From an uncultured Alistipes sp. (GTDB taxonomy: Bacteria > Bacteroidota > Bacteroidia > Bacteroidales > Rikenellaceae): a stretch of DNA of 64,000 nt. Shown one piece after another: positions 1-64,000 of this stretch (within the stretch, counting starts at the first letter, position 1; every line of letters begins with the position of its first letter). The stretch covers positions 62,001-126,000 of the forward strand of contig CALUNE010000001.1 in assembly GCA_944321945.1 (NCBI GenBank), written 5' to 3'. The position numbers and the translations under genes are program-made. The notes under the pieces are model-generated. The model did not search any database, was not told where the DNA came from, and saw only the letters and a list, made by a program, of their open reading frames with translations.

Positions 1-1
1 G

Positions 2-2548
2 GGCAAGACCCGGGTACTCACCTCGCGCATCGCCTACATGATCGAACAGGGGGTCAAGCCGTGGAACATCCTGGCGCTGACCTTCACGAACAAGGCCGCC
101 GAGCAGATGCGCGAACGCATCGCCAAGATGCTGCCCGACAACCGCAGCCGCTACATCCGCATGGGGACGTTTCACTCGGTCTTTTCGCGCATCCTGCGCG
201 AGAATGCCGACCGGATCGGCTTCTCGGAGTCGTTCACCATCTACGACTCGTCGGACAGCCGCAACCTGCTGAAGACCGTAATCCGGGAGCTGAACCTTCC
301 GGACGAGAAATACAAGCCGGCATCGATCGCCTCGCGCATCTCGCTGGCCAAGAACAAGCTCATCACGCCGGGAGCCTACCTGGCCAACTCGTCGCTGGCG
401 GCCGAGGACCGGCAGATGCAGATCCCCGAGTTCGGCAACGTCTACAACATCTACTGCCAGCGCTGCAAGCACAACGGTGCGATGGACTTCGACGACCTGC
501 TGCTGCAGACCAATATCCTGCTGCGCGACTGCCCCGACGTGCTGGCGCGCTACCAGGAGCTGTTCCAGTATATTCTGGTCGACGAGTACCAGGATACGAA
601 CTACGCGCAGTACGTCATCATCCGGCGGCTGTCGCAGCACCATGCGAAGGTGTGCGTCGTGGGCGACGACGCGCAGTCGATCTACTCGTTCCGCGGGGCG
701 AAGATCGAGAACATCCTCTCGTTCCGCAACGACTACCCCACGGCGCAGGTCTTCAAGCTGGAACAGAACTACCGTTCGACGCGGACGATCGTCGAGGCGG
801 CCAATTCGGTCATCGTCCATAACGCGAAGCGCATGGAGAAGAACTGCTTCTCGGAGGGTCCCCGCGGCGAGAAGATCCGCATCCTGAAGGCCTATACCGA
901 CCGCGAGGAGGCCGAGATGGTGGTCACGGATCTGCGCGACAAGGTGCGGGCCGCGGGCGACGAGTGGTCCGAGGCGGTGATCCTCTACCGCACGAACAAC
1001 CAGTCGGCCGTACTGGAGGACAACCTCCGGCGCCACGGCATCCCCTACCGTATTTACAAAGGGTCGTCGTTCTACGACCACAAGGAGGTCAAGGACATGA
1101 TGGCCTACATCCGGCTGGTGATCAATCCGCGCGACGACGAGGCATTCCGGCGCATCGTCAACTACCCGGCGCGCGGCATCGGCGACACGACCGTGCAGCG
1201 CATTGCCGATCTGGCCGCCGCACGCGGGGTCTCGATGTGGGAGGCGGTCGATGCGCTGGTGGCCGAGCCGGCAGCCGATGCCGTGCAGCGGACCATCGCC
1301 CGCAAGGTGACGGATTTCGTGGCGATGATCCGTTCGCTGTCGCTCTCGCGGGCCGACAAGAGCCTCTATGACTTCGGACTGGAGGTGGCCACACGTTCGG
1401 GAATCATCGCCGCCTACCGGGCCGAGAATACCCCGGAGGCGACCTCGGCGCTGGACAACATCGAGGAGCTGCTCAATTCGATGCAGGAGTTCAAGGAGCG
1501 GTGCGACGCCGAGATCCGCAACGGCGAGCGGCAGCCCGAGGACGAAGCGACCGTCGAGGAGTGGCTGCAGAACATGATGCTCATGTCGGACATGGACAAG
1601 GATGACCCCGAGAGCAGCAACAAGGTGACGCTGATGACGGTCCATTCGGCCAAGGGGCTCGAATACAAATATGTCTATATTGTCGGTATGGAGGAGAACC
1701 TCTTCCCCTCGCAGCGGGCCGCCGAGACGCCCGACGGCATCGAGGAGGAGCGGCGGCTGTTCTACGTGGCGCTGACGCGGGCGAAGGTCGCGGCGACGAT
1801 CTCCTACGCCGAGATGCGCTTCAAGTGGGGCAACATGGAGTTTACGCGTCCGAGCTGCTTCCTGCGCGAGATCGATCCGCGCTACGTCGAGAGCGAGGTC
1901 GATCTGGAGGAGGAGCGCGCACCGCGTCCCGGCGGCGAGGGGGCGTCGGCCATCGACGAACTGCGCCGCCGCTTTGACTACCGCTTCCAGCAGCAGAAGC
2001 AGAGCGGAGGCTCCGGCGCTCCGGCCGGCGGTGCGAACGGATACGGTGTGCGCGGCGGAGGCTCGTCCGGCTCGTATGGACGCGGCAGCTACGGCGGCAA
2101 CGCTTCGGGCTACGGCCGCGGGGGCAACTTCGCAGGCGGCGGTTCGGGCGGCGGATCGCGTTCGGGATTCGGCGGCCGCAGTGTCGGTTTCGGTCCGGCC
2201 TCCGACGGCGAATCGGGTCCGGCACGCCACTTTGCCCGTACGACGCAGCCGCAGCGACAGGCGGCTCCCGATCCGGAGCTGGTGCGTCCGCTGCGCACCT
2301 CGACCGAGGGGATGCGGCGGGTCGGCATCCGACAGGCGGGCACCGAGGCACCGGTCGGGACGGCGGCTCCGACGGATACCTCGACGGTCGGATATACGGT
2401 GGGCCAGCGGGTCGAACATCCGACGTTCGGCGTCGGCGTCGTCGAGCGTATCGAGACCCTGGCTACGGACCACAAACTGGTGGTGCGCTTCGACCGCGCG
2501 GGGGTGAAGACCCTGCTGGCGAAGTTCGCCAAACTGACCAAACTCTGA
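2..2548 (+). CDS. pcrA: PcrA/UvrD-type superfamily 1 DNA helicase (5' end outside window)
   Basis: This is a 3'-5' SF1A helicase used in repair and in clearing replication-transcription conflicts. The reading frame is open from base 2, and its first residues G-K-T-R are the end of the Walker A motif, so the true start lies upstream of the window. Other motifs are LTFTNKAAEQM (Ia), VDEYQDT (II), VVGDDAQSIYSFRGA (III), LEQNYRST (IV), LMTVHSAKGLEY (V) and LFYVALTRAK (VI). From about 1990 to 2210 the protein is a Gly/Ser/Tyr/Arg-rich linker with GYGRG and RGGG runs. The last ~50 residues (VGQRVEHPTFGVGVV onward) match the small C-terminal Tudor-like domain by which PcrA/UvrD bind RNA polymerase. 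The next gene begins 4 bp after the stop. Confidence 0.93.
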   Translation, partial: GKTRVLTSRIAYMIEQGVKPWNILALTFTNKAAEQMRERIAKMLPDNRSRYIRMGTFHSVFSRILRENADRIGFSESFTIYDSSDSRNLLKTVIRELNLPDEKYKPASIASRISLAKNKLITPGAYLANSSLAAEDRQMQIPEFGNVYNIYCQRCKHNGAMDFDDLLLQTNILLRDCPDVLARYQELFQYILVDEYQDTNYAQYVIIRRLSQHHAKVCVVGDDAQSIYSFRGAKIENILSFRNDYPTAQVFKLEQNYRSTRTIVEAANSVIVHNAKRMEKNCFSEGPRGEKIRILKAYTDREEAEMVVTDLRDKVRAAGDEWSEAVILYRTNNQSAVLEDNLRRHGIPYRIYKGSSFYDHKEVKDMMAYIRLVINPRDDEAFRRIVNYPARGIGDTTVQRIADLAAARGVSMWEAVDALVAEPAADAVQRTIARKVTDFVAMIRSLSLSRADKSLYDFGLEVATRSGIIAAYRAENTPEATSALDNIEELLNSMQEFKERCDAEIRNGERQPEDEATVEEWLQNMMLMSDMDKDDPESSNKVTLMTVHSAKGLEYKYVYIVGMEENLFPSQRAAETPDGIEEERRLFYVALTRAKVAATISYAEMRFKWGNMEFTRPSCFLREIDPRYVESEVDLEEERAPRPGGEGASAIDELRRRFDYRFQQQKQSGGSGAPAGGANGYGVRGGGSSGSYGRGSYGGNASGYGRGGNFAGGGSGGGSRSGFGGRSVGFGPASDGESGPARHFARTTQPQRQAAPDPELVRPLRTSTEGMRRVGIRQAGTEAPVGTAAPTDTSTVGYTVGQRVEHPTFGVGVVERIETLATDHKLVVRFDRAGVKTLLAKFAKLTKL

Positions 2549-2552
2549 ACCG

Positions 2553-3503
2553 ATGAAGGAGATGACAACCCCGCTGGTCTCGGTCTGCATGACCACCTAC
2601 AACCACGAACGCTATCTGCCGCAGGCCATCGAGAGCGTGCTCGAACAGCGCACGACGTTCGGCGTCGAGCTGGTGCTGGGCGAGGACTGCAGCACGGACT
2701 CCACACGGGCCGTCTGTGAACGGTATGCCGCGCGCTATCCCGACCGGATCCGCCTGGTGACCTCCGACCGCAACGTCGGCTGGCGGGCCAACTACCGGCG
2801 TACGTTCGAGGCATGCCGCGGGAAGTATGTGGCCTATCTGGACGGCGACGACTGGTGGTGCGATCCGTTGAAGCTGCAGCGGCAGGTCGACTGCCTGGAG
2901 GCCGACCCCGGCTGCGGAATGTGCTACACGCGCGCCTCGAACTACTGGCAGGCCGACGATCGCACGGAACCCGACCATCCGCTCCATTATACCGATTTCG
3001 ACCATCTGCTCTGCAGCCTGACGATCGCCAACTGCGCGACGCTGGCCCGCCGCGAACTGATCGCCCGTTACTATGCCGAGGTGCGTCCCGAGGAGCATCC
3101 CGAGTGGAAGACCGACGATGCACCGATGTGGCTGTGGTTCGCGGTGCGCAGCCGCATCGTCTGCCAGCCCGAGATCACGGCCGTCCACCGGCGGCTGCCC
3201 GACAGCGTGAGCCACAGCACGGCCTACCGCCGGCGGATCGCCTTCTGCGACTCGCTGATGGAGATCAGCCTCTGGTTCGATGCGCACTACGGCACGGGCC
3301 GCAACCGGTTCCGCATTCTGCGGCGACGCTCGTCGGTGGCGCTGTGGGTCCTTTCGTGGGAGGGGTCGGTCGGCGAGTACCTCGCGCGGTGGTGGAGCGA
3401 CGTGCGGCGCTGTCCGCGGCTGCTGCTCTGCCCCGAGGGGCCGGGGCTGCTGGCCAAGAAGATCCTCTTCCGCCGCAACCGTCAAAAATCGAAGAGCCGA
3501 TGA
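2553..3503 (+). CDS. Family 2 (GT-A) glycosyltransferase
   Basis: This 316-residue protein has a GT-A fold start (PLVSVCMTTYNHERYL), a QAIESVLEQ helix and an acidic DGDDWW motif near residue 105 where metal and nucleotide-sugar bind. It therefore probably transfers a sugar from a nucleotide donor onto a surface polysaccharide or glycolipid. No membrane segment is evident. The C-terminal third is rich in Arg and Trp. It lies 4 bp after pcrA and its stop overlaps the nth start (ATGA at 3500-3503), so the three genes are probably co-transcribed. Donor and acceptor cannot be deduced from sequence. Confidence 0.85.
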   Translation: MKEMTTPLVSVCMTTYNHERYLPQAIESVLEQRTTFGVELVLGEDCSTDSTRAVCERYAARYPDRIRLVTSDRNVGWRANYRRTFEACRGKYVAYLDGDDWWCDPLKLQRQVDCLEADPGCGMCYTRASNYWQADDRTEPDHPLHYTDFDHLLCSLTIANCATLARRELIARYYAEVRPEEHPEWKTDDAPMWLWFAVRSRIVCQPEITAVHRRLPDSVSHSTAYRRRIAFCDSLMEISLWFDAHYGTGRNRFRILRRRSSVALWVLSWEGSVGEYLARWWSDVRRCPRLLLCPEGPGLLAKKILFRRNRQKSKSR

Positions 3504-4213
3504 AAACCAAGGAACGCTACGAAGGCATCATTGCCTGGTTCTCGGAGCACATGCCCGTGGCCGAGAGCGAACTGCATTACGAAAATCCCTACCAGCTGCT
3601 GGTGGCGGTGGCCCTCTCGGCGCAGTGCACCGACAAACGGGTCAACATGACCACGCCGGCGCTGTTCGAGGCCTTCCCCACGCCGCAGGCCATGGCTGCG
3701 GCCACCGCGGAGGAGATCTTCCCCTACATCCGAAGCATCTCCTACCCGAACAACAAGGCGCGGAATCTGGCCGCCATGGCGCGCAAACTCTGCACGGATT
3801 TCGGCGGCGAGGTGCCGAGCGACCTCAAGGCGCTGCAGTCGCTTCCGGGCGTGGGGCGCAAGACGGCCAACGTGCTGGGTGCGGTGCTGTGGCAGAAGCA
3901 GGTCATGCCGGTCGACACGCACGTTTTCCGCGTCTCGGAGCGCATCGGCCTCACGACGCGTTCGAAGACCCCGCTGCAGACCGAACTGACCCTCGAGAAG
4001 CACATTCCGGGCCGGCTGCTGCCCATCGCCCACCACTGGCTGATTCTCCACGGACGCTACGTCTGCACGGCGCGGGCTCCGAAATGTGCCGAGTGCGGCA
4101 TCTCGGCGTGGTGCCGCAAGTATGCCGCCGACCACCGCGCCAAAACCGACCGTACGACCGACCGCGCATCCGGACCCGCGACCGGCACGCCGGCCTCCGA
4201 AACCGGGAAGTGA
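3500..4213 (+). CDS. nth: Endonuclease III (DNA glycosylase/AP lyase)
   Basis: This base-excision repair enzyme removes oxidised pyrimidines and cleaves the abasic site. The 237-residue protein has the helix-hairpin-helix LPGVGRKTANV with catalytic Lys121, catalytic Asp139 in VDTHVFRV, and the C-x6-C-x2-C-x5-C cluster (CTARAPKC, AEC, GISAWC) that binds the 4Fe-4S cluster. K121 and D139 sit one residue from E. coli Nth K120 and D138. I chose the ATG at 3500, which overlaps the glycosyltransferase stop by ATGA; longer in-frame versions run through that gene. After the iron-sulfur motif there is a ~30-residue polar tail absent from typical Nth. Confidence 0.95.
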   Translation: MKTKERYEGIIAWFSEHMPVAESELHYENPYQLLVAVALSAQCTDKRVNMTTPALFEAFPTPQAMAAATAEEIFPYIRSISYPNNKARNLAAMARKLCTDFGGEVPSDLKALQSLPGVGRKTANVLGAVLWQKQVMPVDTHVFRVSERIGLTTRSKTPLQTELTLEKHIPGRLLPIAHHWLILHGRYVCTARAPKCAECGISAWCRKYAADHRAKTDRTTDRASGPATGTPASETGK

Positions 4214-4266
4214 ACCGCGCCGGCAGGCCGTTGATCCGACCGGCCGGCTCGCGGATCGGCACGCAA

Positions 4267-4297
4267 TTTGCTATGTTTCTCTTTTTTTGTATCTTTG
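4267..4297 (+). promoter_or_regulatory. Bacteroidota-type promoter for the DHH phosphoesterase
   Basis: TTTG at 4267-4270 and TATCTTTG at 4290-4297 are separated by 19 bp, an exact match to the Bacteroidota -33/-7 consensus. The start codon at 4326 lies about 20 nt past the expected transcription start. Confidence 0.85.
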
Positions 4298-4325
4298 TCG
4301 GGCCCACCAACGTGTAAATTAGCCG

Positions 4326-5357
4326 ATGGAACTGTCGAAAGAGCATATCGAACGTCTGCGGGAGTTGCTTGCCCGCACCGCCCAGCACGTCGTCATCCTG
4401 TCTCATACCAATCCCGACGGTGATGCCGTCGGATCGTCGCTCGCCTGGGCCGAGGTGCTGCGGGGAATGGGGCACACGGTCACCTGCATCGTCCCGAACA
4501 AATACCCCTACTTCCTGGACTGGATGCCCGGCATCAGCGAGGTGGTGGTCTTCAAGACCGACACCGAAGGGCGCGCCGCACGGGCCGTTGCCGAGGCCGA
4601 CATCCTCTTCTGCCTCGATTTCAACGCCATCTCGCGGCTTGAGAGCCTCAGCCAGACCATCGAACAGAACACTACGGCCGTGCGCGTGCTGATCGACCAC
4701 CATCTGTCGCCCGACGAAGGGTTCGACCTCTCGTTCTCGCACCCCGATTCGTCGAGCACCTGCTTTCTGGTCTACAGCATCATCGAGGCGCTGTGCGGCA
4801 CGCAGGCCATCACGCGCAGCATGGCCGAACTGTTGTACGTCGGCATGATGACCGACACGGGCAATTTCGCCTTCTCGTTCCTCACGCCCGAACTGTTCCG
4901 GGCCGTGGCCGTGCTCATCGAGAAGGGCATCGACATCCCCACGATCCACAACAACGTCTACAACGCCTATACCGAGGGCCGGGCGCGGCTGTTCGGCTAC
5001 GCCATCAACCGCAAGATGCAGATCATCCAGAACGGTACGGTGGCCTACATGTCGCTGCTCGAGGGGGAGATGCGCCGCTTCCAGTTCCAGCAGGGCGACA
5101 GCGAGGGCTTCGTCAACTATGCGCTGACGATCAAGACGGTCCGGATGTCGGCCATGTTCCTCGCCCACCGCAAGTTCATCCGCGTGTCGCTGCGTTCGCG
5201 CGGTGACGTGGACGTCAACCTCTTCGCCCGCAAGTACTTCAACGGCGGCGGTCACAAGAATGCCGCCGGCGGCAAGTCGTTCGTCTCGATGCGCGAGACG
5301 ATTGACCACTACATCCGCTCGGTGGCGGAGTTTGCGGCCGAGGGCCATCTGGGTTGA
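4326..5357 (+). CDS. nrnA: DHH/DHHA1 phosphoesterase, NrnA-like nanoRNase/pAp phosphatase
   Basis: Members of this family degrade 2-5 nt RNAs and/or dephosphorylate 3'-phosphoadenosine 5'-phosphate. The 343-residue protein has the metal-binding series SHTNPDGDAVGS (residues ~23-34), CLDFN (~97), DHHLSP (~123) and MTDTGNF (~176), then a DHHA1 domain ending in GGGHKNAAGG (~300). Length and motif order fit bifunctional NrnA. It has its own strong promoter, and its stop is 2 bp before the LysR-family start at 5360, so read-through is likely. The symbol is by family resemblance; RNase and phosphatase activities cannot be separated by eye. Confidence 0.88.
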   Translation: MELSKEHIERLRELLARTAQHVVILSHTNPDGDAVGSSLAWAEVLRGMGHTVTCIVPNKYPYFLDWMPGISEVVVFKTDTEGRAARAVAEADILFCLDFNAISRLESLSQTIEQNTTAVRVLIDHHLSPDEGFDLSFSHPDSSSTCFLVYSIIEALCGTQAITRSMAELLYVGMMTDTGNFAFSFLTPELFRAVAVLIEKGIDIPTIHNNVYNAYTEGRARLFGYAINRKMQIIQNGTVAYMSLLEGEMRRFQFQQGDSEGFVNYALTIKTVRMSAMFLAHRKFIRVSLRSRGDVDVNLFARKYFNGGGHKNAAGGKSFVSMRETIDHYIRSVAEFAAEGHLG

Positions 5358-5359
5358 CG

Positions 5360-6247
5360 ATGGACGACTTCCGTCTCAAGGTCTTCATCACGGCGGCCCG
5401 GACGCTGAGCTTCACGCGCACGGCCGGGCAGCTGGACATCTCGCAACCGGCCGTCAGCAAACACATCGGTGAACTGGAGGCCCGTTACGAAGTGCAGCTT
5501 TTCACGCGCCGGGGGAGCCGTCTGGAGCTCACCGAGGCGGGGCATCGGCTGCTCGGGGCGGCCGAACGCGTGGCCGACGACTACCGCCGTCTGGAGTATG
5601 AAATGAGCCTCTGTACGGGTCAGACCGAGGGCGAACTGCGCCTCGGGGCCAGCACCACCATCTCGCAATATCTGCTGCCGCCGATTCTGGCGCGTTTTAC
5701 GGCCCGCTTTCCGAAGGTGCGGGTTTCGGTGCTTTCGGGCAACAGCGGCCAGGTCGAACAGGCGTTGGGCGACCACCGCATCGATCTGGGGTTGGTCGAG
5801 AGCCTCAGCCGCCGGCAGGGGTTGCACTACACGCTCTTCCGGCCCGACGAACTGGTGCTGGTGGCACGTTCGGGCGGGGCCTTTGCCCGGACCGAATCGG
5901 TGACTCCCGATACATTGTGCCGGATTCCGCTCGTATTGCGCGAGAGTGGTTCGGGAACCCTCGAGGTGATCACGGCGGCCCTCTCCCGACTGGGCATGCG
6001 CCTTTCGCAACTGCATGTCGTGCTGCGGCTCGGCTCGACCGAAGGGATCAAGGGCTTCGTGCGCAACAGCGACGCCATGGCCATCGTTTCGGCCTTCTCG
6101 GTGGTCGACGAACTGCGCAGCGGGGCGTTGCGGATCGTCGATCTGGAGGGGTTGAGCCTGCTGCGGGACTTTGTCTTCGTGCATGCCGAGGCTCATCCGG
6201 CGCATCTTGTGCGCCAGTTCATGGATTTCGCCCTGGCAAGCCGCTGA
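5360..6247 (+). CDS. LysR-family transcriptional regulator (CysL/YeiE-like)
   Basis: The 295-residue protein has an N-terminal winged helix-turn-helix (LSFTRTAGQLDISQPAVSKHIGEL, residues ~15-38) and a periplasmic-binding-like effector domain beginning near TEGELRLGAS (~92). I chose ATG 5360 over the in-frame TTG at 5354 because MDDFRLKVF is the usual LysR start. It is followed by a YeiH-family exporter in the same direction. The LysR YeiE is the neighbour of YeiH in E. coli, so this protein probably controls the exporter through the T-N11-A palindrome at 6489-6503. The effector is unknown; sulfite- or sulfur-related ligands are known for relatives. Confidence 0.88.
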   Translation: MDDFRLKVFITAARTLSFTRTAGQLDISQPAVSKHIGELEARYEVQLFTRRGSRLELTEAGHRLLGAAERVADDYRRLEYEMSLCTGQTEGELRLGASTTISQYLLPPILARFTARFPKVRVSVLSGNSGQVEQALGDHRIDLGLVESLSRRQGLHYTLFRPDELVLVARSGGAFARTESVTPDTLCRIPLVLRESGSGTLEVITAALSRLGMRLSQLHVVLRLGSTEGIKGFVRNSDAMAIVSAFSVVDELRSGALRIVDLEGLSLLRDFVFVHAEAHPAHLVRQFMDFALASR

Positions 6248-6275
6248 TGCCGCCCGCCGCGTCCCACCGCCCGCC

Positions 6276-6325
6276 GCGTCCCGCCCCGACATCTCCCGCC
6301 GCGTCCCGCCCCGACATCTCCCGCC
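6276..6325. repeat. Perfect 2 x 25-bp tandem repeat
   Basis: Two identical adjacent 25-bp units occupy 6276-6300 and 6301-6325, each starting GCGTCCCGCC and ending CTCCCGCC. Degenerate partial copies follow to about 6370. The array lies just after the LysR stop in a C-rich gap. Confidence 0.9.
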
Positions 6326-6485
6326 GCGCCCCAACATTGTCCATCGTCCCAACATTGCCCGCGCCGTCCCGACATCACCCACCGCCTTGCTGCCCGGCCC
6401 TGTTTGTCCCCCGACCCGATCCTCTCGGTTTGCTTCGCCCGGTCCGATCCTTGTGCCCCCTTTTCTGACGGTGCTCGACCCTTGT

Positions 6486-6513
6486 GTTATAACTCGAAGT
6501 TATTGGATATAAC
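6486..6513 (+). promoter_or_regulatory. LysR-type operator upstream of yeiH
   Basis: A perfect palindrome ATAACT-CGA-AGTTAT lies at 6489-6503 and contains the LysR T-N11-A signature. The arm is reused in a second inverted pair, GTTAT-N5-ATAAC at 6499-6513, and GTTATAAC begins at 6486. The main palindrome is centred about 64 bp upstream of the predicted transcription start, where LysR recognition sites usually lie; the second pair could be the activation site. Confidence 0.75.
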
Positions 6514-6522
6514 GTATTTTTG

Positions 6523-6553
6523 TTTGATATCTCCTGAAAAGGTGCGATCTTTG
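6523..6553 (+). promoter_or_regulatory. Promoter of the YeiH-family exporter
   Basis: TTTG at 6523-6526 and GATCTTTG at 6546-6553 are spaced by 19 bp. The -7 box departs from TAnnTTTG only at its first base, as expected for an activator-dependent promoter. An A-rich stretch precedes the ATG at 6580. Confidence 0.65.
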
Positions 6554-6579
6554 CGGCCGGAAAAAGAAAAAGTTATCGT

Positions 6580-7671
6580 ATGTTGGAAAAAGGCAATCGG
6601 GCAAACACCCTCCACGGAATTCTTCTGATCGCATTGTTCTCGTTCGCGGCGTTCTATATCGCCGGATTTCCCGTCATCAAGCGGCTCTCGTTCAGCCCGC
6701 TGATCGTCGGCATCGTGCTGGGCATGCTCTATGCCAACAGTCTGCGCAACAAACTCCCCGAGACGTGGGTCCCGGGTATCAAGTTCTGTACGAAACAGGT
6801 GCTGCGCTGGGGTATCATCCTCTATGGATTCCGTCTGACGCTGGCGCAGGTGGCTGCCGTGGGCGTTCCGGCTGTGGTGGTTGACCTGGTGGTGGTCACG
6901 GTGACGATCCTCGGAGGCGTGCTGCTGGGCCGCCTGCTGAAGATCGACCGCGACACGGCGCTGATGACCTCGACGGGCAGCGCCATCTGCGGTGCGGCAG
7001 CCGTGCTGGGTGCCGAACCGGTCGTCCGCTGCGAGGGCTACAAGACCGCCATCGCCGTCTCGACGGTGGTCATCTTCGGAACCCTTTCGATGTTCCTCTA
7101 CCCGATCATGTACCGCACGGGGCTGCTCGACGGTCTCTCGGATACGGGCGTGGCCATCTACACGGGCAGCACGCTCCACGAAGTGGCTCACGTGGCCGGT
7201 GCGGGCAACGCCATGGATCCGACCGATTCGCTGGGCATCGCCGGCACGGCCACCATCACGAAGATGATCCGCGTGATGATGCTGGCTCCGGTGCTCGTGG
7301 TGATGAGCTTCGCACTGGCCGGACGCCGCCGTCGGGAGGCAGCCGCCGCGGTCGCTCCGGGCACCAAGGCGGAGAAGAGCCGCATCACGATTCCGTGGTT
7401 CGCCTTCGGATTCATCGCCGTGATCTGCCTCAATTCGCTGCTGCAGCACTGGTGCGGCGTCGAGAGCGTACGCCAGATTCCGCTCAACGGCACGATCGAA
7501 TACATCGACACCTTCCTGCTGACGATGGCCATGACGGCGCTCGGCACCGAGACGAGCCTCGACAAGTTCCGCCAGGCGGGAGCCAAACCCTTCGTGCTGG
7601 CCGGTCTGCTCTACGTGTGGCTGGTCGTGGGGGGCTACTTCCTGACCAAATGGGTGGTCGGGATCTGCTGA
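6580..7671 (+). CDS. YeiH/YadS-type putative sulfate exporter family membrane protein
   Basis: This 363-residue, strongly hydrophobic protein has about ten predicted membrane segments and the family signatures SPLIVGIVLGMLYAN (residues ~35-50), LRWGIILYGFRLT (~80), STGSAICGAAAV (~130) and GSTLHEVAHVAGAG (~195). The family (PSE, 'putative sulfate exporter') is linked to sulfonate or sulfite metabolism in some bacteria, but its substrate is poorly proven. The LysR gene just upstream and the operator and promoter between them indicate inducible, effector-controlled export. A strong hairpin terminator follows. Confidence 0.85.
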   Translation: MLEKGNRANTLHGILLIALFSFAAFYIAGFPVIKRLSFSPLIVGIVLGMLYANSLRNKLPETWVPGIKFCTKQVLRWGIILYGFRLTLAQVAAVGVPAVVVDLVVVTVTILGGVLLGRLLKIDRDTALMTSTGSAICGAAAVLGAEPVVRCEGYKTAIAVSTVVIFGTLSMFLYPIMYRTGLLDGLSDTGVAIYTGSTLHEVAHVAGAGNAMDPTDSLGIAGTATITKMIRVMMLAPVLVVMSFALAGRRRREAAAAVAPGTKAEKSRITIPWFAFGFIAVICLNSLLQHWCGVESVRQIPLNGTIEYIDTFLLTMAMTALGTETSLDKFRQAGAKPFVLAGLLYVWLVVGGYFLTKWVVGIC

Positions 7672-7692
7672 TCCGGCCGCAGAATACGACGC

Positions 7693-7729
7693 AAACGCTC
7701 CGACAGACAACGGTCTGTCGGAGCGTTTT
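7693..7729 (+). terminator. Intrinsic terminator after yeiH
   Basis: A perfect 16-bp stem (7693-7708 with 7713-7728) with an AACG loop is followed by TTTTGTTT on the plus strand. It sits between two convergent genes and could also stop transcripts from the minus-strand acetyltransferase. Confidence 0.92.
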
Positions 7730-7753
7730 GTTTGGTCGGAGCCGAGCCGGTGA

Positions 7754-8323
7754 TCACTCGATGCGCGGCAGGTCGGGATGCTCGTGCTCGGAGTAGCACA
7801 GGACGTGTTCGCGGATGAAGTCGGCGAAGCGGCGGGCCTCCCCGTCGGAGAGCGTCCCGGGGCGGCTCATCAGCACCAGCCGGTGGGGATGGAACGGCCG
7901 TCGGAACGAGGGGTGGATGTAGTCGTGTGGGTTGGCGGCGAACCCCAGCCGCTGGTAGAAGTGCAGGCGGCGGATCGAGATCTCGTCCTCGGGGGGATCG
8001 ATCTCCAGAATGACGCGCCGTCCCTGACAGAATGCGTCGAGGATGCGCGAACCGAGACTCTGCCCGCGCCGCAGGGGTGAGACGGCCAGATGCTCGACGT
8101 AGTCGAATGCGTCGTGTGTCCAGTGGAAGAGCAGCCCGACGAATTCCCCGTCGAGCCAGACGCCGTCGGCCGTGAATGCCGGATCGGCGAAGGCACGGTC
8201 GTAGGCTGCTTCGTCCCAGCGTTCGCAGGCGGGGAAGGAGCTTTCGTAGAGCTTCCAGGCTTCGTTCCACCCCTTGTCGCGTCGCGAGGCGAAGGGGATG
8301 AAGCGCAGTTCGGATGAAGTCAT
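7754..8323 (-). CDS. GNAT-family N-acetyltransferase
   Basis: This 189-residue GNAT fold protein has the substrate-side start (RFIPFASRRDKGW), beta-4 VEHLAVSPLRRGQSLGSRIL (motif A, the acetyl-CoA pyrophosphate loop, here RRGQSLG, residues ~80-95) and RLHFYQRLGF (motif B, ~120). It acetylates an unknown amine. I chose the ATG at 8323 because the sequence before it is poor coding sequence and contains a plausible promoter; an upstream in-frame ATG would add 42 residues. It is a single-gene unit facing yeiH. Confidence 0.82.
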   Translation of the reverse strand: MTSSELRFIPFASRRDKGWNEAWKLYESSFPACERWDEAAYDRAFADPAFTADGVWLDGEFVGLLFHWTHDAFDYVEHLAVSPLRRGQSLGSRILDAFCQGRRVILEIDPPEDEISIRRLHFYQRLGFAANPHDYIHPSFRRPFHPHRLVLMSRPGTLSDGEARRFADFIREHVLCYSEHEHPDLPRIE

Positions 8324-8340
8324 GGGGTTTGGTTTTTGGA

Positions 8341-8371
8341 CCAAGATACGTCGAAAATTCGGGAAATACAA
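8341..8371 (-). promoter_or_regulatory. Candidate promoter for the GNAT gene
   Basis: Read on the minus strand, ATTG at 8369-8372 and TATCTTGG at 8341-8348 are separated by 20 bp, one mismatch from the -7 consensus. The start codon lies 17 bp downstream, so the leader would be very short. Confidence 0.5.
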
Positions 8372-8500
8372 TCGTTCCGGGTACGGTGTCATGCACGAAT
8401 TTGTACGGATTTGTGCAAGAAGCACTCCTTGGGTGGTGAAAAAGAGCAAAATGAGTTATTCCATGATGCAAAAGTTTTATTTCTTTTGACGGAGCTGTCG

Positions 8501-8508
8501 TAAATTTG
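8501..8508 (+). promoter_or_regulatory. -7 element for the GH2 gene
   Basis: TAAATTTG at 8501-8508 matches TAnnTTTG exactly and lies 38 bp before the ATG. No TTTG stands at the usual 19-20 bp spacing (the nearest is at 8485-8488, 12 bp away), so activator dependence is possible. Confidence 0.5.
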
Positions 8509-8545
8509 TATCAAGGAATGACCCAATCAAAACTTCTTGAACGAC

Positions 8546-10396
8546 ATGAATGACCAATCGATCCTCAGACCGGGGCGGGCGCTCGCTGCTCTGCTCGCAT
8601 CGGCTCTTCTGCTGACCACACTCCCGGGCCGGGCCCAGTGGAAACCGGCCGGCGACCGCATCCGCACTTCGTGGAGCGAACAACTCGATCCGAACCAACC
8701 GCTGCCCGAATATCCGCGTCCTCAACTGGTGCGCGCCGAGTGGCAGAATCTCAACGGACTGTGGAACTATGCCATCCTGCCGCTGGGCACGCAGCCGTCG
8801 GCCTGGGAGGGTGAGATTCTGGTTCCGTTTGCCGCCGAATCGTCGCTTTCGGGCGTTGGACGCCGCGTGGGCGCCGACCACGAACTGTGGTACGAACGGA
8901 CGTTCGCCGTCTCGCCGAAATGGTCCGGCAAACGGGTCCTGCTGCACTTCGGGGCCGTTGACTGGCGTGCCGACGTCTGGGTCAACGGCGTGAGCGTCGG
9001 ATCGCACAGCGGCGGCTTCACCCCCTTCGAATTCGACATCACCGAGGCCCTGAAGAAGGGCGACAATACGCTGCGTGTCCGCGTGTGGGATCCCACCGAC
9101 GACGGCCCGCAGCCGCGCGGCAAGCAGGTCAACCGTCCCGAGGGAATCTGGTATACGCCGGTGACGGGCATCTGGCAGACCGTCTGGCTCGAGGCCGTGC
9201 CGCAGCAGTACGTCCGCAGCCTGAAGACGACGCCCGATCTCGACCGGAGCTGCTTCCGCGTTGAGGCCGACCTCTGCGGGGCGCAGCCCGGCGACCGCAT
9301 CCGTGTACGGCTGCTCGACGGCGAGACGTGTGTCGCCCGGGCCGAGGCGATGGCCGGTGCCGCAGCCGAACTCTACGTGGCCGAACCCAAACTCTGGAGC
9401 CCCGATACGCCGCACCTCTACGACCTGGAGGTCGCGCTCGTCCGCAACGGACGCACGCTCGACGAAGTGGCCGGCTATGCGGCCATGCGCAAGTTCTCGA
9501 TCGGCCGCGACCGGGCCGGCATCATGCGCCTGCAGCTCAACAACCGCCCGCTGTTCCAGTACGGGCCGCTCGATCAGGGCTGGTGGCCCGACGGTCTCTA
9601 CACCGCGCCGTCGGACGAGGCGCTGGCCTTCGATGTGGTGAAGACCAAGGAGCTGGGCTACAACATGATCCGCAAACATATCAAGGTCGAACCGGCCCGC
9701 TGGTACTGGCACTGCGACCGCCTGGGCATGATCGTCTGGCAGGACATGCCGAGCGGCGATCAGGCCGACCGCATGCCCCAGTGGCAGAGCCGCAACTACT
9801 TCACCGGCGAGGAGAAGCACCGCTCGCCCCTCTCGGAGCAGTACTACCGCAAGGAGTGGCGTGAGATCATCGACTGCCTCTACAACTTCCCGTCGATCGG
9901 CGTATGGGTCCCCTTCAACGAGGCGTGGGGTCAGTTCAAGACCGTGGAGATCGCCGAGTGGACCAAGGCTTATGACCCGACGCGTCTGGTCAACCCGGCC
10001 AGCGGCGGCAACCACTATCTGACGGGCGATCTGCTCGACCTGCACCACTATCCCGCCCCGGAACTCTACCTCTACGACCACAACCGGGCGACGGTGCTGG
10101 GCGAATACGGCGGCATCGGACTGGTGCTGAAGGATCATCTCTGGGAGCCCGACCGCAACTGGGGTTACGTGCGCTTCGATTCGCCGAAGGCCGTCACCGA
10201 CGAGTACGAACGCTATGCCGAGATGCTCGAGCGGCTGATTCCGAACGGTTTTTCGGCGGCCGTCTACACGCAGACCACCGACGTCGAGACCGAGGTCAAC
10301 GGACTGATGACCTACGACCGCAAGGTGATGAAGGTCGAGCCCGAGCGTCTGCGCGAGATCAACGGCCGGATCTGCCATTCGCTCGACGAAGAATAG
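8546..10396 (+). CDS. Glycoside hydrolase family 2, secreted
   Basis: This is a 616-residue retaining beta-glycosidase of the beta-galactosidase/glucuronidase/mannosidase family. It starts with a signal peptide (LAALLASALLLTTLPGRAQ). A GH2 sugar-binding beta-sandwich follows (LNGLWNYAILP, RADVWVNGVSVGSHSGGF, residues ~70-190), then an Ig-like domain and a TIM barrel. The acid/base is Glu459 in VPFNEAWGQ and the nucleophile Glu520 in LGEYGGIG. I used ATG 8546 rather than the TTG 9 bp upstream. It is not next to a SusCD pair and has its own -7 box and terminator. The sugar specificity is not readable from sequence. Confidence 0.87.
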   Translation: MNDQSILRPGRALAALLASALLLTTLPGRAQWKPAGDRIRTSWSEQLDPNQPLPEYPRPQLVRAEWQNLNGLWNYAILPLGTQPSAWEGEILVPFAAESSLSGVGRRVGADHELWYERTFAVSPKWSGKRVLLHFGAVDWRADVWVNGVSVGSHSGGFTPFEFDITEALKKGDNTLRVRVWDPTDDGPQPRGKQVNRPEGIWYTPVTGIWQTVWLEAVPQQYVRSLKTTPDLDRSCFRVEADLCGAQPGDRIRVRLLDGETCVARAEAMAGAAAELYVAEPKLWSPDTPHLYDLEVALVRNGRTLDEVAGYAAMRKFSIGRDRAGIMRLQLNNRPLFQYGPLDQGWWPDGLYTAPSDEALAFDVVKTKELGYNMIRKHIKVEPARWYWHCDRLGMIVWQDMPSGDQADRMPQWQSRNYFTGEEKHRSPLSEQYYRKEWREIIDCLYNFPSIGVWVPFNEAWGQFKTVEIAEWTKAYDPTRLVNPASGGNHYLTGDLLDLHHYPAPELYLYDHNRATVLGEYGGIGLVLKDHLWEPDRNWGYVRFDSPKAVTDEYERYAEMLERLIPNGFSAAVYTQTTDVETEVNGLMTYDRKVMKVEPERLREINGRICHSLDEE

Positions 10397-10467
10397 TCCG
10401 TCCGGCAACTTGTACGGAGAGACACGACGCAACGCAACACCTCATTCACACTCATCCTTCGGGATGA

Positions 10468-10498
10468 ACGGCTCGGAGCACGGCTCCGGGCCGTTTTT
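10468..10498 (+). terminator. Intrinsic terminator after the GH2 gene
   Basis: An 11-bp stem with one G-T pair (10468-10478 with 10484-10494), loop CACGG, is followed by TTTTT. Confidence 0.9.
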
Positions 10499-10575
10499 GT
10501 TGGCGGCATGGAGGCTCCGGATCCCTTCGTGGGACGCTTTCGGACGCCCGGCAGGCCGCGGTTTTCAAGGACGGC

Positions 10576-10606
10576 TTTGACCGAACGTTTTTTTTGGCTA
10601 CTTTTG
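10576..10606 (+). promoter_or_regulatory. Promoter of the AmpG-like MFS gene
   Basis: TTTG at 10576-10579 and TACTTTTG at 10599-10606 are spaced by exactly 19 bp, 34 bp before the ATG. Confidence 0.85.
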
Positions 10607-10640
10607 CAGTCGAATCTACACGACCTGAGATCAAAACCTT

Positions 10641-11945
10641 ATGACTCGAAAAAACGTTTCACCGCTTGCGTGGGTCCCGACGGCCTACTTTGCAATGGGA
10701 CTGCCCTTCATCATGCTCAACCTGGTAGCCCCGATCATGTTCAACGACTTCGGCATCAGCGACGCCCAGGTGGCCTTCTGGACCTCGCTGCTGATTCTTC
10801 CGTGGTCGTTGAAGCCCTTCTGGAGCCCCCTGCTGGAGATGTACCGCACGAAGAAGTTCTTCGTCGTTGCGACGCAGCTGCTTTCGGGCGTTTCGCTGGC
10901 CCTGGTGGCCATGGCGCTGCCGCTTCCGAACTTTTTCCCCTATGTGGTGGCGGTCATGGCGATTCTGGCCTTCAGCGGCTCGACCCATGACATCGCCCTC
11001 GACGGCCTCTATATCCACGAACTCACCCCGACGCAGCAGGCCCAGTACATCGGCTGGCAGGGCGCCTTCTACAACATCGCCAAGGTGACGGCCATGGGCG
11101 GACTGGTCTATCTGGCCGGGACGCTCGAGGAGCATGTCGGCGTGCTTTATGCCTGGATGATCATCATGGCGGCGAGCGGGCTGCTGCTCGTCGTGCTGGG
11201 GCTCTACCACCTGCGGGTGCTGCCTTCGGGCGGTGCCGCCACGGTCCAGGCCGCCCACGACCTGCGCGGCACGATGCGCGAGACATGGGAGGTCTTCCGC
11301 CTCTTCTTCCGCAAGCGCTACATCTGGATCTACATCGCGCTGATCGTCTTCTACCGCTTCGCCGAGGGTCTGGTCATCAAGATCGTGCCGCTGTTCCTCA
11401 AATCGCCCCTTGCCGATCAGGGGCTGGCCCTGACCAAGAGCCAGATCGGGCTCTACTACGGTACGTTCGGTGTGGCGGCCTTCGTCATCGGATCGATTCT
11501 GGGCGGCTACTTCATCTCGTGGCGCGGCCTTCGGAAGGCACTCTTCCCGCTGTGCTGCATCTTCAACGTGCCGTTTGCGGTCTATGCGCTGCTGGCGTGG
11601 CTTCAGCCGACCAATCCGGTGCTGGTCTGCGCAGCGATCGTCTTCGAGTACTTCAGCTACGGTTTCGGATTCGTCGGGCTGACGCTCTTCATCATGCAGC
11701 AGGTGGCTCCCGGCAAGCATCAGATGGCCCACTACGCCTTCGGATCGGCACTGGCAAATCTGGGCGTGATGCTCCCGGGCATGATCAGCGGTGTCATCAG
11801 CGATGCGGTCGGTTATCGGGCCTTCTTCCTGTGGTCGCTGCTGGCGACGATTCCGGCCTTCATCCTGACATGGGTGGTTCCCTTCTCGCACGATCCCGAA
11901 AAGGAGGCACAGGAGGCTGCGGCCGGTGATGCGACGGCCGAATAG
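10641..11945 (+). CDS. MFS transporter, AmpG/PAT-like
   Basis: This 434-residue protein has about twelve hydrophobic segments in two sets of six, separated by a polar loop (residues ~195-225). The start YFAMGLPFIMLNLVAPIMFNDFGI and the central STHDIALDGLY (~112) with TPTQQAQYIGWQGAFYN are typical of the AmpG/peptide-acetyl-CoA transporter branch of the major facilitator superfamily, whose members import muropeptides or other amphiphilic solutes. Its own promoter and the terminator upstream show it is transcribed separately from the GH2. Substrate unproven; cell-wall or glycan-derived sugars are plausible. Confidence 0.75.
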   Translation: MTRKNVSPLAWVPTAYFAMGLPFIMLNLVAPIMFNDFGISDAQVAFWTSLLILPWSLKPFWSPLLEMYRTKKFFVVATQLLSGVSLALVAMALPLPNFFPYVVAVMAILAFSGSTHDIALDGLYIHELTPTQQAQYIGWQGAFYNIAKVTAMGGLVYLAGTLEEHVGVLYAWMIIMAASGLLLVVLGLYHLRVLPSGGAATVQAAHDLRGTMRETWEVFRLFFRKRYIWIYIALIVFYRFAEGLVIKIVPLFLKSPLADQGLALTKSQIGLYYGTFGVAAFVIGSILGGYFISWRGLRKALFPLCCIFNVPFAVYALLAWLQPTNPVLVCAAIVFEYFSYGFGFVGLTLFIMQQVAPGKHQMAHYAFGSALANLGVMLPGMISGVISDAVGYRAFFLWSLLATIPAFILTWVVPFSHDPEKEAQEAAAGDATAE

Positions 11946-11956
11946 GCGGGGCGCCG

Positions 11957-12071
11957 TCGAACAGGTTGCGGGCCGGTTGCGGCGATAGAACCGGCCGGGA
12001 GGTCGTTGACCAAGTTTCGAACAGATTGCGGCGGTCGAACCGGCCGGAAACCGGCAGCTGAACAGATTGCT
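11957..12071. repeat. Degenerate short direct repeats
   Basis: GAACAG(G/A)TTGC occurs at 11959-11969, 12019-12029 and 12060-12070, and GAACCGGCCGG at 11988-11998 and 12037-12047. The first two units are 60 bp apart. The gap between the MFS gene and the PUL1 terminator shows no credible gene. Confidence 0.55.
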
Positions 12072-12143
12072 GAATAAACCGCCGAACAGGCGCTGCTGGC
12101 GCATCGGACGAAGGCCGTCGAGCCCGTCCGACACCGATACAAA

Positions 12144-12172
12144 AACGGCCCGGGGAATCACCCCGGGCCGTT
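12144..12172 (-). terminator. Terminator at the 3' end of PUL1
   Basis: A perfect 12-bp GC-rich stem (12144-12155 with 12161-12172) with loop AATCA is followed on the minus strand by TTTTTG. It lies just past the last gene of the minus-strand operon. Confidence 0.9.
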
Positions 12173-12194
12173 GCTGTTTGTATGGGCGCCGCCG

Positions 12195-14726
12195 CTATTG
12201 GTTGCGCCACTTGTCGAGCTTGCCCTCGAGCAGCTTGATGAAGTATCCGCCTACGACCGAGCGGGCCTGGAACCCGACCTGACGCGGCGTGTCGGTGTAG
12301 ACCCAGTCGGACATCGGCACGCGGTCCGTCGTCTCGTTCATGAAGCGGTAGATCGGGTCGATGAAGAGCTCGAACTCGCCCGGACGGTCCGACAGGGTGG
12401 CGGTCCACATGATCCAGTCGGTCTTCGTGTAGGTGCGGCGGTTGTCGAGCGGCAGACCGTAGGGATTCTGGATCGTCAGGTAGTAGTCGAGTTCGGTGCG
12501 GGCGATCGAGGGATCGAAGATCTCCAGTCCGAGGAGCTTGTCCCAGACGAGGTTGTACTTCTGGCTCCACGTGCCGGGCTTGTCGAACGTCAGCCGGTAG
12601 TGGTCGCCGTCGGCCGCCATCTCCTTCCACTTGGCCGCCATTTCGCGGGCCGAGGCGTAGGCCTTTTCGGCCTCTTCGGGCATCGAGAGCATCTCGGCCA
12701 GCATGCCGTAGGAGGCGATGCCCATGATGGCCTTGATCGAGAGGTTGGCGTTGTGGGCGAAGTGTCCGGCGAAGTCGTCCGTGCAGAGCTGGTTTTCGGG
12801 ATCGAGACCGTACTCGAGCAGATAGTCCTTCCACGTGGTCAGCACCTCCCAGTGCTTCTTCGCATAGTCGGCATTTCCCTCGACGGAGGCCAGTGCGGCC
12901 GTCAGGATGAGCATGTTGCCGCTCTCCTCGACGGGCATGTCGCCGCCATAGGTCTGGCCGTTGGCCATGGGATAGGTGCCCACGTCATGAGCCGCAAAGG
13001 GTTTGGTCCAGCGGCCGCTTTCGCTGTAATAGAAGATGTGGTTGAGCATGCCCTTCACCAGCTCGGGGTTGTAGAGCAGGAAGAGCGGAGCCGACGGATA
13101 GGTGATGTCGACCGTACCGATCGAGCCGTTCGAGAAGTTCTCCTTCGAGAACCAGAGCAGTTCGCCGTCGGGAGATTCGACGAGCTTGTGGGCCGCGATC
13201 GACTGCCGGTAGGCCAGCGCGCAGAGTTCGGCATACTTCCGGCCGCCGGCCTCTTCGGTGGCCTGCATCAGCTGGCGGTCGAACTCCTCGCAACGCTTGA
13301 GCGTCGGGTTGTAGTTGTCGGCTGCGGACTTCAGTTCGCGGGTGATCGAGTTCTGGCCCGTGCGGTTCCAGTAGGGGCGGAGATTCTGGCCGAAGTACTG
13401 GATCGAGTAGATGTCGTCGTAGCCGAGCATCACGTAGTCGCAGACGGTCTTGTCGCCCACCTTGCCCAGATCGTTCGCATAGGCCAGAGCGACGGGCTCC
13501 TTGAGCATGTTGTCGGTGCGGATCGAGGGTTGGCCCTGCGGGAGGGTTCCCGTTGCGGTGAAGGCATCCTTCGTGTCGTAGTAACCGGCCAGAGCCAGTT
13601 GACCCTTGCCGGCGGGGGTTGCCAGGTAGAAGTAGCCCCAGTCGATGCGGACGTTGTCGCCCTTCTTGCCGAGGATCTTCTGGTCGACGGTTCCCGTGCG
13701 GAGGAACTCGACGCCGTCGCTGCTGCCGGCCTCGGAGACGACGGCCTGACTCAGATCGTCGACGGCCAGCTGCGGTGTGGCCTCGAGGTAGAGCTGCACG
13801 TCGTGACGGGCTCCGTCGACCGCGCGCACCTGCCACGTGAGGTAGTTCACCGGACGCGACAACAGGGCCAGATCGTCCATCAGCAGCGGAGCCGTGAAGA
13901 TGGCCTCGACCTCGACGCCCCCGCACAGGAACGTGTAGACGGTGCGCGTGGGGAGGACGCTGACGGACTTCTGCTCGGCTGCCAGTCCGAACTCTTCGCG
14001 CGGAATCCGGCGGAAGAGTCCGAAGTCGACGTAGGCGCCGCCGACCGTGTTGTGGCAGTGGGCGGCGATGGTCACCTTGCCGGCCTTGAGTGTGGCGGTG
14101 GCATCGGCCGGCAGCGGCTTGCGGATGTAGCTCTCCCACGTGTTGCCCGTGTCGGCCACCTGGATGCCGTTGACGTAGAGCTCGAAGACGTCGTCATGCG
14201 AGTATTCGAGGATGAGATCCTCGGCCGAGAGGTCGCGGTCGATCTCGAAGGTGCGGCGCACCCAGATGTCGCGGCCGTCGCCCTGCCAGTCGGTTCCGAT
14301 CCGCGGCATTTCGGGCGATCCGAAGGCGCCGGGGCCCGTCTGCCACGAGGCGTCGTCGTAGTCGGGGGCGGTCCAGTCGCCGGCGGGCTTGCGGTCCATG
14401 ACGTAGCGGGCCGTCCAGGGCTCGAGAGCGATGGTCGGGAGGATGGTTTCGAGTTCGGGGTTCTCCACACCGAGGATGCGGTAGGTGGTGCCGTCGACGC
14501 GTACGGCGCCGGTCAGCGGCTGTTCCGTGCCGGTCCAGTGGTGGGTAGCCGATTCGTTGAGCCGGTCGGAGCCCGACCATACCGAGAAGTAGGGGTCGAC
14601 GGTCACCAGCGGCACGGCAGGCGGTCGGATGCCGGTCGTGAGCGAGGTGTCGGTGCTTTCGATCGACGTGCCGCAGGCGGCCAGGGCGGCCGGGACGGCG
14701 CTGAGAAGAAGTTTCGTGAGTTTCAT
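12195..14726 (-). CDS. DUF4965/DUF5127/DUF1793 lipoprotein (glutaminase A-like, glycosidase-like fold)
   Basis: The 843-residue protein begins with a lipoprotein signal (LLLSAVPAALAACG). It continues with PPAVPLVTVDPYFSVWSGSDRL, the N-terminal domain of the DUF4964/5127/4965/1793 family, and ends with a helical toroid region (AIMGIASYGMLAEML, TLSDRPGEFELFIDPIYRF). Fungal relatives are called glutaminase A, but in Bacteroidota PULs the family is more likely carbohydrate-active; the function is not established. I used the ATG at 14726, which places the signal peptide at the start. It lies 5 bp downstream of the sulfatase and is the last gene of the PUL1 operon. Confidence 0.8.
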   Translation of the reverse strand: MKLTKLLLSAVPAALAACGTSIESTDTSLTTGIRPPAVPLVTVDPYFSVWSGSDRLNESATHHWTGTEQPLTGAVRVDGTTYRILGVENPELETILPTIALEPWTARYVMDRKPAGDWTAPDYDDASWQTGPGAFGSPEMPRIGTDWQGDGRDIWVRRTFEIDRDLSAEDLILEYSHDDVFELYVNGIQVADTGNTWESYIRKPLPADATATLKAGKVTIAAHCHNTVGGAYVDFGLFRRIPREEFGLAAEQKSVSVLPTRTVYTFLCGGVEVEAIFTAPLLMDDLALLSRPVNYLTWQVRAVDGARHDVQLYLEATPQLAVDDLSQAVVSEAGSSDGVEFLRTGTVDQKILGKKGDNVRIDWGYFYLATPAGKGQLALAGYYDTKDAFTATGTLPQGQPSIRTDNMLKEPVALAYANDLGKVGDKTVCDYVMLGYDDIYSIQYFGQNLRPYWNRTGQNSITRELKSAADNYNPTLKRCEEFDRQLMQATEEAGGRKYAELCALAYRQSIAAHKLVESPDGELLWFSKENFSNGSIGTVDITYPSAPLFLLYNPELVKGMLNHIFYYSESGRWTKPFAAHDVGTYPMANGQTYGGDMPVEESGNMLILTAALASVEGNADYAKKHWEVLTTWKDYLLEYGLDPENQLCTDDFAGHFAHNANLSIKAIMGIASYGMLAEMLSMPEEAEKAYASAREMAAKWKEMAADGDHYRLTFDKPGTWSQKYNLVWDKLLGLEIFDPSIARTELDYYLTIQNPYGLPLDNRRTYTKTDWIMWTATLSDRPGEFELFIDPIYRFMNETTDRVPMSDWVYTDTPRQVGFQARSVVGGYFIKLLEGKLDKWRNQ

Positions 14727-14731
14727 ATCCG

Positions 14732-16429
14732 TTATTTGGTTTGAGTTTTTGCTTGTCCGGGGTAGGGTTCGACCATGCAGCGCCGGGCCCAGGCCTCGTA
14801 GGCGGCGACCAGTTCGGCGAGCTTGTCGGGGTATTCGGCCGCGAGGTTGTGGCGCTCGCTGCGGTCGCGGTTCAGGTCGTAGAGCTCCCACGGTGCGCGT
14901 TCGCCGGGGCGGACGATCTTCCAGCCGTCGGCCGAAAGGTAGGCGCGCTCGTTGAAGTGTTCGAAGCCGATCCCTTCGCGATGCCCCTTGCGATGCCCCT
15001 CGCGCAGCACGGGAACCAGGCTCAGCCCCTCCATCGGGATGATTTCATGCCCCTTGTAGCGTTCGGGATAGGTGGCTCCGGCCAGTTCGACACACGTGGC
15101 CATGATGTCCATGACGTGGCCCGCTTCCGTCGTGATCGTCCCCTTCAGACGGCGGTCCATGCCCTTCGGCCAGAAGGCGATCATCGGCGTGCAGACGCCG
15201 CCCTCGTACGATTTGGCCTTCCAGTAGCGGAACGGCGTGTTGGCGACGTTGGCCCACTTCGCACCCAGCGAGGCGTAGGTCGTCTCGGGACCCGGGAGCA
15301 CCTCCTTCTGCCGCGGATAGACCATCTCGCGGCCGTCGCGCGTACGGTCCGGGCGGTCGTTCTCGCCCGGCGAATAGTTCTGGCAGACCTCGCTGCTGCA
15401 GCCGTTGTCCGAGAGGAAGAGGATCAGCGTATTGTCGAGCTGGCGGGTCTCCTCGAGGGCCCGGATCACCTGGCCGATGCCCTGATCCATGCGGTCGACC
15501 ATCGCCGCATGGACGGCCATGGCCCGTGCATCCCACTCGGCCGTGGGGTTCTCCTCCCAGCTATCGTCGAACTGGCGCTCGGAGAGGAAATCCTCCGCCT
15601 GGCCGAAGAGTTCCATCTGCTGCTGGCGTTCGTAACGCTGCTGGCGGATCTGCTCCCAGCCGACGGTGTAGGTATCCTTGTACTTTTCGATGTCCTCGGG
15701 CAGGGCGTGCAGCGGCCAGTGGGGCGCCGTGTAGGCCAGGTACATGAAGAACGGACGGTCGGACCGGGCATGCAGGCGGATCTCCTGCTCGGCGCGGTCC
15801 GAGAGGGCCTGGGTGATGTAGTAGCCTTCGGGCACCTCGCGGACGGGTACCTCACCCTCCACCAGGCTGAACGGATCGAAGTAGTCCACCACGCCGTAGA
15901 TCGTGCCGTAGTGGGTGTCGAAGCCCCGGTTGACGGGGTAGTTGCACAGGTCGGAGAAGGTCTCGTGGAAGACGCGGTGGTTCAGCCAGTCGCGCTGATC
16001 CTGCCGCAGCGGGGTCTCGGCGACGTGCCACTTGCCGACCATCGAGGTGGTGTAGCCCGCCTCGCGGAGTACCTCGGCGATGGTCACGGCATTGCGCGAG
16101 AGCGTGCCGCGATAACCGGGCAGTCCGTCGTCGAAGGTCATGCGACCGATGCCGGCCTGATGCGGGTAGAGCCCCGTGAGCAGCGAGGCGCGGGTCGGGC
16201 AACTGCGGCTCGTGTTGTAGAAGCGGGTGAAGCGGAGCCCCTGGCTGGCCAGACGGTCCAGATTCGGCGTCTGGATCTCGCCACCGTAGCATCCGAGGTC
16301 CGAATAGCCCAGGTCGTCGCAGAGGATCACCAGGATGTTCGGGCGCTTGTCGGCCGGACGTTTGGCGTCGGCCGGAGCCGCGGCGGCGGTCAGCAGGGCC
16401 GCCGGGATCATGATTCGTTTCAGTTCCAT
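14732..16429 (-). CDS. Sulfatase, Ser-type (S1 family), exported
   Basis: This 565-residue formylglycine-dependent sulfatase removes sulfate esters from glycans. A signal peptide (residues ~1-22) precedes the metal-binding NILVILCDDLGYSD (D38/D39). The modification motif is S76-C-P-T-R-ASLLTG, that is S-x-P-x-R, so the residue converted to formylglycine is serine and an anaerobic sulfatase-maturing enzyme (anSME) is needed; none is encoded in this window. FLSDNGCSSE (~335) supplies further metal ligands. The stop is 5 bp from the next start, and GH97 lies 9 bp upstream, so all three are co-transcribed. Sulfate position specificity is unknown. Confidence 0.9.
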   Translation of the reverse strand: MELKRIMIPAALLTAAAAPADAKRPADKRPNILVILCDDLGYSDLGCYGGEIQTPNLDRLASQGLRFTRFYNTSRSCPTRASLLTGLYPHQAGIGRMTFDDGLPGYRGTLSRNAVTIAEVLREAGYTTSMVGKWHVAETPLRQDQRDWLNHRVFHETFSDLCNYPVNRGFDTHYGTIYGVVDYFDPFSLVEGEVPVREVPEGYYITQALSDRAEQEIRLHARSDRPFFMYLAYTAPHWPLHALPEDIEKYKDTYTVGWEQIRQQRYERQQQMELFGQAEDFLSERQFDDSWEENPTAEWDARAMAVHAAMVDRMDQGIGQVIRALEETRQLDNTLILFLSDNGCSSEVCQNYSPGENDRPDRTRDGREMVYPRQKEVLPGPETTYASLGAKWANVANTPFRYWKAKSYEGGVCTPMIAFWPKGMDRRLKGTITTEAGHVMDIMATCVELAGATYPERYKGHEIIPMEGLSLVPVLREGHRKGHREGIGFEHFNERAYLSADGWKIVRPGERAPWELYDLNRDRSERHNLAAEYPDKLAELVAAYEAWARRCMVEPYPGQAKTQTK

Positions 16430-16438
16430 GGCCGGGGG

Positions 16439-18433
16439 TTATTCGTTGACGGGTTCGAACGTGACGGCGCAGCCTCCGTCGGGCGCCATCTCGATGCGCA
16501 GCGTGTCGGCGGCCGTCAGACGGCGCTCCTCGATGCGGTACGACGTGCGCAGCGTGTCGTCCGTCCGGTCGGCGTAGATGCGGGCCTTGTAGGTGACGTC
16601 GGGGCGCAGGAAGGCGAGGCTCTGGTTGATCGTGCGGGCTTCGGCGTTCGTGCCGGCGCCGAGGTAGAAGCGATCGCCGGCGCGGCGTGCCACGACGATC
16701 CAGTCGCCGATCTCACCCTGCAGCGCTTCGGACCAGTCGCAGTCGGCATCGAAGTCGCGGAAGAACTGGAAGGCCGGATGACCCTCGTAGTTCTCGATCA
16801 GGTCGGCCGCCATCTGCAGCGGCGAATAGATGATCACCCAGTTGGCGATCTGGCGGGCCAGCGTGGTCTTGATCGAGCAATGGGTGTTGTCGCCGTTCCA
16901 CTGGATACGCCCCGGATCGGCCTTGGCGCGGTCGTAGTAGATGTCGAAGATGCCGGGCGTGTAGTCCATCGGGCCGCTCAGCAGCCGCACGTAGGGCAGC
17001 GTGCAGAGGTACTCCGAGGAGTTGCCCTCCGACCAGGCGTTCCACTCCATGCCGCGGCCCCCCTCGCGGGTCATCATGTTGGGCCACGTACGGCGGATGC
17101 CGGTCTCCTTGATCGGTTCGTGGACGTCGAGCATCAGCTGGTAGCGTGCGGCCATCTCCACGACGCGCTGATAGTGCTGTACGCCGTACTGCGAGTGGTG
17201 CGAATAGCCGCCCTTGATGCCGCCGGCGTAGCCCGTCTTGAGGGTATGGACGCCCAGTTCGGCGTAACGCTTCATGGCCTCCTCCATGCGGGCTTCGTAG
17301 TCGGGGATGTTGCCGCCGGTTTCGTTGTGCATCCAGAGTTCGATGCCCTTTTCGGCGGCGTAGCGGGCGATGCGTTCCAGGTCGAAATCGGCGTAGGGCT
17401 CCACGTAGTCGAACTGCTGGTTGCCGCCCCAGTTCTCCCAGCCGCGGTTCCAGCCCTCGAACAGGACGCCCTGGATGTGGTTGGCGGCGGCGAAATCGAT
17501 GTGGCGGATGGCATTTTCGGTCGTGGCGCCGTGACGCGGGCCCATGGTCCAGACCTGCGTGCCGAGGTGCATGCCCCACCATACGCCGACGTACTTCTGG
17601 GGCTTGATCCACGACGTGTCGGCGATCTTCGACGGCTCGTTCAGGTTGAGGATCAGCGCCGAGTTGATCAGGTCGACGGCGCGGCGGCCGATCTGCAGCG
17701 TACGCCACGGCGTGGTGAAGCTTCCGCCGACGCGGGCCTTCACACCGTCGGGCAGCGGAGCCAGTTCGGCCTTGAACGAGAGCGAATCCTTCCGGAGCAG
17801 GTGCATCTCGGGGTAGTCATACAGGGCTGCCTCGTGGATGCTGCCGTAGAGGTCGCCCACATGGAACGTAAAGGGGGTGTTGGCGCGTTCGACGGCCGAG
17901 ATGGCCTGTTCGCGATAGGGGAGCTCGTAGGTGTCGTAATTGCCGTCGATGCTCCACGAGAGGCCGTCGTGGGCGAAGTTCAACTGCGTGAGTTCGTCCA
18001 TGATGAGCAGCGAATCGGCCGGCGTGTCGTATTCGTAGCGGAAGCCGACGCCGTCATCGAAGGCCCGGATGCGCAGCGTCAGTGCCACGCCCTCCGGATT
18101 GTGCATCCTGACGGCAATTTCGTTGTGGCAGTCACGGATTTCGCGGTTTTCGCCCCAGGGCTGGGTCCAGGTTTCGTCGCGGTGATCCTTTTCGACGGTT
18201 TCGATTTCGAATCCCGAGGCGAGGTTGCGGTCGACGGCCTCGAGCCCCAGACGCGACGGGGCGATCAGCGTCTGCTTGTCGACTTCGACGCGCAGCGAGG
18301 GAACGCCCGCCTCATCCAGCGAGACAATGGTTTGGATACGGCCGTCGGGCGAAGTGACCTTGGCGTCGTTGCTGCATCCGATCATCGTGGCGGCACAGGC
18401 TGCGGCCGTCAGCAGTGTGAATAGTTTCATCAT
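16439..18433 (-). CDS. Glycoside hydrolase family 97 lipoprotein (probable inverting type)
   Basis: GH97 enzymes hydrolyse alpha-glucosides (SusB type, inverting) or alpha-galactosides (retaining). The 664-residue protein has a lipobox ATMIGC and the N-terminal beta-sandwich (SPDGRIQTIVSLDEAG). The barrel carries HNETGGN, LKTGYAGG (Gly401), DVHEPIKETG (Glu439) and GMEWNAWSEGN. Gly where retaining enzymes carry the Asp nucleophile, together with the Glu residues, favours the inverting SusB-like class; that assignment is inference. Two ATGs (18433, 18430) are equally possible. It follows GH43 after a 144-bp gap containing a hairpin. Confidence 0.85.
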   Translation of the reverse strand: MMKLFTLLTAAACAATMIGCSNDAKVTSPDGRIQTIVSLDEAGVPSLRVEVDKQTLIAPSRLGLEAVDRNLASGFEIETVEKDHRDETWTQPWGENREIRDCHNEIAVRMHNPEGVALTLRIRAFDDGVGFRYEYDTPADSLLIMDELTQLNFAHDGLSWSIDGNYDTYELPYREQAISAVERANTPFTFHVGDLYGSIHEAALYDYPEMHLLRKDSLSFKAELAPLPDGVKARVGGSFTTPWRTLQIGRRAVDLINSALILNLNEPSKIADTSWIKPQKYVGVWWGMHLGTQVWTMGPRHGATTENAIRHIDFAAANHIQGVLFEGWNRGWENWGGNQQFDYVEPYADFDLERIARYAAEKGIELWMHNETGGNIPDYEARMEEAMKRYAELGVHTLKTGYAGGIKGGYSHHSQYGVQHYQRVVEMAARYQLMLDVHEPIKETGIRRTWPNMMTREGGRGMEWNAWSEGNSSEYLCTLPYVRLLSGPMDYTPGIFDIYYDRAKADPGRIQWNGDNTHCSIKTTLARQIANWVIIYSPLQMAADLIENYEGHPAFQFFRDFDADCDWSEALQGEIGDWIVVARRAGDRFYLGAGTNAEARTINQSLAFLRPDVTYKARIYADRTDDTLRTSYRIEERRLTAADTLRIEMAPDGGCAVTFEPVNE

Positions 18434-18495
18434 GTCTTGTTCCGTTTTCCTGATTGTAGCGTTTGTTCGGTTTCTGGTCTTGTGCAGGGGTTAAA

Positions 18496-18525
18496 CGAAG
18501 CCCTTCCCCGACGGGAAGGGCTTCG
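18496..18525 (-). terminator. Hairpin between GH43 and GH97, possible attenuator
   Basis: A 13-bp stem (18496-18508 with 18513-18525) and 4-nt loop, followed on the minus strand by a short TTTAA. With no strong T-run it may reduce rather than stop transcription into the sulfatase end of PUL1. Confidence 0.55.
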
Positions 18526-18577
18526 GGCAATCCTTGCAAATGGGTATGTCTCGATCGTTTCCGACCGGACGCCCTCC

Positions 18578-20347
18578 TTACGGACGGGTGTTGAAGACGG
18601 GGCGGTCGACCGATTGCGACGTGGGCTGCAGTCCCGGAGCCACGGGCCAGCCGTCGACCCAGTTGATGCGGTCGAGCATCAGACAGCGGTAGTCCTTGTC
18701 GTTCGGATAGGCGTGGTAGAGGATCCAGTCCTGACCGGCGTCGTCGGTGATGATGCGCGAGCAGTGGCCCGGCGACGAGAAGGTCTCGTTGCCCTGCAGG
18801 ATGAGTTCGTCGTGTACGCTCATCATGTCGTTTCCGTCCTTGTCGACATAGGGGCCGAAGAGGTTCTGCGAACGTCCCACAACCAGACGGTAGGTGCCTC
18901 CCTTCGAGTAGTCGCCCGTCGAGACGATCAGGTAGTACCATCCGTCGCGTTTGACGACGACCGTCGCCTCGTACTGACCGCCGGCCACTTCGCGGCGTTT
19001 CTGCGTCGCCTTGTTCTTGATGGCCAGACCGTCTTCGGTCAGCTCCAGCACGCTGATGCTGCGGAAACTGCCCCAGAAGAGGTAGTTGTGGCCGTTCTCC
19101 TGGTAGAGGTAGGCGTCGATCGAGATGTCGACCCCCTGCTCGTTGCTGTCGATGAGCTTGCCCAGGTCCCGGAACGGTCCCGTCGGCGAATCCGATACCG
19201 CTACGCCGATGGCATGCTTGTAGTTGTTGCCCGGCTGCGAGTAGTAGATGACATACTGGTTCCCGACGCGGTTGACCGAGGGGGCCCAGATGCCGGCGTT
19301 CTGATCGGTGATCTGGGGATGGGTGGCGTCGGTGAAGACCGCTCCCACGCGCGTCCAGTTCATCAGGTCGGACGACCGCATGATCGGCACGTTGCGCATG
19401 TTGGCATCGTTGCGGTTGTGCTCCGTGGCGTAGAGGTAGAAGTAGCCGTCGTCGGCGCGGATCACATCCGGATCGGGCAGCGAGAAGGCCGTGAAGATCG
19501 AGTTCGAGTAGGCGACGGGCAGCGTCGTGACGGTCAGCGTGTTGGTCTGCGAGGCGAGCCACGTGTTGTCCTCGACGCGGGTGCGGACGCTCCAGATGAC
19601 GGCGAGCGTCTGTTCGCCGGCTGCGGCGTTCCGGTCGAAGAGCGACTGCACCTGTTCCCTGGTGAGCGTGTATTCGGTCTCCTGGCCGGCATCGAACGAG
19701 GCCAGCGGCTGCGAGAAGTCGCCCTCCGCGCGATCGATCAGCAGCGTGTAGCCCGGGGTCTTCTGACCGTTGCTGCGGGCTGCCGACCAGCTGAAGGTGA
19801 GCGATTCGCCGAGCAGCACCAGGTCGGCGCGGCTGTTGTTCTCGGGGGCGAAGAGCGCCTCGACGACGTAGGGCTCGACCGTATTGGTGATGGTCATCGT
19901 CCGGCGGACGGGGCTGTCGTAGTGGGTCTGTCCGGCCACGGTCCGCACGCTCCATGCGAGTGAGGCTTCGCCGTTTGTCTGTGTCGCCTCGTAGACTGTT
20001 TTCAGCTCCTGATACGAAAGCGAGAGCTGCGTCGAACTCTTGCCCTGGGTCGGGAACGCGGCTACGGGATTCGTGAAGTCCCCTTCGGCGCGGTCGAAGA
20101 CCACTTCGTAGCTGTCGAACTCACCCCGTGCGGCTTCCCACCAGAAGGTGAGGTTGTTCAGCGCGTCGAGGTTGACCGTGAGCCCCTCCTTGGGGGCCGT
20201 GAGCGTCTCGACGACGGGTTCCGTGCCCGTGGCCTGCTCGCCCGGGCCGGTCGGAGTATCACTCTCCGACCCGCCGCAGGCGGACAGGATGCCGGCACCG
20301 AGCATGACAAGCAGTGCGGTCATCTTTCCGGGTTTATTCATGTGCAT
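18578..20347 (-). CDS. Lipoprotein: two SusE-like domains fused to a GH43 catalytic domain
   Basis: The 589-residue protein starts with a lipobox (GILSACGGSESD). It has two consecutive SusE-type N-terminal Ig-like modules: residues ~45-150 (EVVFDRAEGDFTNP, LAWSVRTVAG) and ~155-270 (LLIDRAEGDFSQP, VIWSVRTRVE). A five-bladed GH43 domain follows: DPD at 292-294 (SLPDPDVIRADDG), IWAPSVNRVGNQYVIYYS, IDAYLYQENGHNYLFWGS, QYEATVV and HCSRII. GH43 members are arabinofuranosidases, xylosidases or arabinanases. Here the enzyme carries the binding-protein scaffold usually found on separate SusE lipoproteins. The start overlaps the end of the upstream gene by 14 bp; ATG 20341 is an alternative start. Confidence 0.85.
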   Translation of the reverse strand: MHMNKPGKMTALLVMLGAGILSACGGSESDTPTGPGEQATGTEPVVETLTAPKEGLTVNLDALNNLTFWWEAARGEFDSYEVVFDRAEGDFTNPVAAFPTQGKSSTQLSLSYQELKTVYEATQTNGEASLAWSVRTVAGQTHYDSPVRRTMTITNTVEPYVVEALFAPENNSRADLVLLGESLTFSWSAARSNGQKTPGYTLLIDRAEGDFSQPLASFDAGQETEYTLTREQVQSLFDRNAAAGEQTLAVIWSVRTRVEDNTWLASQTNTLTVTTLPVAYSNSIFTAFSLPDPDVIRADDGYFYLYATEHNRNDANMRNVPIMRSSDLMNWTRVGAVFTDATHPQITDQNAGIWAPSVNRVGNQYVIYYSQPGNNYKHAIGVAVSDSPTGPFRDLGKLIDSNEQGVDISIDAYLYQENGHNYLFWGSFRSISVLELTEDGLAIKNKATQKRREVAGGQYEATVVVKRDGWYYLIVSTGDYSKGGTYRLVVGRSQNLFGPYVDKDGNDMMSVHDELILQGNETFSSPGHCSRIITDDAGQDWILYHAYPNDKDYRCLMLDRINWVDGWPVAPGLQPTSQSVDRPVFNTRP

Positions 20348-22715
20348 TGACGAATTCGTGCGTGTAGTGACCCTTGTCGTCGTTCATGTAGAGGTAGAGA
20401 TCGGCGTACCAGCGGGTCAGGTTGTTGCCGTCGCACAGCTCGGAGGGATACTTGAAGGCAGGATTCCACTGGTCCGGAGTGGCCGGTTGAACATACCAGT
20501 AACCTGCTGCGATCGAGAAGCTGGGGCGGTTGCCGTTCGAATCCATGCGGCCGTAGGGCTGAGCCTCGCCGTCGAGGATAAACTTGAACTTGTAGCGCTC
20601 GTCGAAGCCATCTCCCCAGGAGGCCGACTGCAGTTTGATGTTGAAGTTGTGGATGGCCCAGACGCCCTTGCCTTCGTAGGTCATTTCGGTCTCCTCGGAG
20701 GTGTAGCAGAAGAAGTGCGAAACCTTGTCTACCGAGACGACATAGGCCTTGCCCGTAGCGACGTTGAAGCGGATGCGGTAGATGCCGGTCTCGGCGATGG
20801 GAGCCTCGGCCTCATCTGCCGACGAGATCTCCTTGACCTGCGTGCCGTCGGCCGAGAGGGTGTAGAGGGCGTTCGAGAACTGCGAACGGAAGTAGAACTT
20901 GCTGCCGCCTTCGATGCGGGTGAAGATCTCGTATTTGTAATCCTCGTCCTTGAAGCGGTCCACCTCTCCGGCTTTGTCGATCGCGGTGTTGTACGAATCG
21001 GCGGTGATGTAGGACATCTTCTGTCCGGCCTCGGTGCCGGTGCCGTCGATGTAGAGGGCGTCGCCGTCGCTGAAGTCCTTCACCTCGAGGGGATTCACGA
21101 ACTCATGGGTGTAGTGGCCCTTGTCGGCGTTCATATAGAGGTTGACGTCGGCGGCCCACTTGCCCAGATTCGAGTCGTCGCACAGCCAGGCCGGATACTT
21201 GAATACCCAGAAGTCCCAGCCCGTATAGGAGAGCTGCAGCTCCCAGTAGGCGGCGTTTTCGCTCTGGTCCGGGCGATTGTTGGTGACCGTCCCCTCGTTG
21301 TTCTTCGAGAGGCCCTGCACCTGGTCGATGCCTTCGAGCTTCATCACGAAGCGGTAGCGGTCCTCCTTGTAGGAGCCCATGTCGCGCAGTTGGATGTGGT
21401 ACTGCGAGAGTGTCCAGAGACCCTTGCCGGCGTAGTTCATCACGGCATCGGTGTAGTTGTTCTGGTCGTAGCCGCCCCATGCGAAGCGCAGGTTGATGTA
21501 CTCGACCTTGCGCATGTCGAACTTGTTCGTGCCGTCGGCCTTGAAGCGGATGCGGTAGATGCCGGCCTCGTCAACCGCGGTGTAGGTCTCGGCCTCGTCC
21601 TCCTTCTCGACGAAACCGTCGTTCGGGTCGGCCTTGAAGAGGTGGGTCTTTTCCTGATCCTCGTTCGTCGTGTAGAAGGCGTACTTCTCGCCGGCCTCCA
21701 GACGCGTGAAGATCTCGTAATAGGGGAAGTCGTTCCAGTTCTGGCCCACCTTCTCCATGCGGTCGTGCCAGCTGTCGTTGTCGGTGGCGTAGTATCCCTC
21801 GTCGATGTAGGAGGCCTTCTGGCCGTTTTCGGTCGAGCCCGGGATCTCGATGTAGAGATCATCGCCCTCGGCGAAGACGCCGACCTTCTTTTTCGGGATG
21901 ATCGAGAAGTTGCGCGTCTCCTCCGAAATCATCTCGGTCTTGTCGATCCGAGCGTAGACGGCCCATTTGAGCATGTAGGCATCCTCCGTGGCGGCAACCG
22001 ACGAAGCGTTGTAGAGCTGGGTCAGCTGCTCCTTGGTCACGGTGGTCTGCGTGGCGGCCTCGGCGCTGGCGGTCGGGTTGATTTCGACCTCCAGCAGCGG
22101 ATTCGTGAAGTCCTTGTCGGCGGCGTCGATGACCATCCGGTAGGAGATCAGCTTCGCATCGCCGAGCCATACGGGCTCCGACCACGAGAAGGTGACGTCA
22201 TCTTCGAGCTCCTTGAGGTTGATGACCGTGTCGTTGTCGGGCGAGATCAGCGTCTCGACGACGACCTCCGAGCGGGTCGTGAGATTCATCGTCCGGGTTT
22301 CGGTCGAGGCCAGACGGCCCTCGTTCGAGGTGGTGTAGACGCGCCAGTCGAGCAGGGCCGATTCGCCGGCCTGATCGACGTTTTCGTCGAAGAGCGTCTG
22401 GATATCCTCCAGCTGCAGCGTGTAGTTGTTCTCCGTGGTGGTGAAGCTGGCCACGGGAGCCGAGAAGTCGCCTCCGTTCTTGTCGAAGACCAGGTCGTAG
22501 CTGACGCCTTCGCCGACCGACTTCCATTCGAACCGAAGACCTTCGAAGGTGGCGGGGTCGAGCAGCAGCATGCTGACGCTCAAATTGTTCCTGGGAGCTT
22601 CCAGTTTCTGGACACAGGCCGGACCCGTACTTCCCGAGTCCGTGTCGTCCGTCGAGCAGGAGACGAGTGCCGCCGCCAGTGCGAAGACGGATAACAAAGT
22701 TTTCTGAAGTGTCAT
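20334..22715 (-). CDS. SusE/SusF-like surface glycan-binding lipoprotein with a duplicated C-terminal module
   Basis: The 793-residue protein has a lipobox (LVSCSTDDTD) with acidic residues typical of surface export. Two SusE-type Ig modules occupy residues ~35-280 (DLVFDKNGGDFSAP, MVIDAADKDFTNP). Two homologous ~230-residue modules follow, each running LYI-GQK-SYI, YEIFTR, ETGIYRIRF or EAGIYRIRF, Y-GKG-W, and ending KGHYTHEFVN (nt ~21880-21090 and ~21075-20340). It probably binds the PUL1 glycan at the cell surface next to the SusCD complex. There is no catalytic motif. It lies between GH115 and GH43-SusE, and its stop overlaps the GH43 start. Confidence 0.8.
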   Translation of the reverse strand: MTLQKTLLSVFALAAALVSCSTDDTDSGSTGPACVQKLEAPRNNLSVSMLLLDPATFEGLRFEWKSVGEGVSYDLVFDKNGGDFSAPVASFTTTENNYTLQLEDIQTLFDENVDQAGESALLDWRVYTTSNEGRLASTETRTMNLTTRSEVVVETLISPDNDTVINLKELEDDVTFSWSEPVWLGDAKLISYRMVIDAADKDFTNPLLEVEINPTASAEAATQTTVTKEQLTQLYNASSVAATEDAYMLKWAVYARIDKTEMISEETRNFSIIPKKKVGVFAEGDDLYIEIPGSTENGQKASYIDEGYYATDNDSWHDRMEKVGQNWNDFPYYEIFTRLEAGEKYAFYTTNEDQEKTHLFKADPNDGFVEKEDEAETYTAVDEAGIYRIRFKADGTNKFDMRKVEYINLRFAWGGYDQNNYTDAVMNYAGKGLWTLSQYHIQLRDMGSYKEDRYRFVMKLEGIDQVQGLSKNNEGTVTNNRPDQSENAAYWELQLSYTGWDFWVFKYPAWLCDDSNLGKWAADVNLYMNADKGHYTHEFVNPLEVKDFSDGDALYIDGTGTEAGQKMSYITADSYNTAIDKAGEVDRFKDEDYKYEIFTRIEGGSKFYFRSQFSNALYTLSADGTQVKEISSADEAEAPIAETGIYRIRFNVATGKAYVVSVDKVSHFFCYTSEETEMTYEGKGVWAIHNFNIKLQSASWGDGFDERYKFKFILDGEAQPYGRMDSNGNRPSFSIAAGYWYVQPATPDQWNPAFKYPSELCDGNNLTRWYADLYLYMNDDKGHYTHEFVNAHE

Positions 22716-22753
22716 AAGCAGGGTTTTAGTGGTTTTATTGATTTGTTTTTCGT

Positions 22754-25741
22754 TTATCGGATTTTGCCGGTTGCGGCCGTTTCCGCCACGCGGGTGGAGG
22801 CGGGGCCGAGATAGGAGCGTCGGAGGCCGCCGAAGTCGATCACGATCTTCTGGATGACCATGCCCGGATCTCCCGTGCGGATACGGAGCGTGTGGCGGCC
22901 CGGTTTGTCGACATACAGCGTCGAGCGGTTGACGACGCTGTTGCGCAGCACGCTCTCATACCACAGCTGGCTGTACTCCTCGTGCGAGGAGGAGGGGGTT
23001 GCGATGGCGCCGTTGTCGATCTGGACGCTGTATTTCGTATCGGAATTCGTATTCTCCGGGAGTCGGAAGTCGCGGTCCGTGCTGAGGGGAAAGAGCGGCA
23101 GCACGCACGTGTAGACATCGACCAGTCCGGCATCGAAGCAGTAGAAGTCGTATTCGGCCGTCGGGGTCTTCTCGTCGCGGTAGTTCTGCAGCGGGGCCGT
23201 CGGGTCGCCCAGCTGGAGGGCATCGCCTTCGGGGGCCAGCCCGGCGACCCGCCGGATCTCGAGGGCGCCGTTTCCGGTGATACGGTGGTATTCGGCGGCC
23301 GGAATCGAGACGCAGCCGTCGCTCTGGACGTAGATCCCCTCCAGCTCCCGGCGCGTCGGCGTTGCCGGGTTGAAGACCGAGACGAGGATCCGCTCCCGAC
23401 AGCCGTTCGCCCGTACGCGGATCTCACCCGACGGATTCTCCGTATCGGGCAGACGCGACCAGTCGATGCGCACCTCGATGCGGGCGGCGTCGGCGGTCGA
23501 GCCCTTGCTCTGCGAGAGCTCTATCCACGGTTCGGAGGCCTCGGCCTGCCAGTCGATCACGCCGTTTCCGGTGTTGTAGATCTCGAAGCTGCGGCTTTGG
23601 CGCAGATAGCGGTCGATGACCGGCAGCGCATGGTAGCTGCGCATGCCGCTGACCCCTTCGCCTTCGACCGCCACCCGGGCCGCTGCCGGTCCCGCGGGAT
23701 TGTACTGCTGCAGATCGGGGAGCCGGAAGTAGGCGCTCGTGTTGTCGTAGTTCTGACGCAGCGACATCATGTGGCGCCACTTGCCGCCGAGCAGCGAGTT
23801 GTATTCGCGGGTGATCCGTTCGAGCGAATCGTGGCAGGCGCGGACCTGTTGGGCTACGCGGTTGGTCGACGAGCGGTGCTGACGCGCATACAGGCGGTTG
23901 AGCTGGCCGCCGATCGTCATGCGGTTCATCAGGTCGGTGCCCAGAAAGGGGTACCACACCAGCTGGCAGAAGGCCGGACGTGCCGCTTCGGGCAGCGAAT
24001 CGTACACGTGACGGGCGTAGCGGCCCAGTTCGCGGCAGGCCTCCACCCGGCGGCGGGCCTCCCCGTAGTTGACCAGCGAGAAGCCGGTGTCGGTGAGCTG
24101 TTCGCAGCCCGATCCGTAGTGGTTCCAGTGGAAGCCCCAGCCCATGTATTCGGGTTTGCGCTGGAAGGCCAGTTCGAGCATCGTGTCGTAATGGCTGCGC
24201 AGACCGTCGTAGAGCTCCTCGCCGAAGAATCCGCTCAGCCAGCGGGCCGGGAATTCGACGACGTTGTCGGCCGTGAAGGCGTCCAGATCGTAGGCCATGG
24301 CCAGGAAGAGCGCCACCTGCATCTCGCAACCCTTCAGATCGCCGCAGTTGAGCAGCCAGTAGCGGTCGGCCGTCGTGTCGTAGGCCTTGCGCAGCTCCTC
24401 GTACATCAGAGCCGGGTGCGTCGTGCTGAACCACAGGTAGCTGTGCGGCACGCCCAGGTAGGAGACGTGGTAGTAGACGCCCGAACGACCCGGGCGTTTG
24501 CGCTCGCGGGTGTCGCTCAGCCGCTTCAGGTAGCCGTAGTTGTCGTCGGGCCAGACGATCGTCACGTCGTCGGGCAGCTCCAGACCGTTCGAGTAGATCT
24601 CCAGCACCTCCTTGTAGGGGGTGAAGACCTGCGGGATGCGGTCGACGTTGCCTCCGACCTCCCGGGCGAGCATGTCGCGCTGGTCGGTCAGTGCCTCGGA
24701 GAGCATGCGCACCTTTTCACGCATCGGGATTCCGTTGGCCATGACGGCATCGTGCAGCCCCCGAAGCGCCAGCGGATAGGCATTCTCGTAGGGGGCAGCC
24801 TCGCGTACGCGTTGGGCCAGCACCCGGTTCATCCTTTCGCGGTTGGTGTCGTAGTTCCATTCGCCCATCGTCCCGCGGTCCCATTCGCGGGCCGTGTTGA
24901 AGAGCAGCGGCTCGCAGTGGGTCGAGGTCATGACGATGGCAAACGAATCGGCCACCATGCGGTTTTCGGCGATGCTGTGGAAGGGTGTTGAGACGGGGTG
25001 CATGGCCGGAGCCAGCAGATTGGCCTTCAGCCGCAGCAGCAGTTCGCAGATCTTGGCGTAGGTCCGCGGGCCGATGTTGCCGTGCTCCTTTTCGAACGTC
25101 TTCGAGGCCCAGGGTGTCAGTCCCCAGTCCTCGTCGTTGAGGAAGATGCCGCGGTAACGCACCGAAGGCTCTTTCGAACAGTAGCCGTCGGCCTCGACGT
25201 AAAGGCGGTCGTGGTGGCGCACCGGAACGTCGGCCCACCAGCTCCAGGGGCTGACGCCGATCATCTCCGAGAGCGACATCAACCCGTAGGCGGCGCCGCG
25301 CCGGTCGCTGCCGACGATCACCAGCGCCTCCGTCATCCCCGGCCGGGGACGGCGCACGGTCTGAATCAGGTAGCGTTCCCATCCGCCGCGGATCGGCGAC
25401 GGATCGATTCTGCCCGCGGCAACCAGCTCCCGAATCCATTCGCATCCGTCCAGCGTCCCGATCATCACGCAGCGCCGGAGCCCTTCCGACGACTCCGTGA
25501 CCTGGGCTTCGCGGCCCGTGACGGCGCGGAGGTCCTCCGCAAAGAGTTCGGCGGCCTTGCGCACGACCGGGGCATCGCTGCCGTCGATCAGGATGACCGG
25601 CTGCTGATCCGGCCCGGCCAGCGTAAAGAGTGCCGGACGCTTCCCCTCCTTACGGTCCGCATACACCCGTACCGGCCCGGCCTCTAGGCTTTGGAGACCG
25701 AGCAGAACGAGCATGCAGACAAACGACAGGAGGCGTTTCAT
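22754..25741 (-). CDS. Glycoside hydrolase family 115, probable alpha-glucuronidase
   Basis: This 995-residue protein has a signal peptide (FVCMLVLLGLQSLEAG). GH115 hallmarks include an N-terminal alpha/beta domain (ILIDGSDAPVVRKAAELFAEDL), then VRYRGIFLNDEDWGLTPWA, NIGPRTYAKICELLLRLKAN, TSTHCEPLL, WPDDNYGYLKRL, YYHVSYLGVPHSYLW and a C-terminal beta-sandwich. Known members remove (4-O-methyl)-glucuronic acid alpha-1,2-linked to xylose in xylan, from internal as well as terminal positions. In PUL1 it implies a GlcA- or MeGlcA-decorated target. It lies 10 bp after GH125 and 38 bp before the SusE/F-like gene. Confidence 0.9.
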   Translation of the reverse strand: MKRLLSFVCMLVLLGLQSLEAGPVRVYADRKEGKRPALFTLAGPDQQPVILIDGSDAPVVRKAAELFAEDLRAVTGREAQVTESSEGLRRCVMIGTLDGCEWIRELVAAGRIDPSPIRGGWERYLIQTVRRPRPGMTEALVIVGSDRRGAAYGLMSLSEMIGVSPWSWWADVPVRHHDRLYVEADGYCSKEPSVRYRGIFLNDEDWGLTPWASKTFEKEHGNIGPRTYAKICELLLRLKANLLAPAMHPVSTPFHSIAENRMVADSFAIVMTSTHCEPLLFNTAREWDRGTMGEWNYDTNRERMNRVLAQRVREAAPYENAYPLALRGLHDAVMANGIPMREKVRMLSEALTDQRDMLAREVGGNVDRIPQVFTPYKEVLEIYSNGLELPDDVTIVWPDDNYGYLKRLSDTRERKRPGRSGVYYHVSYLGVPHSYLWFSTTHPALMYEELRKAYDTTADRYWLLNCGDLKGCEMQVALFLAMAYDLDAFTADNVVEFPARWLSGFFGEELYDGLRSHYDTMLELAFQRKPEYMGWGFHWNHYGSGCEQLTDTGFSLVNYGEARRRVEACRELGRYARHVYDSLPEAARPAFCQLVWYPFLGTDLMNRMTIGGQLNRLYARQHRSSTNRVAQQVRACHDSLERITREYNSLLGGKWRHMMSLRQNYDNTSAYFRLPDLQQYNPAGPAAARVAVEGEGVSGMRSYHALPVIDRYLRQSRSFEIYNTGNGVIDWQAEASEPWIELSQSKGSTADAARIEVRIDWSRLPDTENPSGEIRVRANGCRERILVSVFNPATPTRRELEGIYVQSDGCVSIPAAEYHRITGNGALEIRRVAGLAPEGDALQLGDPTAPLQNYRDEKTPTAEYDFYCFDAGLVDVYTCVLPLFPLSTDRDFRLPENTNSDTKYSVQIDNGAIATPSSSHEEYSQLWYESVLRNSVVNRSTLYVDKPGRHTLRIRTGDPGMVIQKIVIDFGGLRRSYLGPASTRVAETAATGKIR

Positions 25742-25751
25742 GGTTTGCGGA

Positions 25752-27170
25752 CTATTGGATTTCGATCGAGTTGAGCAGATCGAGTTTTCCGTCGTGGATC
25801 AGTTTCAGGATCAGTTCGCCGAAGAGTGTGTTCTGCCAGGCGAACCACGGGCGGGTGAACTTCGCGGGGTCGTCCTTGTGGAAGGATTCGTGCATGAAGC
25901 CCGTGCCGGCGTCGGTGGTCATCAGCATCTCGATGCACTGCTTGATCTCGGCGTCGTCGGTCGACGTGAAGGCCCGCATCATGATGCTCATCGGCCAGAT
26001 CATGTCGTAGCCGATGTGCGGGCCGCCGATTCCTTCGCCGGCCTTGCCCCGGAAGAAGTAGGGATTGGCCTCGCTCCAGACGAAGCGGCGCGTATTCTGG
26101 TAGATCGGGTCCGAAACCTCCACGTCGCCCAGATAGGGCATCGCCAGCAGGCTCGGCACATTGGCGTCGTCCATCAGGAAGCGGTTGCCGAAGCCGTCCA
26201 CCTCGAAGGCGTAGATCTTGCCGAATTGCGGATGCTCCACCACGGCATACTTCTTCAGCGCGGCCTCGACCTCGTCGGCCAGTGTCGTGCACTCCTTGGC
26301 CAGGGCCTTTTCGCCGTTGACCTTGCGGAGGATCTCGGCGGCCTTGCGCAGCGACGAGACGGCCATGAAGTTCGACGGCACGAGGAAATCGAACGTCGTG
26401 GCGTCGTCCGACGGGCGGAACGACGAGACGATCAGTCCGACGGGATTGACCGGATTGCCCCATCCGTCGCAGCACTTCGTGTCGAGCTGACGGTCGGTCA
26501 TGCGGCGGAAATAGTACGGGCCGTTGCCGTCGCGGCGCTGCTGGGTGCGGAAGGTCGTGAGGATGTTCCGCACGGCGTCGAGCCACGCCTGGCCGAAGAT
26601 CGTCTCATCGCCCGTGGTCTTCCAGTAGTGGTAGGCCAGGCGGACGGGATAGCAGTGCGAGTCGATCTCCCACTTGCGCTCGTGGACCTCGGGGCGGATC
26701 GGCGATCCGGTCTGGTCCGATTCCCAGTGGCTGCCCGTGGCACCGTCGTTGAAGGCGTTGGCGTAGGGATCCGTGTTGATGAGCTTGAACTGGCGGACGA
26801 TCACGCCGGCGATCATGTTGCGCAGGTGTTCGTCGCGCGGAGCCAGCTGTACGTAGGGCCATACCTGGGCTCCCGAGTCGCGCAGCCACATGGCGTGGAT
26901 GTCGCCCGTGTAGACGAACGTGTCGTAGAGACCGTCTTCGCCCTTGTCCTTGAAGTGAACCGTGGTGTCGAGCGTGTTGGGGAAGCAATTGCCGAACATC
27001 CAGGCCAGTCGGGGGTTGGTCAGCTGGCTCTGGACTTCGGCGATTGTCTGCTCGACGGCTTCCGATACGAAGAGCCGATCCTGCGGTGCAGGGCGCTGCG
27101 ACTCATAGGTTTGAGCCGCAAGCGCACCGATGCACAGCAGACCGCTGAAGGTCAGAAGAAGTCGTTTCAT
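25752..27170 (-). CDS. Glycoside hydrolase family 125, exo-alpha-1,6-mannosidase
   Basis: The 472-residue protein has a signal peptide (LLLTFSGLLCIGALAAQ) and an (alpha/alpha)6 barrel with the family's conserved blocks: MFGNCFPNTLDTTV, YTGDIHAMWLRDSGAQ, WEIDSHCYP, SSFRPSDDATTFDFLVPSN and GPHIGYDMIWPMSI. Characterised members are metal-independent inverting exo-alpha-1,6-mannosidases. Together with the GH76 two genes upstream it makes a complete alpha-1,6-mannan-cutting pair. It sits 8 bp after the SusE-like gene at 27179 and 10 bp before GH115. Confidence 0.92.
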   Translation of the reverse strand: MKRLLLTFSGLLCIGALAAQTYESQRPAPQDRLFVSEAVEQTIAEVQSQLTNPRLAWMFGNCFPNTLDTTVHFKDKGEDGLYDTFVYTGDIHAMWLRDSGAQVWPYVQLAPRDEHLRNMIAGVIVRQFKLINTDPYANAFNDGATGSHWESDQTGSPIRPEVHERKWEIDSHCYPVRLAYHYWKTTGDETIFGQAWLDAVRNILTTFRTQQRRDGNGPYYFRRMTDRQLDTKCCDGWGNPVNPVGLIVSSFRPSDDATTFDFLVPSNFMAVSSLRKAAEILRKVNGEKALAKECTTLADEVEAALKKYAVVEHPQFGKIYAFEVDGFGNRFLMDDANVPSLLAMPYLGDVEVSDPIYQNTRRFVWSEANPYFFRGKAGEGIGGPHIGYDMIWPMSIMMRAFTSTDDAEIKQCIEMLMTTDAGTGFMHESFHKDDPAKFTRPWFAWQNTLFGELILKLIHDGKLDLLNSIEIQ

Positions 27171-27178
27171 CGTTGCGA

Positions 27179-28354
27179 TTATTTGTCACGGAACGAACGT
27201 TCGTGGTAATAGTCCGCCTTGTCGGTGTTGTTCATGTGGACACGGAACGTGGCCAACTGTCCGACGCCTTCGCTGTCGCTCTTCGACTTCCAGGTGTGAT
27301 CCCACTCTCCGATCGAGCCGTGCGTGAAGCGGTAGATGTTGTAGAACTTGGGATCGGCCTCCGGCGTGGCGTTGTTGCGGCAGTCGTCGTCCCAGAACGA
27401 CCAGCGCTCGGCGCTTTCGTCGTCGTAGGTGGCGATGAAGTAGTAACGCGTGTCGTTGCTGCTGCCGTTGGTGACCACCCAGGCGAAGTCGACGATCTCC
27501 CAAACGCCGTTGCCCGTATAGGTCATCTCCACCTGGCTGGCGGCACCGAACCACGGATGGTTCCAGAACTCGACCTTGGCGATCTTCTTCATCGACCAGG
27601 TCATGGTGTTGAAGTTCACGTAGATCCAGTAGATGCCCGCGTCGGGAGCCATATTCTCGGTCACCTCGTCGTAGGTGCAGCGCAGCGTGCCGCTCTCCTC
27701 GAGTGCGAAGTAGCGGTCGAGGTTGTCCTTGACGGTGAAGGTGCCCTCGGAGAGGCGCGTGAAGCACTCCATGGCGCCCGGCTCGCGGTCGGCGATGTGC
27801 TGACCCTTGGTCGTGCCGATCGGGAGTGCGGCGTTGAGTTTCACGGCGCTGCCGTTCTCGGTGGCCGTACCCTCGATCGAGAGGGCCGACGGCATCGGGT
27901 CGACCGTATTGGGCAGCGTAACCTGGATGGTGCGGAAGTTCTGCGGATCGACTGTCCGGTTGTTGCCCTGGATCGTGCGGACGGTCCATTTGATGGTCTT
28001 GGTCTGGCCGGGCAGGCCGCCGCACAGCGAGACGATGGTTGAAAGGGTGGTCGTCTCGAGTTCGAGCGACGGTTCGAAGCCGTTCGAATCACTCGCCGCC
28101 ACATAGGCCGGGTTGGAGAAATCGCCCTCCTCGGTGTCGAAGAGCACCTGGTAGACGACGCTGCCGGCCGACGAGCTGGCCCATTCGAAGATGAGCGAAA
28201 GGCCCGTCGAGGTATCGATCGAATATTGATCTCTGGGGAAGTAGAGCTCGGGCGAGATCAGCGTGTCGGACTGCCCGTTCGATTCGTCGGAATCGCACGC
28301 CGCGGCGGTGAAGGCCAGCGCGGCGGCCGTAAACAGATACAATATGTGTTTCAT
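27179..28354 (-). CDS. SusE-like outer-membrane lipoprotein
   Basis: This 391-residue lipoprotein (AFTAAACDSDESN) starts with one SusE-type Ig-like domain (EWASSSAGSVVYQVLFDTEEGDFSNP, residues ~45-160). A central region (EGTFTVKDNLDRYFALEE, YWIYVNFNTMTWSMKKI) and a C-terminal domain (VEMTYTGNGVWEI, DTRYYFIATYDDE) closely parallel the SusE-like protein at 29640, so the two are paralogues. It is predicted to be surface-exposed and glycan-binding. It is sandwiched between GH76 (14 bp upstream) and GH125 (8 bp downstream). Confidence 0.82.
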   Translation of the reverse strand: MKHILYLFTAAALAFTAAACDSDESNGQSDTLISPELYFPRDQYSIDTSTGLSLIFEWASSSAGSVVYQVLFDTEEGDFSNPAYVAASDSNGFEPSLELETTTLSTIVSLCGGLPGQTKTIKWTVRTIQGNNRTVDPQNFRTIQVTLPNTVDPMPSALSIEGTATENGSAVKLNAALPIGTTKGQHIADREPGAMECFTRLSEGTFTVKDNLDRYFALEESGTLRCTYDEVTENMAPDAGIYWIYVNFNTMTWSMKKIAKVEFWNHPWFGAASQVEMTYTGNGVWEIVDFAWVVTNGSSNDTRYYFIATYDDESAERWSFWDDDCRNNATPEADPKFYNIYRFTHGSIGEWDHTWKSKSDSEGVGQLATFRVHMNNTDKADYYHERSFRDK

Positions 28355-28368
28355 GGTTCGGTTCGGGT

Positions 28369-29625
28369 TTATTGGTATCTTTCAATGAGCCACATCGATT
28401 CGATGGCCTGGGCGGCGCTGGCATAGGCACCCTGCGAGCCTCCCGTGCCGGGATCGCGCGGCGTCGTGCACTTCACGCCGAAGTAGGAGTCCTTCCAGCC
28501 CACCGGGCTCTTGTCGATGCCGATGGTCCAGTAGTAGGAGGCGTGGCGCAGCACGTAGCGGCTCAGCTCCTGACGGATTGCCGGGTCTACGGCGTCGATC
28601 TCCTTGTCGATGGCCATGCGGGCGGCCCAGTGGAAGAATACGGCGTGGAAGATCGAGTTGTTCTCGTCGGTACCCTCGTCGCGCATGATACGCTCTCCTT
28701 CGTAGGTTTCGTTCATCGACGAGGAGGTCATCTGGCCACGGGCGGCGGAGATGGCCTTCTGCAGGAATCCGGTCTCGCCGGTGAGTTTCCACAGCAGGCG
28801 TCCGGCCTCCATGCAGGTGCCCTGCGTGTAGCTCAGGGGCGGATTGTCGAGCGTTCCGTCGGAATTCATGGCGTGGATGTTCTGGTCGAAGCAGGTCTGC
28901 GACTCGAGCAGATACTGGTTGTACTCCTCGACGTTGCCGGCCTCCTTGGCATACTGGGCCAGCATGGCCGAGGCGATGGCGCCGGGACCGTTCGTACACG
29001 AGTTGGCGCCCGTGTCGGTCATTTTCCACGGCAGCCAGCCGTACTTGTTCAGCGCGAAGCGCGGACGCACGCACTCGTCCCACGTGAGTTTGGCGGCGGT
29101 GTAGTAGGTCTGGTCGCCCGTTGCGTCGTACATCTGCAGCAGGGCGATGGTGATCCACAGCGTATCGTCCGTGAAGTCGTTGCCGAAGCCCGACGAGCCG
29201 CGCCACGTCGAGTTGCCCTCGTAGTTGTTGCCGCGCTTGTCGTACCAGCGCTTGAAGTAGCTGCGGATGAGAGCGGCCTGATCCGGATCCGAGAGTTTGA
29301 TCCGGTTGTAGTAGTCGACCATGGCTGCCATGGCGTGAGCCTGCTGCCAGTAGTTGTTTCCGTTGTTCTTGTCGTTGTTGTATTCGCTGTAGGAGAAGAC
29401 GCCGTCAGCTCCGTTGCGGTTCGAGCTGCAGTAGAACCGTTCGATGAATGCGGTCGACACCGAATCCGCCGCCTCTGTCCAGTCGATGTCGTAATCGGCG
29501 TAGGCATTGGCTTTCTGCTCGGTCTTGGGATTGGTGATGGACATGTAGTCTTCCTCGCAGGCGACGGGAAGGACGGCAAGCATGGATAATACGAACAGGG
29601 TTCCCATGGATTTATAGAGTTTCAT
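28369..29625 (-). CDS. Glycoside hydrolase family 76, endo-alpha-1,6-mannanase lipoprotein
   Basis: The 418-residue protein has a lipobox (AVLPVACEEDYM) and an (alpha/alpha)6 barrel with the GH76 acidic pair Asp153-Asp154 in NDFTDDTLWITIALLQMYDA; the pair supplies nucleophile and acid/base in characterised Bacteroides enzymes. Further family blocks are NYWQQAHAMAAMVDYYNR and SYTQGTCMEAGRLLW. I used the ATG at 29625 to place the signal peptide correctly. The acidic +2 to +4 residues suggest surface display, so this enzyme would make the initial cut in an alpha-1,6-mannan backbone before import by SusCD. Confidence 0.9.
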   Translation of the reverse strand: MKLYKSMGTLFVLSMLAVLPVACEEDYMSITNPKTEQKANAYADYDIDWTEAADSVSTAFIERFYCSSNRNGADGVFSYSEYNNDKNNGNNYWQQAHAMAAMVDYYNRIKLSDPDQAALIRSYFKRWYDKRGNNYEGNSTWRGSSGFGNDFTDDTLWITIALLQMYDATGDQTYYTAAKLTWDECVRPRFALNKYGWLPWKMTDTGANSCTNGPGAIASAMLAQYAKEAGNVEEYNQYLLESQTCFDQNIHAMNSDGTLDNPPLSYTQGTCMEAGRLLWKLTGETGFLQKAISAARGQMTSSSMNETYEGERIMRDEGTDENNSIFHAVFFHWAARMAIDKEIDAVDPAIRQELSRYVLRHASYYWTIGIDKSPVGWKDSYFGVKCTTPRDPGTGGSQGAYASAAQAIESMWLIERYQ

Positions 29626-29639
29626 AGTTTTCCGGTTGT

Positions 29640-30803
29640 TTATTTGAATTTGTATTCGTGCCACCACGTGCCGGCCGGGTTGTCACCGTTCAGGTAGAGG
29701 TAGCAATCCAATGCGCGACCGCAGTCGCTCGAGAGGAAGTTGTAGGTTTTGTCCCAGTCGACGTTACCGATCGTCTCGCTGGTGTAGAGTTTCACCTTCA
29801 GGTAGTCGGTCGTGTACTCCGAGCCGAGGCTGCTCTGGGTTCCCAGATAGAGCTTCGAACCGTCGCCGAGCGTGGCGTTGAAGCGGTGACGCGTGTCGTT
29901 GGCCGAGTTGTCCGAGATGGTGTTCTCGTAGTCGAGCAGCACCCAAACGCCCTTGCCGGCGTAGGTCATCGGCTCGCGGACGGTCGACATCTTGTTGTCG
30001 GCCCAGGCGGCGGCGTAGTACTCGATGCTGGTGACGGTGTTGTACTCCCAGGTCATCACGCCGAAGTCGACCTTGATCCAGTAGATGGCTTCCGACGGCA
30101 TGCGGTTGTTGACCGGCGTTTCGGAGTAGGTGATCGTTCCGTCGTCGTTCAGGGCGTAGTAGCGGTTCAGGTCGTCGACGACGGTGAAGTCGGTGCTGCC
30201 CTTGATCTTGGTGAAGCACTCGAAGGTACCCTCCGTGGCGGCGGTGTTGTCGATGCCCGGCGATACGATCATCGGGATGCCGGCCGTCGGGTCTTCAACG
30301 GCGTCGCCCGTCAGGGTGACGGTCTGCGGCAGCGGCGACATCGAGTTCATCGTCGTGACGGTGATCAGCCGCGATTCGGCATAGAGGTTTCCGTTGATGC
30401 CTTTCGAGGCGCGGACCGTCCAGCGCAGCTTGCCCTTTTCCATGATGCCGAGGCCGGCGGCCTGGGCCACCGAGTTGAGCTCCTTGGCCGTGACGGTCAG
30501 ATAGGTCTGCGAGCCGGTAAGCTGGCTGGTCAGGGCGGCCAGCGGCTGAGAGAAATCGCCGTTTTCGCGGTCGAAGAGCAGTTCGTAGGAGACGAATCCG
30601 TTGTCTTCGGCTACCGAAGGGCTCCATTCGAAGCGGACGTCCGAACCCAGCGAGAGGTCATACTCGGCGTCGATCTTCGGCAGATAGAGCTGGTCGCCGG
30701 TCTGGATGTTGTAGTTGATCTCATTGCCGTCGTCGGTGCATCCCGTGGCGAACGGCGCGGCCGCAAGGGCCAGGATCGTTATGTTTCGCAATAAGGTATT
30801 CAT
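29640..30803 (-). CDS. SusE-like outer-membrane lipoprotein
   Basis: The 387-residue lipoprotein (AAPFATGCTDDGNE) has a SusE-type first domain (FEWSPSVAEDNGFVSYELLFDRENGDFSQP), a middle segment (FTVVDDLNRYYALND, YWIKVDFGVMTWEYN) and a C-terminal domain (EPMTYAGKGVWVL, DTRHRFNATLGDG) matching the paralogue at 27179. I chose the ATG at 30803 because it starts the signal peptide. It follows SusD after 35 bp, the position of SusE in the classic sus operon, and precedes GH76 by 14 bp. Confidence 0.82.
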   Translation of the reverse strand: MNTLLRNITILALAAAPFATGCTDDGNEINYNIQTGDQLYLPKIDAEYDLSLGSDVRFEWSPSVAEDNGFVSYELLFDRENGDFSQPLAALTSQLTGSQTYLTVTAKELNSVAQAAGLGIMEKGKLRWTVRASKGINGNLYAESRLITVTTMNSMSPLPQTVTLTGDAVEDPTAGIPMIVSPGIDNTAATEGTFECFTKIKGSTDFTVVDDLNRYYALNDDGTITYSETPVNNRMPSEAIYWIKVDFGVMTWEYNTVTSIEYYAAAWADNKMSTVREPMTYAGKGVWVLLDYENTISDNSANDTRHRFNATLGDGSKLYLGTQSSLGSEYTTDYLKVKLYTSETIGNVDWDKTYNFLSSDCGRALDCYLYLNGDNPAGTWWHEYKFK

Positions 30804-30838
30804 AATCTTCGGTTCGTTAGGATTGTTGCGGCAGAGAT

Positions 30839-32497
30839 CTACCATCCGGGATTCTGCGTGAGGTTGCTGTTGATGTCCCGTTCGCTCTGCGGGATCGGGA
30901 ACCAGTATTTCATGTTGTAGGGAGTTGCGCAGATGATGTTGCTGCCGTCGTCGAGGAACGGGGCGCCCGTAGCCTGCGAGGTCAGATAGGCGGCGCCGGT
31001 GCTCTTGAGCGAGGGGTTGTCCATCAGGGCCCAGCGGCGGATGTCGAAGCAGCGGCGGCCCTCCAGGGCAAGTTCCGCACGACGCTCGTCGCGGATCGTC
31101 TGACGCAGATCCTGGCCGTCGCCCGGATATGCGCAGTAGGCCTCGTCGAATCCGGCGCGCTCACGCAGCGGGCGGATCGTGGCGTTCCATACGTCGGCAC
31201 TCATCTTGCCCGTTTCGTACATCGACTCGGCATACATGAGCAGCACGTCGGCATAGCGCATCTCCATCAGGGGCTTGTACGAGCCGCCGCCGGCACCTAC
31301 CGTGTTGGCCACGTAGTTCTTGATGTTGTAGTAGCCCGTCTGCGTACGGTCCTGCGTGCTGTTGTACGAGTCGGCCAGTGCGGGGTCGGTCTGCTGAGCG
31401 ACGGCTTCGTCGTTGGGGTTGGTCCAGCAGGTGTAGGTACCCTTGCCGACACCCTCCGAGCCGATGATCTTGCAGGCCTTGGCCTCGGGGATCTCGATCG
31501 TGCAGCCGTTGTAGGCGATCGTGGCGTAGAAGCGCAGGTCGCGGTTCTCGTAATCCGTATCGTCGGCTACCGAACCGTCGGTCTTGCGGAAGCAGTCCAC
31601 GAGCTCCTGCGTGGGCGAGAACGAGACGATGCCGCCCGAGCCGATCGACTGCGGGATGCGGCTGCCGGTGTCCCAGCTGCGCTTGATGTTCTCCACGCCG
31701 CCTTCGTAGGCGAATTCGAGGGTCAGGATCGACTCCGAACCGTAGTAGCCCGAGCGGAAGAGTTCGGCGTAGTCCGAAGCCAGGGCGTAGGTGCCGTATT
31801 CGGTGCTGTTGATGAGCTTCTCGCACTCGCGGGCGCAGTTTTCGAAGTCGTTGTCCAGCAGGTAGGCGCGGGCGTTCAGGGCGACGGCCGTACCGCACGT
31901 GACGCGGCCGTTCTCATCCGAGGGGATCTCGGTGTTCTTGGGCAGGATGTGCGACACCTCCTCCAGCTCCGAGTGGATGAAGGCCTTGATCACGTCGGCG
32001 CTCGTACGCGAGACGGCCTTCGATTCGGGGAGCGTGGGGTTGCTCGTCAGGAAGGGCACGTCGCCGAACCACGTCGTCAGACGCATGTAGGTGAAGGCCC
32101 GGAAGAGCCGCAGCTCGGCGACCAGACGCGTCTTGACGCTTTCGTCGATGTTCATGCGGCCCTGGTTGTCGAGTGCCGTATGGATCGTGCGCAGCTCCTG
32201 GTAGCACTGGTTCCATTCGTCGGAGAAGCGGCCTCCGCTGGTGGTGGACAGACCCGTCACCGTGTTGGTCGAGTTCGACGAGTGGCGGCTGCCGTAGACG
32301 TCATCCGAGAGGATGTTGTTGCCGAAGTACATGTCGGCATTCCAGTATTGGTTGTAGGCGAGGTAGAGGGCTGCCATGCAGTTGTCCTCGTAGTTCCAGA
32401 AGGTCTCGTCGGTGAAGGAGTTGGTGGGGTATTGCTCGATGCCGACGCAACCGACCAGTCCCAACATCAGTAACGAGAGTATGGCGTGTTTTTTCAT
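30839..32497 (-). CDS. susD: SusD/RagB-family nutrient-binding lipoprotein (PUL1)
   Basis: This 552-residue SusD homologue has a lipobox (MLGLVGCVGIEQYP), the N-terminal segment with DETFWNYEDNCMAALYLAYNQYW, helical TPR-like repeats (AELRLFRAFTYMRLTTWFGDVPFLT) and the conserved C-terminal block RRAELALEGRRCFDIRRW. It forms the lid on the SusC barrel and captures oligosaccharides at the cell surface. It lies 16 bp downstream of its SusC partner. The gene symbol denotes the family. Confidence 0.93.
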   Translation of the reverse strand: MKKHAILSLLMLGLVGCVGIEQYPTNSFTDETFWNYEDNCMAALYLAYNQYWNADMYFGNNILSDDVYGSRHSSNSTNTVTGLSTTSGGRFSDEWNQCYQELRTIHTALDNQGRMNIDESVKTRLVAELRLFRAFTYMRLTTWFGDVPFLTSNPTLPESKAVSRTSADVIKAFIHSELEEVSHILPKNTEIPSDENGRVTCGTAVALNARAYLLDNDFENCARECEKLINSTEYGTYALASDYAELFRSGYYGSESILTLEFAYEGGVENIKRSWDTGSRIPQSIGSGGIVSFSPTQELVDCFRKTDGSVADDTDYENRDLRFYATIAYNGCTIEIPEAKACKIIGSEGVGKGTYTCWTNPNDEAVAQQTDPALADSYNSTQDRTQTGYYNIKNYVANTVGAGGGSYKPLMEMRYADVLLMYAESMYETGKMSADVWNATIRPLRERAGFDEAYCAYPGDGQDLRQTIRDERRAELALEGRRCFDIRRWALMDNPSLKSTGAAYLTSQATGAPFLDDGSNIICATPYNMKYWFPIPQSERDINSNLTQNPGW

Positions 32498-32513
32498 AGA
32501 CTTGTAGGTGTTT

Positions 32514-35500
32514 TTAGAAAGTCAGATTGATACCGCCGCCCCAGTAGCGAAGGGTCGGGTAGTTACGCAGGGAGTTGGCACCGGATTTGCCCATGTTGCT
32601 TCCGAACTCCGAGCTTTCGGGATCGAAGAATCCGTATTTGGTAAAGGTCAGCGGGTTCTGGGCGTCGAGATAGATGCGCAGGCTCTTGCAGCCGAACTTC
32701 TTGGTCCAGCGCTCGGGCAGCGTGTAGCCCAACTGGATGTTCTTCACGCGCAGATAGGCCGTCTCGACCATGTTGAGTTCCGAACCGGGCTGACCCCAGT
32801 TGTTGGTGTTGCTGACGGTGCCGTTGACGGCCAGACGCGGCCATTCGGCATCGGTATTCTGCGGGGTCCAGTAGTCGAGCTGGTGCTCGTACATCGTCAG
32901 ACCGTAGTCGCTGTGGAACGGCTGCACGAGCTCACCGCGGATGGCCTGCGTACGCTTCATGACGCCCTGGAGCATGATGCCCAGATCGATGCCCTTCCAG
33001 CTGACGTTGTAGCTGAAGCCGTAGGTGTAGCGCGGGAAGGCGTAGCCCAGGTAGGTGCGGTCGTCGTTGTCGATCACACCGTCCTCGTTGATGTCGACGT
33101 AGCGCACGTCACCCGGACGCAGCTGCGAGCGGTCGATCGTCGAGGGGATGGCGGCGTTCTGAATCTCCTCGTAGCTGGAGAAGTAGCCGGCGACCTTGTA
33201 GCCGTAGTAGGAGTTCAGCGGGAGACCCTCCTGGATGATGGTGGTCACACCGTCGACCGAAGCGATGTTCGGCGTACCGTAGGTCACCACTTCGTTCTTC
33301 GAATCGGCGAGGTTGAGCGAGAAGCGGTGCTTCCAGGCGCCGCGGTTCAGATCGTAGTTGATCGTCACCTCCCAGCCCTGGTTGTCCATCACGCCGCGGT
33401 TCTCCTTGGCGATGCTGGCGCCGAAGACGCCCGGGACGATGGCCGGCAGCAGGATGTCCGACGTCCGCTTGTAGAAGTAGTCGAAGTTGACGTTCAGCGT
33501 GTTGTGGAAGAACGAGGCGTCCAGACCGACGTTGAAGGTCTTCGAGCGCTCCCACGTCAGGGCTTCGTTACCCATCGTGAACATCAGACCCGGAACCGAG
33601 CTTCCGTTGAAGCCGTAGGCGTCGGTCCAGATGCCGTAGGTGGTCATGAAGTCGTACAGACCCACATCCTGCTGGTTACCGTTGATACCGTACGAGGCGC
33701 GGAACTTCAGGTCGCCGACCTTGTTGCGGTAGTCGCCCATGAACTCCTCTTCGGAGAGGCGCCATCCGAGCGATACGGCCGGGAAGAAGCCGCCGTTGCG
33801 TACCTTGAGGAACTTCGACGACATGTCGTAACGGGCCGTGAACTCGACGTAGTATTTGTCGGCGTAGGAGTATCCCACACGGCCGAACCACGACTGCAGG
33901 GCCTGACGCGTGTTGTCCTGCGACGAAAGCGTCGTGCCGCTGTCGCTGGTCACCGTGCCTTCGCTGGGCTGGTTCAAGTCGTTCAGATAGGTCTTCGAGG
34001 CGTTGATCGAGTAGTGTTTCTTCGACTCCTGCGACCAGCCGAACAGAGCCGTCACGTTGTGTTTTTCGTTGAACGTGCGGTTGAAGTCCAGCAGGACCTG
34101 ACCGTTGAGATAGGTGTCGCGGCCCACCCAGTCGTCGGCGGGCGTCGTGGTGCTGCCCGAGAGGACGGCCGTCGAGGGGTCGGACCAGTTGGCGCCGTTG
34201 TCCGTCACGACGTAGTAGGTCATGTGGTCGGAGAAGCGGTGCTCGGTACGCGTCTCGGCGCTGAGCACACCGCGGAGTTTCAGACCCTTGAAGATCTCGA
34301 AGTCGGCGTTGAAGATACCGCTCAGATAGTCGTTGTCATACTTGTTGTACCCCCCCCCGACAAGTCCGGCCAATACGGCACCGCTGCCGCCATACTTATA
34401 GTTATTGCCGTAGAAGATGCCGTTTTCGTCCATCGTACGCATGAAGTAATAGGTCGGGTAGCGCGACAGGTCGGCGAAGAGGTATCCCGACGTGGTGGGC
34501 GATTTGGTTTCGGAACGCGTGTAGCTGATGTTGGCGCCGACCTTCAGACGGCCCCATTCGGTCGAGAGGTTCGAACGCACGTTGTAGCGCTGGCGGCCGT
34601 AGTCCGGGCCGATGTAGTTGGACTCCTGGTCGAAGTAGCCGGCCGAGAGCATGTAGGTCGTGTGTTTCGTACCGCCCGATACGGAGAGGTTGTAGTTCTG
34701 CTGCAGGGCGTTCTGCATGGCCTGGTTGACGTAGGGCTCGCAGTCGCCGTGGATGTACATGTCCTGGATTTCGGCGGCCGAGAAGATCGGTTCGCGGCCC
34801 GAGTTGACGAGGGCTTCGTTGCGCAGAATCGAGTTCTGGTACGAGGGAACGGGCTCAAAGAGAATGTGCGGTTCCTGTACGCCAAGCTGTGCGCTGAACG
34901 AGATCGAGGGATCCATTTCGCGGTGCCCCTGCTTGGTGGTGATCAGGATGACACCGTTCGACGAGCGGGCGCCGTAGATGGCGGCCGACCCGGCATCCTT
35001 GAGAATGTTGACCGATTCGATGTCGTTGGGGTTGAGCTCGTTCATTCGCGAGGCATCGGCCTGCGGCACGCCGTCGATGACCACCAGCGGGGTGTTGTTA
35101 CCCATGGTGTTGACGCCTCGGATCGAGAGGTTCATCTGGTCGCCGCCCGTCGGGTCGTAGTTGCGGGTCTGAATGATCAGGTTGGCTGCCGTACCCTGCA
35201 GGGCCTGCTGGATGTTGGCGACGGGTCGGTCGGCGAGGTCTTCGCGGTTGACCGTCGAGATGGCCGAAGTGATGTGTCGCCGGGTGGTGGTACCGTAACC
35301 GATGACGACCACTTCGTCCAGATAGCTTGTGTCTTCGGTCATCGTCACCGAGATTTCGGTCTTTGTACCGACGCTCTCCGTAACGGTTTTGTAGCCGAGG
35401 TAGACGAACTTCAGCTGGTCGGAGTCCTTGACTCCCTTGATAAGATAGGTACCGTCGGCGCCGGTGGCCGTACCGTTGACCGTTCCGTCGACGATCACGG

Positions 35501-35645
35501 AGACTCCGACAAGCGGTTGCCCCTTCTCATCCACGATTCTGCCGCTTACCGATTTGGTTGCGGACTGCCCGTAAGCTCCGTTGATCCCGATAGCGATCAG
35601 ACACCACAGCAATGCGAGCATGCATGAAATCGATTTCTTGATCAT
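32514..35645 (-). CDS. susC: SusC/RagA-family TonB-dependent transporter (PUL1)
   Basis: The 1043-residue outer-membrane barrel imports glycan fragments. After the signal peptide comes a carboxypeptidase-regulatory-like domain (SVSGRIVDEKGQPLVGVSV, residues ~30-110), the TonB-interaction and plug segment (LDEVVVIGYGTTTRR; IRGVNTMGNNTPLVVIDGVPQ; LKDAGSAAIYGARSSNGVILITT), the barrel, and a terminal Phe typical of BAM substrates. It is the first gene of the PUL1 operon, with a ~110-nt leader. Codons 430-432 are three successive GGG (nine G in a row), in a stretch whose codon use is more AT-rich than the rest of the gene. Confidence 0.95.
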   Translation of the reverse strand: MIKKSISCMLALLWCLIAIGINGAYGQSATKSVSGRIVDEKGQPLVGVSVIVDGTVNGTATGADGTYLIKGVKDSDQLKFVYLGYKTVTESVGTKTEISVTMTEDTSYLDEVVVIGYGTTTRRHITSAISTVNREDLADRPVANIQQALQGTAANLIIQTRNYDPTGGDQMNLSIRGVNTMGNNTPLVVIDGVPQADASRMNELNPNDIESVNILKDAGSAAIYGARSSNGVILITTKQGHREMDPSISFSAQLGVQEPHILFEPVPSYQNSILRNEALVNSGREPIFSAAEIQDMYIHGDCEPYVNQAMQNALQQNYNLSVSGGTKHTTYMLSAGYFDQESNYIGPDYGRQRYNVRSNLSTEWGRLKVGANISYTRSETKSPTTSGYLFADLSRYPTYYFMRTMDENGIFYGNNYKYGGSGAVLAGLVGGGYNKYDNDYLSGIFNADFEIFKGLKLRGVLSAETRTEHRFSDHMTYYVVTDNGANWSDPSTAVLSGSTTTPADDWVGRDTYLNGQVLLDFNRTFNEKHNVTALFGWSQESKKHYSINASKTYLNDLNQPSEGTVTSDSGTTLSSQDNTRQALQSWFGRVGYSYADKYYVEFTARYDMSSKFLKVRNGGFFPAVSLGWRLSEEEFMGDYRNKVGDLKFRASYGINGNQQDVGLYDFMTTYGIWTDAYGFNGSSVPGLMFTMGNEALTWERSKTFNVGLDASFFHNTLNVNFDYFYKRTSDILLPAIVPGVFGASIAKENRGVMDNQGWEVTINYDLNRGAWKHRFSLNLADSKNEVVTYGTPNIASVDGVTTIIQEGLPLNSYYGYKVAGYFSSYEEIQNAAIPSTIDRSQLRPGDVRYVDINEDGVIDNDDRTYLGYAFPRYTYGFSYNVSWKGIDLGIMLQGVMKRTQAIRGELVQPFHSDYGLTMYEHQLDYWTPQNTDAEWPRLAVNGTVSNTNNWGQPGSELNMVETAYLRVKNIQLGYTLPERWTKKFGCKSLRIYLDAQNPLTFTKYGFFDPESSEFGSNMGKSGANSLRNYPTLRYWGGGINLTF
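34350..34358 (-). repeat. Poly-G(9) tract inside the PUL1 susC gene
   Basis: Nine consecutive C on the plus strand encode Gly430-432 as GGG-GGG-GGG on the coding strand. Such homopolymers are prone to slippage; a one-base change would shift the frame of SusC. Confidence 0.95.
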
Positions 35646-35684
35646 AGGTGGTTAGTGGTTATTGGTAAATTCAGTTATGGAGAC

Positions 35685-35771
35685 CGGGAACTTTTCCCGT
35701 TTCCCACAACAAATGTATTTATTTAATGTATCTTCGGGTGTACGTTTTTGTGCCATTTAAGTACAAAGATA
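35685..35771 (-). promoter_or_regulatory. PUL1 promoter region and leader elements
   Basis: On the minus strand there are two matches to the -7 box: TATCTTTG at 35764-35771 and TACATTTG at 35710-35717. Neither has a clear TTTG at 19-20 bp, as expected for an activator-dependent PUL promoter. The leader contains a 7-bp direct repeat (AATGTAT on the plus strand at 35712-35718 and 35725-35731, period 13) and a hairpin CGGGAA-CTT-TTCCCG at 35685-35699. I cannot tell which -7 box is used; the direct repeat could bind the AraC-type regulator encoded divergently. Confidence 0.5.
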
Positions 35772-35803
35772 TACTTGCAAGGTTTTTTATGCGAAAAAAA
35801 ACG

Positions 35804-35811
35804 TATTTTTG
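35804..35811 (+). promoter_or_regulatory. -7 element of the HTCS-like gene
   Basis: TATTTTTG at 35804-35811 fits TAnnTTTG and lies 19 bp before the ATG; the -33 region is only a T-run. Confidence 0.45.
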
Positions 35812-35830
35812 AGGGTAAATAGTACGAATT

Positions 35831-38800
35831 ATGGACATCGAACCCTTTTTTCGGACGATATTGGCAAGTACGCTGGCCGTAATGGCGTTTTCGCCGGCCG
35901 GAGCCGGGAATCTTCGGATGATTTCCAGCCGCGAGGGAATCAGCAACAACTCCGTCCTGTGTCTGGATCAGGATGCGGAGGGTTTCATCTGGGTCGGAAC
36001 CTGCGAAGGTCTCAATTTCTGGGACGGACAGCGCATGGACAGTTATCCGCCCGCGGGGAGCGGCATGCGGCCGCTGTCGGGCAATCTGATCGAGAAGATC
36101 CAGCCGACGACGGACCATTGCAGCTGGCTGCGTACCAACTACGGCCTTGACCTGATGCAGCGCGGCAAGGTCGTCGAACAGCACAAGGAGTTTCAGGGCA
36201 TCTATTTCCTGATCAGCCGATGCAAATCCGAAACGATCGTCCTCACGCAGGGGAATGCCTTCTACGGCTATTGCGAGGAGACCTCGTCGTTCCGGCGCAT
36301 CGAAACGCTCTTTCCGTTCGACGATTACATCACCTCCTGGGCCGCGGCGGGCGATTCGGTCTATATTTTCCGCACGGACGGCATCTTCCGCACCGCGTTT
36401 GCCTCGCGGCGTGCCGGTGAACCGAGCCGCCTGCGGGCGCTGGAGTGCGTACAGCCTGTGGCATTGAGCTATGCCTTTGCCGACCGCGATTCGGTGCTGC
36501 TGATCGACCGGCGGGGCTACCTTTATGTATTCGACCCGAAGAGCGAGGTGCTGGAGTACATTGCCGACATCAGCGGTGAGATAGCCCGTTACGGCAAGGT
36601 CTCCTATGCGATCCGCTACGGCAACGATTTTCTGGTGTCGTTTCTCTTCGACGGCGTCACGAAACTCCGCTTCACGCCCGAGGATCCCCGACGCTATGTC
36701 ACCGAGCGGCTCGATATCAACTGCGGTGTCTTCTGTCTGCTCAAGGACGACAAGCAGGATGTCGTCTGGATCGGCAGCGACGGCCAGGGGCTCTTCATGT
36801 ATGCCAACGACGAGCTGTCGTTCCATTCGTACACCTACGACAAACTCCCCTACAACCTTTCCAAACCGGTCCGCAGTCTGCTGCTGGATTCCCGCGGCAA
36901 GCTGTGGTTCGCCACCAAGGGTGAGGGCATCATCCAGATCCCGGACTTCTCGACGGCCCGCAAACCCGACCGTTTCGTGCAGATCAACGGACCCGGATCG
37001 GGATTGGCCGACCATGCCGTCTTTGCGCTGGAGGAGAGTGTCCGCGGTGTGGTGTGGATCGGTTCGGAGGGCTATGGAATCAACTATCAGTCGCTGGCGG
37101 GCGGGCCTGTCCGCACGTTGGGCGGGGATCTTCCGCCCGATCTGCGCTACATCCACGCCATTCGCGAAAGCCATCGGGATACGCTGTGGGTGGCGACGGT
37201 GGGGTGCGGCGTCTTCCGGCTGACGCTCGGCGAACGGGGCGGCACCCCCTACGTCCGGACGTGGAAAAAGCTGGACTTCGGCAAGGCGCTCGAAAACAAG
37301 ACCTTTTTCTTTACGCTGTTCGAGGACAACGACCATACGCTCTGGATCGGTAACCGCGGCGGCGGTCTGATCCACTACTACCCCGACCGGGATTCCTGCA
37401 CGGTGACGACCTTTTCCGATTCGCGGGCCGAGATTGCCGATGACGTGTGGGCCATCCATCGGGCCGCCGACGGACGGCTGTGGATCGGAACGAGCTGGGG
37501 GCTGCTGTCGCTGGGGGCCGACGGCACGGTGAGCGAGACGCCGATCCGCAACATCATCCACGGAATTCTGGAGGACAGCGACGGAAAGCTCTACCTCTCG
37601 ACGAACAGCGGACTGGTGCGCTACGATCCCGAGACCCGTTCGCAGGCCCGCTACGGCTATTCCTACGGCATCAATACGATCGAATACAGCGACGGCGCGG
37701 CGTGGAAGGATCCGGCGAGCGGACTGCTCTTTTTCGGCGGCACGAACGGTTTCGTCGTCATGGAGCGGACCCGCTACAAGAGCGAACCCTTCTACCCCGA
37801 ACTGCTGTTCCGCTACGTGCGGATCAACGAGCGGCTGATCCCCTTCGAGGATGCCGTGACGCGTGACAGCGTACTTGTCGTGCGTCCGCACGAGCGGCTC
37901 TACGACGTGGGAGTCATCGCTCTCGACTACATCAACGGCAGCAACTATACTTATCTCTATAATGTGGAGGGGATGGAGCATCGCTGGCTCGAATCCTCGC
38001 CGGACGTGCAGTTTGCCGAGCGTCACCCGGGACGTTACCGGCTCAACGTGCGTTACAAGAACGTGGTGACGGGCGATCTGGGACCGGTCCGTTCGCTGCT
38101 GATTGTCATCCGCGCGCCGTGGTATGCGAGCGTGGTGGCCAAACTGCTCTATGCGCTGACGTTCGTGCTGGCGGTGACGGTGATCAGCCGTTCGTGGTAC
38201 CGTCGGCGTCAGAAACGGCGCGCGGCCGCACTCGAACGCATCGAGGCCAAACGCAAGGAGGAGATTCTCGATTCGAAACTCCATCTGATGGAGAATCTGG
38301 CCCAGCAGATGGCCGGCCCGGTCTTCATGATTTCGGTGCCTTGCCAGCAGATGCTCGACTATGCGCAGGCGGACGACTACATCCGCAAACAGTCGAAACG
38401 GATTCTGCGGCAGGGCGAAAAGCTCTCGAACATCATCCACATGCTGCACAATTTCCGCGAATCGAGCGAGTCGGGCAACAACATCAGCGTGAAGATCTTC
38501 TCCGTGACGGAGTATGTCTCGGAGATTGCCAAGAGCTACGAATCGCTGGCCCGTGACAAGGGTCTTCGCTTCGAGATGCATCTGCCGGAGGAGCTGCTCT
38601 GGACGAGCGATCCGAAACGGATCTCGGCCGTGGTGGACATGACCATGGCCAATGCCTTCCTGCATGTGGCCCGCCGCGGGCGGATTCTCCTCGAGGTGGC
38701 GGTTCAGGACGAAAGGCTCGCCTTCCGGCTCGATGTCGAGGGGCACTGGCTCGACGAGGAGGAGTTCGACCGGCTGACCGACCGCTACGACATGATGGAG

Positions 38801-39841
38801 GATTTCCAGCGTTCGGGCGAACGCGGGCAGTCGTTCCAGGACGAGATGCGTCTGGTGGTCTGCGTCAACTACGTGACGGGTCTGGGCGGCACGATGCGGC
38901 TGAAGGATGCGGACGGCCATTTCACCATCGAGATCGAGCTTCCGTCGCTCAACATCTCCTCGGCGGAGGCCGAGGCGGCCGGGGAGTTCTCCGAGGAGTA
39001 TCTGCCCAACAGCCACATCCTGATGATCGAGAAGGAGGGAATCCGGCAGTTCGACACCGCCTCGGACCGCCCGACGATGTTCATCATCGGTTCCGACGCC
39101 GGGATCATCAACTCCATAGCGGAGATGTTCTCCGAGGAGTACAACATCCGCGCGTTCCGCCGGGCCGAGAAGTTCTCCGAGGAGATGCAGGCCGGTTATC
39201 CGGACATCATCCTCTGCGAGAACATCGCCATGAAGGAGGAGCTGACGGAGCTGATGGCCTCGGTCAAGCGCGACCGCATGACGGTGAAGATCCCCATCAT
39301 CCTGATCACGAGCCTGCAGCACGCCGATTCTCCGACCGACGAGTATGCGGATTCGGTGCTGTCGCTGCCGATCAACGTCAAGACGCTGCAGTTCACCGTC
39401 CGGCAGAGCCTGAACCGGATCAGCTCGCTGCGCGAGTACTACAACTCGTCGGTGAGCGTCTACGAGTTCAGCGACGGCAAGATGCTCCACAGCGAAGACC
39501 GGAAGTTTCTCGAGAAGCTCTTCAAGATCATCCAGGAAAACCTCTCGGACAACGGCATGACCACGGCGACGATTGCCGAGCGGATGGGCATGAGCCTGCG
39601 GAATCTCTACCACCGGCTCGACGGGCTGGTGAACGTCACGCCGAGCAACATCATCCGCGAATACCGGCTCACCTATGCCGAGCACCTGCTGATGAAGACC
39701 AAGCTCTCGGTCGACGAGATCATCTACAAGTCGGGATTCTCCAACCGCGGAACCTTCTTCAAGAACTTCTCGGCCAAATACGGCTGTACGCCGAAGGCCT
39801 ACCGGACCCGGAAGATGGAGGATGTCTCCGAGCCTCGCTGA
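35831..39841 (+). CDS. HTCS-like sensor/AraC regulator with degenerate kinase and receiver domains
   Basis: The 1336-residue protein has the layout of a Bacteroidota hybrid two-component system: signal peptide, ~14-bladed Reg_prop propeller (repeats such as WVGTCEGLNFW, WIGSDGQGLF, WIGNRGGGLI), a Y_Y_Y domain (~690-750), one membrane helix (~767-788), a HisKA/HATPase-like region (~805-1045), a receiver-like domain (~1080-1195) and an AraC DNA-binding domain (~1235-1330, SLRNLYHRLDGL, GFSNRGTFFKNF). The H-box NISHELRTP is NLAQQMAGP here, so the phospho-acceptor His is Gln825. The DxG box reads VEG and the glycine-rich G2 box is missing. The receiver acidic pair is G1087-S1088, the phospho-acceptor is Glu1130 and the conserved Lys is Leu1179. 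The phosphorelay therefore looks inactive. It lies between PUL1 (divergent) and PUL2 (same strand). Confidence 0.9.
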   Translation: MDIEPFFRTILASTLAVMAFSPAGAGNLRMISSREGISNNSVLCLDQDAEGFIWVGTCEGLNFWDGQRMDSYPPAGSGMRPLSGNLIEKIQPTTDHCSWLRTNYGLDLMQRGKVVEQHKEFQGIYFLISRCKSETIVLTQGNAFYGYCEETSSFRRIETLFPFDDYITSWAAAGDSVYIFRTDGIFRTAFASRRAGEPSRLRALECVQPVALSYAFADRDSVLLIDRRGYLYVFDPKSEVLEYIADISGEIARYGKVSYAIRYGNDFLVSFLFDGVTKLRFTPEDPRRYVTERLDINCGVFCLLKDDKQDVVWIGSDGQGLFMYANDELSFHSYTYDKLPYNLSKPVRSLLLDSRGKLWFATKGEGIIQIPDFSTARKPDRFVQINGPGSGLADHAVFALEESVRGVVWIGSEGYGINYQSLAGGPVRTLGGDLPPDLRYIHAIRESHRDTLWVATVGCGVFRLTLGERGGTPYVRTWKKLDFGKALENKTFFFTLFEDNDHTLWIGNRGGGLIHYYPDRDSCTVTTFSDSRAEIADDVWAIHRAADGRLWIGTSWGLLSLGADGTVSETPIRNIIHGILEDSDGKLYLSTNSGLVRYDPETRSQARYGYSYGINTIEYSDGAAWKDPASGLLFFGGTNGFVVMERTRYKSEPFYPELLFRYVRINERLIPFEDAVTRDSVLVVRPHERLYDVGVIALDYINGSNYTYLYNVEGMEHRWLESSPDVQFAERHPGRYRLNVRYKNVVTGDLGPVRSLLIVIRAPWYASVVAKLLYALTFVLAVTVISRSWYRRRQKRRAAALERIEAKRKEEILDSKLHLMENLAQQMAGPVFMISVPCQQMLDYAQADDYIRKQSKRILRQGEKLSNIIHMLHNFRESSESGNNISVKIFSVTEYVSEIAKSYESLARDKGLRFEMHLPEELLWTSDPKRISAVVDMTMANAFLHVARRGRILLEVAVQDERLAFRLDVEGHWLDEEEFDRLTDRYDMMEDFQRSGERGQSFQDEMRLVVCVNYVTGLGGTMRLKDADGHFTIEIELPSLNISSAEAEAAGEFSEEYLPNSHILMIEKEGIRQFDTASDRPTMFIIGSDAGIINSIAEMFSEEYNIRAFRRAEKFSEEMQAGYPDIILCENIAMKEELTELMASVKRDRMTVKIPIILITSLQHADSPTDEYADSVLSLPINVKTLQFTVRQSLNRISSLREYYNSSVSVYEFSDGKMLHSEDRKFLEKLFKIIQENLSDNGMTTATIAERMGMSLRNLYHRLDGLVNVTPSNIIREYRLTYAEHLLMKTKLSVDEIIYKSGFSNRGTFFKNFSAKYGCTPKAYRTRKMEDVSEPR

Positions 39842-39882
39842 CCGGTTTCTGCATCCTGCGGTTCGGCCCGGACGGAGCTGAC

Positions 39883-39921
39883 CGGACGGGGCATCGCCAC
39901 ACGTGGGCGATGCCCCGTCCG
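39883..39921 (+). terminator. Strong hairpin after the HTCS-like gene
   Basis: A perfect 16-bp stem (39883-39898 with 39906-39921) with a 7-nt loop. No T-run follows, so it may terminate only partly or protect the mRNA end. Confidence 0.7.
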
Positions 39922-39979
39922 CGTGTGACGGAGCCCGTATCCCGGGATGCGGCGCCCGGCCGGGCGGCTCCGAAAATTA

Positions 39980-40046
39980 GTTAGCGTAAAAATGACATGA
40001 AATGGCCTTTCGGGAACACTCCGGAAATCAGCATGTCGCTTAGGGC
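39980..40046 (+). promoter_or_regulatory. Structured element and XylR-like half-site upstream of PUL2
   Basis: The 479-bp gap 39842-40320 has no credible gene. GTTAGCGTAA begins at 39980 and matches the left arm of the xyl operator; by eye 14 of the 23 positions agree. Overlapping it, GACATG at 39994-39999 pairs with CATGTC at 40032-40037, with an inner imperfect palindrome TTTCGGGA-ACAC-TCCGGAAA between, giving a 44-bp inverted structure. A regulatory role is inference. Confidence 0.35.
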
Positions 40047-40189
40047 CAAAAATACGGTATTACGCCTCCTTGCGTGAGTTTTTCACCGTCCGCAACGGCT
40101 CGACGGCAGGGCCGCCGAAGGTCCGGTCTTATGGGTTGGAGCGGCCTCTGGCGTGGTTCGGGTCTTGATTTTTGAAGAAAAAATTTATA

Positions 40190-40197
40190 TAACTTTG
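40190..40197 (+). promoter_or_regulatory. -7 element of PUL2
   Basis: TAACTTTG at 40190-40197 matches TAnnTTTG. TTTG at 40171-40174 is 15 bp away and CTTG at 40164-40167 is 22 bp away, so the -33 spacing is off. The predicted leader to the susC ATG is about 115 nt, as in PUL1. Confidence 0.55.
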
Positions 40198-40320
40198 TCA
40201 TAGAACCGTCACACGGCAGGATGATGCTTGACCCGCATACCGTTCGCAGAACGAGTACTGACCGAACCCGATCCGAACTTCAAAATTATCGCCACATAAA
40301 ACCAACTAACTAATTGCATC

Positions 40321-43300
40321 ATGAAGAAACTATTGACGAAAGTTCAAATGCTGTGTGCCGTCCTGCTGACGATCACATTGTTGCAGCCCGAACTGACCGT
40401 CGCCCAGCGGGGAGGAGGGAAATTCACCCTGAACGGCACCGTCCAGGGGGACGGCCAGCCTCTGGTCGGTGCGACGATCGTGGAGCCGGGAACTTCGAAC
40501 GGAACCGTGACCGGTTCGGACGGAAAATTCTCGCTCTCGCTCTCCAAACGGGGCGCCTCCATCCAGGTCTCCTTCATCGGCTATCAGACCAAGACCCTGA
40601 CGGCCAATGCCGATTTTCTGGAGATTGCACTCGATTCCGATACGCAGGCGATCGACGAGGTGATGGTCGTGGCCTACGGTACGATGCGTAAGCGCGACGT
40701 GACGGGCTCGATCGCCTCGATCTCGTCGGAATCCATCGAGCGGAAGATCCCTTCGAGCGTGTTCGACGCCCTGCAGGGCCAGGTGGCCGGCGTACAGATC
40801 ACCGCCGGATCGGGTCAGCCGGGTGAGAGCGCACAGATCAACATCCGCGGTATCTCGACTTTCTCGGCCGAGGGTGTCAAGCCGCTCTACGTCGTCGACG
40901 GAATCCCGATGGAGGACATCGATGCCATCAACCCGGGCGATATCGTTTCGATCGAGGTTCTCAAGGATGCCGCTTCGGCCGCCATGTACGGTTCGCGTTC
41001 GGCCAACGGCGTGATTCTGATCACGACCAAGGGCGGTCAGGAGGGGGCTCCGCGCGTCGACGTGAAGTACCTCCACTCGTGGGGCAAACTGTCGCACAAG
41101 CTGGCCCAGGCCACGCGTGCCGACCGCCGCAACTACGACATGCTGCGCCGCACCTACTTCCTGGAGAATTCGATCGGTTCGCCCGACGAAAGCTACATGA
41201 TCATCCAGGACTCGCTCAACAGCTCGTTTAACGTCGACAACGACTACCAGGATCTGCTCTTCCAGTGGGCGCAGAAGGATCAGGTGGATCTGAGCGTTTC
41301 GGGCGGTACGAAAAAGATGAAGTACTACGGCTCGACGGGTTACTACAACGAGCGCGGTATCGTCCCCAATACGAACTTCCAGCGTCTGACGGCCCGCATC
41401 AACGCCGACTATACGGCCAACAACTGGCTGACGCTCCACAGCCGCGTGTCGCTGGGCTACTCGCAGAAGAACGGTCTGGATGAAAGCGCGCTGATGACGT
41501 CGATGCTGTCGCGCCGCCCCTATTTCAACCTCTATTATCCGGACGGCACGCTGGCCGGCGTCTTCCAGGGCCAGAAGAGCCCGCTGGCGCAGGTGAAGTA
41601 TACGACCGACCGCACGGAGTACTACCAGGCCAATTTCTATCAGGGCTTCGAGGTTAAACTGGCCAAGAACCTGACCTTCCAGACGAGCATCAATGCCAAC
41701 TTCTACCTCAACAAGCGGCAGCGCGTCTATCCGAGCATGATTACCGACGAGTGGCAGACGAGTAACAGCGGATATGTCTCCGAGAACCTCAACTGGAACT
41801 GGCTGAACGAAAACGTGCTGACCTACAAGAACAAGTGGGGCAACCACAATTTCCAGGCCCTGCTGGGCTTCAGCGAGCAGCAGTGGCGCACGGATCAGAC
41901 CGTGCTGTCGGGCATCAACTCGTCGACGGATTTCATCACCACGATGAACGCCTTCTCGGCCAACCTCACGCTGAGCGACACGGGAACCTGGCAGACCAAC
42001 CACTCGATGGCCTCGTTCTTCGCCCGTGTGGCCTACGACTTCAAGTCGAAATACCTGATCCAGGCGACGTTCCGCCGCGACGGCTCGTCGCGTTTCTCGA
42101 AGTCCAACCGCTGGGGCAACTTCCCGTCGGTATCGGCGGCCTGGCGTCTTTCGGACGAGAACTTCATGGCCTTCTCGCGCCGCGCTCTGGACGATGCCAA
42201 GATCCGTGTCAGCTGGGGTATCACCGGTAACGAACAGATCGGCAACTACGACTACCTCTACTCCTATGCCACGGGCGACATCTACGACGGTGTGGGCGGC
42301 GTCTATCCGGCGCGTCTGGCCGTGGACAACCTGCGCTGGGAGGAGACGCGCCAGGTCGACGTGGGTCTCGATCTGAGCTTCTTCAACAACCGGCTGACCG
42401 TCACGGCCGACTACTACGACAAGTACACCGACGGCCTGCTGGCCAACCGTGAACTTCCCAAGGAGTCGGGCTTCTCGACCATGCGCACGAACGTCGGCGA
42501 GGTGAGCAACCGCGGTTTCGAATTCACGATCGGCGGCGATCTGATCCGTACGAAGGATTTCCGCTGGAACGCCTCGTTCAACATCTCGCGCAACTGGAAC
42601 ACCATCGAGAAGCTGTCGGAGGGTGAACCCTACCTCGAGGGCGACCTGTGGTGGATGGCCGAGGGCGGTTCGATCGGCGACTTCTACGGCTACAAGCAGA
42701 TCGACATCTTCCGTTACGACGAATCGAACGCCTTCACGCCCGATACGTGGCAGCAGCTGACGCCCGTCTTCGAGAACGGCGCCTTCAGCCACTACACGCT
42801 CGACGGGCAGGTCTATACGGGGGCCATCGCCCAGAAGAAGCTGCCCAACGGCAAGGCCTTCCGCGGCGGCGACGTCAACTGGGAAGAGGCCGAGGGCTCG
42901 CGCGACGGCATCATCGACGAGAACGACCGCATGATCATCGGCAATGCCCTGCCGACCTACACGGGCGGTTTGAGCACGACGTTCTCCTACAAGAACGTAA
43001 GCCTGTTCGTCTCGTTCTACTATTCGTTCGGCGGCCAGATCTACAACAACGCCGAGCATCAGCGCAACATGTTCAAGTATTCGTCGACGACGCCTTCGCC
43101 CGACGTGATCAACAACATCTGGGTTCATCAAGGCGACGAGGCGCTCTACCCGCGCCCCTACAACGACGAGTACAACAACGCCCGTTATGCGAACTCGTTC
43201 TATGTCGAGGACGGCGACTACATCCGCCTGTCGAACATCCGTCTGTCGTACGATCTTCCCGAGCGCTGGATCCGTTCGCTGCACATCCAGGGGCTGCAGG

Positions 43301-43452
43301 TCTATCTGTTCGGCAACAACCTGATGACGTGGACCCCCTACAGCGGATATGACCCCGAGTTCTCGTCGTCGAATCCGCTGCAGATCGGCAAGGACTCGTA
43401 CCGCTATCCCAAGAAGCGGGAGTTCGGTGTCGGTGTAAACGTTAAATTCTAA
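40321..43452 (+). CDS. susC: SusC/RagA-family TonB-dependent transporter (PUL2)
   Basis: The 1043-residue outer-membrane importer has a signal peptide (residues ~1-29), a carboxypeptidase-regulatory-like domain (FTLNGTVQGDGQPLVGATI), a plug (IDEVMVVAYGTMRKRDVTGSI; INIRGISTFSAEGVKPLYVVDGIP; LKDAASAAMYGSRSANGVILITT) and a barrel ending in VGVNVKF. It opens PUL2 and is followed by its SusD after 15 bp. It equals the PUL1 SusC in length but diverges in sequence, so the two systems probably import different glycans. Confidence 0.95.
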   Translation: MKKLLTKVQMLCAVLLTITLLQPELTVAQRGGGKFTLNGTVQGDGQPLVGATIVEPGTSNGTVTGSDGKFSLSLSKRGASIQVSFIGYQTKTLTANADFLEIALDSDTQAIDEVMVVAYGTMRKRDVTGSIASISSESIERKIPSSVFDALQGQVAGVQITAGSGQPGESAQINIRGISTFSAEGVKPLYVVDGIPMEDIDAINPGDIVSIEVLKDAASAAMYGSRSANGVILITTKGGQEGAPRVDVKYLHSWGKLSHKLAQATRADRRNYDMLRRTYFLENSIGSPDESYMIIQDSLNSSFNVDNDYQDLLFQWAQKDQVDLSVSGGTKKMKYYGSTGYYNERGIVPNTNFQRLTARINADYTANNWLTLHSRVSLGYSQKNGLDESALMTSMLSRRPYFNLYYPDGTLAGVFQGQKSPLAQVKYTTDRTEYYQANFYQGFEVKLAKNLTFQTSINANFYLNKRQRVYPSMITDEWQTSNSGYVSENLNWNWLNENVLTYKNKWGNHNFQALLGFSEQQWRTDQTVLSGINSSTDFITTMNAFSANLTLSDTGTWQTNHSMASFFARVAYDFKSKYLIQATFRRDGSSRFSKSNRWGNFPSVSAAWRLSDENFMAFSRRALDDAKIRVSWGITGNEQIGNYDYLYSYATGDIYDGVGGVYPARLAVDNLRWEETRQVDVGLDLSFFNNRLTVTADYYDKYTDGLLANRELPKESGFSTMRTNVGEVSNRGFEFTIGGDLIRTKDFRWNASFNISRNWNTIEKLSEGEPYLEGDLWWMAEGGSIGDFYGYKQIDIFRYDESNAFTPDTWQQLTPVFENGAFSHYTLDGQVYTGAIAQKKLPNGKAFRGGDVNWEEAEGSRDGIIDENDRMIIGNALPTYTGGLSTTFSYKNVSLFVSFYYSFGGQIYNNAEHQRNMFKYSSTTPSPDVINNIWVHQGDEALYPRPYNDEYNNARYANSFYVEDGDYIRLSNIRLSYDLPERWIRSLHIQGLQVYLFGNNLMTWTPYSGYDPEFSSSNPLQIGKDSYRYPKKREFGVGVNVKF

Positions 43453-43467
43453 AAGGCTCGCAACAAC

Positions 43468-44910
43468 ATGAAAAAGATTCAATACATACTTGCCGCTGTT
43501 GTGCTGGTTTCGGGATTGGGATCGTGTTCGTCGTTCCTCGACGAGCAGCCCGTGAGCGAGATTCCGGCCAACCAGATGTGGACCTCCTCGCGCGACGCCA
43601 AGGCGGGAGTCAGCCAGATCTACAGCTATTTCCGCACGGCAATGCGGGAGAACTACTTCTACTGGGGCGAATTCCGTTCGGACGACTTCGAGCCGGGCGC
43701 CTCGACGGCCGCCGATCAGCAGCGCGTGATCGACAACCAGATCACCACGGACCTCAACTGCACGAAGTGGACGGCCATCTATCAGGTCATCAACCAGGCC
43801 AATCTCTGCATCAAGTACCTGCCGCAGGTGGACATGCCTTCGGTGACGGACCGCAACGACCTGATGGGACAGGCCTATGCCATGCGGGCGCTGGCCTACT
43901 TCTATGCCGTCCGCGTGTGGGGCGACGTGCCGCTGTTCACCGACCCCAACGAGGCCTACAGCGACGCCATCTACCGCGAGCGCACCGACCGCGACTACAT
44001 CCTGCGCGAGGTGATTCTCAGTGACCTGCAGCAGGCCGAGGCCCTCCTCGACCGTACGGGCAACAAGGAGCGCAAACGCATCTCGATCTACGGCGCCTGG
44101 GCCATCATGGCCGATGTCTACATGTGGCTCGGCGAGTACAGCCTGGCCGATCAGACCATCGAGAAGATGAAGGACAATCCGACCTTCATGGCCTTCGAGC
44201 CGAGCATCGACACCTGGAAGAAGATGTTCGCCGAGGAGCTCAACAACAAGGCCAGCGACAACACGCCCGAAAACGACGAGTACAGCACCAAGGAGTTCAT
44301 TTTCGTCGTACACTTCAACATGGACGAGGTCGGATCGAACGGCTACAGCTACATGTACCAGTGGTTCACCGGATCGGGCAACCGCGCCGCGGTGGTTTCG
44401 GAGGTGCTGCGCAACAAGTACGACCAGGCGAAGGATCTCCGCTTCCCGATCGTCACGAAGAACTATCAGTCGGGCTGGGAGCTGCGCAAGTATATCTCGG
44501 GCGACATCTCGTCGACGCTGAACAAGACCTGCGAGGTGGCCTACCCGATCTATCGCTATACGGACATGCTGCTGTTGCAGGCCGAGGCGCAGGCCCGTCA
44601 GAGCAAGTGGGAGGAGGCGCTCGATCTGGTGAAGCCGATCCGCACGCGGGCCGGGCTGGAGACCCCCACGGCCGACGACTTCACGACCGAGGACGAACTG
44701 GTGGACTTCATCCTCGACGAGCGTCAGCGCGAACTCGTGGGCGAAGGACGCCGGTGGTTCGACCTCGTGCGCACGGGGCGCTGGAAGAGTGTCATGGGGC
44801 CGATCAACGGCTGCCAGGACGACGGCAACGAACTCTTCCCGATCCACTATTCCCACCTGGACCAGAACAAGAAACTGGTGCAGAACAGCTACTATGCAAC
44901 GAGTAAATAA
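43468..44910 (+). CDS. susD: SusD/RagB-family nutrient-binding lipoprotein (PUL2)
   Basis: The 480-residue SusD homologue has a lipobox (LGSCSSFLDEQP), N-terminal helices, AMRALAYFYAVRVWGDVPLFTDPNEAY and the C-terminal LDERQRELVGEGRRWFDLVRTGRW signature. It captures oligosaccharide for the adjacent SusC. At 480 residues it is shorter than the PUL1 SusD. It is followed after 21 bp by the fasciclin-domain lipoprotein. Confidence 0.93.
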   Translation: MKKIQYILAAVVLVSGLGSCSSFLDEQPVSEIPANQMWTSSRDAKAGVSQIYSYFRTAMRENYFYWGEFRSDDFEPGASTAADQQRVIDNQITTDLNCTKWTAIYQVINQANLCIKYLPQVDMPSVTDRNDLMGQAYAMRALAYFYAVRVWGDVPLFTDPNEAYSDAIYRERTDRDYILREVILSDLQQAEALLDRTGNKERKRISIYGAWAIMADVYMWLGEYSLADQTIEKMKDNPTFMAFEPSIDTWKKMFAEELNNKASDNTPENDEYSTKEFIFVVHFNMDEVGSNGYSYMYQWFTGSGNRAAVVSEVLRNKYDQAKDLRFPIVTKNYQSGWELRKYISGDISSTLNKTCEVAYPIYRYTDMLLLQAEAQARQSKWEEALDLVKPIRTRAGLETPTADDFTTEDELVDFILDERQRELVGEGRRWFDLVRTGRWKSVMGPINGCQDDGNELFPIHYSHLDQNKKLVQNSYYATSK

Positions 44911-44931
44911 ATTCCAAAAAACGATTCGATC

Positions 44932-45540
44932 ATGTACAGACAGATAATCACGGGCATGGCGTTGCTGCTGACGGTTGTTCTGGCGGGGTCCTGCTCCGAC
45001 ATGAAGCTGCAGACCGATGCCGATTACAACGCGACGGTGCTCGACCCGCATATTTCGATGACGGCCTGGGAATATTTCGAGAGCCGTTCGGACATCTTCA
45101 GCGATTTCATGGCGGCCATCGAGTATGCCGACATGAAGGACTACTATACGCAGACCGACCGGGAGTATACGTTCCTGGCTCTGACCAATACGGCGATCAA
45201 GGCCTTCGTGAGCAGCTATCCCGACAAATCGGCCATCACGGAGTGTCCGAAGGAGGACGTGCAGAATCTGCTCCGCTACCACATTGTCGACGGTTTCTAC
45301 AGCACCTACGGCGAACTGCCCGTCGAGGCGATCTACGTGCTGACGCTGCGGCGCGGCGAGGAGGGCCTGATGACGATGCTGGCGCGCAAGAACCCCTGGA
45401 TGGCCGATGCCGGATCGGTGATCGTCAACGATACGGGCACCAACGGCAATTCGCCGATGCGTCAGGCCGTCAGCTCGAACATCATGCCGACCAACGGCGT
45501 GATCCACGTCTTCAACTCCTACTGCTACTACAAGCGATAG
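44932..45540 (+). CDS. Fasciclin (FAS1)-domain lipoprotein in PUL2
   Basis: The 202-residue lipoprotein (VVLAGSCSDMK) has a single FAS1 fold: YTFLALTNTAIKAF (~82-95), LLRYHIVDGFYS (~115-126) and SSNIMPTNGVIHVFN near the C terminus, the classical last FAS1 strand. FAS1 domains mediate adhesion or carbohydrate contact. Its place right after SusD, where SusE or an SGBP normally stands, suggests a surface accessory to the SusCD complex. No catalytic motif is seen. The next ATG is 31 bp downstream. Confidence 0.8.
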   Translation: MYRQIITGMALLLTVVLAGSCSDMKLQTDADYNATVLDPHISMTAWEYFESRSDIFSDFMAAIEYADMKDYYTQTDREYTFLALTNTAIKAFVSSYPDKSAITECPKEDVQNLLRYHIVDGFYSTYGELPVEAIYVLTLRRGEEGLMTMLARKNPWMADAGSVIVNDTGTNGNSPMRQAVSSNIMPTNGVIHVFNSYCYYKR

Positions 45541-45570
45541 GGCATGCCGAACATTAAAACAACATCAACC

Positions 45571-47097
45571 ATGAACCAGAGAATATTTGCGATATGGGCC
45601 GGGCTGTTCGCCCTCCTGTCGGTTTCGTCGTGCAGCAAGGACGAAGGAATCGACCCTTCGGCGGCCGAACCCACCATTACCTATGCCTACGATCAGCTGG
45701 AGGCGGACCTCAATGTCATCGACAACCTGCCGATCGTGGCCGTCGTGAAGTCGGAGGCGGGGCTTCGGAGCGTGGCGCTCTCGATCCGCACCGCCGACGG
45801 GGAGTCGATTCCCGTGACGACGGTGACCGAATTCTTCAACCCGAAGAGCTACAGCCTTTCGGAGGAGATCAACTATGCGTCGGGCTATACGTCCGCGGTG
45901 ATCGAGGCGGTGGATCTGCTGGACCGCCGGGTCGAGGCGTCGTTGCCGATCACGATCATCGACGTCGTGGAGCCGCCGCAGATCGTCTTCGATCCGGCGT
46001 CCATCCAGTACGACGAGACCGTCGGCGGCGACATGCCCCGCACGCACATCGAGGTGTCGACCACCTCGACGCTGGCCTCCGTCGAACTCTACCGCGTGAA
46101 GGAGTCGGGACAGGAGCTCTACACGAGCGTGAACTTCACGGCGGAGGATCCGCAGAGCTCGTGGACGTTCGACGAGCTGGTCCAGTACGACGAATTTGAC
46201 AAGGGTCTGAAGGTGAGAGCCGTCGACAACTACGGCCAGATCCGCATCGAGACGCTGGCCGTCGAATACAAGACGGTTCCGCCTCCGGTGGTGACCTTTG
46301 CCGAGCAGACGATCCTGGCCGGCAAGGACGAGGAGAAGGCGGTCAACATCCACATGGAGTCGGAGGCCGGCATCGTCAAGGTCGAGCTCTACCGGCTGGA
46401 CGGTGTCACCGACAAACCGGTGCGCACGACCAGCTACGACCGGCTCAAGACGCTGGACTATGCCGAGACGATGACCTTCACGAATGCCACGAAGGGCGTG
46501 CGGGTAGTCGTTACGGACAACGTCGGGCGTACGACGACGGCCGAGGCCGCAGCGCTCGTGAACCTCTACTACGTAACGGATCTGCTGGTCAACACGGCGG
46601 TCTGCAACGACGGCGTGAACGACGGCAAGCGCATGCTGTCGATCAGCGACCGGCGGACCTATACCGTGCAGGAGTGTCTGGACGATTCTTCGCTGCAGTC
46701 GCACGTCGACGTGAAGGTCTACTACATGAACGGTAACACGGCAATCCGCATCTACAACATCAAGGACAACAAGAACAACGAATACAAGGCCGGCGACAAG
46801 GGTGTGCAGGACTTCGACGTGCTGAACGACACGCGCTTCAAGCAGGTCGACCTCGACTTCGATACGGCCACGGCCGCGGACATTGCCGCCATCGATGCCG
46901 CCACGATCCAGAGTACGTCGATCGTCGATACGCAGCAGGACGGACTGATCGGCGTGGTGCTGGCCGTGAAGCTGGCCTCGACGTCGCCCATGGCCGGCAA
47001 GGTGGCTCTGTTGAAGCTTGTGTCGGTGAGCGAGTATGTGGGAACGAACAAGAACGCCCGCACCTTCAACTTCGCACTCAAGCTCCCCAAGGAGTAA
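45571..47097 (+). CDS. Multi-domain surface lipoprotein, putative glycan-binding protein
   Basis: The 508-residue lipoprotein (LSVSSCSKDEG) has three tandem beta-sandwich repeats of ~100 residues (residues ~25-120, ~125-225, ~230-330). Each contains a VALSIRTADG/VELYRVKESG/VELYRLDGVT-type strand and ends in an 'AxDxxGR' turn (ALVDLLDRR, AVDNYGQ, VTDNVGRT). A ~170-residue C-terminal domain (LLVNTAVCNDGVNDGKRML onward) matches no family I recognise. I chose ATG 45571 over 45544 because it starts the signal peptide. Position suggests a surface glycan-binding protein; binding is not demonstrable from sequence. Confidence 0.7.
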   Translation: MNQRIFAIWAGLFALLSVSSCSKDEGIDPSAAEPTITYAYDQLEADLNVIDNLPIVAVVKSEAGLRSVALSIRTADGESIPVTTVTEFFNPKSYSLSEEINYASGYTSAVIEAVDLLDRRVEASLPITIIDVVEPPQIVFDPASIQYDETVGGDMPRTHIEVSTTSTLASVELYRVKESGQELYTSVNFTAEDPQSSWTFDELVQYDEFDKGLKVRAVDNYGQIRIETLAVEYKTVPPPVVTFAEQTILAGKDEEKAVNIHMESEAGIVKVELYRLDGVTDKPVRTTSYDRLKTLDYAETMTFTNATKGVRVVVTDNVGRTTTAEAAALVNLYYVTDLLVNTAVCNDGVNDGKRMLSISDRRTYTVQECLDDSSLQSHVDVKVYYMNGNTAIRIYNIKDNKNNEYKAGDKGVQDFDVLNDTRFKQVDLDFDTATAADIAAIDAATIQSTSIVDTQQDGLIGVVLAVKLASTSPMAGKVALLKLVSVSEYVGTNKNARTFNFALKLPKE

Positions 47098-47112
47098 CTG
47101 AAAAGGTTTTGA

Positions 47113-47158
47113 ATCGGAAATTCCTCCGGAGTATGGTTTCTTCGGAGGAATTTCCGAT
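47113..47158 (+). terminator. Hairpin between the PUL2 binding genes and enzyme genes
   Basis: A perfect 16-bp stem (47113-47128 with 47143-47158) extends by two further pairs around a ~10-nt loop. It is followed by CTTTGATACG, too T-poor for a firm terminator. It may set the SusCD/FAS1/SGBP genes at a higher level than the enzymes. GATCTTTG at 47156-47163 resembles a -7 box and could restart transcription. Confidence 0.65.
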
Positions 47159-47182
47159 CTTTGATACGTAAAAAGGACCCGA

Positions 47183-49009
47183 ATGAAGATCTCGATACGA
47201 AACTGGTGGGTGGTCGGAGCCCTTTTGGCGCTGCCGACCCTGATGCCCCAGCCGGCCGCGGCGCAGAACGGCAAGAAGATCTATGCCGATTACCACGGAG
47301 TGCGCTATACGCGGGCCCACGACGGAAAGCTGGGCCGCTGGGAGATGCATGCCGATACGCACAAGTCGCTGACCGGGCGCCGGACGTTGTGCTACAATGC
47401 CGATTTCATGGATACGACGGGGCGTCACGACGTGGCGGCCGTGGCCTATCCGCAGGTGGGCATGCAGTCGAACCTCGATCCCGACTACATCGAATACCAG
47501 ATTCTTTCGGCCAAGGCTGCGGGAATCGATGGCTTTTTCATCGAATGGGGATTCATGGGCCACGAGAACGACGTGCTGCTGAAGGCCATGCAGCGTGTGG
47601 CGGCGAAATACGATTTCGAAATCGGAGTGAACTGGTGCGACGGCTGGCTCTATTACGACTGGATCACGCGTCTCGACCCGCGCATTGTCACGCGTGAGGA
47701 CAAGACCGAACATTATGCCCGCTGCTACCGCTATCTGGTCGACAGCGTATTGACGGGCCCGACGGCTCCCGTGGTGAAGGAGCATCCGGTCTTCTATCTT
47801 TTCGGGCCGGGCGCCACGCCCGAGGAGTATGCCCGGGCCGTCGAGCAGGTTGTGCTGCCCGACGGGGCGGAGCGGCCGGTGGTGCTGCGGCGCTGGGCCG
47901 AGTGGGGCGAGCTGCGCGACGGACGCTATGTTCCGGTGCGCTGGAGCCCCGAGATCGAGGCCTGGAAGCGGTTGGGCATGGTGCCCACGGCGTGGCTTCC
48001 GGCCCGGGTGCGGCCGCGCGATGCAGCTCATCCGTGGTGGGACAACTATGCCGAACCGCAGGATCTGATCGAGTGCATGAAGCCCTTCCGGGATTCGGTC
48101 TGGATGAGCGGCGACCCGACCTACGTGCTGAAGGCGGGCTTCGTGATGCCCGGCATGGACAACCGCGGATGTGCCGGCTGGGGGCGTCAGCACTTCTACT
48201 ACATTCCGCGCGACGGAGGCCGCACCTACGAACGCATGTGGGACTTCTGCATGGCCTCGCAGGAGAGCCTCGATCTGGTCTTCATCGCCTCGTGGAGTGA
48301 CTACACCGAGGGGCACGAGATCGAGCCGACGGTCGAGAACGGCGATCGCGAACTGCGTACGACCCTGCGCTATGCGGCGCGCTTCAAGCAGATGGAGGCG
48401 GATACCACGGGAATCGAACTGCCCCGGCGGCTCTTCGATCTGCGCAAACGCTGCGCCACCCTTGCGGCGGCACACCGCCGTACCGGGGCCCTGGTGACCT
48501 CGCTCGACGCGGCGGCCCGGGCGATGGCCCGCGGTGCATACGCGGAGGCGCGGGAGCGGCTTGCCGAGGCCGAAACGGCGGCCGAAGCGCTCGAAAAGAC
48601 ACTCCGTATCCGGACGCTGGATGTCGGTGAGGCGGAGCTGCGCTTCAGCAGCGATGCCGTCGGCGGGATCCGTTATACGCGTCCCGAACTGAAGATCTAT
48701 CTGCCGGAGGCGGCCACGCGGTCGATCATCGCCTCGCGGACCCATCGGGGCTGGCTCGAATTCGAATACTTCGACGATGAACCCGACGATCGCTTCGTCT
48801 TCCTCTATTCGCGGACCGAACGCCAGCCGAAGGATCTCTTCGCTACGGTGGCGAAGTTCAAGACCGACGGTACGGGGCGCTGGAAACGGGTGCGCGTGGA
48901 ACTGATTCCCGACAATGTCCTCTACACGACCGCACCGGGCTTCACCCTGATGTTCAAGGGCGATCTGAAACTGCGCAACGTCTCGTTCCATTATACCCTG
49001 ATCCGATGA
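47183..49009 (+). CDS. GH99/GH71-like glycoside hydrolase
   Basis: The 608-residue protein has a signal peptide (VVGALLALPTLMPQPAAAQ) and a TIM-barrel region resembling the GH71/GH99-like group: MQSNLDPDYIEYQILSAKAAGIDGFFIEWGF (residues ~90-122), GVNWCDGWLYYD, PVFYLFGPG and FIASWSDYTEGHEIEP. Acidic residues in FIEWG and DYTEGHEIEP are candidate catalysts. Related families cut alpha-mannan (GH99) or alpha-1,3-glucan (GH71). From ~420 on there is a helical linker and a C-terminal beta domain. Its stop overlaps the GH31 start (ATGA, 49006-49009). Confidence 0.65.
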   Translation: MKISIRNWWVVGALLALPTLMPQPAAAQNGKKIYADYHGVRYTRAHDGKLGRWEMHADTHKSLTGRRTLCYNADFMDTTGRHDVAAVAYPQVGMQSNLDPDYIEYQILSAKAAGIDGFFIEWGFMGHENDVLLKAMQRVAAKYDFEIGVNWCDGWLYYDWITRLDPRIVTREDKTEHYARCYRYLVDSVLTGPTAPVVKEHPVFYLFGPGATPEEYARAVEQVVLPDGAERPVVLRRWAEWGELRDGRYVPVRWSPEIEAWKRLGMVPTAWLPARVRPRDAAHPWWDNYAEPQDLIECMKPFRDSVWMSGDPTYVLKAGFVMPGMDNRGCAGWGRQHFYYIPRDGGRTYERMWDFCMASQESLDLVFIASWSDYTEGHEIEPTVENGDRELRTTLRYAARFKQMEADTTGIELPRRLFDLRKRCATLAAAHRRTGALVTSLDAAARAMARGAYAEARERLAEAETAAEALEKTLRIRTLDVGEAELRFSSDAVGGIRYTRPELKIYLPEAATRSIIASRTHRGWLEFEYFDDEPDDRFVFLYSRTERQPKDLFATVAKFKTDGTGRWKRVRVELIPDNVLYTTAPGFTLMFKGDLKLRNVSFHYTLIR

Positions 49010-51375
49010 AACGACAACTGCTGATTCTTGCCGGTCTGTTTCTGTCGGCGTGCGGAGGTCCCGCACGCGACGGCAACGCATTCGAATTCGAGCAGGCGGG
49101 GCTGACCTGCCGCGTCGAGTTCCGTACGGAGCGGGCGGTCCGGATTCTGGTCCGGCCCGAGGGGTCGCCGCTGGTGACGCGGCGTCTGGTGGTGGATTCG
49201 CTGCCGGGTCCGGAGGTCGGGCTTCGCTGCGAGCGCACCCCGCACGGATACGCCTTTCAGACCTCGAAGCTGCGGGTGGAGTTCGATCGCGAGCGGGGGC
49301 TCTTCACCTTCCTCGATGCCGCGACGGGCGAACGGCTGCTCGGCGAACAGGAGCGCACGCTGCGCCGCGATACGGTGGCCGGCGAGCCCTGCTATGCGGT
49401 GACGCAGCGCTTTGCGACCGATCCGGCCGAGGCGCTCTACGGTCTGGGACAGTACCAGACCGGTGTGGTGGACTACAAGCGCGACACGGTGCTGCTGTTG
49501 CAGGCCAACCGCGAGATCGTCAATCCCTATCTGGTCTCGACGCGGGGCTACGGCCTGCTGTGGGACAACTATTCGGCCTCGGAGTTCCGCGACGGCGGCG
49601 ATGTCTTCGAATTCGTCTCGGAGGTGGGCGACGCCGTCGACTACTGGTTCGTCTACGGGGGCGATCCCGAGGGGTGTATCCGCGGCTACCGGGAATTGAC
49701 GGGCGCCGCCTCGATGCTCCCGAAATGGGCCTTCGGATTCTGGCAGTCGAAGGAGCGCTACAAGAGTGCGGAGGAGCTGCTCGGCGTGGCTGCCGAGTAC
49801 CGCCGGCGCCGCATCCCGATCGATGTCGTCGTCCAGGACTGGGAGTACTGGGGCGAGAAGCCCCGCTGGAATGCCCTGCAATGGGATTCGGTGCGCTATC
49901 CCGATCCGCAGGCGATGGTCCGCAGCCTGCATGAACGCTACGGCGTGCGGCTGCTGGTGTCGGTGTGGCCGGGATTCGGTCCCGAGACGGCGGTCTATCG
50001 CGATCTGGAGGCGGCCGGAGCCCTCTTCAACGAGCGGACATGGGCCGGTTACAAGGTCTTCGACGCTTACAATCCCACGGCCCGCGAGATCTTCTGGCGC
50101 CATTTCCGGACGGGCATGTTCGATACGGGGGCCGACGGCTGGTGGATGGATGCCACGGAGCCGTCGTTCCGCGAGGGCTTCACCCAGCGCAGGCAGGAGG
50201 CCCGGACCAAATCGGCCGGCCGGACCTGGCTGGGCCCCTTCCACCGCTATCTGAACACCTATTCGCTGGTGTGGATGGGCGATCTGTACGGTCGTCTGCG
50301 CGAGGCGGCACCCGAACGTCGTCCGCTGCTCTTCACGCGTTCGGCCTTCGCCGGACAACAGCGTTACGGCACGGCGGTCTGGTCGGGTGACATCGTGGCC
50401 TCGTGGGAGACGATGAAGCGCCAGCTGGCTGCCGGGGTCAACCTCGCCGCCTCGGGATTCCCCTACTGGACCTTCGATACGGGCGGATTCTACGTCACGA
50501 CCAACGGCGGCGCCTATCCCCGCGGTCTCTCGGATCCGGCCTATCGCGAACTGTATGCCCGGTGGTTCCAGTTCAGCGCCTTCCTGCCCCTCTTCCGGGC
50601 CCACGGCACCGACATTCCGCGCGAGGTGTGGCGCTTCGGCGACGAACACAGTGTCTGGTATCGCAACCAGTTGAAATACATCGAACTGCGCTACCGACTG
50701 CTGCCGCTGATCTATGCGACGGCCTACGGGGTTGCCTGCCGGGACGAGTCGTTCATGGAGGCGCTCGGGGTGGCCTTCCCCGACGACCGGGCGGTTGCCG
50801 GGGCCGACGACAGTTATCTGTTTTGCGGTTCGCTGCTCGTGCATCCGGTTTTCGAACCGATGGCGGAGGGTGCCTCCGCGCAACGGGTCGAGACGCTGCT
50901 TCCGCGTCATGCCGGGGAGTGGTGGTACGACCTCTTCACGGGCGAGGCCTTCCGCGGCGGCGAACGGGTCGTCCGCACATGCGGGCTCATGGAGCTGCCC
51001 GTCTACGTGCGGGGCGGATCGATCGTCCCGATGGGCGAGGCGCGCCAGTCGACGGCCGAAGGTCCCGACGAGCGGCTCGAAATCCGGATCTATGCGGGCG
51101 CCGATGCGCGGTTTGTCCTCTACGACGACGCCGGCGACGGCTACGGATACACCCGGGGCGAGTATGCTCGCTGTGAGCTGGAGTGGTCGGAGGCCGACGC
51201 TGCGCTGCGCATCTCGGACCGCGAGGGTGACTACCCCGGCATGGCCCGCGAACAGGTGCTGTACGTTCAGCTCATGCGTCCCGGTGCGCAGCCGCTCGAA
51301 CGGACGCTCCGCTATACGGGGCAGGCCGTCACCTGCCCATTCCCAACTGCTGAAACCAACCCAATGAATCCATGA
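49006..51375 (+). CDS. Glycoside hydrolase family 31, alpha-xylosidase/alpha-glucosidase, lipoprotein
   Basis: The 789-residue protein has a lipobox (LAGLFLSACGG), the N-terminal beta-sandwich (EALYGLGQYQ), and a TIM barrel with the GH31 nucleophile Asp382 in DGWWMDATEPS and acid/base Asp462 in AVWSGDI. LPKWAFGFWQSKERY and VQDWEYWG (substrate loop) resemble bacterial alpha-xylosidases. C-terminal domains include LYDDAGDGYGYTRGEY. It removes terminal alpha-xylose or glucose; the linked xylose operon downstream favours xylose. Overlapping ATGA junctions link it to both neighbours, implying translational coupling. Confidence 0.9.
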   Translation: MKRQLLILAGLFLSACGGPARDGNAFEFEQAGLTCRVEFRTERAVRILVRPEGSPLVTRRLVVDSLPGPEVGLRCERTPHGYAFQTSKLRVEFDRERGLFTFLDAATGERLLGEQERTLRRDTVAGEPCYAVTQRFATDPAEALYGLGQYQTGVVDYKRDTVLLLQANREIVNPYLVSTRGYGLLWDNYSASEFRDGGDVFEFVSEVGDAVDYWFVYGGDPEGCIRGYRELTGAASMLPKWAFGFWQSKERYKSAEELLGVAAEYRRRRIPIDVVVQDWEYWGEKPRWNALQWDSVRYPDPQAMVRSLHERYGVRLLVSVWPGFGPETAVYRDLEAAGALFNERTWAGYKVFDAYNPTAREIFWRHFRTGMFDTGADGWWMDATEPSFREGFTQRRQEARTKSAGRTWLGPFHRYLNTYSLVWMGDLYGRLREAAPERRPLLFTRSAFAGQQRYGTAVWSGDIVASWETMKRQLAAGVNLAASGFPYWTFDTGGFYVTTNGGAYPRGLSDPAYRELYARWFQFSAFLPLFRAHGTDIPREVWRFGDEHSVWYRNQLKYIELRYRLLPLIYATAYGVACRDESFMEALGVAFPDDRAVAGADDSYLFCGSLLVHPVFEPMAEGASAQRVETLLPRHAGEWWYDLFTGEAFRGGERVVRTCGLMELPVYVRGGSIVPMGEARQSTAEGPDERLEIRIYAGADARFVLYDDAGDGYGYTRGEYARCELEWSEADAALRISDREGDYPGMAREQVLYVQLMRPGAQPLERTLRYTGQAVTCPFPTAETNPMNP

Positions 51376-54011
51376 AGAAGATACGAACCATTCTTTTCGT
51401 GGCGCTGCTGCTGACCGTGACCTCGGCCGGTGCGCGCATTCAGTACACGATCAACGAGGCGTGGCGTTTCGTGAAGGGGTCGCCCTACGATGCCTTCCAG
51501 CCCGCAGCCGACGATGCCGACTGGCAGATCGTCAATATCCCCCACACGTGGAACGACCGCGATGCGGACGACGACGTGCCGGGCTTCTACCGCGGACCGG
51601 CCTGGTATCGCAAACGGATCGTTCTGCCGGCTTCGGCGGCCCGGCAGCAGGTCTATCTCTGCTTCGAGGGGGCCAACCAGGAGGTGCGGCTCTACGTCAA
51701 CGGACACTATGCCGGCGAACACAAGGGCGGCTATACGCGTTTCGTCTTCGACATCACGAAATATGTGGTCCCGGGCGGCGAGAATCTGCTGGCCGTCGAG
51801 GTGACCAATGCCCACAATCCCGACATTCCGCCCCTGTCGGCCGACTTCACCTTCTTCGGCGGAATCTACCGCGACGTGAGCCTGCTGATGACCGACAAGG
51901 TGCATGTCGCACCGACGGACTTCGCCTCGTCGGGCGTCTACCTCACCACGCCGGAGGTTTCGGCCGGGCGGGCCGTGGTGCGGATCCGCACGCTGGTGGC
52001 CAACGACGGCGCAGAGGCGGCCCGCATCCGGATCGAGCATCGGATTCTGGATCCCGACGGACGCGAGGTCGTTCGCGTGGAGGATGCGGCGGAGGTGGCG
52101 CCCGGCGCATGCTCCGAACAGATCCGCGACGGCGTGGCGATCGATCGCCCGCAACTGTGGGACGTGGACGACCCGAATCTCTACCGCGTTGTGACGCGGA
52201 TTCTTGCCGCCGACGGCAGTCTGCTCGACGAAGTCTCCAATCCGCTGGGCCTGCGCTGGTTCTCGTTCGATCCCGACCGGGGCTTCCAGCTCAACGGACG
52301 TCCGTGCAAGCTGGTCGGCACGTGCCGCCATCAGGACTACCTGGGCCGCGGCTGGGCGCTGACCGACGAGATGCACGAACGCGACGTGCGGCTCATCAAG
52401 CAGATGGGCGGCAATTTCCTGCGCGTGTCGCACTATCCGCAGGATCCCGTGGTGCTGGAGATGTGCGACCGGCTGGGCATCGTCACCTCGGTGGAGATCC
52501 CGGTGGTGAATGCCGTGACGGAGGACGAGGCGTTCCTCGAGAATTCGGTGCACATGGTGCGGGAGATGGTGCGTCAGAGCTTCAACCACCCGTCGGTGAT
52601 GATCTGGGCCTACATGAACGAGGTGCTGCTGCGTCCGCCCTACGACGATGCGGTCCGCACGAAGAGCTATTATGCGGCCGTCGAACGCGTCGCCCGGACG
52701 CTGGACGAGACCGTGCGCCGGGAGGATCCCGCCCGCTATACGATGATCGCCTTCCACAACGCGCCGGAACGCTATGCCGAAGCCGGTCTGACTCGGATCC
52801 CGATGATCCAGGGCTGGAACCTCTACCAGGGCTGGTATGAGAAGGACATCACGCGTTTCGAGCAGATCCTCGACCGTCTCCATGCCGAGTATCCCGACAA
52901 GGTGCTCTTCGTCACCGAATACGGGGCGGATGTCGATCCACGGGTCCATTCGTTCTCGCCCGAGCAGTTCGACTTTTCGCAGGAGTACGGTCTGGTCTAC
53001 CATCGCCACTATCTGGAGCAGATCCGCAAACGGCCCTTCGTGGCGGGATCGTCGCTGTGGAACCTCAATGCCTTCTACTCCGAATCGCGGGCCGACGTGG
53101 TGCCGCACGTCAACAACAAGGGTGTGACGGGCCTCGACCGCGAATGGAAGGATACCTATCTCTTCTACAAGACGGTGCTGCATGCCACGCCGCAGCTGAC
53201 GATCGGCAACCGCGAATGGAAGAACCGCGGCGGTGCCGACGACGGTTCGGGACGCTGCGTGCAGCCGGTGCCGGTCTTCACGAACCAGCCGTCGGTGACG
53301 CTCACGCTCAACGGCCGCAAACTCGCCACGAAGCGTCCCGAACAGGGCGTTGCGATGTTCGACGTTCCGTTTGTCGAGGGTGAGAACCGGCTGGTGGCAC
53401 GGGCCGGCTCGCTGACCGATGCCCTGACGGTCGATTTCCAACTGGCGCAGGCCTCGCCCCGGGCGTTCAGCGAACTGAACGTCATGCTGGGTTCGCCGCG
53501 CTACTTCGACGACCGCGAGGCGGGTGTGGCCTGGATCCCCGAGCAGCCCTATCGTCCGGGCAGCTGGGGGTATGTCGGCGGCGAAGTGCTGCGCCGTCCG
53601 GGTGCGGGGTGGCTCGGGGCCGCGTCGGACATCCTCGGTACGAAGAACAATCCGGTGTTCCAGACCCAGCGTGTCGGCATCGAGTCGTTCCGGGCCGATG
53701 TTCCCGACGGCACCTATTCGGTCTATCTCTGCTGGGCGGAGCTCGATGCCGACGAGCAGCGCGAGGCGCTGGCCTACAACCTCGGGGCCGACGGCGCGCA
53801 GACGGAGTATACGGGACGACGTTTCGACGTGTCGGTCAACGGCGTGAAGGTGCTCGAAAACTTCTCGATCGCCTCGGAGGCGGGCTTCTCGCGGGCCGTG
53901 GTCCGCAAGATCGACGTCGAGGTGCATGACGGCGAGGGGCTGCGGGTCGACTTCGGCCGCATCGAGGGTGAACCCGTGCTGAACGCCATCCGAATCTATC
54001 GCAAACGCTGA
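51372..54011 (+). CDS. Glycoside hydrolase family 2 with C-terminal malectin-like domain
   Basis: The 879-residue enzyme has a signal peptide, a GH2 sugar-binding domain (PHTWNDRDADDDVPGFYRGPAWYRK), an Ig-like domain, and a TIM barrel with acid/base Glu417 (WAYMNEVLL) and nucleophile Glu516 (VTEYGADVDPR). A further Ig-like domain precedes a malectin/CBM57-like beta-sandwich (residues ~690-878: YFDDREAGVAW, FRADVPDGTYSVYLCWAE, FDVSVNGVKVLENFSI, VLNAIRIYRK). Beta-galactosidase is the best guess, but beta-glucuronidase and others share the fold. It is translationally coupled to GH31. Confidence 0.88.
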   Translation: MKKIRTILFVALLLTVTSAGARIQYTINEAWRFVKGSPYDAFQPAADDADWQIVNIPHTWNDRDADDDVPGFYRGPAWYRKRIVLPASAARQQVYLCFEGANQEVRLYVNGHYAGEHKGGYTRFVFDITKYVVPGGENLLAVEVTNAHNPDIPPLSADFTFFGGIYRDVSLLMTDKVHVAPTDFASSGVYLTTPEVSAGRAVVRIRTLVANDGAEAARIRIEHRILDPDGREVVRVEDAAEVAPGACSEQIRDGVAIDRPQLWDVDDPNLYRVVTRILAADGSLLDEVSNPLGLRWFSFDPDRGFQLNGRPCKLVGTCRHQDYLGRGWALTDEMHERDVRLIKQMGGNFLRVSHYPQDPVVLEMCDRLGIVTSVEIPVVNAVTEDEAFLENSVHMVREMVRQSFNHPSVMIWAYMNEVLLRPPYDDAVRTKSYYAAVERVARTLDETVRREDPARYTMIAFHNAPERYAEAGLTRIPMIQGWNLYQGWYEKDITRFEQILDRLHAEYPDKVLFVTEYGADVDPRVHSFSPEQFDFSQEYGLVYHRHYLEQIRKRPFVAGSSLWNLNAFYSESRADVVPHVNNKGVTGLDREWKDTYLFYKTVLHATPQLTIGNREWKNRGGADDGSGRCVQPVPVFTNQPSVTLTLNGRKLATKRPEQGVAMFDVPFVEGENRLVARAGSLTDALTVDFQLAQASPRAFSELNVMLGSPRYFDDREAGVAWIPEQPYRPGSWGYVGGEVLRRPGAGWLGAASDILGTKNNPVFQTQRVGIESFRADVPDGTYSVYLCWAELDADEQREALAYNLGADGAQTEYTGRRFDVSVNGVKVLENFSIASEAGFSRAVVRKIDVEVHDGEGLRVDFGRIEGEPVLNAIRIYRKR

Positions 54012-54016
54012 TTCCC

Positions 54017-54931
54017 ATGTTGCGCATGCTTGTTCTTGTGCCGGCCCTGATGGCGTGTCTCATGGCCGGAGCCCGTCCCGATACGGTCTACGTGGCCCAC
54101 GGAGCGGACCGTACGCCGCGCATCGTGCGGGCGGCGGGTGATGCGACGGAGGTGATCGAGTCCCGTCCCATGACGGGCGATACGCTGACGTGCGGCGAGT
54201 TGTGCTTCGTGCGGCTGCCGCGGCTGCGGCTGGTCCTCTGCATCGGACAGTCGAACATGGCCGGCCGTGGCCCGATGGATGCCGCTGCGGCCGATACGCT
54301 GCAGGGGGTCTATCTGTTCAACGACCGGGGCGCGTTCGAACGCGCCGTCGACCCGATGAACCGCTATTCGAACATCCGCAAGGAGCTGTCGATGCAACAG
54401 GTCGGACCCGTGGGCGGCTTCGCCGCGCGTTACCACGAGGCGACGGGCGAGGCGATCGGCGTCGTGGTGAACGCCCGCGGCGGTTCGTCGATCGAGGAGT
54501 GGCTGCCCGGTTCCGCGACGGACTACGCCGCCCGGGCGCTCGAACGCCTGCGCGAGGCGCAGCCCTGGGGCGATGTGGTGGCCGTGCTGTGGCATCAGGG
54601 AGAGGCCAATTCGGCGCATCCCGAGCGTTATGAGGCGCAGTTGAGGCGATTGATCGACCTCGTGCGCGAGGCGTGCGGCAATGCGTCGCTGCCGGTGGTC
54701 TTCGGCGAGATCTCCCGCTGGAACTGGACGGGGCGTCCCGAAGGCACCGAGCCGTTCAATGCCATGCTCCGTGCGCTGCGCATCCCCCATACGGCCTGCG
54801 TGTCGTCCGTGGGGCTCGAACCGATGAAGGACGAGAGCGATCCCCACTTCTCGGCCGCCAGTCAGCGCGAACTGGGGCGTCGTTATGCCGAGGCCCTGCT
54901 CCGGCTCGAGAACCCTGAATCCGAAAACTGA
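54017..54931 (+). CDS. CE6/SASA-family carbohydrate acetylesterase
   Basis: The 304-residue secreted SGNH-like esterase has CIGQSNMAGRG with nucleophile Ser79, GGSSIEEWLP, LWHQGEANS and the C-terminal D275-P-H277 (SDPHFSAASQ) pair. The family (carbohydrate esterase 6, sialate O-acetylesterase-like) removes acetyl groups from xylan or sialic acids. In PUL2 it suggests an O-acetylated target. It lies 5 bp after the GH2 and 20 bp before the next gene. Confidence 0.85.
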   Translation: MLRMLVLVPALMACLMAGARPDTVYVAHGADRTPRIVRAAGDATEVIESRPMTGDTLTCGELCFVRLPRLRLVLCIGQSNMAGRGPMDAAAADTLQGVYLFNDRGAFERAVDPMNRYSNIRKELSMQQVGPVGGFAARYHEATGEAIGVVVNARGGSSIEEWLPGSATDYAARALERLREAQPWGDVVAVLWHQGEANSAHPERYEAQLRRLIDLVREACGNASLPVVFGEISRWNWTGRPEGTEPFNAMLRALRIPHTACVSSVGLEPMKDESDPHFSAASQRELGRRYAEALLRLENPESEN

Positions 54932-54951
54932 ATCCCTGAAACGGTTGAAAC

Positions 54952-56499
54952 ATGACTTTTGAAATCTTTCGAAAATATGGGGCGATGCTCCTGTGCGGCA
55001 TCCTGCTGGGTGCTGCGGGCTGTACGGAGGATACGACCGGCCGCGAAGCGGCGCCGGACGGCTCCGGAGGCGGCGGCGATGACCAACCCGAATACGACTA
55101 TGTGACGGTCGAGTACCGCAAGTGGCAGAACGGCAGTTTCAATGCCTGGTCGACGGACGGCTCCTCCGAGACGCGCACCGTGGCCGGCATGAACCGCTTT
55201 ACGCCGGTCGACGGATATGCCGGAACGGCCTGGGGCGGACGCCTCGACCACGGTACGCCGACCTCGGTGACGGGTACCGAGGGCTTCTTCCGTATCGCGA
55301 AGATCGACGGCCGCTGGTATTTCCTCGACCCCGACGGCGGTGCGGTGATCCTTCACGGCACGCAGCACGTGCGTCCGGGCAGCTCCGACGAACACGCCGC
55401 CTCGTTTGCGAGCCGTTACGGGAGCAACGACCGCTGGAGCCGCGAGACGGGCGAACTGCTCGCCTCGAACGGTTTCAACTACATCTCCTACGGTTCGAAC
55501 CGTATCGAACGCTTCCCGGACGACATGCGCGACAACCTGCTCGAACCCGGCAGGCAGCGGATGGCCTATGCCGAGAATCTCTACCTGCTGCGGACCTTCA
55601 TGTGGGACATGACCGCCAACCTGGGCTACGCCTTCGAGGACGGAACCTACAACCGGCTGGTGCTGGCCTTCGAACCGACGTTTGCCGACTATGTCGAGAA
55701 TCTGGCCCGCGAAAAGTGCGCCGCCTTCGTCGGGGACAATCGTTTCGTCGGCTACTACCTCGACAACGAACTTCCGTTCGTGGCCTATCAGAATGCCGAC
55801 GACGTGCGAGGCGTCGAGCTGAAGCATTTCCTCGCGCTGCCCGACCGCTACCGGGGAGCCCGCGAGTTTGCCGAGGCCTTCATGGAGCAGGAGGGGATCG
55901 CCTCGACCGGGGCCATTACGGAGGCCGACCGCGAGAAGTTCCGTGCGGCGGTGGCCGACCACTATTACCGAGTGACGAGCGAGGCGGTCCGCAAGGCCGA
56001 TCCGCAGCATCTGATCCTCGGTTCGCGCCTCCACGACTGGAGCAAGTACACGCAGGGCATCGTCCAGGCCTGTGCCCGCTACTGCGACGTGGTGTCGGTC
56101 AACTACTACGCACGCTGGCAGCCCGAAGATGACTTCCTGGCGAACCTCGTGACGTGGAGCGCCGACAAGCCCTTCATCGTGACGGAGTTCTACGTCAAGG
56201 GGGCCGACGCCTCCTACCAGGGCCGTCCCTATGCCAATACCGAAGGGGGCGGCTGGCTGGTCCGCACGCAGCGCGACCGGGGGCTTTTCTACCAGAACTT
56301 CTGCCTCCGGCTGCTCGAAAACCGGAACTGTGCCGGTTGGATGCACTTCGAGTACAACGACGGTTACGGCGGAACGTCGGATTCGAACAAGGGAGTCGTC
56401 TCGGTGGAGTATGAACCCTACAGCGATTTTCTGGAGCTGGCCGGCGAGTTGCACCGCAACATCTACCCGCTGATCGACTATTACGACGCCGCGCGCTGA
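54952..56499 (+). CDS. Clan GH-A lipoprotein glycosidase (agarase/GH50-like)
   Basis: The 515-residue lipoprotein (LLGAAGCTEDTTG) has a Gly/Asp-rich linker, then GFFRIAKIDGRWYFLDPDGGAVILHGTQHV, which resembles the opening of GH50-type agarase barrels. VGYYLDNELPF carries the likely acid/base Glu273 and FIVTEFYVKG the likely nucleophile Glu412; GWMHFEYND closes the active site. Family membership within clan GH-A is uncertain. It is the last gene of PUL2, before a hairpin. Confidence 0.6.
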   Translation: MTFEIFRKYGAMLLCGILLGAAGCTEDTTGREAAPDGSGGGGDDQPEYDYVTVEYRKWQNGSFNAWSTDGSSETRTVAGMNRFTPVDGYAGTAWGGRLDHGTPTSVTGTEGFFRIAKIDGRWYFLDPDGGAVILHGTQHVRPGSSDEHAASFASRYGSNDRWSRETGELLASNGFNYISYGSNRIERFPDDMRDNLLEPGRQRMAYAENLYLLRTFMWDMTANLGYAFEDGTYNRLVLAFEPTFADYVENLAREKCAAFVGDNRFVGYYLDNELPFVAYQNADDVRGVELKHFLALPDRYRGAREFAEAFMEQEGIASTGAITEADREKFRAAVADHYYRVTSEAVRKADPQHLILGSRLHDWSKYTQGIVQACARYCDVVSVNYYARWQPEDDFLANLVTWSADKPFIVTEFYVKGADASYQGRPYANTEGGGWLVRTQRDRGLFYQNFCLRLLENRNCAGWMHFEYNDGYGGTSDSNKGVVSVEYEPYSDFLELAGELHRNIYPLIDYYDAAR

Positions 56500-56521
56500 T
56501 GACGCCGCGAGGGCCTGACTG

Positions 56522-56549
56522 ACCGCCGTCCGGGATTCCGGACGGCGGT
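56522..56549 (+). terminator. Hairpin at the end of PUL2
   Basis: A perfect 12-bp stem (56522-56533 with 56538-56549) with loop GATT and only two T after it. The upstream operator copy begins within its 3' arm at 56548. Confidence 0.75.
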
Positions 56550-56570
56550 TAGCGTAAATGAGGCCATAAG
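56548..56570 (+). promoter_or_regulatory. Second XylR operator-like site (O2)
   Basis: This 23-bp sequence starts GTTAGCGTAA and ends GCCATAAG. By eye it agrees with 15 of 23 positions of the primary palindrome at 56626-56648, including both outer arms (TTA-CGTA and ATAAG), and lies 78 bp upstream of it. Confidence 0.5.
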
Positions 56571-56625
56571 CCGGAAAGTGCCGAATCGCCCTTCGGAGGG
56601 GTTTCGGAGCCCTCGCCCGAGCGGA

Positions 56626-56648
56626 CTTAACGTATAAAATACGATAAG
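56626..56648 (+). promoter_or_regulatory. Primary operator palindrome of the xylose operon (O1)
   Basis: The left arm CTTAACGTAT and right arm ATACGATAAG, spaced by AAA, form an inverted repeat with one mismatch per arm. It ends exactly where the -33 box of the regulator's promoter begins, a position suited to autoregulation by the Nudix-type XylR. Confidence 0.8.
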
Positions 56649-56680
56649 TTTGCAATCCTGCAGGGGAGTGGGTAACTTTA
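56649..56680 (+). promoter_or_regulatory. Promoter of the xylose operon
   Basis: TTTG at 56649-56652 and TAACTTTA at 56673-56680 are spaced by 20 bp, with one mismatch in the -7 box. The ATG follows 28 bp downstream. Confidence 0.75.
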
Positions 56681-56708
56681 CAAACGTAACCTGAAACTTC
56701 AACCATTC

Positions 56709-57455
56709 ATGACCATCCAGATGAACCAGTCGCTGTCGGTCGACTGTGCGGTCTTCGGATTCAACGGCAAGAGCCTCAAGGTGCTGCTGATCGAACGCCG
56801 CTACTACAAACCCGACACGCATCTCGATCCGCTGAAGCTGCCCGGAGCGATGATCCTCGAGAACGAGACGCTTCCCGAGGCGGCCTACCGGGTTCTGGAG
56901 GAGGCTACGGGACTCAAGAACGTCTACCTGAAACAGATGGAGATCTTTTCCGATCCCAAGCGCGTGAGTGGCGAGGAGTTGGAGTGGATCAACCGTTATC
57001 ACGGCATCCGCAGCGAGCGGGTGGTGACGGTGGGATACTACGCGCTGGTGAAGCTCGATGCCCGCACCGTGGCCTATACCACGGCCAAGGGGGCGCAGTG
57101 GGTCGATGTGGATTCGATCCAGCGGCTGGCCATGGACCACAAGCAGATCCTCACGACGGCCCTGTCGGTGCTGTGCCGCGAGATGCTGCAGTCGCCGGTG
57201 GCCTTCGAGCTGCTGCCGCGCAAGTTCACGATCCGGGCGCTGCAGAACCTCTACAGCGCGGTGCTGGGCATCGAGATCGACAACCGCAATTTCCGCAAGA
57301 AGATCCTGGCCTCGGGCTTCCTGACTCCGACCTCGGAGAAGGAGCAGGGCGTGGCCCACAAGCCGGCACAATACTACACTTTCAACCGCAACGCCTACAA
57401 GAAGGCCGTCAAGGAGAAGCTGAAACTGGGCTTTATCAACAACTGGAAATATTGA
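56709..57455 (+). CDS. xylR: NrtR-family Nudix transcriptional regulator, XylR
   Basis: The 248-residue protein has an N-terminal Nudix fold (SVDCAVFGFNGKSLKVLLIERRYY) and a C-terminal winged helix (FTIRALQNLYSAVLGIEIDNRNFRKKIL). The Nudix box reads YRVLEEATGL, with Val where catalytic Nudix enzymes have Glu (REL-EE-GL), so it is probably a ligand sensor, as in NrtR and AraR. The same order of Nudix regulator, xylulokinase, isomerase and symporter occurs in Bacteroides thetaiotaomicron xylose loci, which supports XylR. It likely binds the palindrome before its own promoter. xylB starts 40 bp downstream. Confidence 0.85.
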   Translation: MTIQMNQSLSVDCAVFGFNGKSLKVLLIERRYYKPDTHLDPLKLPGAMILENETLPEAAYRVLEEATGLKNVYLKQMEIFSDPKRVSGEELEWINRYHGIRSERVVTVGYYALVKLDARTVAYTTAKGAQWVDVDSIQRLAMDHKQILTTALSVLCREMLQSPVAFELLPRKFTIRALQNLYSAVLGIEIDNRNFRKKILASGFLTPTSEKEQGVAHKPAQYYTFNRNAYKKAVKEKLKLGFINNWKY

Positions 57456-57495
57456 GGCACACGCGCTGCGGAGAACAACGAAACAGGAGAAAATC

Positions 57496-58992
57496 ATGAA
57501 AAGTTTGGGAATCGATATCGGCTCGTCGTCGGTGAAGGTGTCGCTGCTGGACATCGCGACGGGCGAGTGTGTGGCTTCGGCCACGAATCCTGCGCAGGAG
57601 ATGCCCATCGAAGCGCTGCAGGCGGGATGGGCCGAACAGGAGCCCGAAATGTGGTGGCGCTACGTCTGCGAGGGAATCCGGCAGATCGGCGCCGGCCACC
57701 CGATGCGCGAGGTCGTCTCGGTGGGCATCACCTACCAGATGCACGGACTGGTCTGCCTCGACCGGGCGGGGCATCCGCTGCGCAAGGCGATCATCTGGTG
57801 CGATTCGCGGGCCGTGGATCTCGGCGCCGAAGCCCTGGAGGGGATCGGACGCGACCGCTGTCTGAGCCATACGCTCAACTCGCCGGGCAACTTCACGGCC
57901 TCGAAACTGGCCTGGGTCAAACGCCACGAACCGGAACTCTTCTCGCGGATCGACCGGTTCCTGCTGCCGGGCGACTACATCGCCTACCGACTCTCGGGGT
58001 GCCTCTCGACGAGCGTCAGCGGCCTTTCGGAGCAGATTCTCTGGGACTTCCGTGAGGAGCGGCGGGCGGATTTCGTGGCCGATTACTATGGCATTCCGCA
58101 CGGGATGATCCCCGAGGCGGGCCCCTCGATCGGCATTCAGGGCCGGACGAACGCCGCGACGGAGCGGCTGCTGGGCATTCCGGCCGGGACTCCGATCTCG
58201 TACCGGGCCGGCGACCAGCCGAACAACGCCTTCTCGCTCAACGTGCTGGAGGCGGGCGAGGTGGCTGCCACGGGCGGTACGAGCGGCGTGGTCTACGGGG
58301 TGACCGATACGCCGAAGGCCGATCCGCAGTCGCGTGTCAATACCTTCGTGCACGTCAACCACGCCCCCGGGAAGCCGCGTTACGGCATCCTGCTCTGCAT
58401 CAACGGCACGGGGATCATGAATGCGTGGATGCGCCGCCAGGTCGTGCAGCAGACGCTCGACTACGCCGCGATGAACCGTCTGGCGGCGACGGCCCCCGCG
58501 GGGTCGGACGGCGTCGTGGTGCTCCCCTTCGGCAACGGCGCCGAGCGCGTGCTGGGCAACCGCACGACGGGCGCCGCCATCCTGAACCTCGATCTGAACC
58601 GCCATACGACAGCCCACCTGCTGCGGGCCGCACAGGAGGGCATCGCCTGCTCGTTCCGCTACGGGATCGACATCATGCGCACGTTGGGGCTGCGTCCCGA
58701 CGTGATCCGCGCCGGAGCCGCGAACCTCTTCCTCTCGCCCCTCTTCCGGCAGACGCTGGCCACGCTCACCGGGGCGCGCATCGAACTCTTCAATACGGAC
58801 GGGGCGCTGGGTGCGGCGCGCGGTGCGGCACTCGGGGCCGGGTATTACCGCTCGCGTGAGGAGGCCTTCGCCTCGCTGCGGCGCGTGGAGACGGTCGAGC
58901 CCGCCGCGGCCGACCGCGAACAGCTGGAGGCGACCTACCGATCGTGGAAGAGCGCCGTCGAAATGAAACTCAACGAACAACACAACCGATAA
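57496..58992 (+). CDS. xylB: Xylulokinase (FGGY family)
   Basis: This kinase phosphorylates D-xylulose to xylulose 5-phosphate. The 498-residue protein has the phosphate-1 loop [23 protein letters not shown], a substrate region [15 protein letters not shown], the catalytic Asp240 in [11 protein letters not shown], and the adenosine loop [11 protein letters not shown]. The length is typical for the family. It lies between xylR and xylA (11 bp) in one operon. Confidence 0.95.
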
Positions 58993-59003
58993 AACGCAAA
59001 AAA

Positions 59004-60317
59004 ATGGCAACGAAAAGCTACTTCCCCACGGTGGGGAAAATTCCCTTCGAGGGCAAGGACTCGAAGAATCCGATGGCATTCCATTACTACGACCCGGAGC
59101 GCGTCGTGCGCGGCCGCAAGATGAAGGATTGGTTCCGCTTCTCGATGGCCTGGTGGCATACGCTCTGCGCCGAGGGCGGCGACCAGTTCGGGGGCGGTAC
59201 GAAGAAGTTCCCGTGGAACGAGGCGAAGGATCCCATCGAACGGGCCAAGGCCAAGATGGATGCCGGCTTCGAGTTCATGCAGAAGATGGGCATCGAGTAC
59301 TACTGCTTCCACGACGTGGATCTGGTCGACGAGGCCGCCACGGCCGAAGAGTATGAGCGGAACCTGCGGGAGATGGTCGCCTACGCCAAGCAGAAGCAGG
59401 CCGAGACGGGGATCCGTCTGCTCTGGGGTACGGCCAACGTCTTCGGCCACGCCCGCTACATGAACGGCGCCTCGACGAATCCCGATTTCGACGCCGCGGC
59501 GCGCTCGATGCTGCAGATCAAGAACGCCCTCGACGCGACGATCGAGCTGGGCGGCGACTGCTACGTCTTCTGGGGCGGACGCGAGGGTTACATGTCGCTG
59601 CTGAACACCGACATGAAACGCGAGAAGGAGCACATGGCCACGATGCTGCGCATGGCGCGCGACTATGCCCGTGCGAAGGGCTTCAAGGGGACGTTCCTCG
59701 TCGAGCCGAAGCCCATGGAGCCGATGAAGCACCAGTACGACGTCGACACCGAGACGGTGATCGGCTTCCTGCGCGCCCACGGCCTCGACAAGGACTTCAA
59801 GGTCAACATCGAGGTGAACCACGCCACGCTGGCCGGCCACACGTTCGAACACGAACTGCAGTGTGCCGTCGATGCCGGGATGCTCGGCTCGATCGACGCC
59901 AACCGCGGCGACTACCAGAACGGATGGGATACGGACCAGTTCCCGATCGACCTCTACGAACTGGTGCAGGCCATGCTGGTGATCCTGCGCGGCGGCGGCC
60001 TGCAGGGCGGCGGCACGAACTTCGACGCCAAGACGCGCCGCAATTCGACCGACCTGGAGGACATCTTCATCGCCCATATCTCGGGAATGGACACCATGGC
60101 GCGGGCGCTGCTGATTGCGGCCGACATCCTCGACCACTCGCCCTACGAGAAGATGCTCCGCGAGCGCTACGCTTCGTATGATTCGGGCGAAGGCAAGGCC
60201 TTCGAGGAGGGGCGCCTCACCCTGGAGCAGGTGGCCGACTACGCCCGTACGCATGAACCCGAGCAGCGCAGCGGCCATCAGGAGCTCTACGAGGCGCTGA
60301 TCAACATGTACATCTGA
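59004..60317 (+). CDS. xylA: Xylose isomerase
   Basis: This enzyme interconverts D-xylose and D-xylulose in the cytoplasm. The 437-residue class II isomerase has [10 protein letters not shown] (catalytic His), [16 protein letters not shown] (metal-binding Glu), [20 protein letters not shown] and [21 protein letters not shown] chose ATG 59004, which yields the standard [17 protein letters not shown] start; upstream in-frame codons run into xylB. It is co-transcribed with xylB and xylR. Confidence 0.97.
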
Positions 60318-60325
60318 TGCCGTCG

Positions 60326-60345
60326 GGATCCGACGTGTCGGATCC
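60326..60345 (+). terminator. Short hairpin between xylA and the symporter
   Basis: An 8-bp stem (60326-60333 with 60338-60345), loop CGTG, with no T-run. The 210-bp gap shows no clear promoter, so this may attenuate or process a common transcript. Confidence 0.4.
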
Positions 60346-60527
60346 TGTTCGGAGCGGAATGCCCCCTTCGTCGGCGGCCAGTCGGCGGTCGGCGGAGGGT
60401 GCGCCGTATCCGGAGACGGGGTGTGCCGGAGCGGTTGATCTTCCGGCATGCGCCGGCTCCGCCAACGGGCAAAACGGAAAATCTGCTTCCCGCAGCGCCC
60501 TCCTGAAAACAACCTAAAACCTGAAAC

Positions 60528-61946
60528 ATGACTTCCTCTCAAACAAACGGCAGCCGCGCCTACCTCTTTTCGATCGTGCTGGTGGCGATCATCGGCGGAC
60601 TGCTCTTCGGCTACGATACGGCGGTGGTCTCGGGCGCCGAACAGGCCCTCGACCGCTTCTTCCGCACGGCGACCGACTTCACCTATTCCTCATGGCTGCA
60701 CGGCTTCACGGCTTCGAGCGCCCTGATCGGCTGCGTCATCGGCGGCGCAATCTCCGGCGTGCTGGCCTCGCGTCTCGGACGCAAGCGTTCGCTCATCGTG
60801 GCGGCCATTCTCTTCTTCGTTTCGGCCGTCGGTTCGTGGTGGCCCGAGAGCGGCGTGCTGCCCTACGGCGAGGCTTCGATGCCGCTGCTCGTCATGTTCA
60901 ACCTCTACCGCATCATCGGCGGCGTGGGGGTCGGCCTGGCCTCGGCCCTGTGCCCGATGTACATTGCCGAGATCTCCCCGGCACGGATCCGCGGGACGCT
61001 CGTCTCGTGCAACCAGTTTGCCATCATCTTCGGCATGCTGGTCGTATACTTTGTCAACTACCTGATCCGCAACAACCTTGGCGAGACGGCCGAGGCCATC
61101 CAGACGGCCATGGTCTCCATCGGCTGGCGGCGGATGTTCCTCTCGGAGGCCTTCCCCGCCGGGGCGTTCCTGCTGCTGATCCTGCTCGTGCCCGAAACGC
61201 CGCGCTTCCTGGCCCTCCGGGGCAACGACGCGAAGGCCTTTGCGGTACTCGAACGCATCAACGGCTCGGCCGAGGCCCGCACGATCCTCGAGGAGATCAA
61301 GTCTACGGTGCACGAACGCCGCGAACGCCTCTTCTCCTACGGCGTGACGGTCATCGTCGTCGGCGTGCTGCTGTCGTTCTTCCAGCAGGCCATCGGCATC
61401 AACGTCGTGCTCTACTACGCCCCGCGCATCTTCGCCAACATGGGGGCCACGGGCGATGCCTCGATGCTGCAGACCGTCGTCATGGGCGTGGTCAACATCC
61501 TCTTCACCATCGTTGCGATCTTCACGGTCGACCGCGTGGGCCGCAAACCGCTGCTCATGATCGGCTCGACGGGCATGATGATCGGCATGGCCGCACTGGC
61601 TGCTCTCTCGTTCACCGATACGATCGGTATCGCGGCGCTGGTCTTCATCATCCTCTATACGGCGTCGTTCATGATGTCGTGGGGCCCGATCTGCTGGGTG
61701 CTCATCTCGGAGATCTTTCCCAATACGATCCGCTCGCAGGCCGTAGCCGTGGCCGTGGCCGCACAGTGGATCTCGAACTTCCTCGTATCGGCCACCTTCC
61801 CGTCGCTGAGCGCCTGGAGCGTCGGCGGCACCTACTGCATCTATGCCCTGATGTCGCTCCTGTCGGCCCTGTTTGTCTGGCGGTGGGTTCCCGAGACCAA
61901 GGGCAAGACCCTCGAGCAGATGTCGGCACTCTGGCGGCGGTCGTAA
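60528..61946 (+). CDS. xylE: D-xylose:H+ symporter, MFS sugar porter
   Basis: The 472-residue transporter has twelve predicted membrane helices and sugar-porter signatures: GGLLFGYDTAVVSGAEQAL (helix 1), RLGRKRSLIVAAIL, PETPRFLAL, QQAIGINVVLYYAPRIF (helix 7, sugar contacts), DRVGRKPLLMIGSTGM and PETKGKTLEQM. Closest by eye to XylE/XylT. It sits at the end of the xyl operon, 210 bp after xylA. It would carry xylose across the inner membrane. Confidence 0.9.
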   Translation: MTSSQTNGSRAYLFSIVLVAIIGGLLFGYDTAVVSGAEQALDRFFRTATDFTYSSWLHGFTASSALIGCVIGGAISGVLASRLGRKRSLIVAAILFFVSAVGSWWPESGVLPYGEASMPLLVMFNLYRIIGGVGVGLASALCPMYIAEISPARIRGTLVSCNQFAIIFGMLVVYFVNYLIRNNLGETAEAIQTAMVSIGWRRMFLSEAFPAGAFLLLILLVPETPRFLALRGNDAKAFAVLERINGSAEARTILEEIKSTVHERRERLFSYGVTVIVVGVLLSFFQQAIGINVVLYYAPRIFANMGATGDASMLQTVVMGVVNILFTIVAIFTVDRVGRKPLLMIGSTGMMIGMAALAALSFTDTIGIAALVFIILYTASFMMSWGPICWVLISEIFPNTIRSQAVAVAVAAQWISNFLVSATFPSLSAWSVGGTYCIYALMSLLSALFVWRWVPETKGKTLEQMSALWRRS

Positions 61947-61971
61947 AATCCTTCCCGAGCCGAATCCGTTG

Positions 61972-62008
61972 CAACCCGGAGTTGCCCGTATGGGGCGGCT
62001 CCGGGTTG
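61972..62008 (+). terminator. Terminator-like hairpin after the xylose symporter
   Basis: A 10-bp stem (61972-61981 with 61999-62008) encloses a further GCCC-GTAT-GGGC stem. There is no T-run. Confidence 0.6.
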
Positions 62009-62079
62009 TGCATCTCCGGATCCGATCCGGATGCGGCCGGTGCCGATGATCGGTCCGGTGCAATCTTTCGGGGAAGAGT

Positions 62080-62110
62080 GGCGAATTTCGCCGAATTTTC
62101 ACTAATTTAG
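62080..62110 (+). promoter_or_regulatory. Candidate promoter/operator before the GH28-like gene
   Basis: TAATTTAG at 62103-62110 is one base from the -7 consensus. The small palindrome GGCGAA-T-TTCGCC at 62080-62092 lies where a -33 element or operator would be. The start codon is 77 bp downstream. Confidence 0.35.
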
Positions 62111-62186
62111 ACGCCCCGGAGCTTCCGTCTCGTCCGAAAGATGTTTCCCCCGGGACCCGAACGATCGAAAACCTCAACTGCCGCCT

Positions 62187-63563
62187 ATGAAACGAATTCT
62201 TCAACTCATGGTCTTGTCATGGCTGTGCCTGGCCTGCTCGACGGGGTCGGATCTGCCCGACAGCCGCGATATTCTCCGCCGGATCGTTCCGCCGGAGTTC
62301 CGCGATGCGACGTATGACGTATGTGCGTTCGGCGCCCGCGGTGACGGCCTGACCGACTGCCGCAACGCCATCAACGAGGCCATTGCCCGATGCAGTGCCG
62401 AAGGCGGCGGCCGGGTGGTCGTCCCGGCCGGTCAATACCTCTGCAAGGGGCCGATCGTGCTGAAGAGCAACGTGAATCTCCACCTCGAGTCCCGCTCCGA
62501 GATCCTCTTCAGCCCCGATCCGGCCGATTACCTGCCGGCGGTGCTCACGATCTGGGAGGGGACCGAACTCTTCAACTATTCGCCGCTGGTCTGTGCCCGC
62601 CACGTATCGAACATCGCCCTCACCGGACAGGGAACCCTCAACGGTCGTGCTTCGCAGGGCTTTGCGAAGTTCCGCCCCCAGCGCTCCGCCATGCAGGATT
62701 CGCTGCGCCAGATGGGAATCGACCAGGTGCCCGTCCGCGAACGCTGTTTCGGTGCACGGTCGATCCTGCCGCCGAGCATGATCCAGCCCTACGGCTGCCG
62801 GAACATCCTCATCGAGGGGATAACGATTCTCGACAGCCCCTATTGGGTGATTCATCCGGTCTTCTGTGACAACGTCACGGTCCGCGGCGTCACCATCATG
62901 AGCCGCAATCTGAACAACGACGGCTGCGATCCGGAGTGTACGACCAACGTGCTGATCGAAGACTGTCTGTTCGATGTGGGCGACGACGCCATCGCCATCA
63001 AGGCGGGGCGCGACCAGGACGGCTGGCGTTTCGGTCAGCCGACCCGCAATATCCTGATTCGCAACTGTGAGTTCCGATCCAAGTGCAACGGCCTGTGCAT
63101 CGGCAGCGAGATGTCGGCCGGCGTCGAGAACGTCCGCATGGAGCATGTCCGGATTTCGCGCTGCTTGAGCGGAATCTACTTCAAGTCGAACCTCGATCGC
63201 GGCGGTTATATCCGGAATGTTCATGTGAGCGACGTCGTCTGCGACACGGTGCGGACGGCATTCATCCGTTTCGAGACCAATTACCAGGGGGCGCGCGGCG
63301 GCTTTCACCCCACGACGTTCGAGAATTTCCGGATCGAACACGTCCGGGGCCTTCAATCGTCGGAGTGCGGTTTCTATGCCGTCGGCGTGGCCGGCCACCC
63401 CATGAGACGGATTGTGCTCGACCATGTCGATCTGGGATCGGCTCCGACACCCTATGTGCTGAAGGAGGTCGAGGAGGTCTCGTTCCGCGACGTGCGGATC
63501 AACGGCGAGCGCATGCCCGAGCATCCGGCTCCGACGGAGGAATCCCGTCTGAAATCCTATTGA
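62187..63563 (+). CDS. GH28-like beta-helix lipoprotein (polygalacturonase family) with altered motifs
   Basis: The 458-residue lipoprotein (WLCLACSTG) has the pectin-lyase-fold start VCAFGARGDGLTDCRNAINEAI. Of the four GH28 active-site motifs, NTD appears as NND (Asp245) and DD is intact (Asp266-Asp267). GHG is CNG (His replaced by Asn301), and the RIK motif reads YFK (FKSNLDRGGYIRN). The acidic residues that do hydrolysis are present, while the His and Arg are not, so specificity or activity may differ from polygalacturonases. It has no SusCD in sight, and a sensor gene follows after 165 bp. Confidence 0.75.
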   Translation: MKRILQLMVLSWLCLACSTGSDLPDSRDILRRIVPPEFRDATYDVCAFGARGDGLTDCRNAINEAIARCSAEGGGRVVVPAGQYLCKGPIVLKSNVNLHLESRSEILFSPDPADYLPAVLTIWEGTELFNYSPLVCARHVSNIALTGQGTLNGRASQGFAKFRPQRSAMQDSLRQMGIDQVPVRERCFGARSILPPSMIQPYGCRNILIEGITILDSPYWVIHPVFCDNVTVRGVTIMSRNLNNDGCDPECTTNVLIEDCLFDVGDDAIAIKAGRDQDGWRFGQPTRNILIRNCEFRSKCNGLCIGSEMSAGVENVRMEHVRISRCLSGIYFKSNLDRGGYIRNVHVSDVVCDTVRTAFIRFETNYQGARGGFHPTTFENFRIEHVRGLQSSECGFYAVGVAGHPMRRIVLDHVDLGSAPTPYVLKEVEEVSFRDVRINGERMPEHPAPTEESRLKSY

Positions 63564-63699
63564 CGGCCCGAATATCCCGATGTGCGGCTTCTCGGCCGAT
63601 GCTTCGCTTTCGCGCCGGTTCCACGTGAAAAACCGATCCGAACGATCTCTCCGGTCGATTTTTTGCAGGCTGAAGCCGGATTCAATCGGCGAAAAAAAC

Positions 63700-63707
63700 T
63701 ATATTTG
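63700..63707 (+). promoter_or_regulatory. -7 element of the right-edge sensor gene
   Basis: TATATTTG at 63700-63707 matches TAnnTTTG; no clear TTTG stands at the right spacing. The ATG is 21 bp downstream. In the preceding gap a weak hairpin followed by six T (63632-63667) may end the GH28-like transcript. Confidence 0.5.
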
Positions 63708-63728
63708 CAACTACCGACCGTCGCTGTC

Positions 63729-64000
63729 ATGAGAAAAAACGCCCTTATCCGTCTCTGTCTCCTGCTTTTTCTGCTGCCGCTGCAGTTGCCGTTTGTCTGT
63801 CGGGCCGGGGAGCCCGATCCATTCTTTCGGCGTTACGTGTCGAATGTGCGTCCTTCGGAGTATGGGGGCGAATCCCAGATCTGGTCACTCGAAAACGACG
63901 AAAAAGGTTTTCTCTACATGGCCGCCGGAACCGGTCTGGTCGTCTACGACGGCTACGGCTATGCCGCTTATCCGATCGACGGCCATTCGGTCCTCCGCAA
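63729..64000 (+). CDS. N-terminal part of a propeller-type sensor regulator (truncated by window edge)
   Basis: The frame is open from the ATG at 63729 to the right edge (90 codons). It shows a signal peptide (RLCLLLFLLPLQLPFVCRAG) and the first blade of a Reg_prop-type propeller (SQIWSLENDEKGFLYMAAGTGLVVYDGYGYAAYP), like the start of the HTCS-like protein at 35831. It is probably another PUL regulator; whether it continues as an HTCS or a LuxR-type sensor cannot be seen. Confidence 0.7.
   Translation, partial: MRKNALIRLCLLLFLLPLQLPFVCRAGEPDPFFRRYVSNVRPSEYGGESQIWSLENDEKGFLYMAAGTGLVVYDGYGYAAYPIDGHSVLR

Follow-up and report, generated by a model that had tools for sequence, protein, structure and literature searches.

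A predicted pseudo-HTCS regulator beside an alpha-mannan operon of an uncultured Alistipes, with replaced phosphorelay residues conserved among its orthologues

Sequence comparison confirms that the protein encoded at positions 35,831 to 39,841 (plus strand) of the window, as the 64,000-nucleotide stretch analysed is called here, is a derived hybrid two-component system (HTCS) regulator whose phosphorelay residues have been replaced. Relatives keep the altered form, which makes a switch driven by shape change alone probable, and a phosphorylation-independent mechanism appears the most likely one. The protein is probably a pseudo-HTCS without phosphate chemistry, a transcription factor tethered to the membrane that in effect works as a one-component regulator of the alpha-mannan operon diverging from it. 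This touches the question of whether HTCS regulators need phosphate or whether the same scaffold can signal by shape. That question can be tested directly, given a conserved clade that includes graded intermediates, a candidate operator and an orthologue in a named strain.

The open reading frame starts with ATG and runs for 1336 codons with zero internal stops, encoding in order a sensor, a membrane helix, a dead DHp/CA kinase, a pseudo-receiver and an AraC DNA-binding domain. The periplasmic sensor (residues 25-790, propellers and Y_Y_Y followed by the membrane helix; 35,903 to 38,200, plus strand) was delimited by Pfam, by a profile match to the solved sensor 4a2l (E 2.8e-55) and by a structure model of mean pLDDT 79. 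On the same strand follow the dead kinase core at 38,276 to 38,965 (DHp at about residues 816-895, CA at about 896-1045), placed by residue check and alignment, the pseudo-receiver at 39,068 to 39,415 (about residues 1080-1195), placed by alignment, and the AraC-type domain at 39,443 to 39,814. The initial annotation described the outer domains as looking intact, which holds for the propeller and the AraC domain, strongly matched in Pfam by Reg_prop (five stretches) and HTH_18 (71.5 bits), and less clearly for Y_Y_Y, a marginal match that scored 22.0 bits in one Pfam run and 27.4 in another against a cut-off of 26.6. HATPase_c stays under its cut-off (18 versus 26.4 bits), and neither HisKA nor Response_reg is listed for the protein by Pfam at a maximum E of 10, with filters that drop most matches above about 0.1. 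The structure model of the cytoplasmic part is too weak for domain arrangement because its mean pLDDT is 50, and PDB matches were applied to the CA fold only, which in this low-confidence model is still like kinase CA domains (8dx0, TMt 0.83).

The protein thus keeps the propeller/Y_Y_Y sensor, membrane helix, AraC domain, descent and place beside susCD of an HTCS, and lacks the phospho-accepting His, complete HATPase boxes and the acidic pair, Asp and Lys of the receiver. As expected of a pseudo-kinase and a pseudo-receiver, its domains are recognisable by alignment and fold, the site is missing and the gene is conserved; they escape the HisKA and Response_reg models of Pfam, and labelling genes of this kind histidine kinases is misleading.

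Residues were verified by number and by alignment against the HTCSs of the same genome and of relatives, and the replacements listed in the initial annotation were found as described. Q825 stands at the phospho-His site of the H box and is followed by Q826 where Glu is normal, G1087-S1088 replace the acidic pair of the receiver, E1130 takes the phospho-Asp position and L1179 that of the conserved Lys. The ATPase boxes had also been called gone: the G2 box, which reads QDEMRL, is indeed lost and the first N-box Asn is replaced by M937, whereas the DxG Asp, in whose column the protein has V969, was already missing in most intact near relatives, which have Asn there. The second N-box Asn (N941), T1160 and P1180 are retained. 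Eight other HTCSs were found in the same genome, all with H, E and D kept and seven with K. Published rates of 0.9% for HisKA domains without His and 2.0% for receivers without Asp, given in the part of the source available (PMC12632262), indicate that the loss of both residues in every orthologue found exceeds chance.

The nine other distinct orthologues (64-87% identity, at least two families), recovered by genome searches that scored the best two to three candidates per genome and counted after removal of duplicates identical over the last 900 residues, all carry the same changes. The H, D and K replacements are identical in the ten distinct orthologues, window included, and Gln occupies the His site in all ten. 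This upholds the earlier claim that no phosphorelay remains, and a recent decay limited to a single strain is ruled out, since all nine, at 64% identity or above, are changed alike. One orthologue (locus L039) belongs to a named strain, Alistipes montrealensis kh20.

The regulator is under purifying selection. Whole-gene dN/dS, computed for 12 of the 36 possible orthologue pairs, lies between 0.09 and 0.20 in ten of them, dS being saturated in the other two, and every domain gives values below 1 wherever computable. Between the window and L036 the values are 0.12 for DHp, 0.17 for AraC, 0.25 for REC and 0.37 for CA; the propeller ranges from 0.09 to 0.17 in ten defined pairs, and the REC value of 0.50 for L038-L042 was obtained at a dS of 0.04, that is, from few changes. 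Together with conserved synteny and a conserved operator-like block, these values agree with the initial annotation that the gene is not dead. Looser selection on the dead CA was rejected as a signature, intact pairs behaving alike (CA is less conserved than REC in 8/9 of them and than DHp in 9/9). Q825, Q826, M937, QDEMRL, G1087, E1130, L1179, V1152 and K1153 are invariant in nine of nine orthologues, with synonymous codon variation at G1087, E1130, L1179, V1152 and four of the six QDEMRL codons and a single codon each for Q825, Q826 and K1153. The AraC domain has the highest invariant share of all domains (80 of 124 columns in nine orthologues).

With the motif columns taken out of the alignment, tree building places the protein in a clade of 17 rows (SH-aLRT 100), all with Leu for the receiver Lys and without the first acidic residue. 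The second acidic residue is retained in eight rows, all outside the window's own group, and both are missing in the nine rows of that group; His and Asp are kept in two rows, L063 and L064. An earlier tree, which leaves out the fragments L065, L079, L084 and L088, gave a Lys-less clade of 18 rows; the 17-row tree is also without L114 (masked), the near-duplicates L057 and L071, and the long-branch own-genome paralogues L045, L046, L048, L050 and L051. Among the dropped rows, L079 has Arg, Ala and Leu at H, D and K, L065 has Gln at H and no receiver, and L114, with 47% identity over the sensor, is masked over kinase and receiver. Outside the clade, L115 has Asn at H and keeps D and K. No title or abstract opening among the matches listed from the open-licence PMC literature describes the Lys-less clade.

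Where the REC-DBD lock consensus is S/CHIP-D-K, the window protein has VKIP, D1223 and R1262; the motif is complete in none of the 37 nearest rows, window and intact-phosphorelay rows included, and in six of eight own-genome paralogues. Its loss is reported to give phosphorylation-independent DNA binding, in the part of the study available (PMC11253607). Relaxation of the lock would have come first in the order of loss, given that relatives whose phosphorelay is intact already have it incomplete. A single loss of the receiver Lys and the first acidic residue would have followed, and the ATPase boxes, His and Asp would have gone last, His and Asp apparently several times. The fewest-changes count is three for His and two for Asp and would imply regain in L063/L064; the repeated-loss reading assumes no regain. 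The clade suggests an order for dismantling a signalling chain while the regulator stays in use. More tentatively, it may represent a lineage of single-chain regulators in three Bacteroidales families from which the phosphorelay was removed stepwise, in which a dead DHp-CA-REC rod now relays glycan binding to DNA by conformational change only, and in which the replacement motifs QQMA, QDEMRL, CEN and VKIP were newly selected, perhaps as a ligand or partner surface.

The probable target is a divergent operon of the alpha-mannan type at 16,439 to 35,645 (minus strand), in which Pfam recognises GH97, GH43, SusE-like, GH115, GH125, SusE, GH76, SusE, SusD and SusC. The SusC-SusD-SusE-GH76-SusE segment adjoins the regulator in all eight orthologous loci, and the alpha-mannan enzymes GH76 and GH125 are located with it. 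Between susC and the regulator, at 35,740 to 35,776 (plus strand), lies an operator-like block, GTAC-N17-GTAC with a 21-bp period, which is exact in seven of nine orthologues and one base off in two; 21 of its 37 columns are invariant versus 41 of 148 in the remaining gap. Its half-sites resemble each other chiefly in GTAC, and in the window it did not stand out in a self-similarity scan run on 27 upstream regions. A strong direct repeat is thus not supported, and the operator-like claim rests on cross-species conservation. A shuffle test of the block is not independent, the pattern being derived from the site itself. Likewise, a half-site scan over 29 sequences (593,280 bases) gave 11 matches where base composition predicts about 0.64, and is not independent because the pattern was drawn after examples were seen. 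Seven matches are the orthologous site (the window and six of eight orthologous loci, not L040 or L043), one (L108) is another record of it, and three lie upstream of the regulator in the sister loci L091, L093 and L094 (3/10 sister loci). The 18 sequences without a half-site are L040, L043, seven other sister loci and nine loci from relatives whose phosphorelay is intact.

At 35,710 to 35,717 (minus strand), 22 bp from the block, a TAnnTTTG element is placed for the leftward susC, which resembles the Bacteroides -7 consensus; read by eye, it occurs in nine of nine orthologues. Further copies of TAnnTTTG lie on the minus strand at 35,771 and on the plus strand at 35,804. Directly ahead of the regulator's start codon, ATAGTACGA is identical in nine of nine orthologues.

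In the proposed mechanism the propeller sensor would bind mannan oligosaccharide, which would change how the DHp helices, and hence the paired AraC domains, are arranged; these domains would sit on the block at 35,740 to 35,776 and activate the leftward susC, with what remains of kinase and receiver as dimer scaffold and transmission rod. It is unlikely, though worth weighing, that the operator is instead bound all the time, the lock being gone, by a constitutive activator or repressor controlled by its own level or by other factors rather than by ligand. The lock residues off consensus would suit such a protein, the invariant stretch before the start codon could be an autoregulatory site, and repression of its own PUL is reported for the non-consensus HTCS BT2391 in the part of the paper available (PMC11253607); however, a large sensor as constrained as the propeller is has no obvious use in a regulator blind to ligand, and a TAnnTTTG box next to the block is consistent with activation. 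A role as modulating subunit, in mixed dimers with an intact HTCS or kinase or by other action on it, seems improbable. DivL is a pseudo-histidine kinase that acts through a partner. Pseudo-two-component proteins working via partners are also discussed in the available portion of PMC12632262, DHp, through which dimers form, is conserved (41 of 80 columns invariant in nine orthologues), and one genome, G178, also has an intact HTCS, L071, at 27% identity. Against this, the next match in the window's own genome is only 25% identical, with scores for each of the 26 candidates from a genome that is 77.65% complete, and none of the 30 proteins covered, out of 35 others predicted in the window, was recognised as a histidine kinase. 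Genome G068 (99% complete) has one match at E<=1e-100 among the best 3 of 36 candidates, and a close intact partner HTCS was seen neither there, within those three, nor in the incomplete own genome.

The remaining alternatives concern the replaced residues themselves. The initial annotation offered as one option that Glu1130, as a mimic of phospho-Asp, holds the receiver locked in the active state, which we regard as very improbable: Glu is invariant in the nine orthologues and recurs in L062, yet in sister rows the position is taken by Gly, Thr, Ala or Asn, and the Lys and first acidic residue are gone in 17/17 clade rows and both acidic residues in the window's group. H818, seven residues ahead of Q825, is invariant in nine of nine orthologues despite CAT/CAC codon changes and is exclusive to them in the 37-row set, so that a displaced kinase using it with another acceptor was considered; with the G2 box lost, the first N-box Asn changed to Met and a receiver devoid of acidic pair, Asp and Lys, this is hardly to be expected.

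DivL and RetS are examples of pseudo-histidine kinases and pseudo-receivers. As far as the source is available (PMC12632262), proteins of this class are likewise conserved, without the His or Asp site, and still signalling; the window protein differs in having lost the His, ATPase and receiver sites together, with a DNA-binding output on the same chain. The canonical HTCSs BT4663, BT1754, BT4124 and BT3334 share its domain order, sensor fold, PUL location and AraC output, whereas their receivers are phosphorylated in vitro, according to the available part of PMC11253607, and the window protein is without the residues. For HTCS_Man, BT2628, BT3302 and BT3786 resemble it in their alpha-mannan genes (PMC3878776) and in a lock motif off consensus (PMC11253607), again from the parts available. 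The HTCS_Man operator reported in the available text (PMC3878776) consists of two 16-bp direct repeats with a 5-bp spacer, a 16+5+16 layout with the 21-bp period at which GTAC recurs in the window block, the half-sites of the latter being alike mainly in GTAC. Comparable in architecture, in the change of His to Gln and in a lock motif off consensus is BT4236 of Bacteroides thetaiotaomicron, for which the authors suggest a phosphorylation-independent mechanism (PMC11253607); it differs in having CSIP-EK where the window protein has VKIP-D-R, and the His change is the only one mentioned in the part of that study available.

The regulator gene (35831-39841, + strand) is an open frame of 1336 codons. 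In Pfam searches its product gives a strong match to the AraC helix-turn-helix and five stretches of Reg_prop. Y_Y_Y is marginal, just over the cut-off in one Pfam run, HATPase_c is sub-threshold, and neither HisKA nor Response_reg is listed (maximum E 10, with filters dropping most matches above ~0.1). A profile built from the sensor together with its orthologues matched the solved sensor 4a2l (E 2.8e-55), and the sensor model has a mean pLDDT of 79, with the terminal helix present. Residue checks confirmed the replacements that the initial annotation had named in the H-box (Q825), the receiver acidic pair (G1087-S1088), the phospho-acceptor (E1130) and the receiver Lys (L1179). Alignment further revealed Q826 in place of the Glu next after the His site, M937 in place of the first N-box Asn and QDEMRL in place of the G2 box, as well as V969 in the DxG Asp column, a position filled by Asn in most of the intact near relatives. 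T1160, P1180 and the second Asn of the N box are retained. By descent the protein is a hybrid two-component system (HTCS); lacking the His, ATPase and receiver sites that define the class, it is fairly called a "pseudo-HTCS".

The source genome is 2.2 Mb and 77.65% complete. A search of genome contigs recovered eight orthologous loci (L036-L043; 64-87% identity), and one more distinct copy (L057) was found among 180 genomes of the genus, considering the best 2-3 candidates per genome. Named orthologues belong to Alistipes and unclassified Bacteroidales. All ten distinct orthologues, window counted, carry Gln, Glu and Leu at the phospho-His, receiver Asp and receiver Lys sites, which rules out a single-strain accident. 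Two of the loci, L040 (family f9) and L043, place the orthologue and its adjoining GH76/SusCD operon beyond the genus at 64-65% identity; the locus may have been transferred between families. L073, also from f9, is identical to L040 over its last 900 residues, and L114, another f9 locus, shows 47% identity over the sensor and is masked across kinase and receiver.

Purifying selection with recurrence of the same substitutions, which the initial annotation had proposed as a check, was indeed found: among the 12 of 36 possible pairs computed, whole-gene dN/dS was 0.09-0.20 for 10 pairs and could not be defined for the other 2; within domains, all defined values were below 1. Of 540 cytoplasmic columns, 267 are the same in all nine orthologues compared codon by codon, and Q825, Q826, M937, QDEMRL, G1087, E1130, L1179, V1152 and K1153 are all unchanged; position 1088 is Ser in eight and Thr in one. 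Many of the invariant replacement positions have undergone synonymous changes, with a single codon throughout for Q825, Q826 and K1153. Given this invariance, the synonymous changes and the dN/dS values, the altered motifs look kept rather than drifting. The ATPase domain is the most variable, a pattern equalled in intact pairs.

In trees built without the motif columns, rows with a replaced receiver Lys form one clade (support 100; 18 rows, 17 once near-duplicates were removed) representing families f1, f9 and f24. The Lys is Leu, and the first acidic residue absent, in 17/17; the second acidic residue is missing only from the window's own group of nine rows. Fifteen rows have lost His (Gln 13, Arg 1, Thr 1) and fifteen have lost Asp (Glu 10, Gly 3, Asn 1, Thr 1). 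Two relatives, L063 and L064, are apparent intermediates: they retain both His and phospho-Asp, but their receiver Lys, their first acidic residue and their G2 box have changed. On the same tree, His was lost five times (four inside the clade) and Asp four times if regain is disallowed; the fewest changes with regain allowed are three and two. The variety of replacement residues favours repeated loss. On the branch leading to the window's group, change was greater in the relay domains than in AraC: identity between the window's regulator and L059 is 24% in the ATPase domain, 34% in the receiver and 60% in AraC, and between L059 and L063 it is 60%, 58% and 75%. The nearest relatives beyond the clade have all sites intact, save the HTCS L115 (genome G822), with Asn at the His site and Asp and Lys retained, which is an independent His loss. 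In the window's own genome, the HTCS paralogue L044 (C2:63500-68700) keeps His and Asp, but Met replaces its receiver Lys and its acidic pair is broken (EAN); it may represent the beginning of a similar erosion.

Gao, Wu and Stock describe a conserved S/CHIP-D-K contact that shuts the DNA-binding domain until phosphorylation; motif substitutions permitted DNA binding without it, and off-consensus HTCSs, including BT2628, BT3302, BT3786, BT2391 and BT4236, were predicted to adopt varied orientations with little contact (PMC11253607). BT4236 has Gln at its His site, as does the regulator studied here. The full motif is present in 6/8 of the other HTCSs from the window's genome; none of the 37 nearest rows (window counted) has it, and 20 of these lie outside the Lys-less clade. 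Relaxation of the lock may thus have uncoupled DNA binding from phosphorylation, opening the way to the later losses.

Left of the regulator, on the opposite (-) strand, domain calls outline an operon of GH97, GH43, GH115, GH125, GH76, SusE-like proteins, SusD and SusC. SusC-SusD-SusE-GH76-SusE faces the regulator in 8/8 orthologous loci and likewise in L108, a further record of the orthologous site, and the regulator probably controls this alpha-mannan type (GH76) operon. Sister loci have GH125 in 7/10 and a distant GH76 relative in 5/10. To the right lies a second SusC/SusD cluster (40321-54931; fasciclin, weak GH99-like, GH31, GH2, SASA esterase), found in 0/8 orthologous loci within the 8 kb fetched.

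The susC-regulator gap contains GTAC-N17-GTAC, exact in 7/9 orthologues and one base off in 2/9. Three B. theta alpha-mannan regulators reportedly use paired 16-bp direct repeats separated by 5 bp (PMC3878776), which gives the same 21-bp period. Invariant columns number 21/37 in the operator-like block (35740-35776) versus 41/148 across the remaining gap. A TAnnTTTG box for susC, 22 bp from the block, is present in 9/9. A similar first half-site precedes the regulator in 3/10 sister loci and 0/9 loci of intact-relay relatives, by a pattern which, like that of a shuffle test, was designed after the sites had been seen. Counting against an operator, a self-similarity scan did not single out the block in the window. 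Immediately upstream of the start codon, 35819-35827 (ATAGTACGA), identical in 9/9, resembles the block's first half and could serve either in autoregulation or in translation.

The sequences show that the catalytic sites have been replaced and that the protein, gene order and operator-like DNA have all been conserved. We infer that ligand binding by the propellers would shift the geometry of the kinase dimer helices and thereby alter the paired AraC domains, so that the GH76 operon would be controlled independently of phosphorylation. The serious rival, constitutive DNA binding by a regulator of identical anatomy, seems unlikely, the conserved sensor speaking against it. A role as a partner-modulating pseudo-kinase is less probable still, and action of the Glu as a phosphomimic appears improbable. 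Phosphorylation at a displaced His is hardly to be expected; the candidate, His818 (38282-38284), seven residues ahead of Q825, is present in every one of the nine orthologues checked and in none of the remaining 28 rows of the 37-row set.

Our literature search found no description of a single chain having lost all relay sites in a conserved lineage with intermediates. Sites are reported to be missing from 0.9% of HisKA domains and 2.0% of receivers, and pseudo-receivers can be driven by contacts with proteins, by ligands or by modifications of another kind (PMC12632262).
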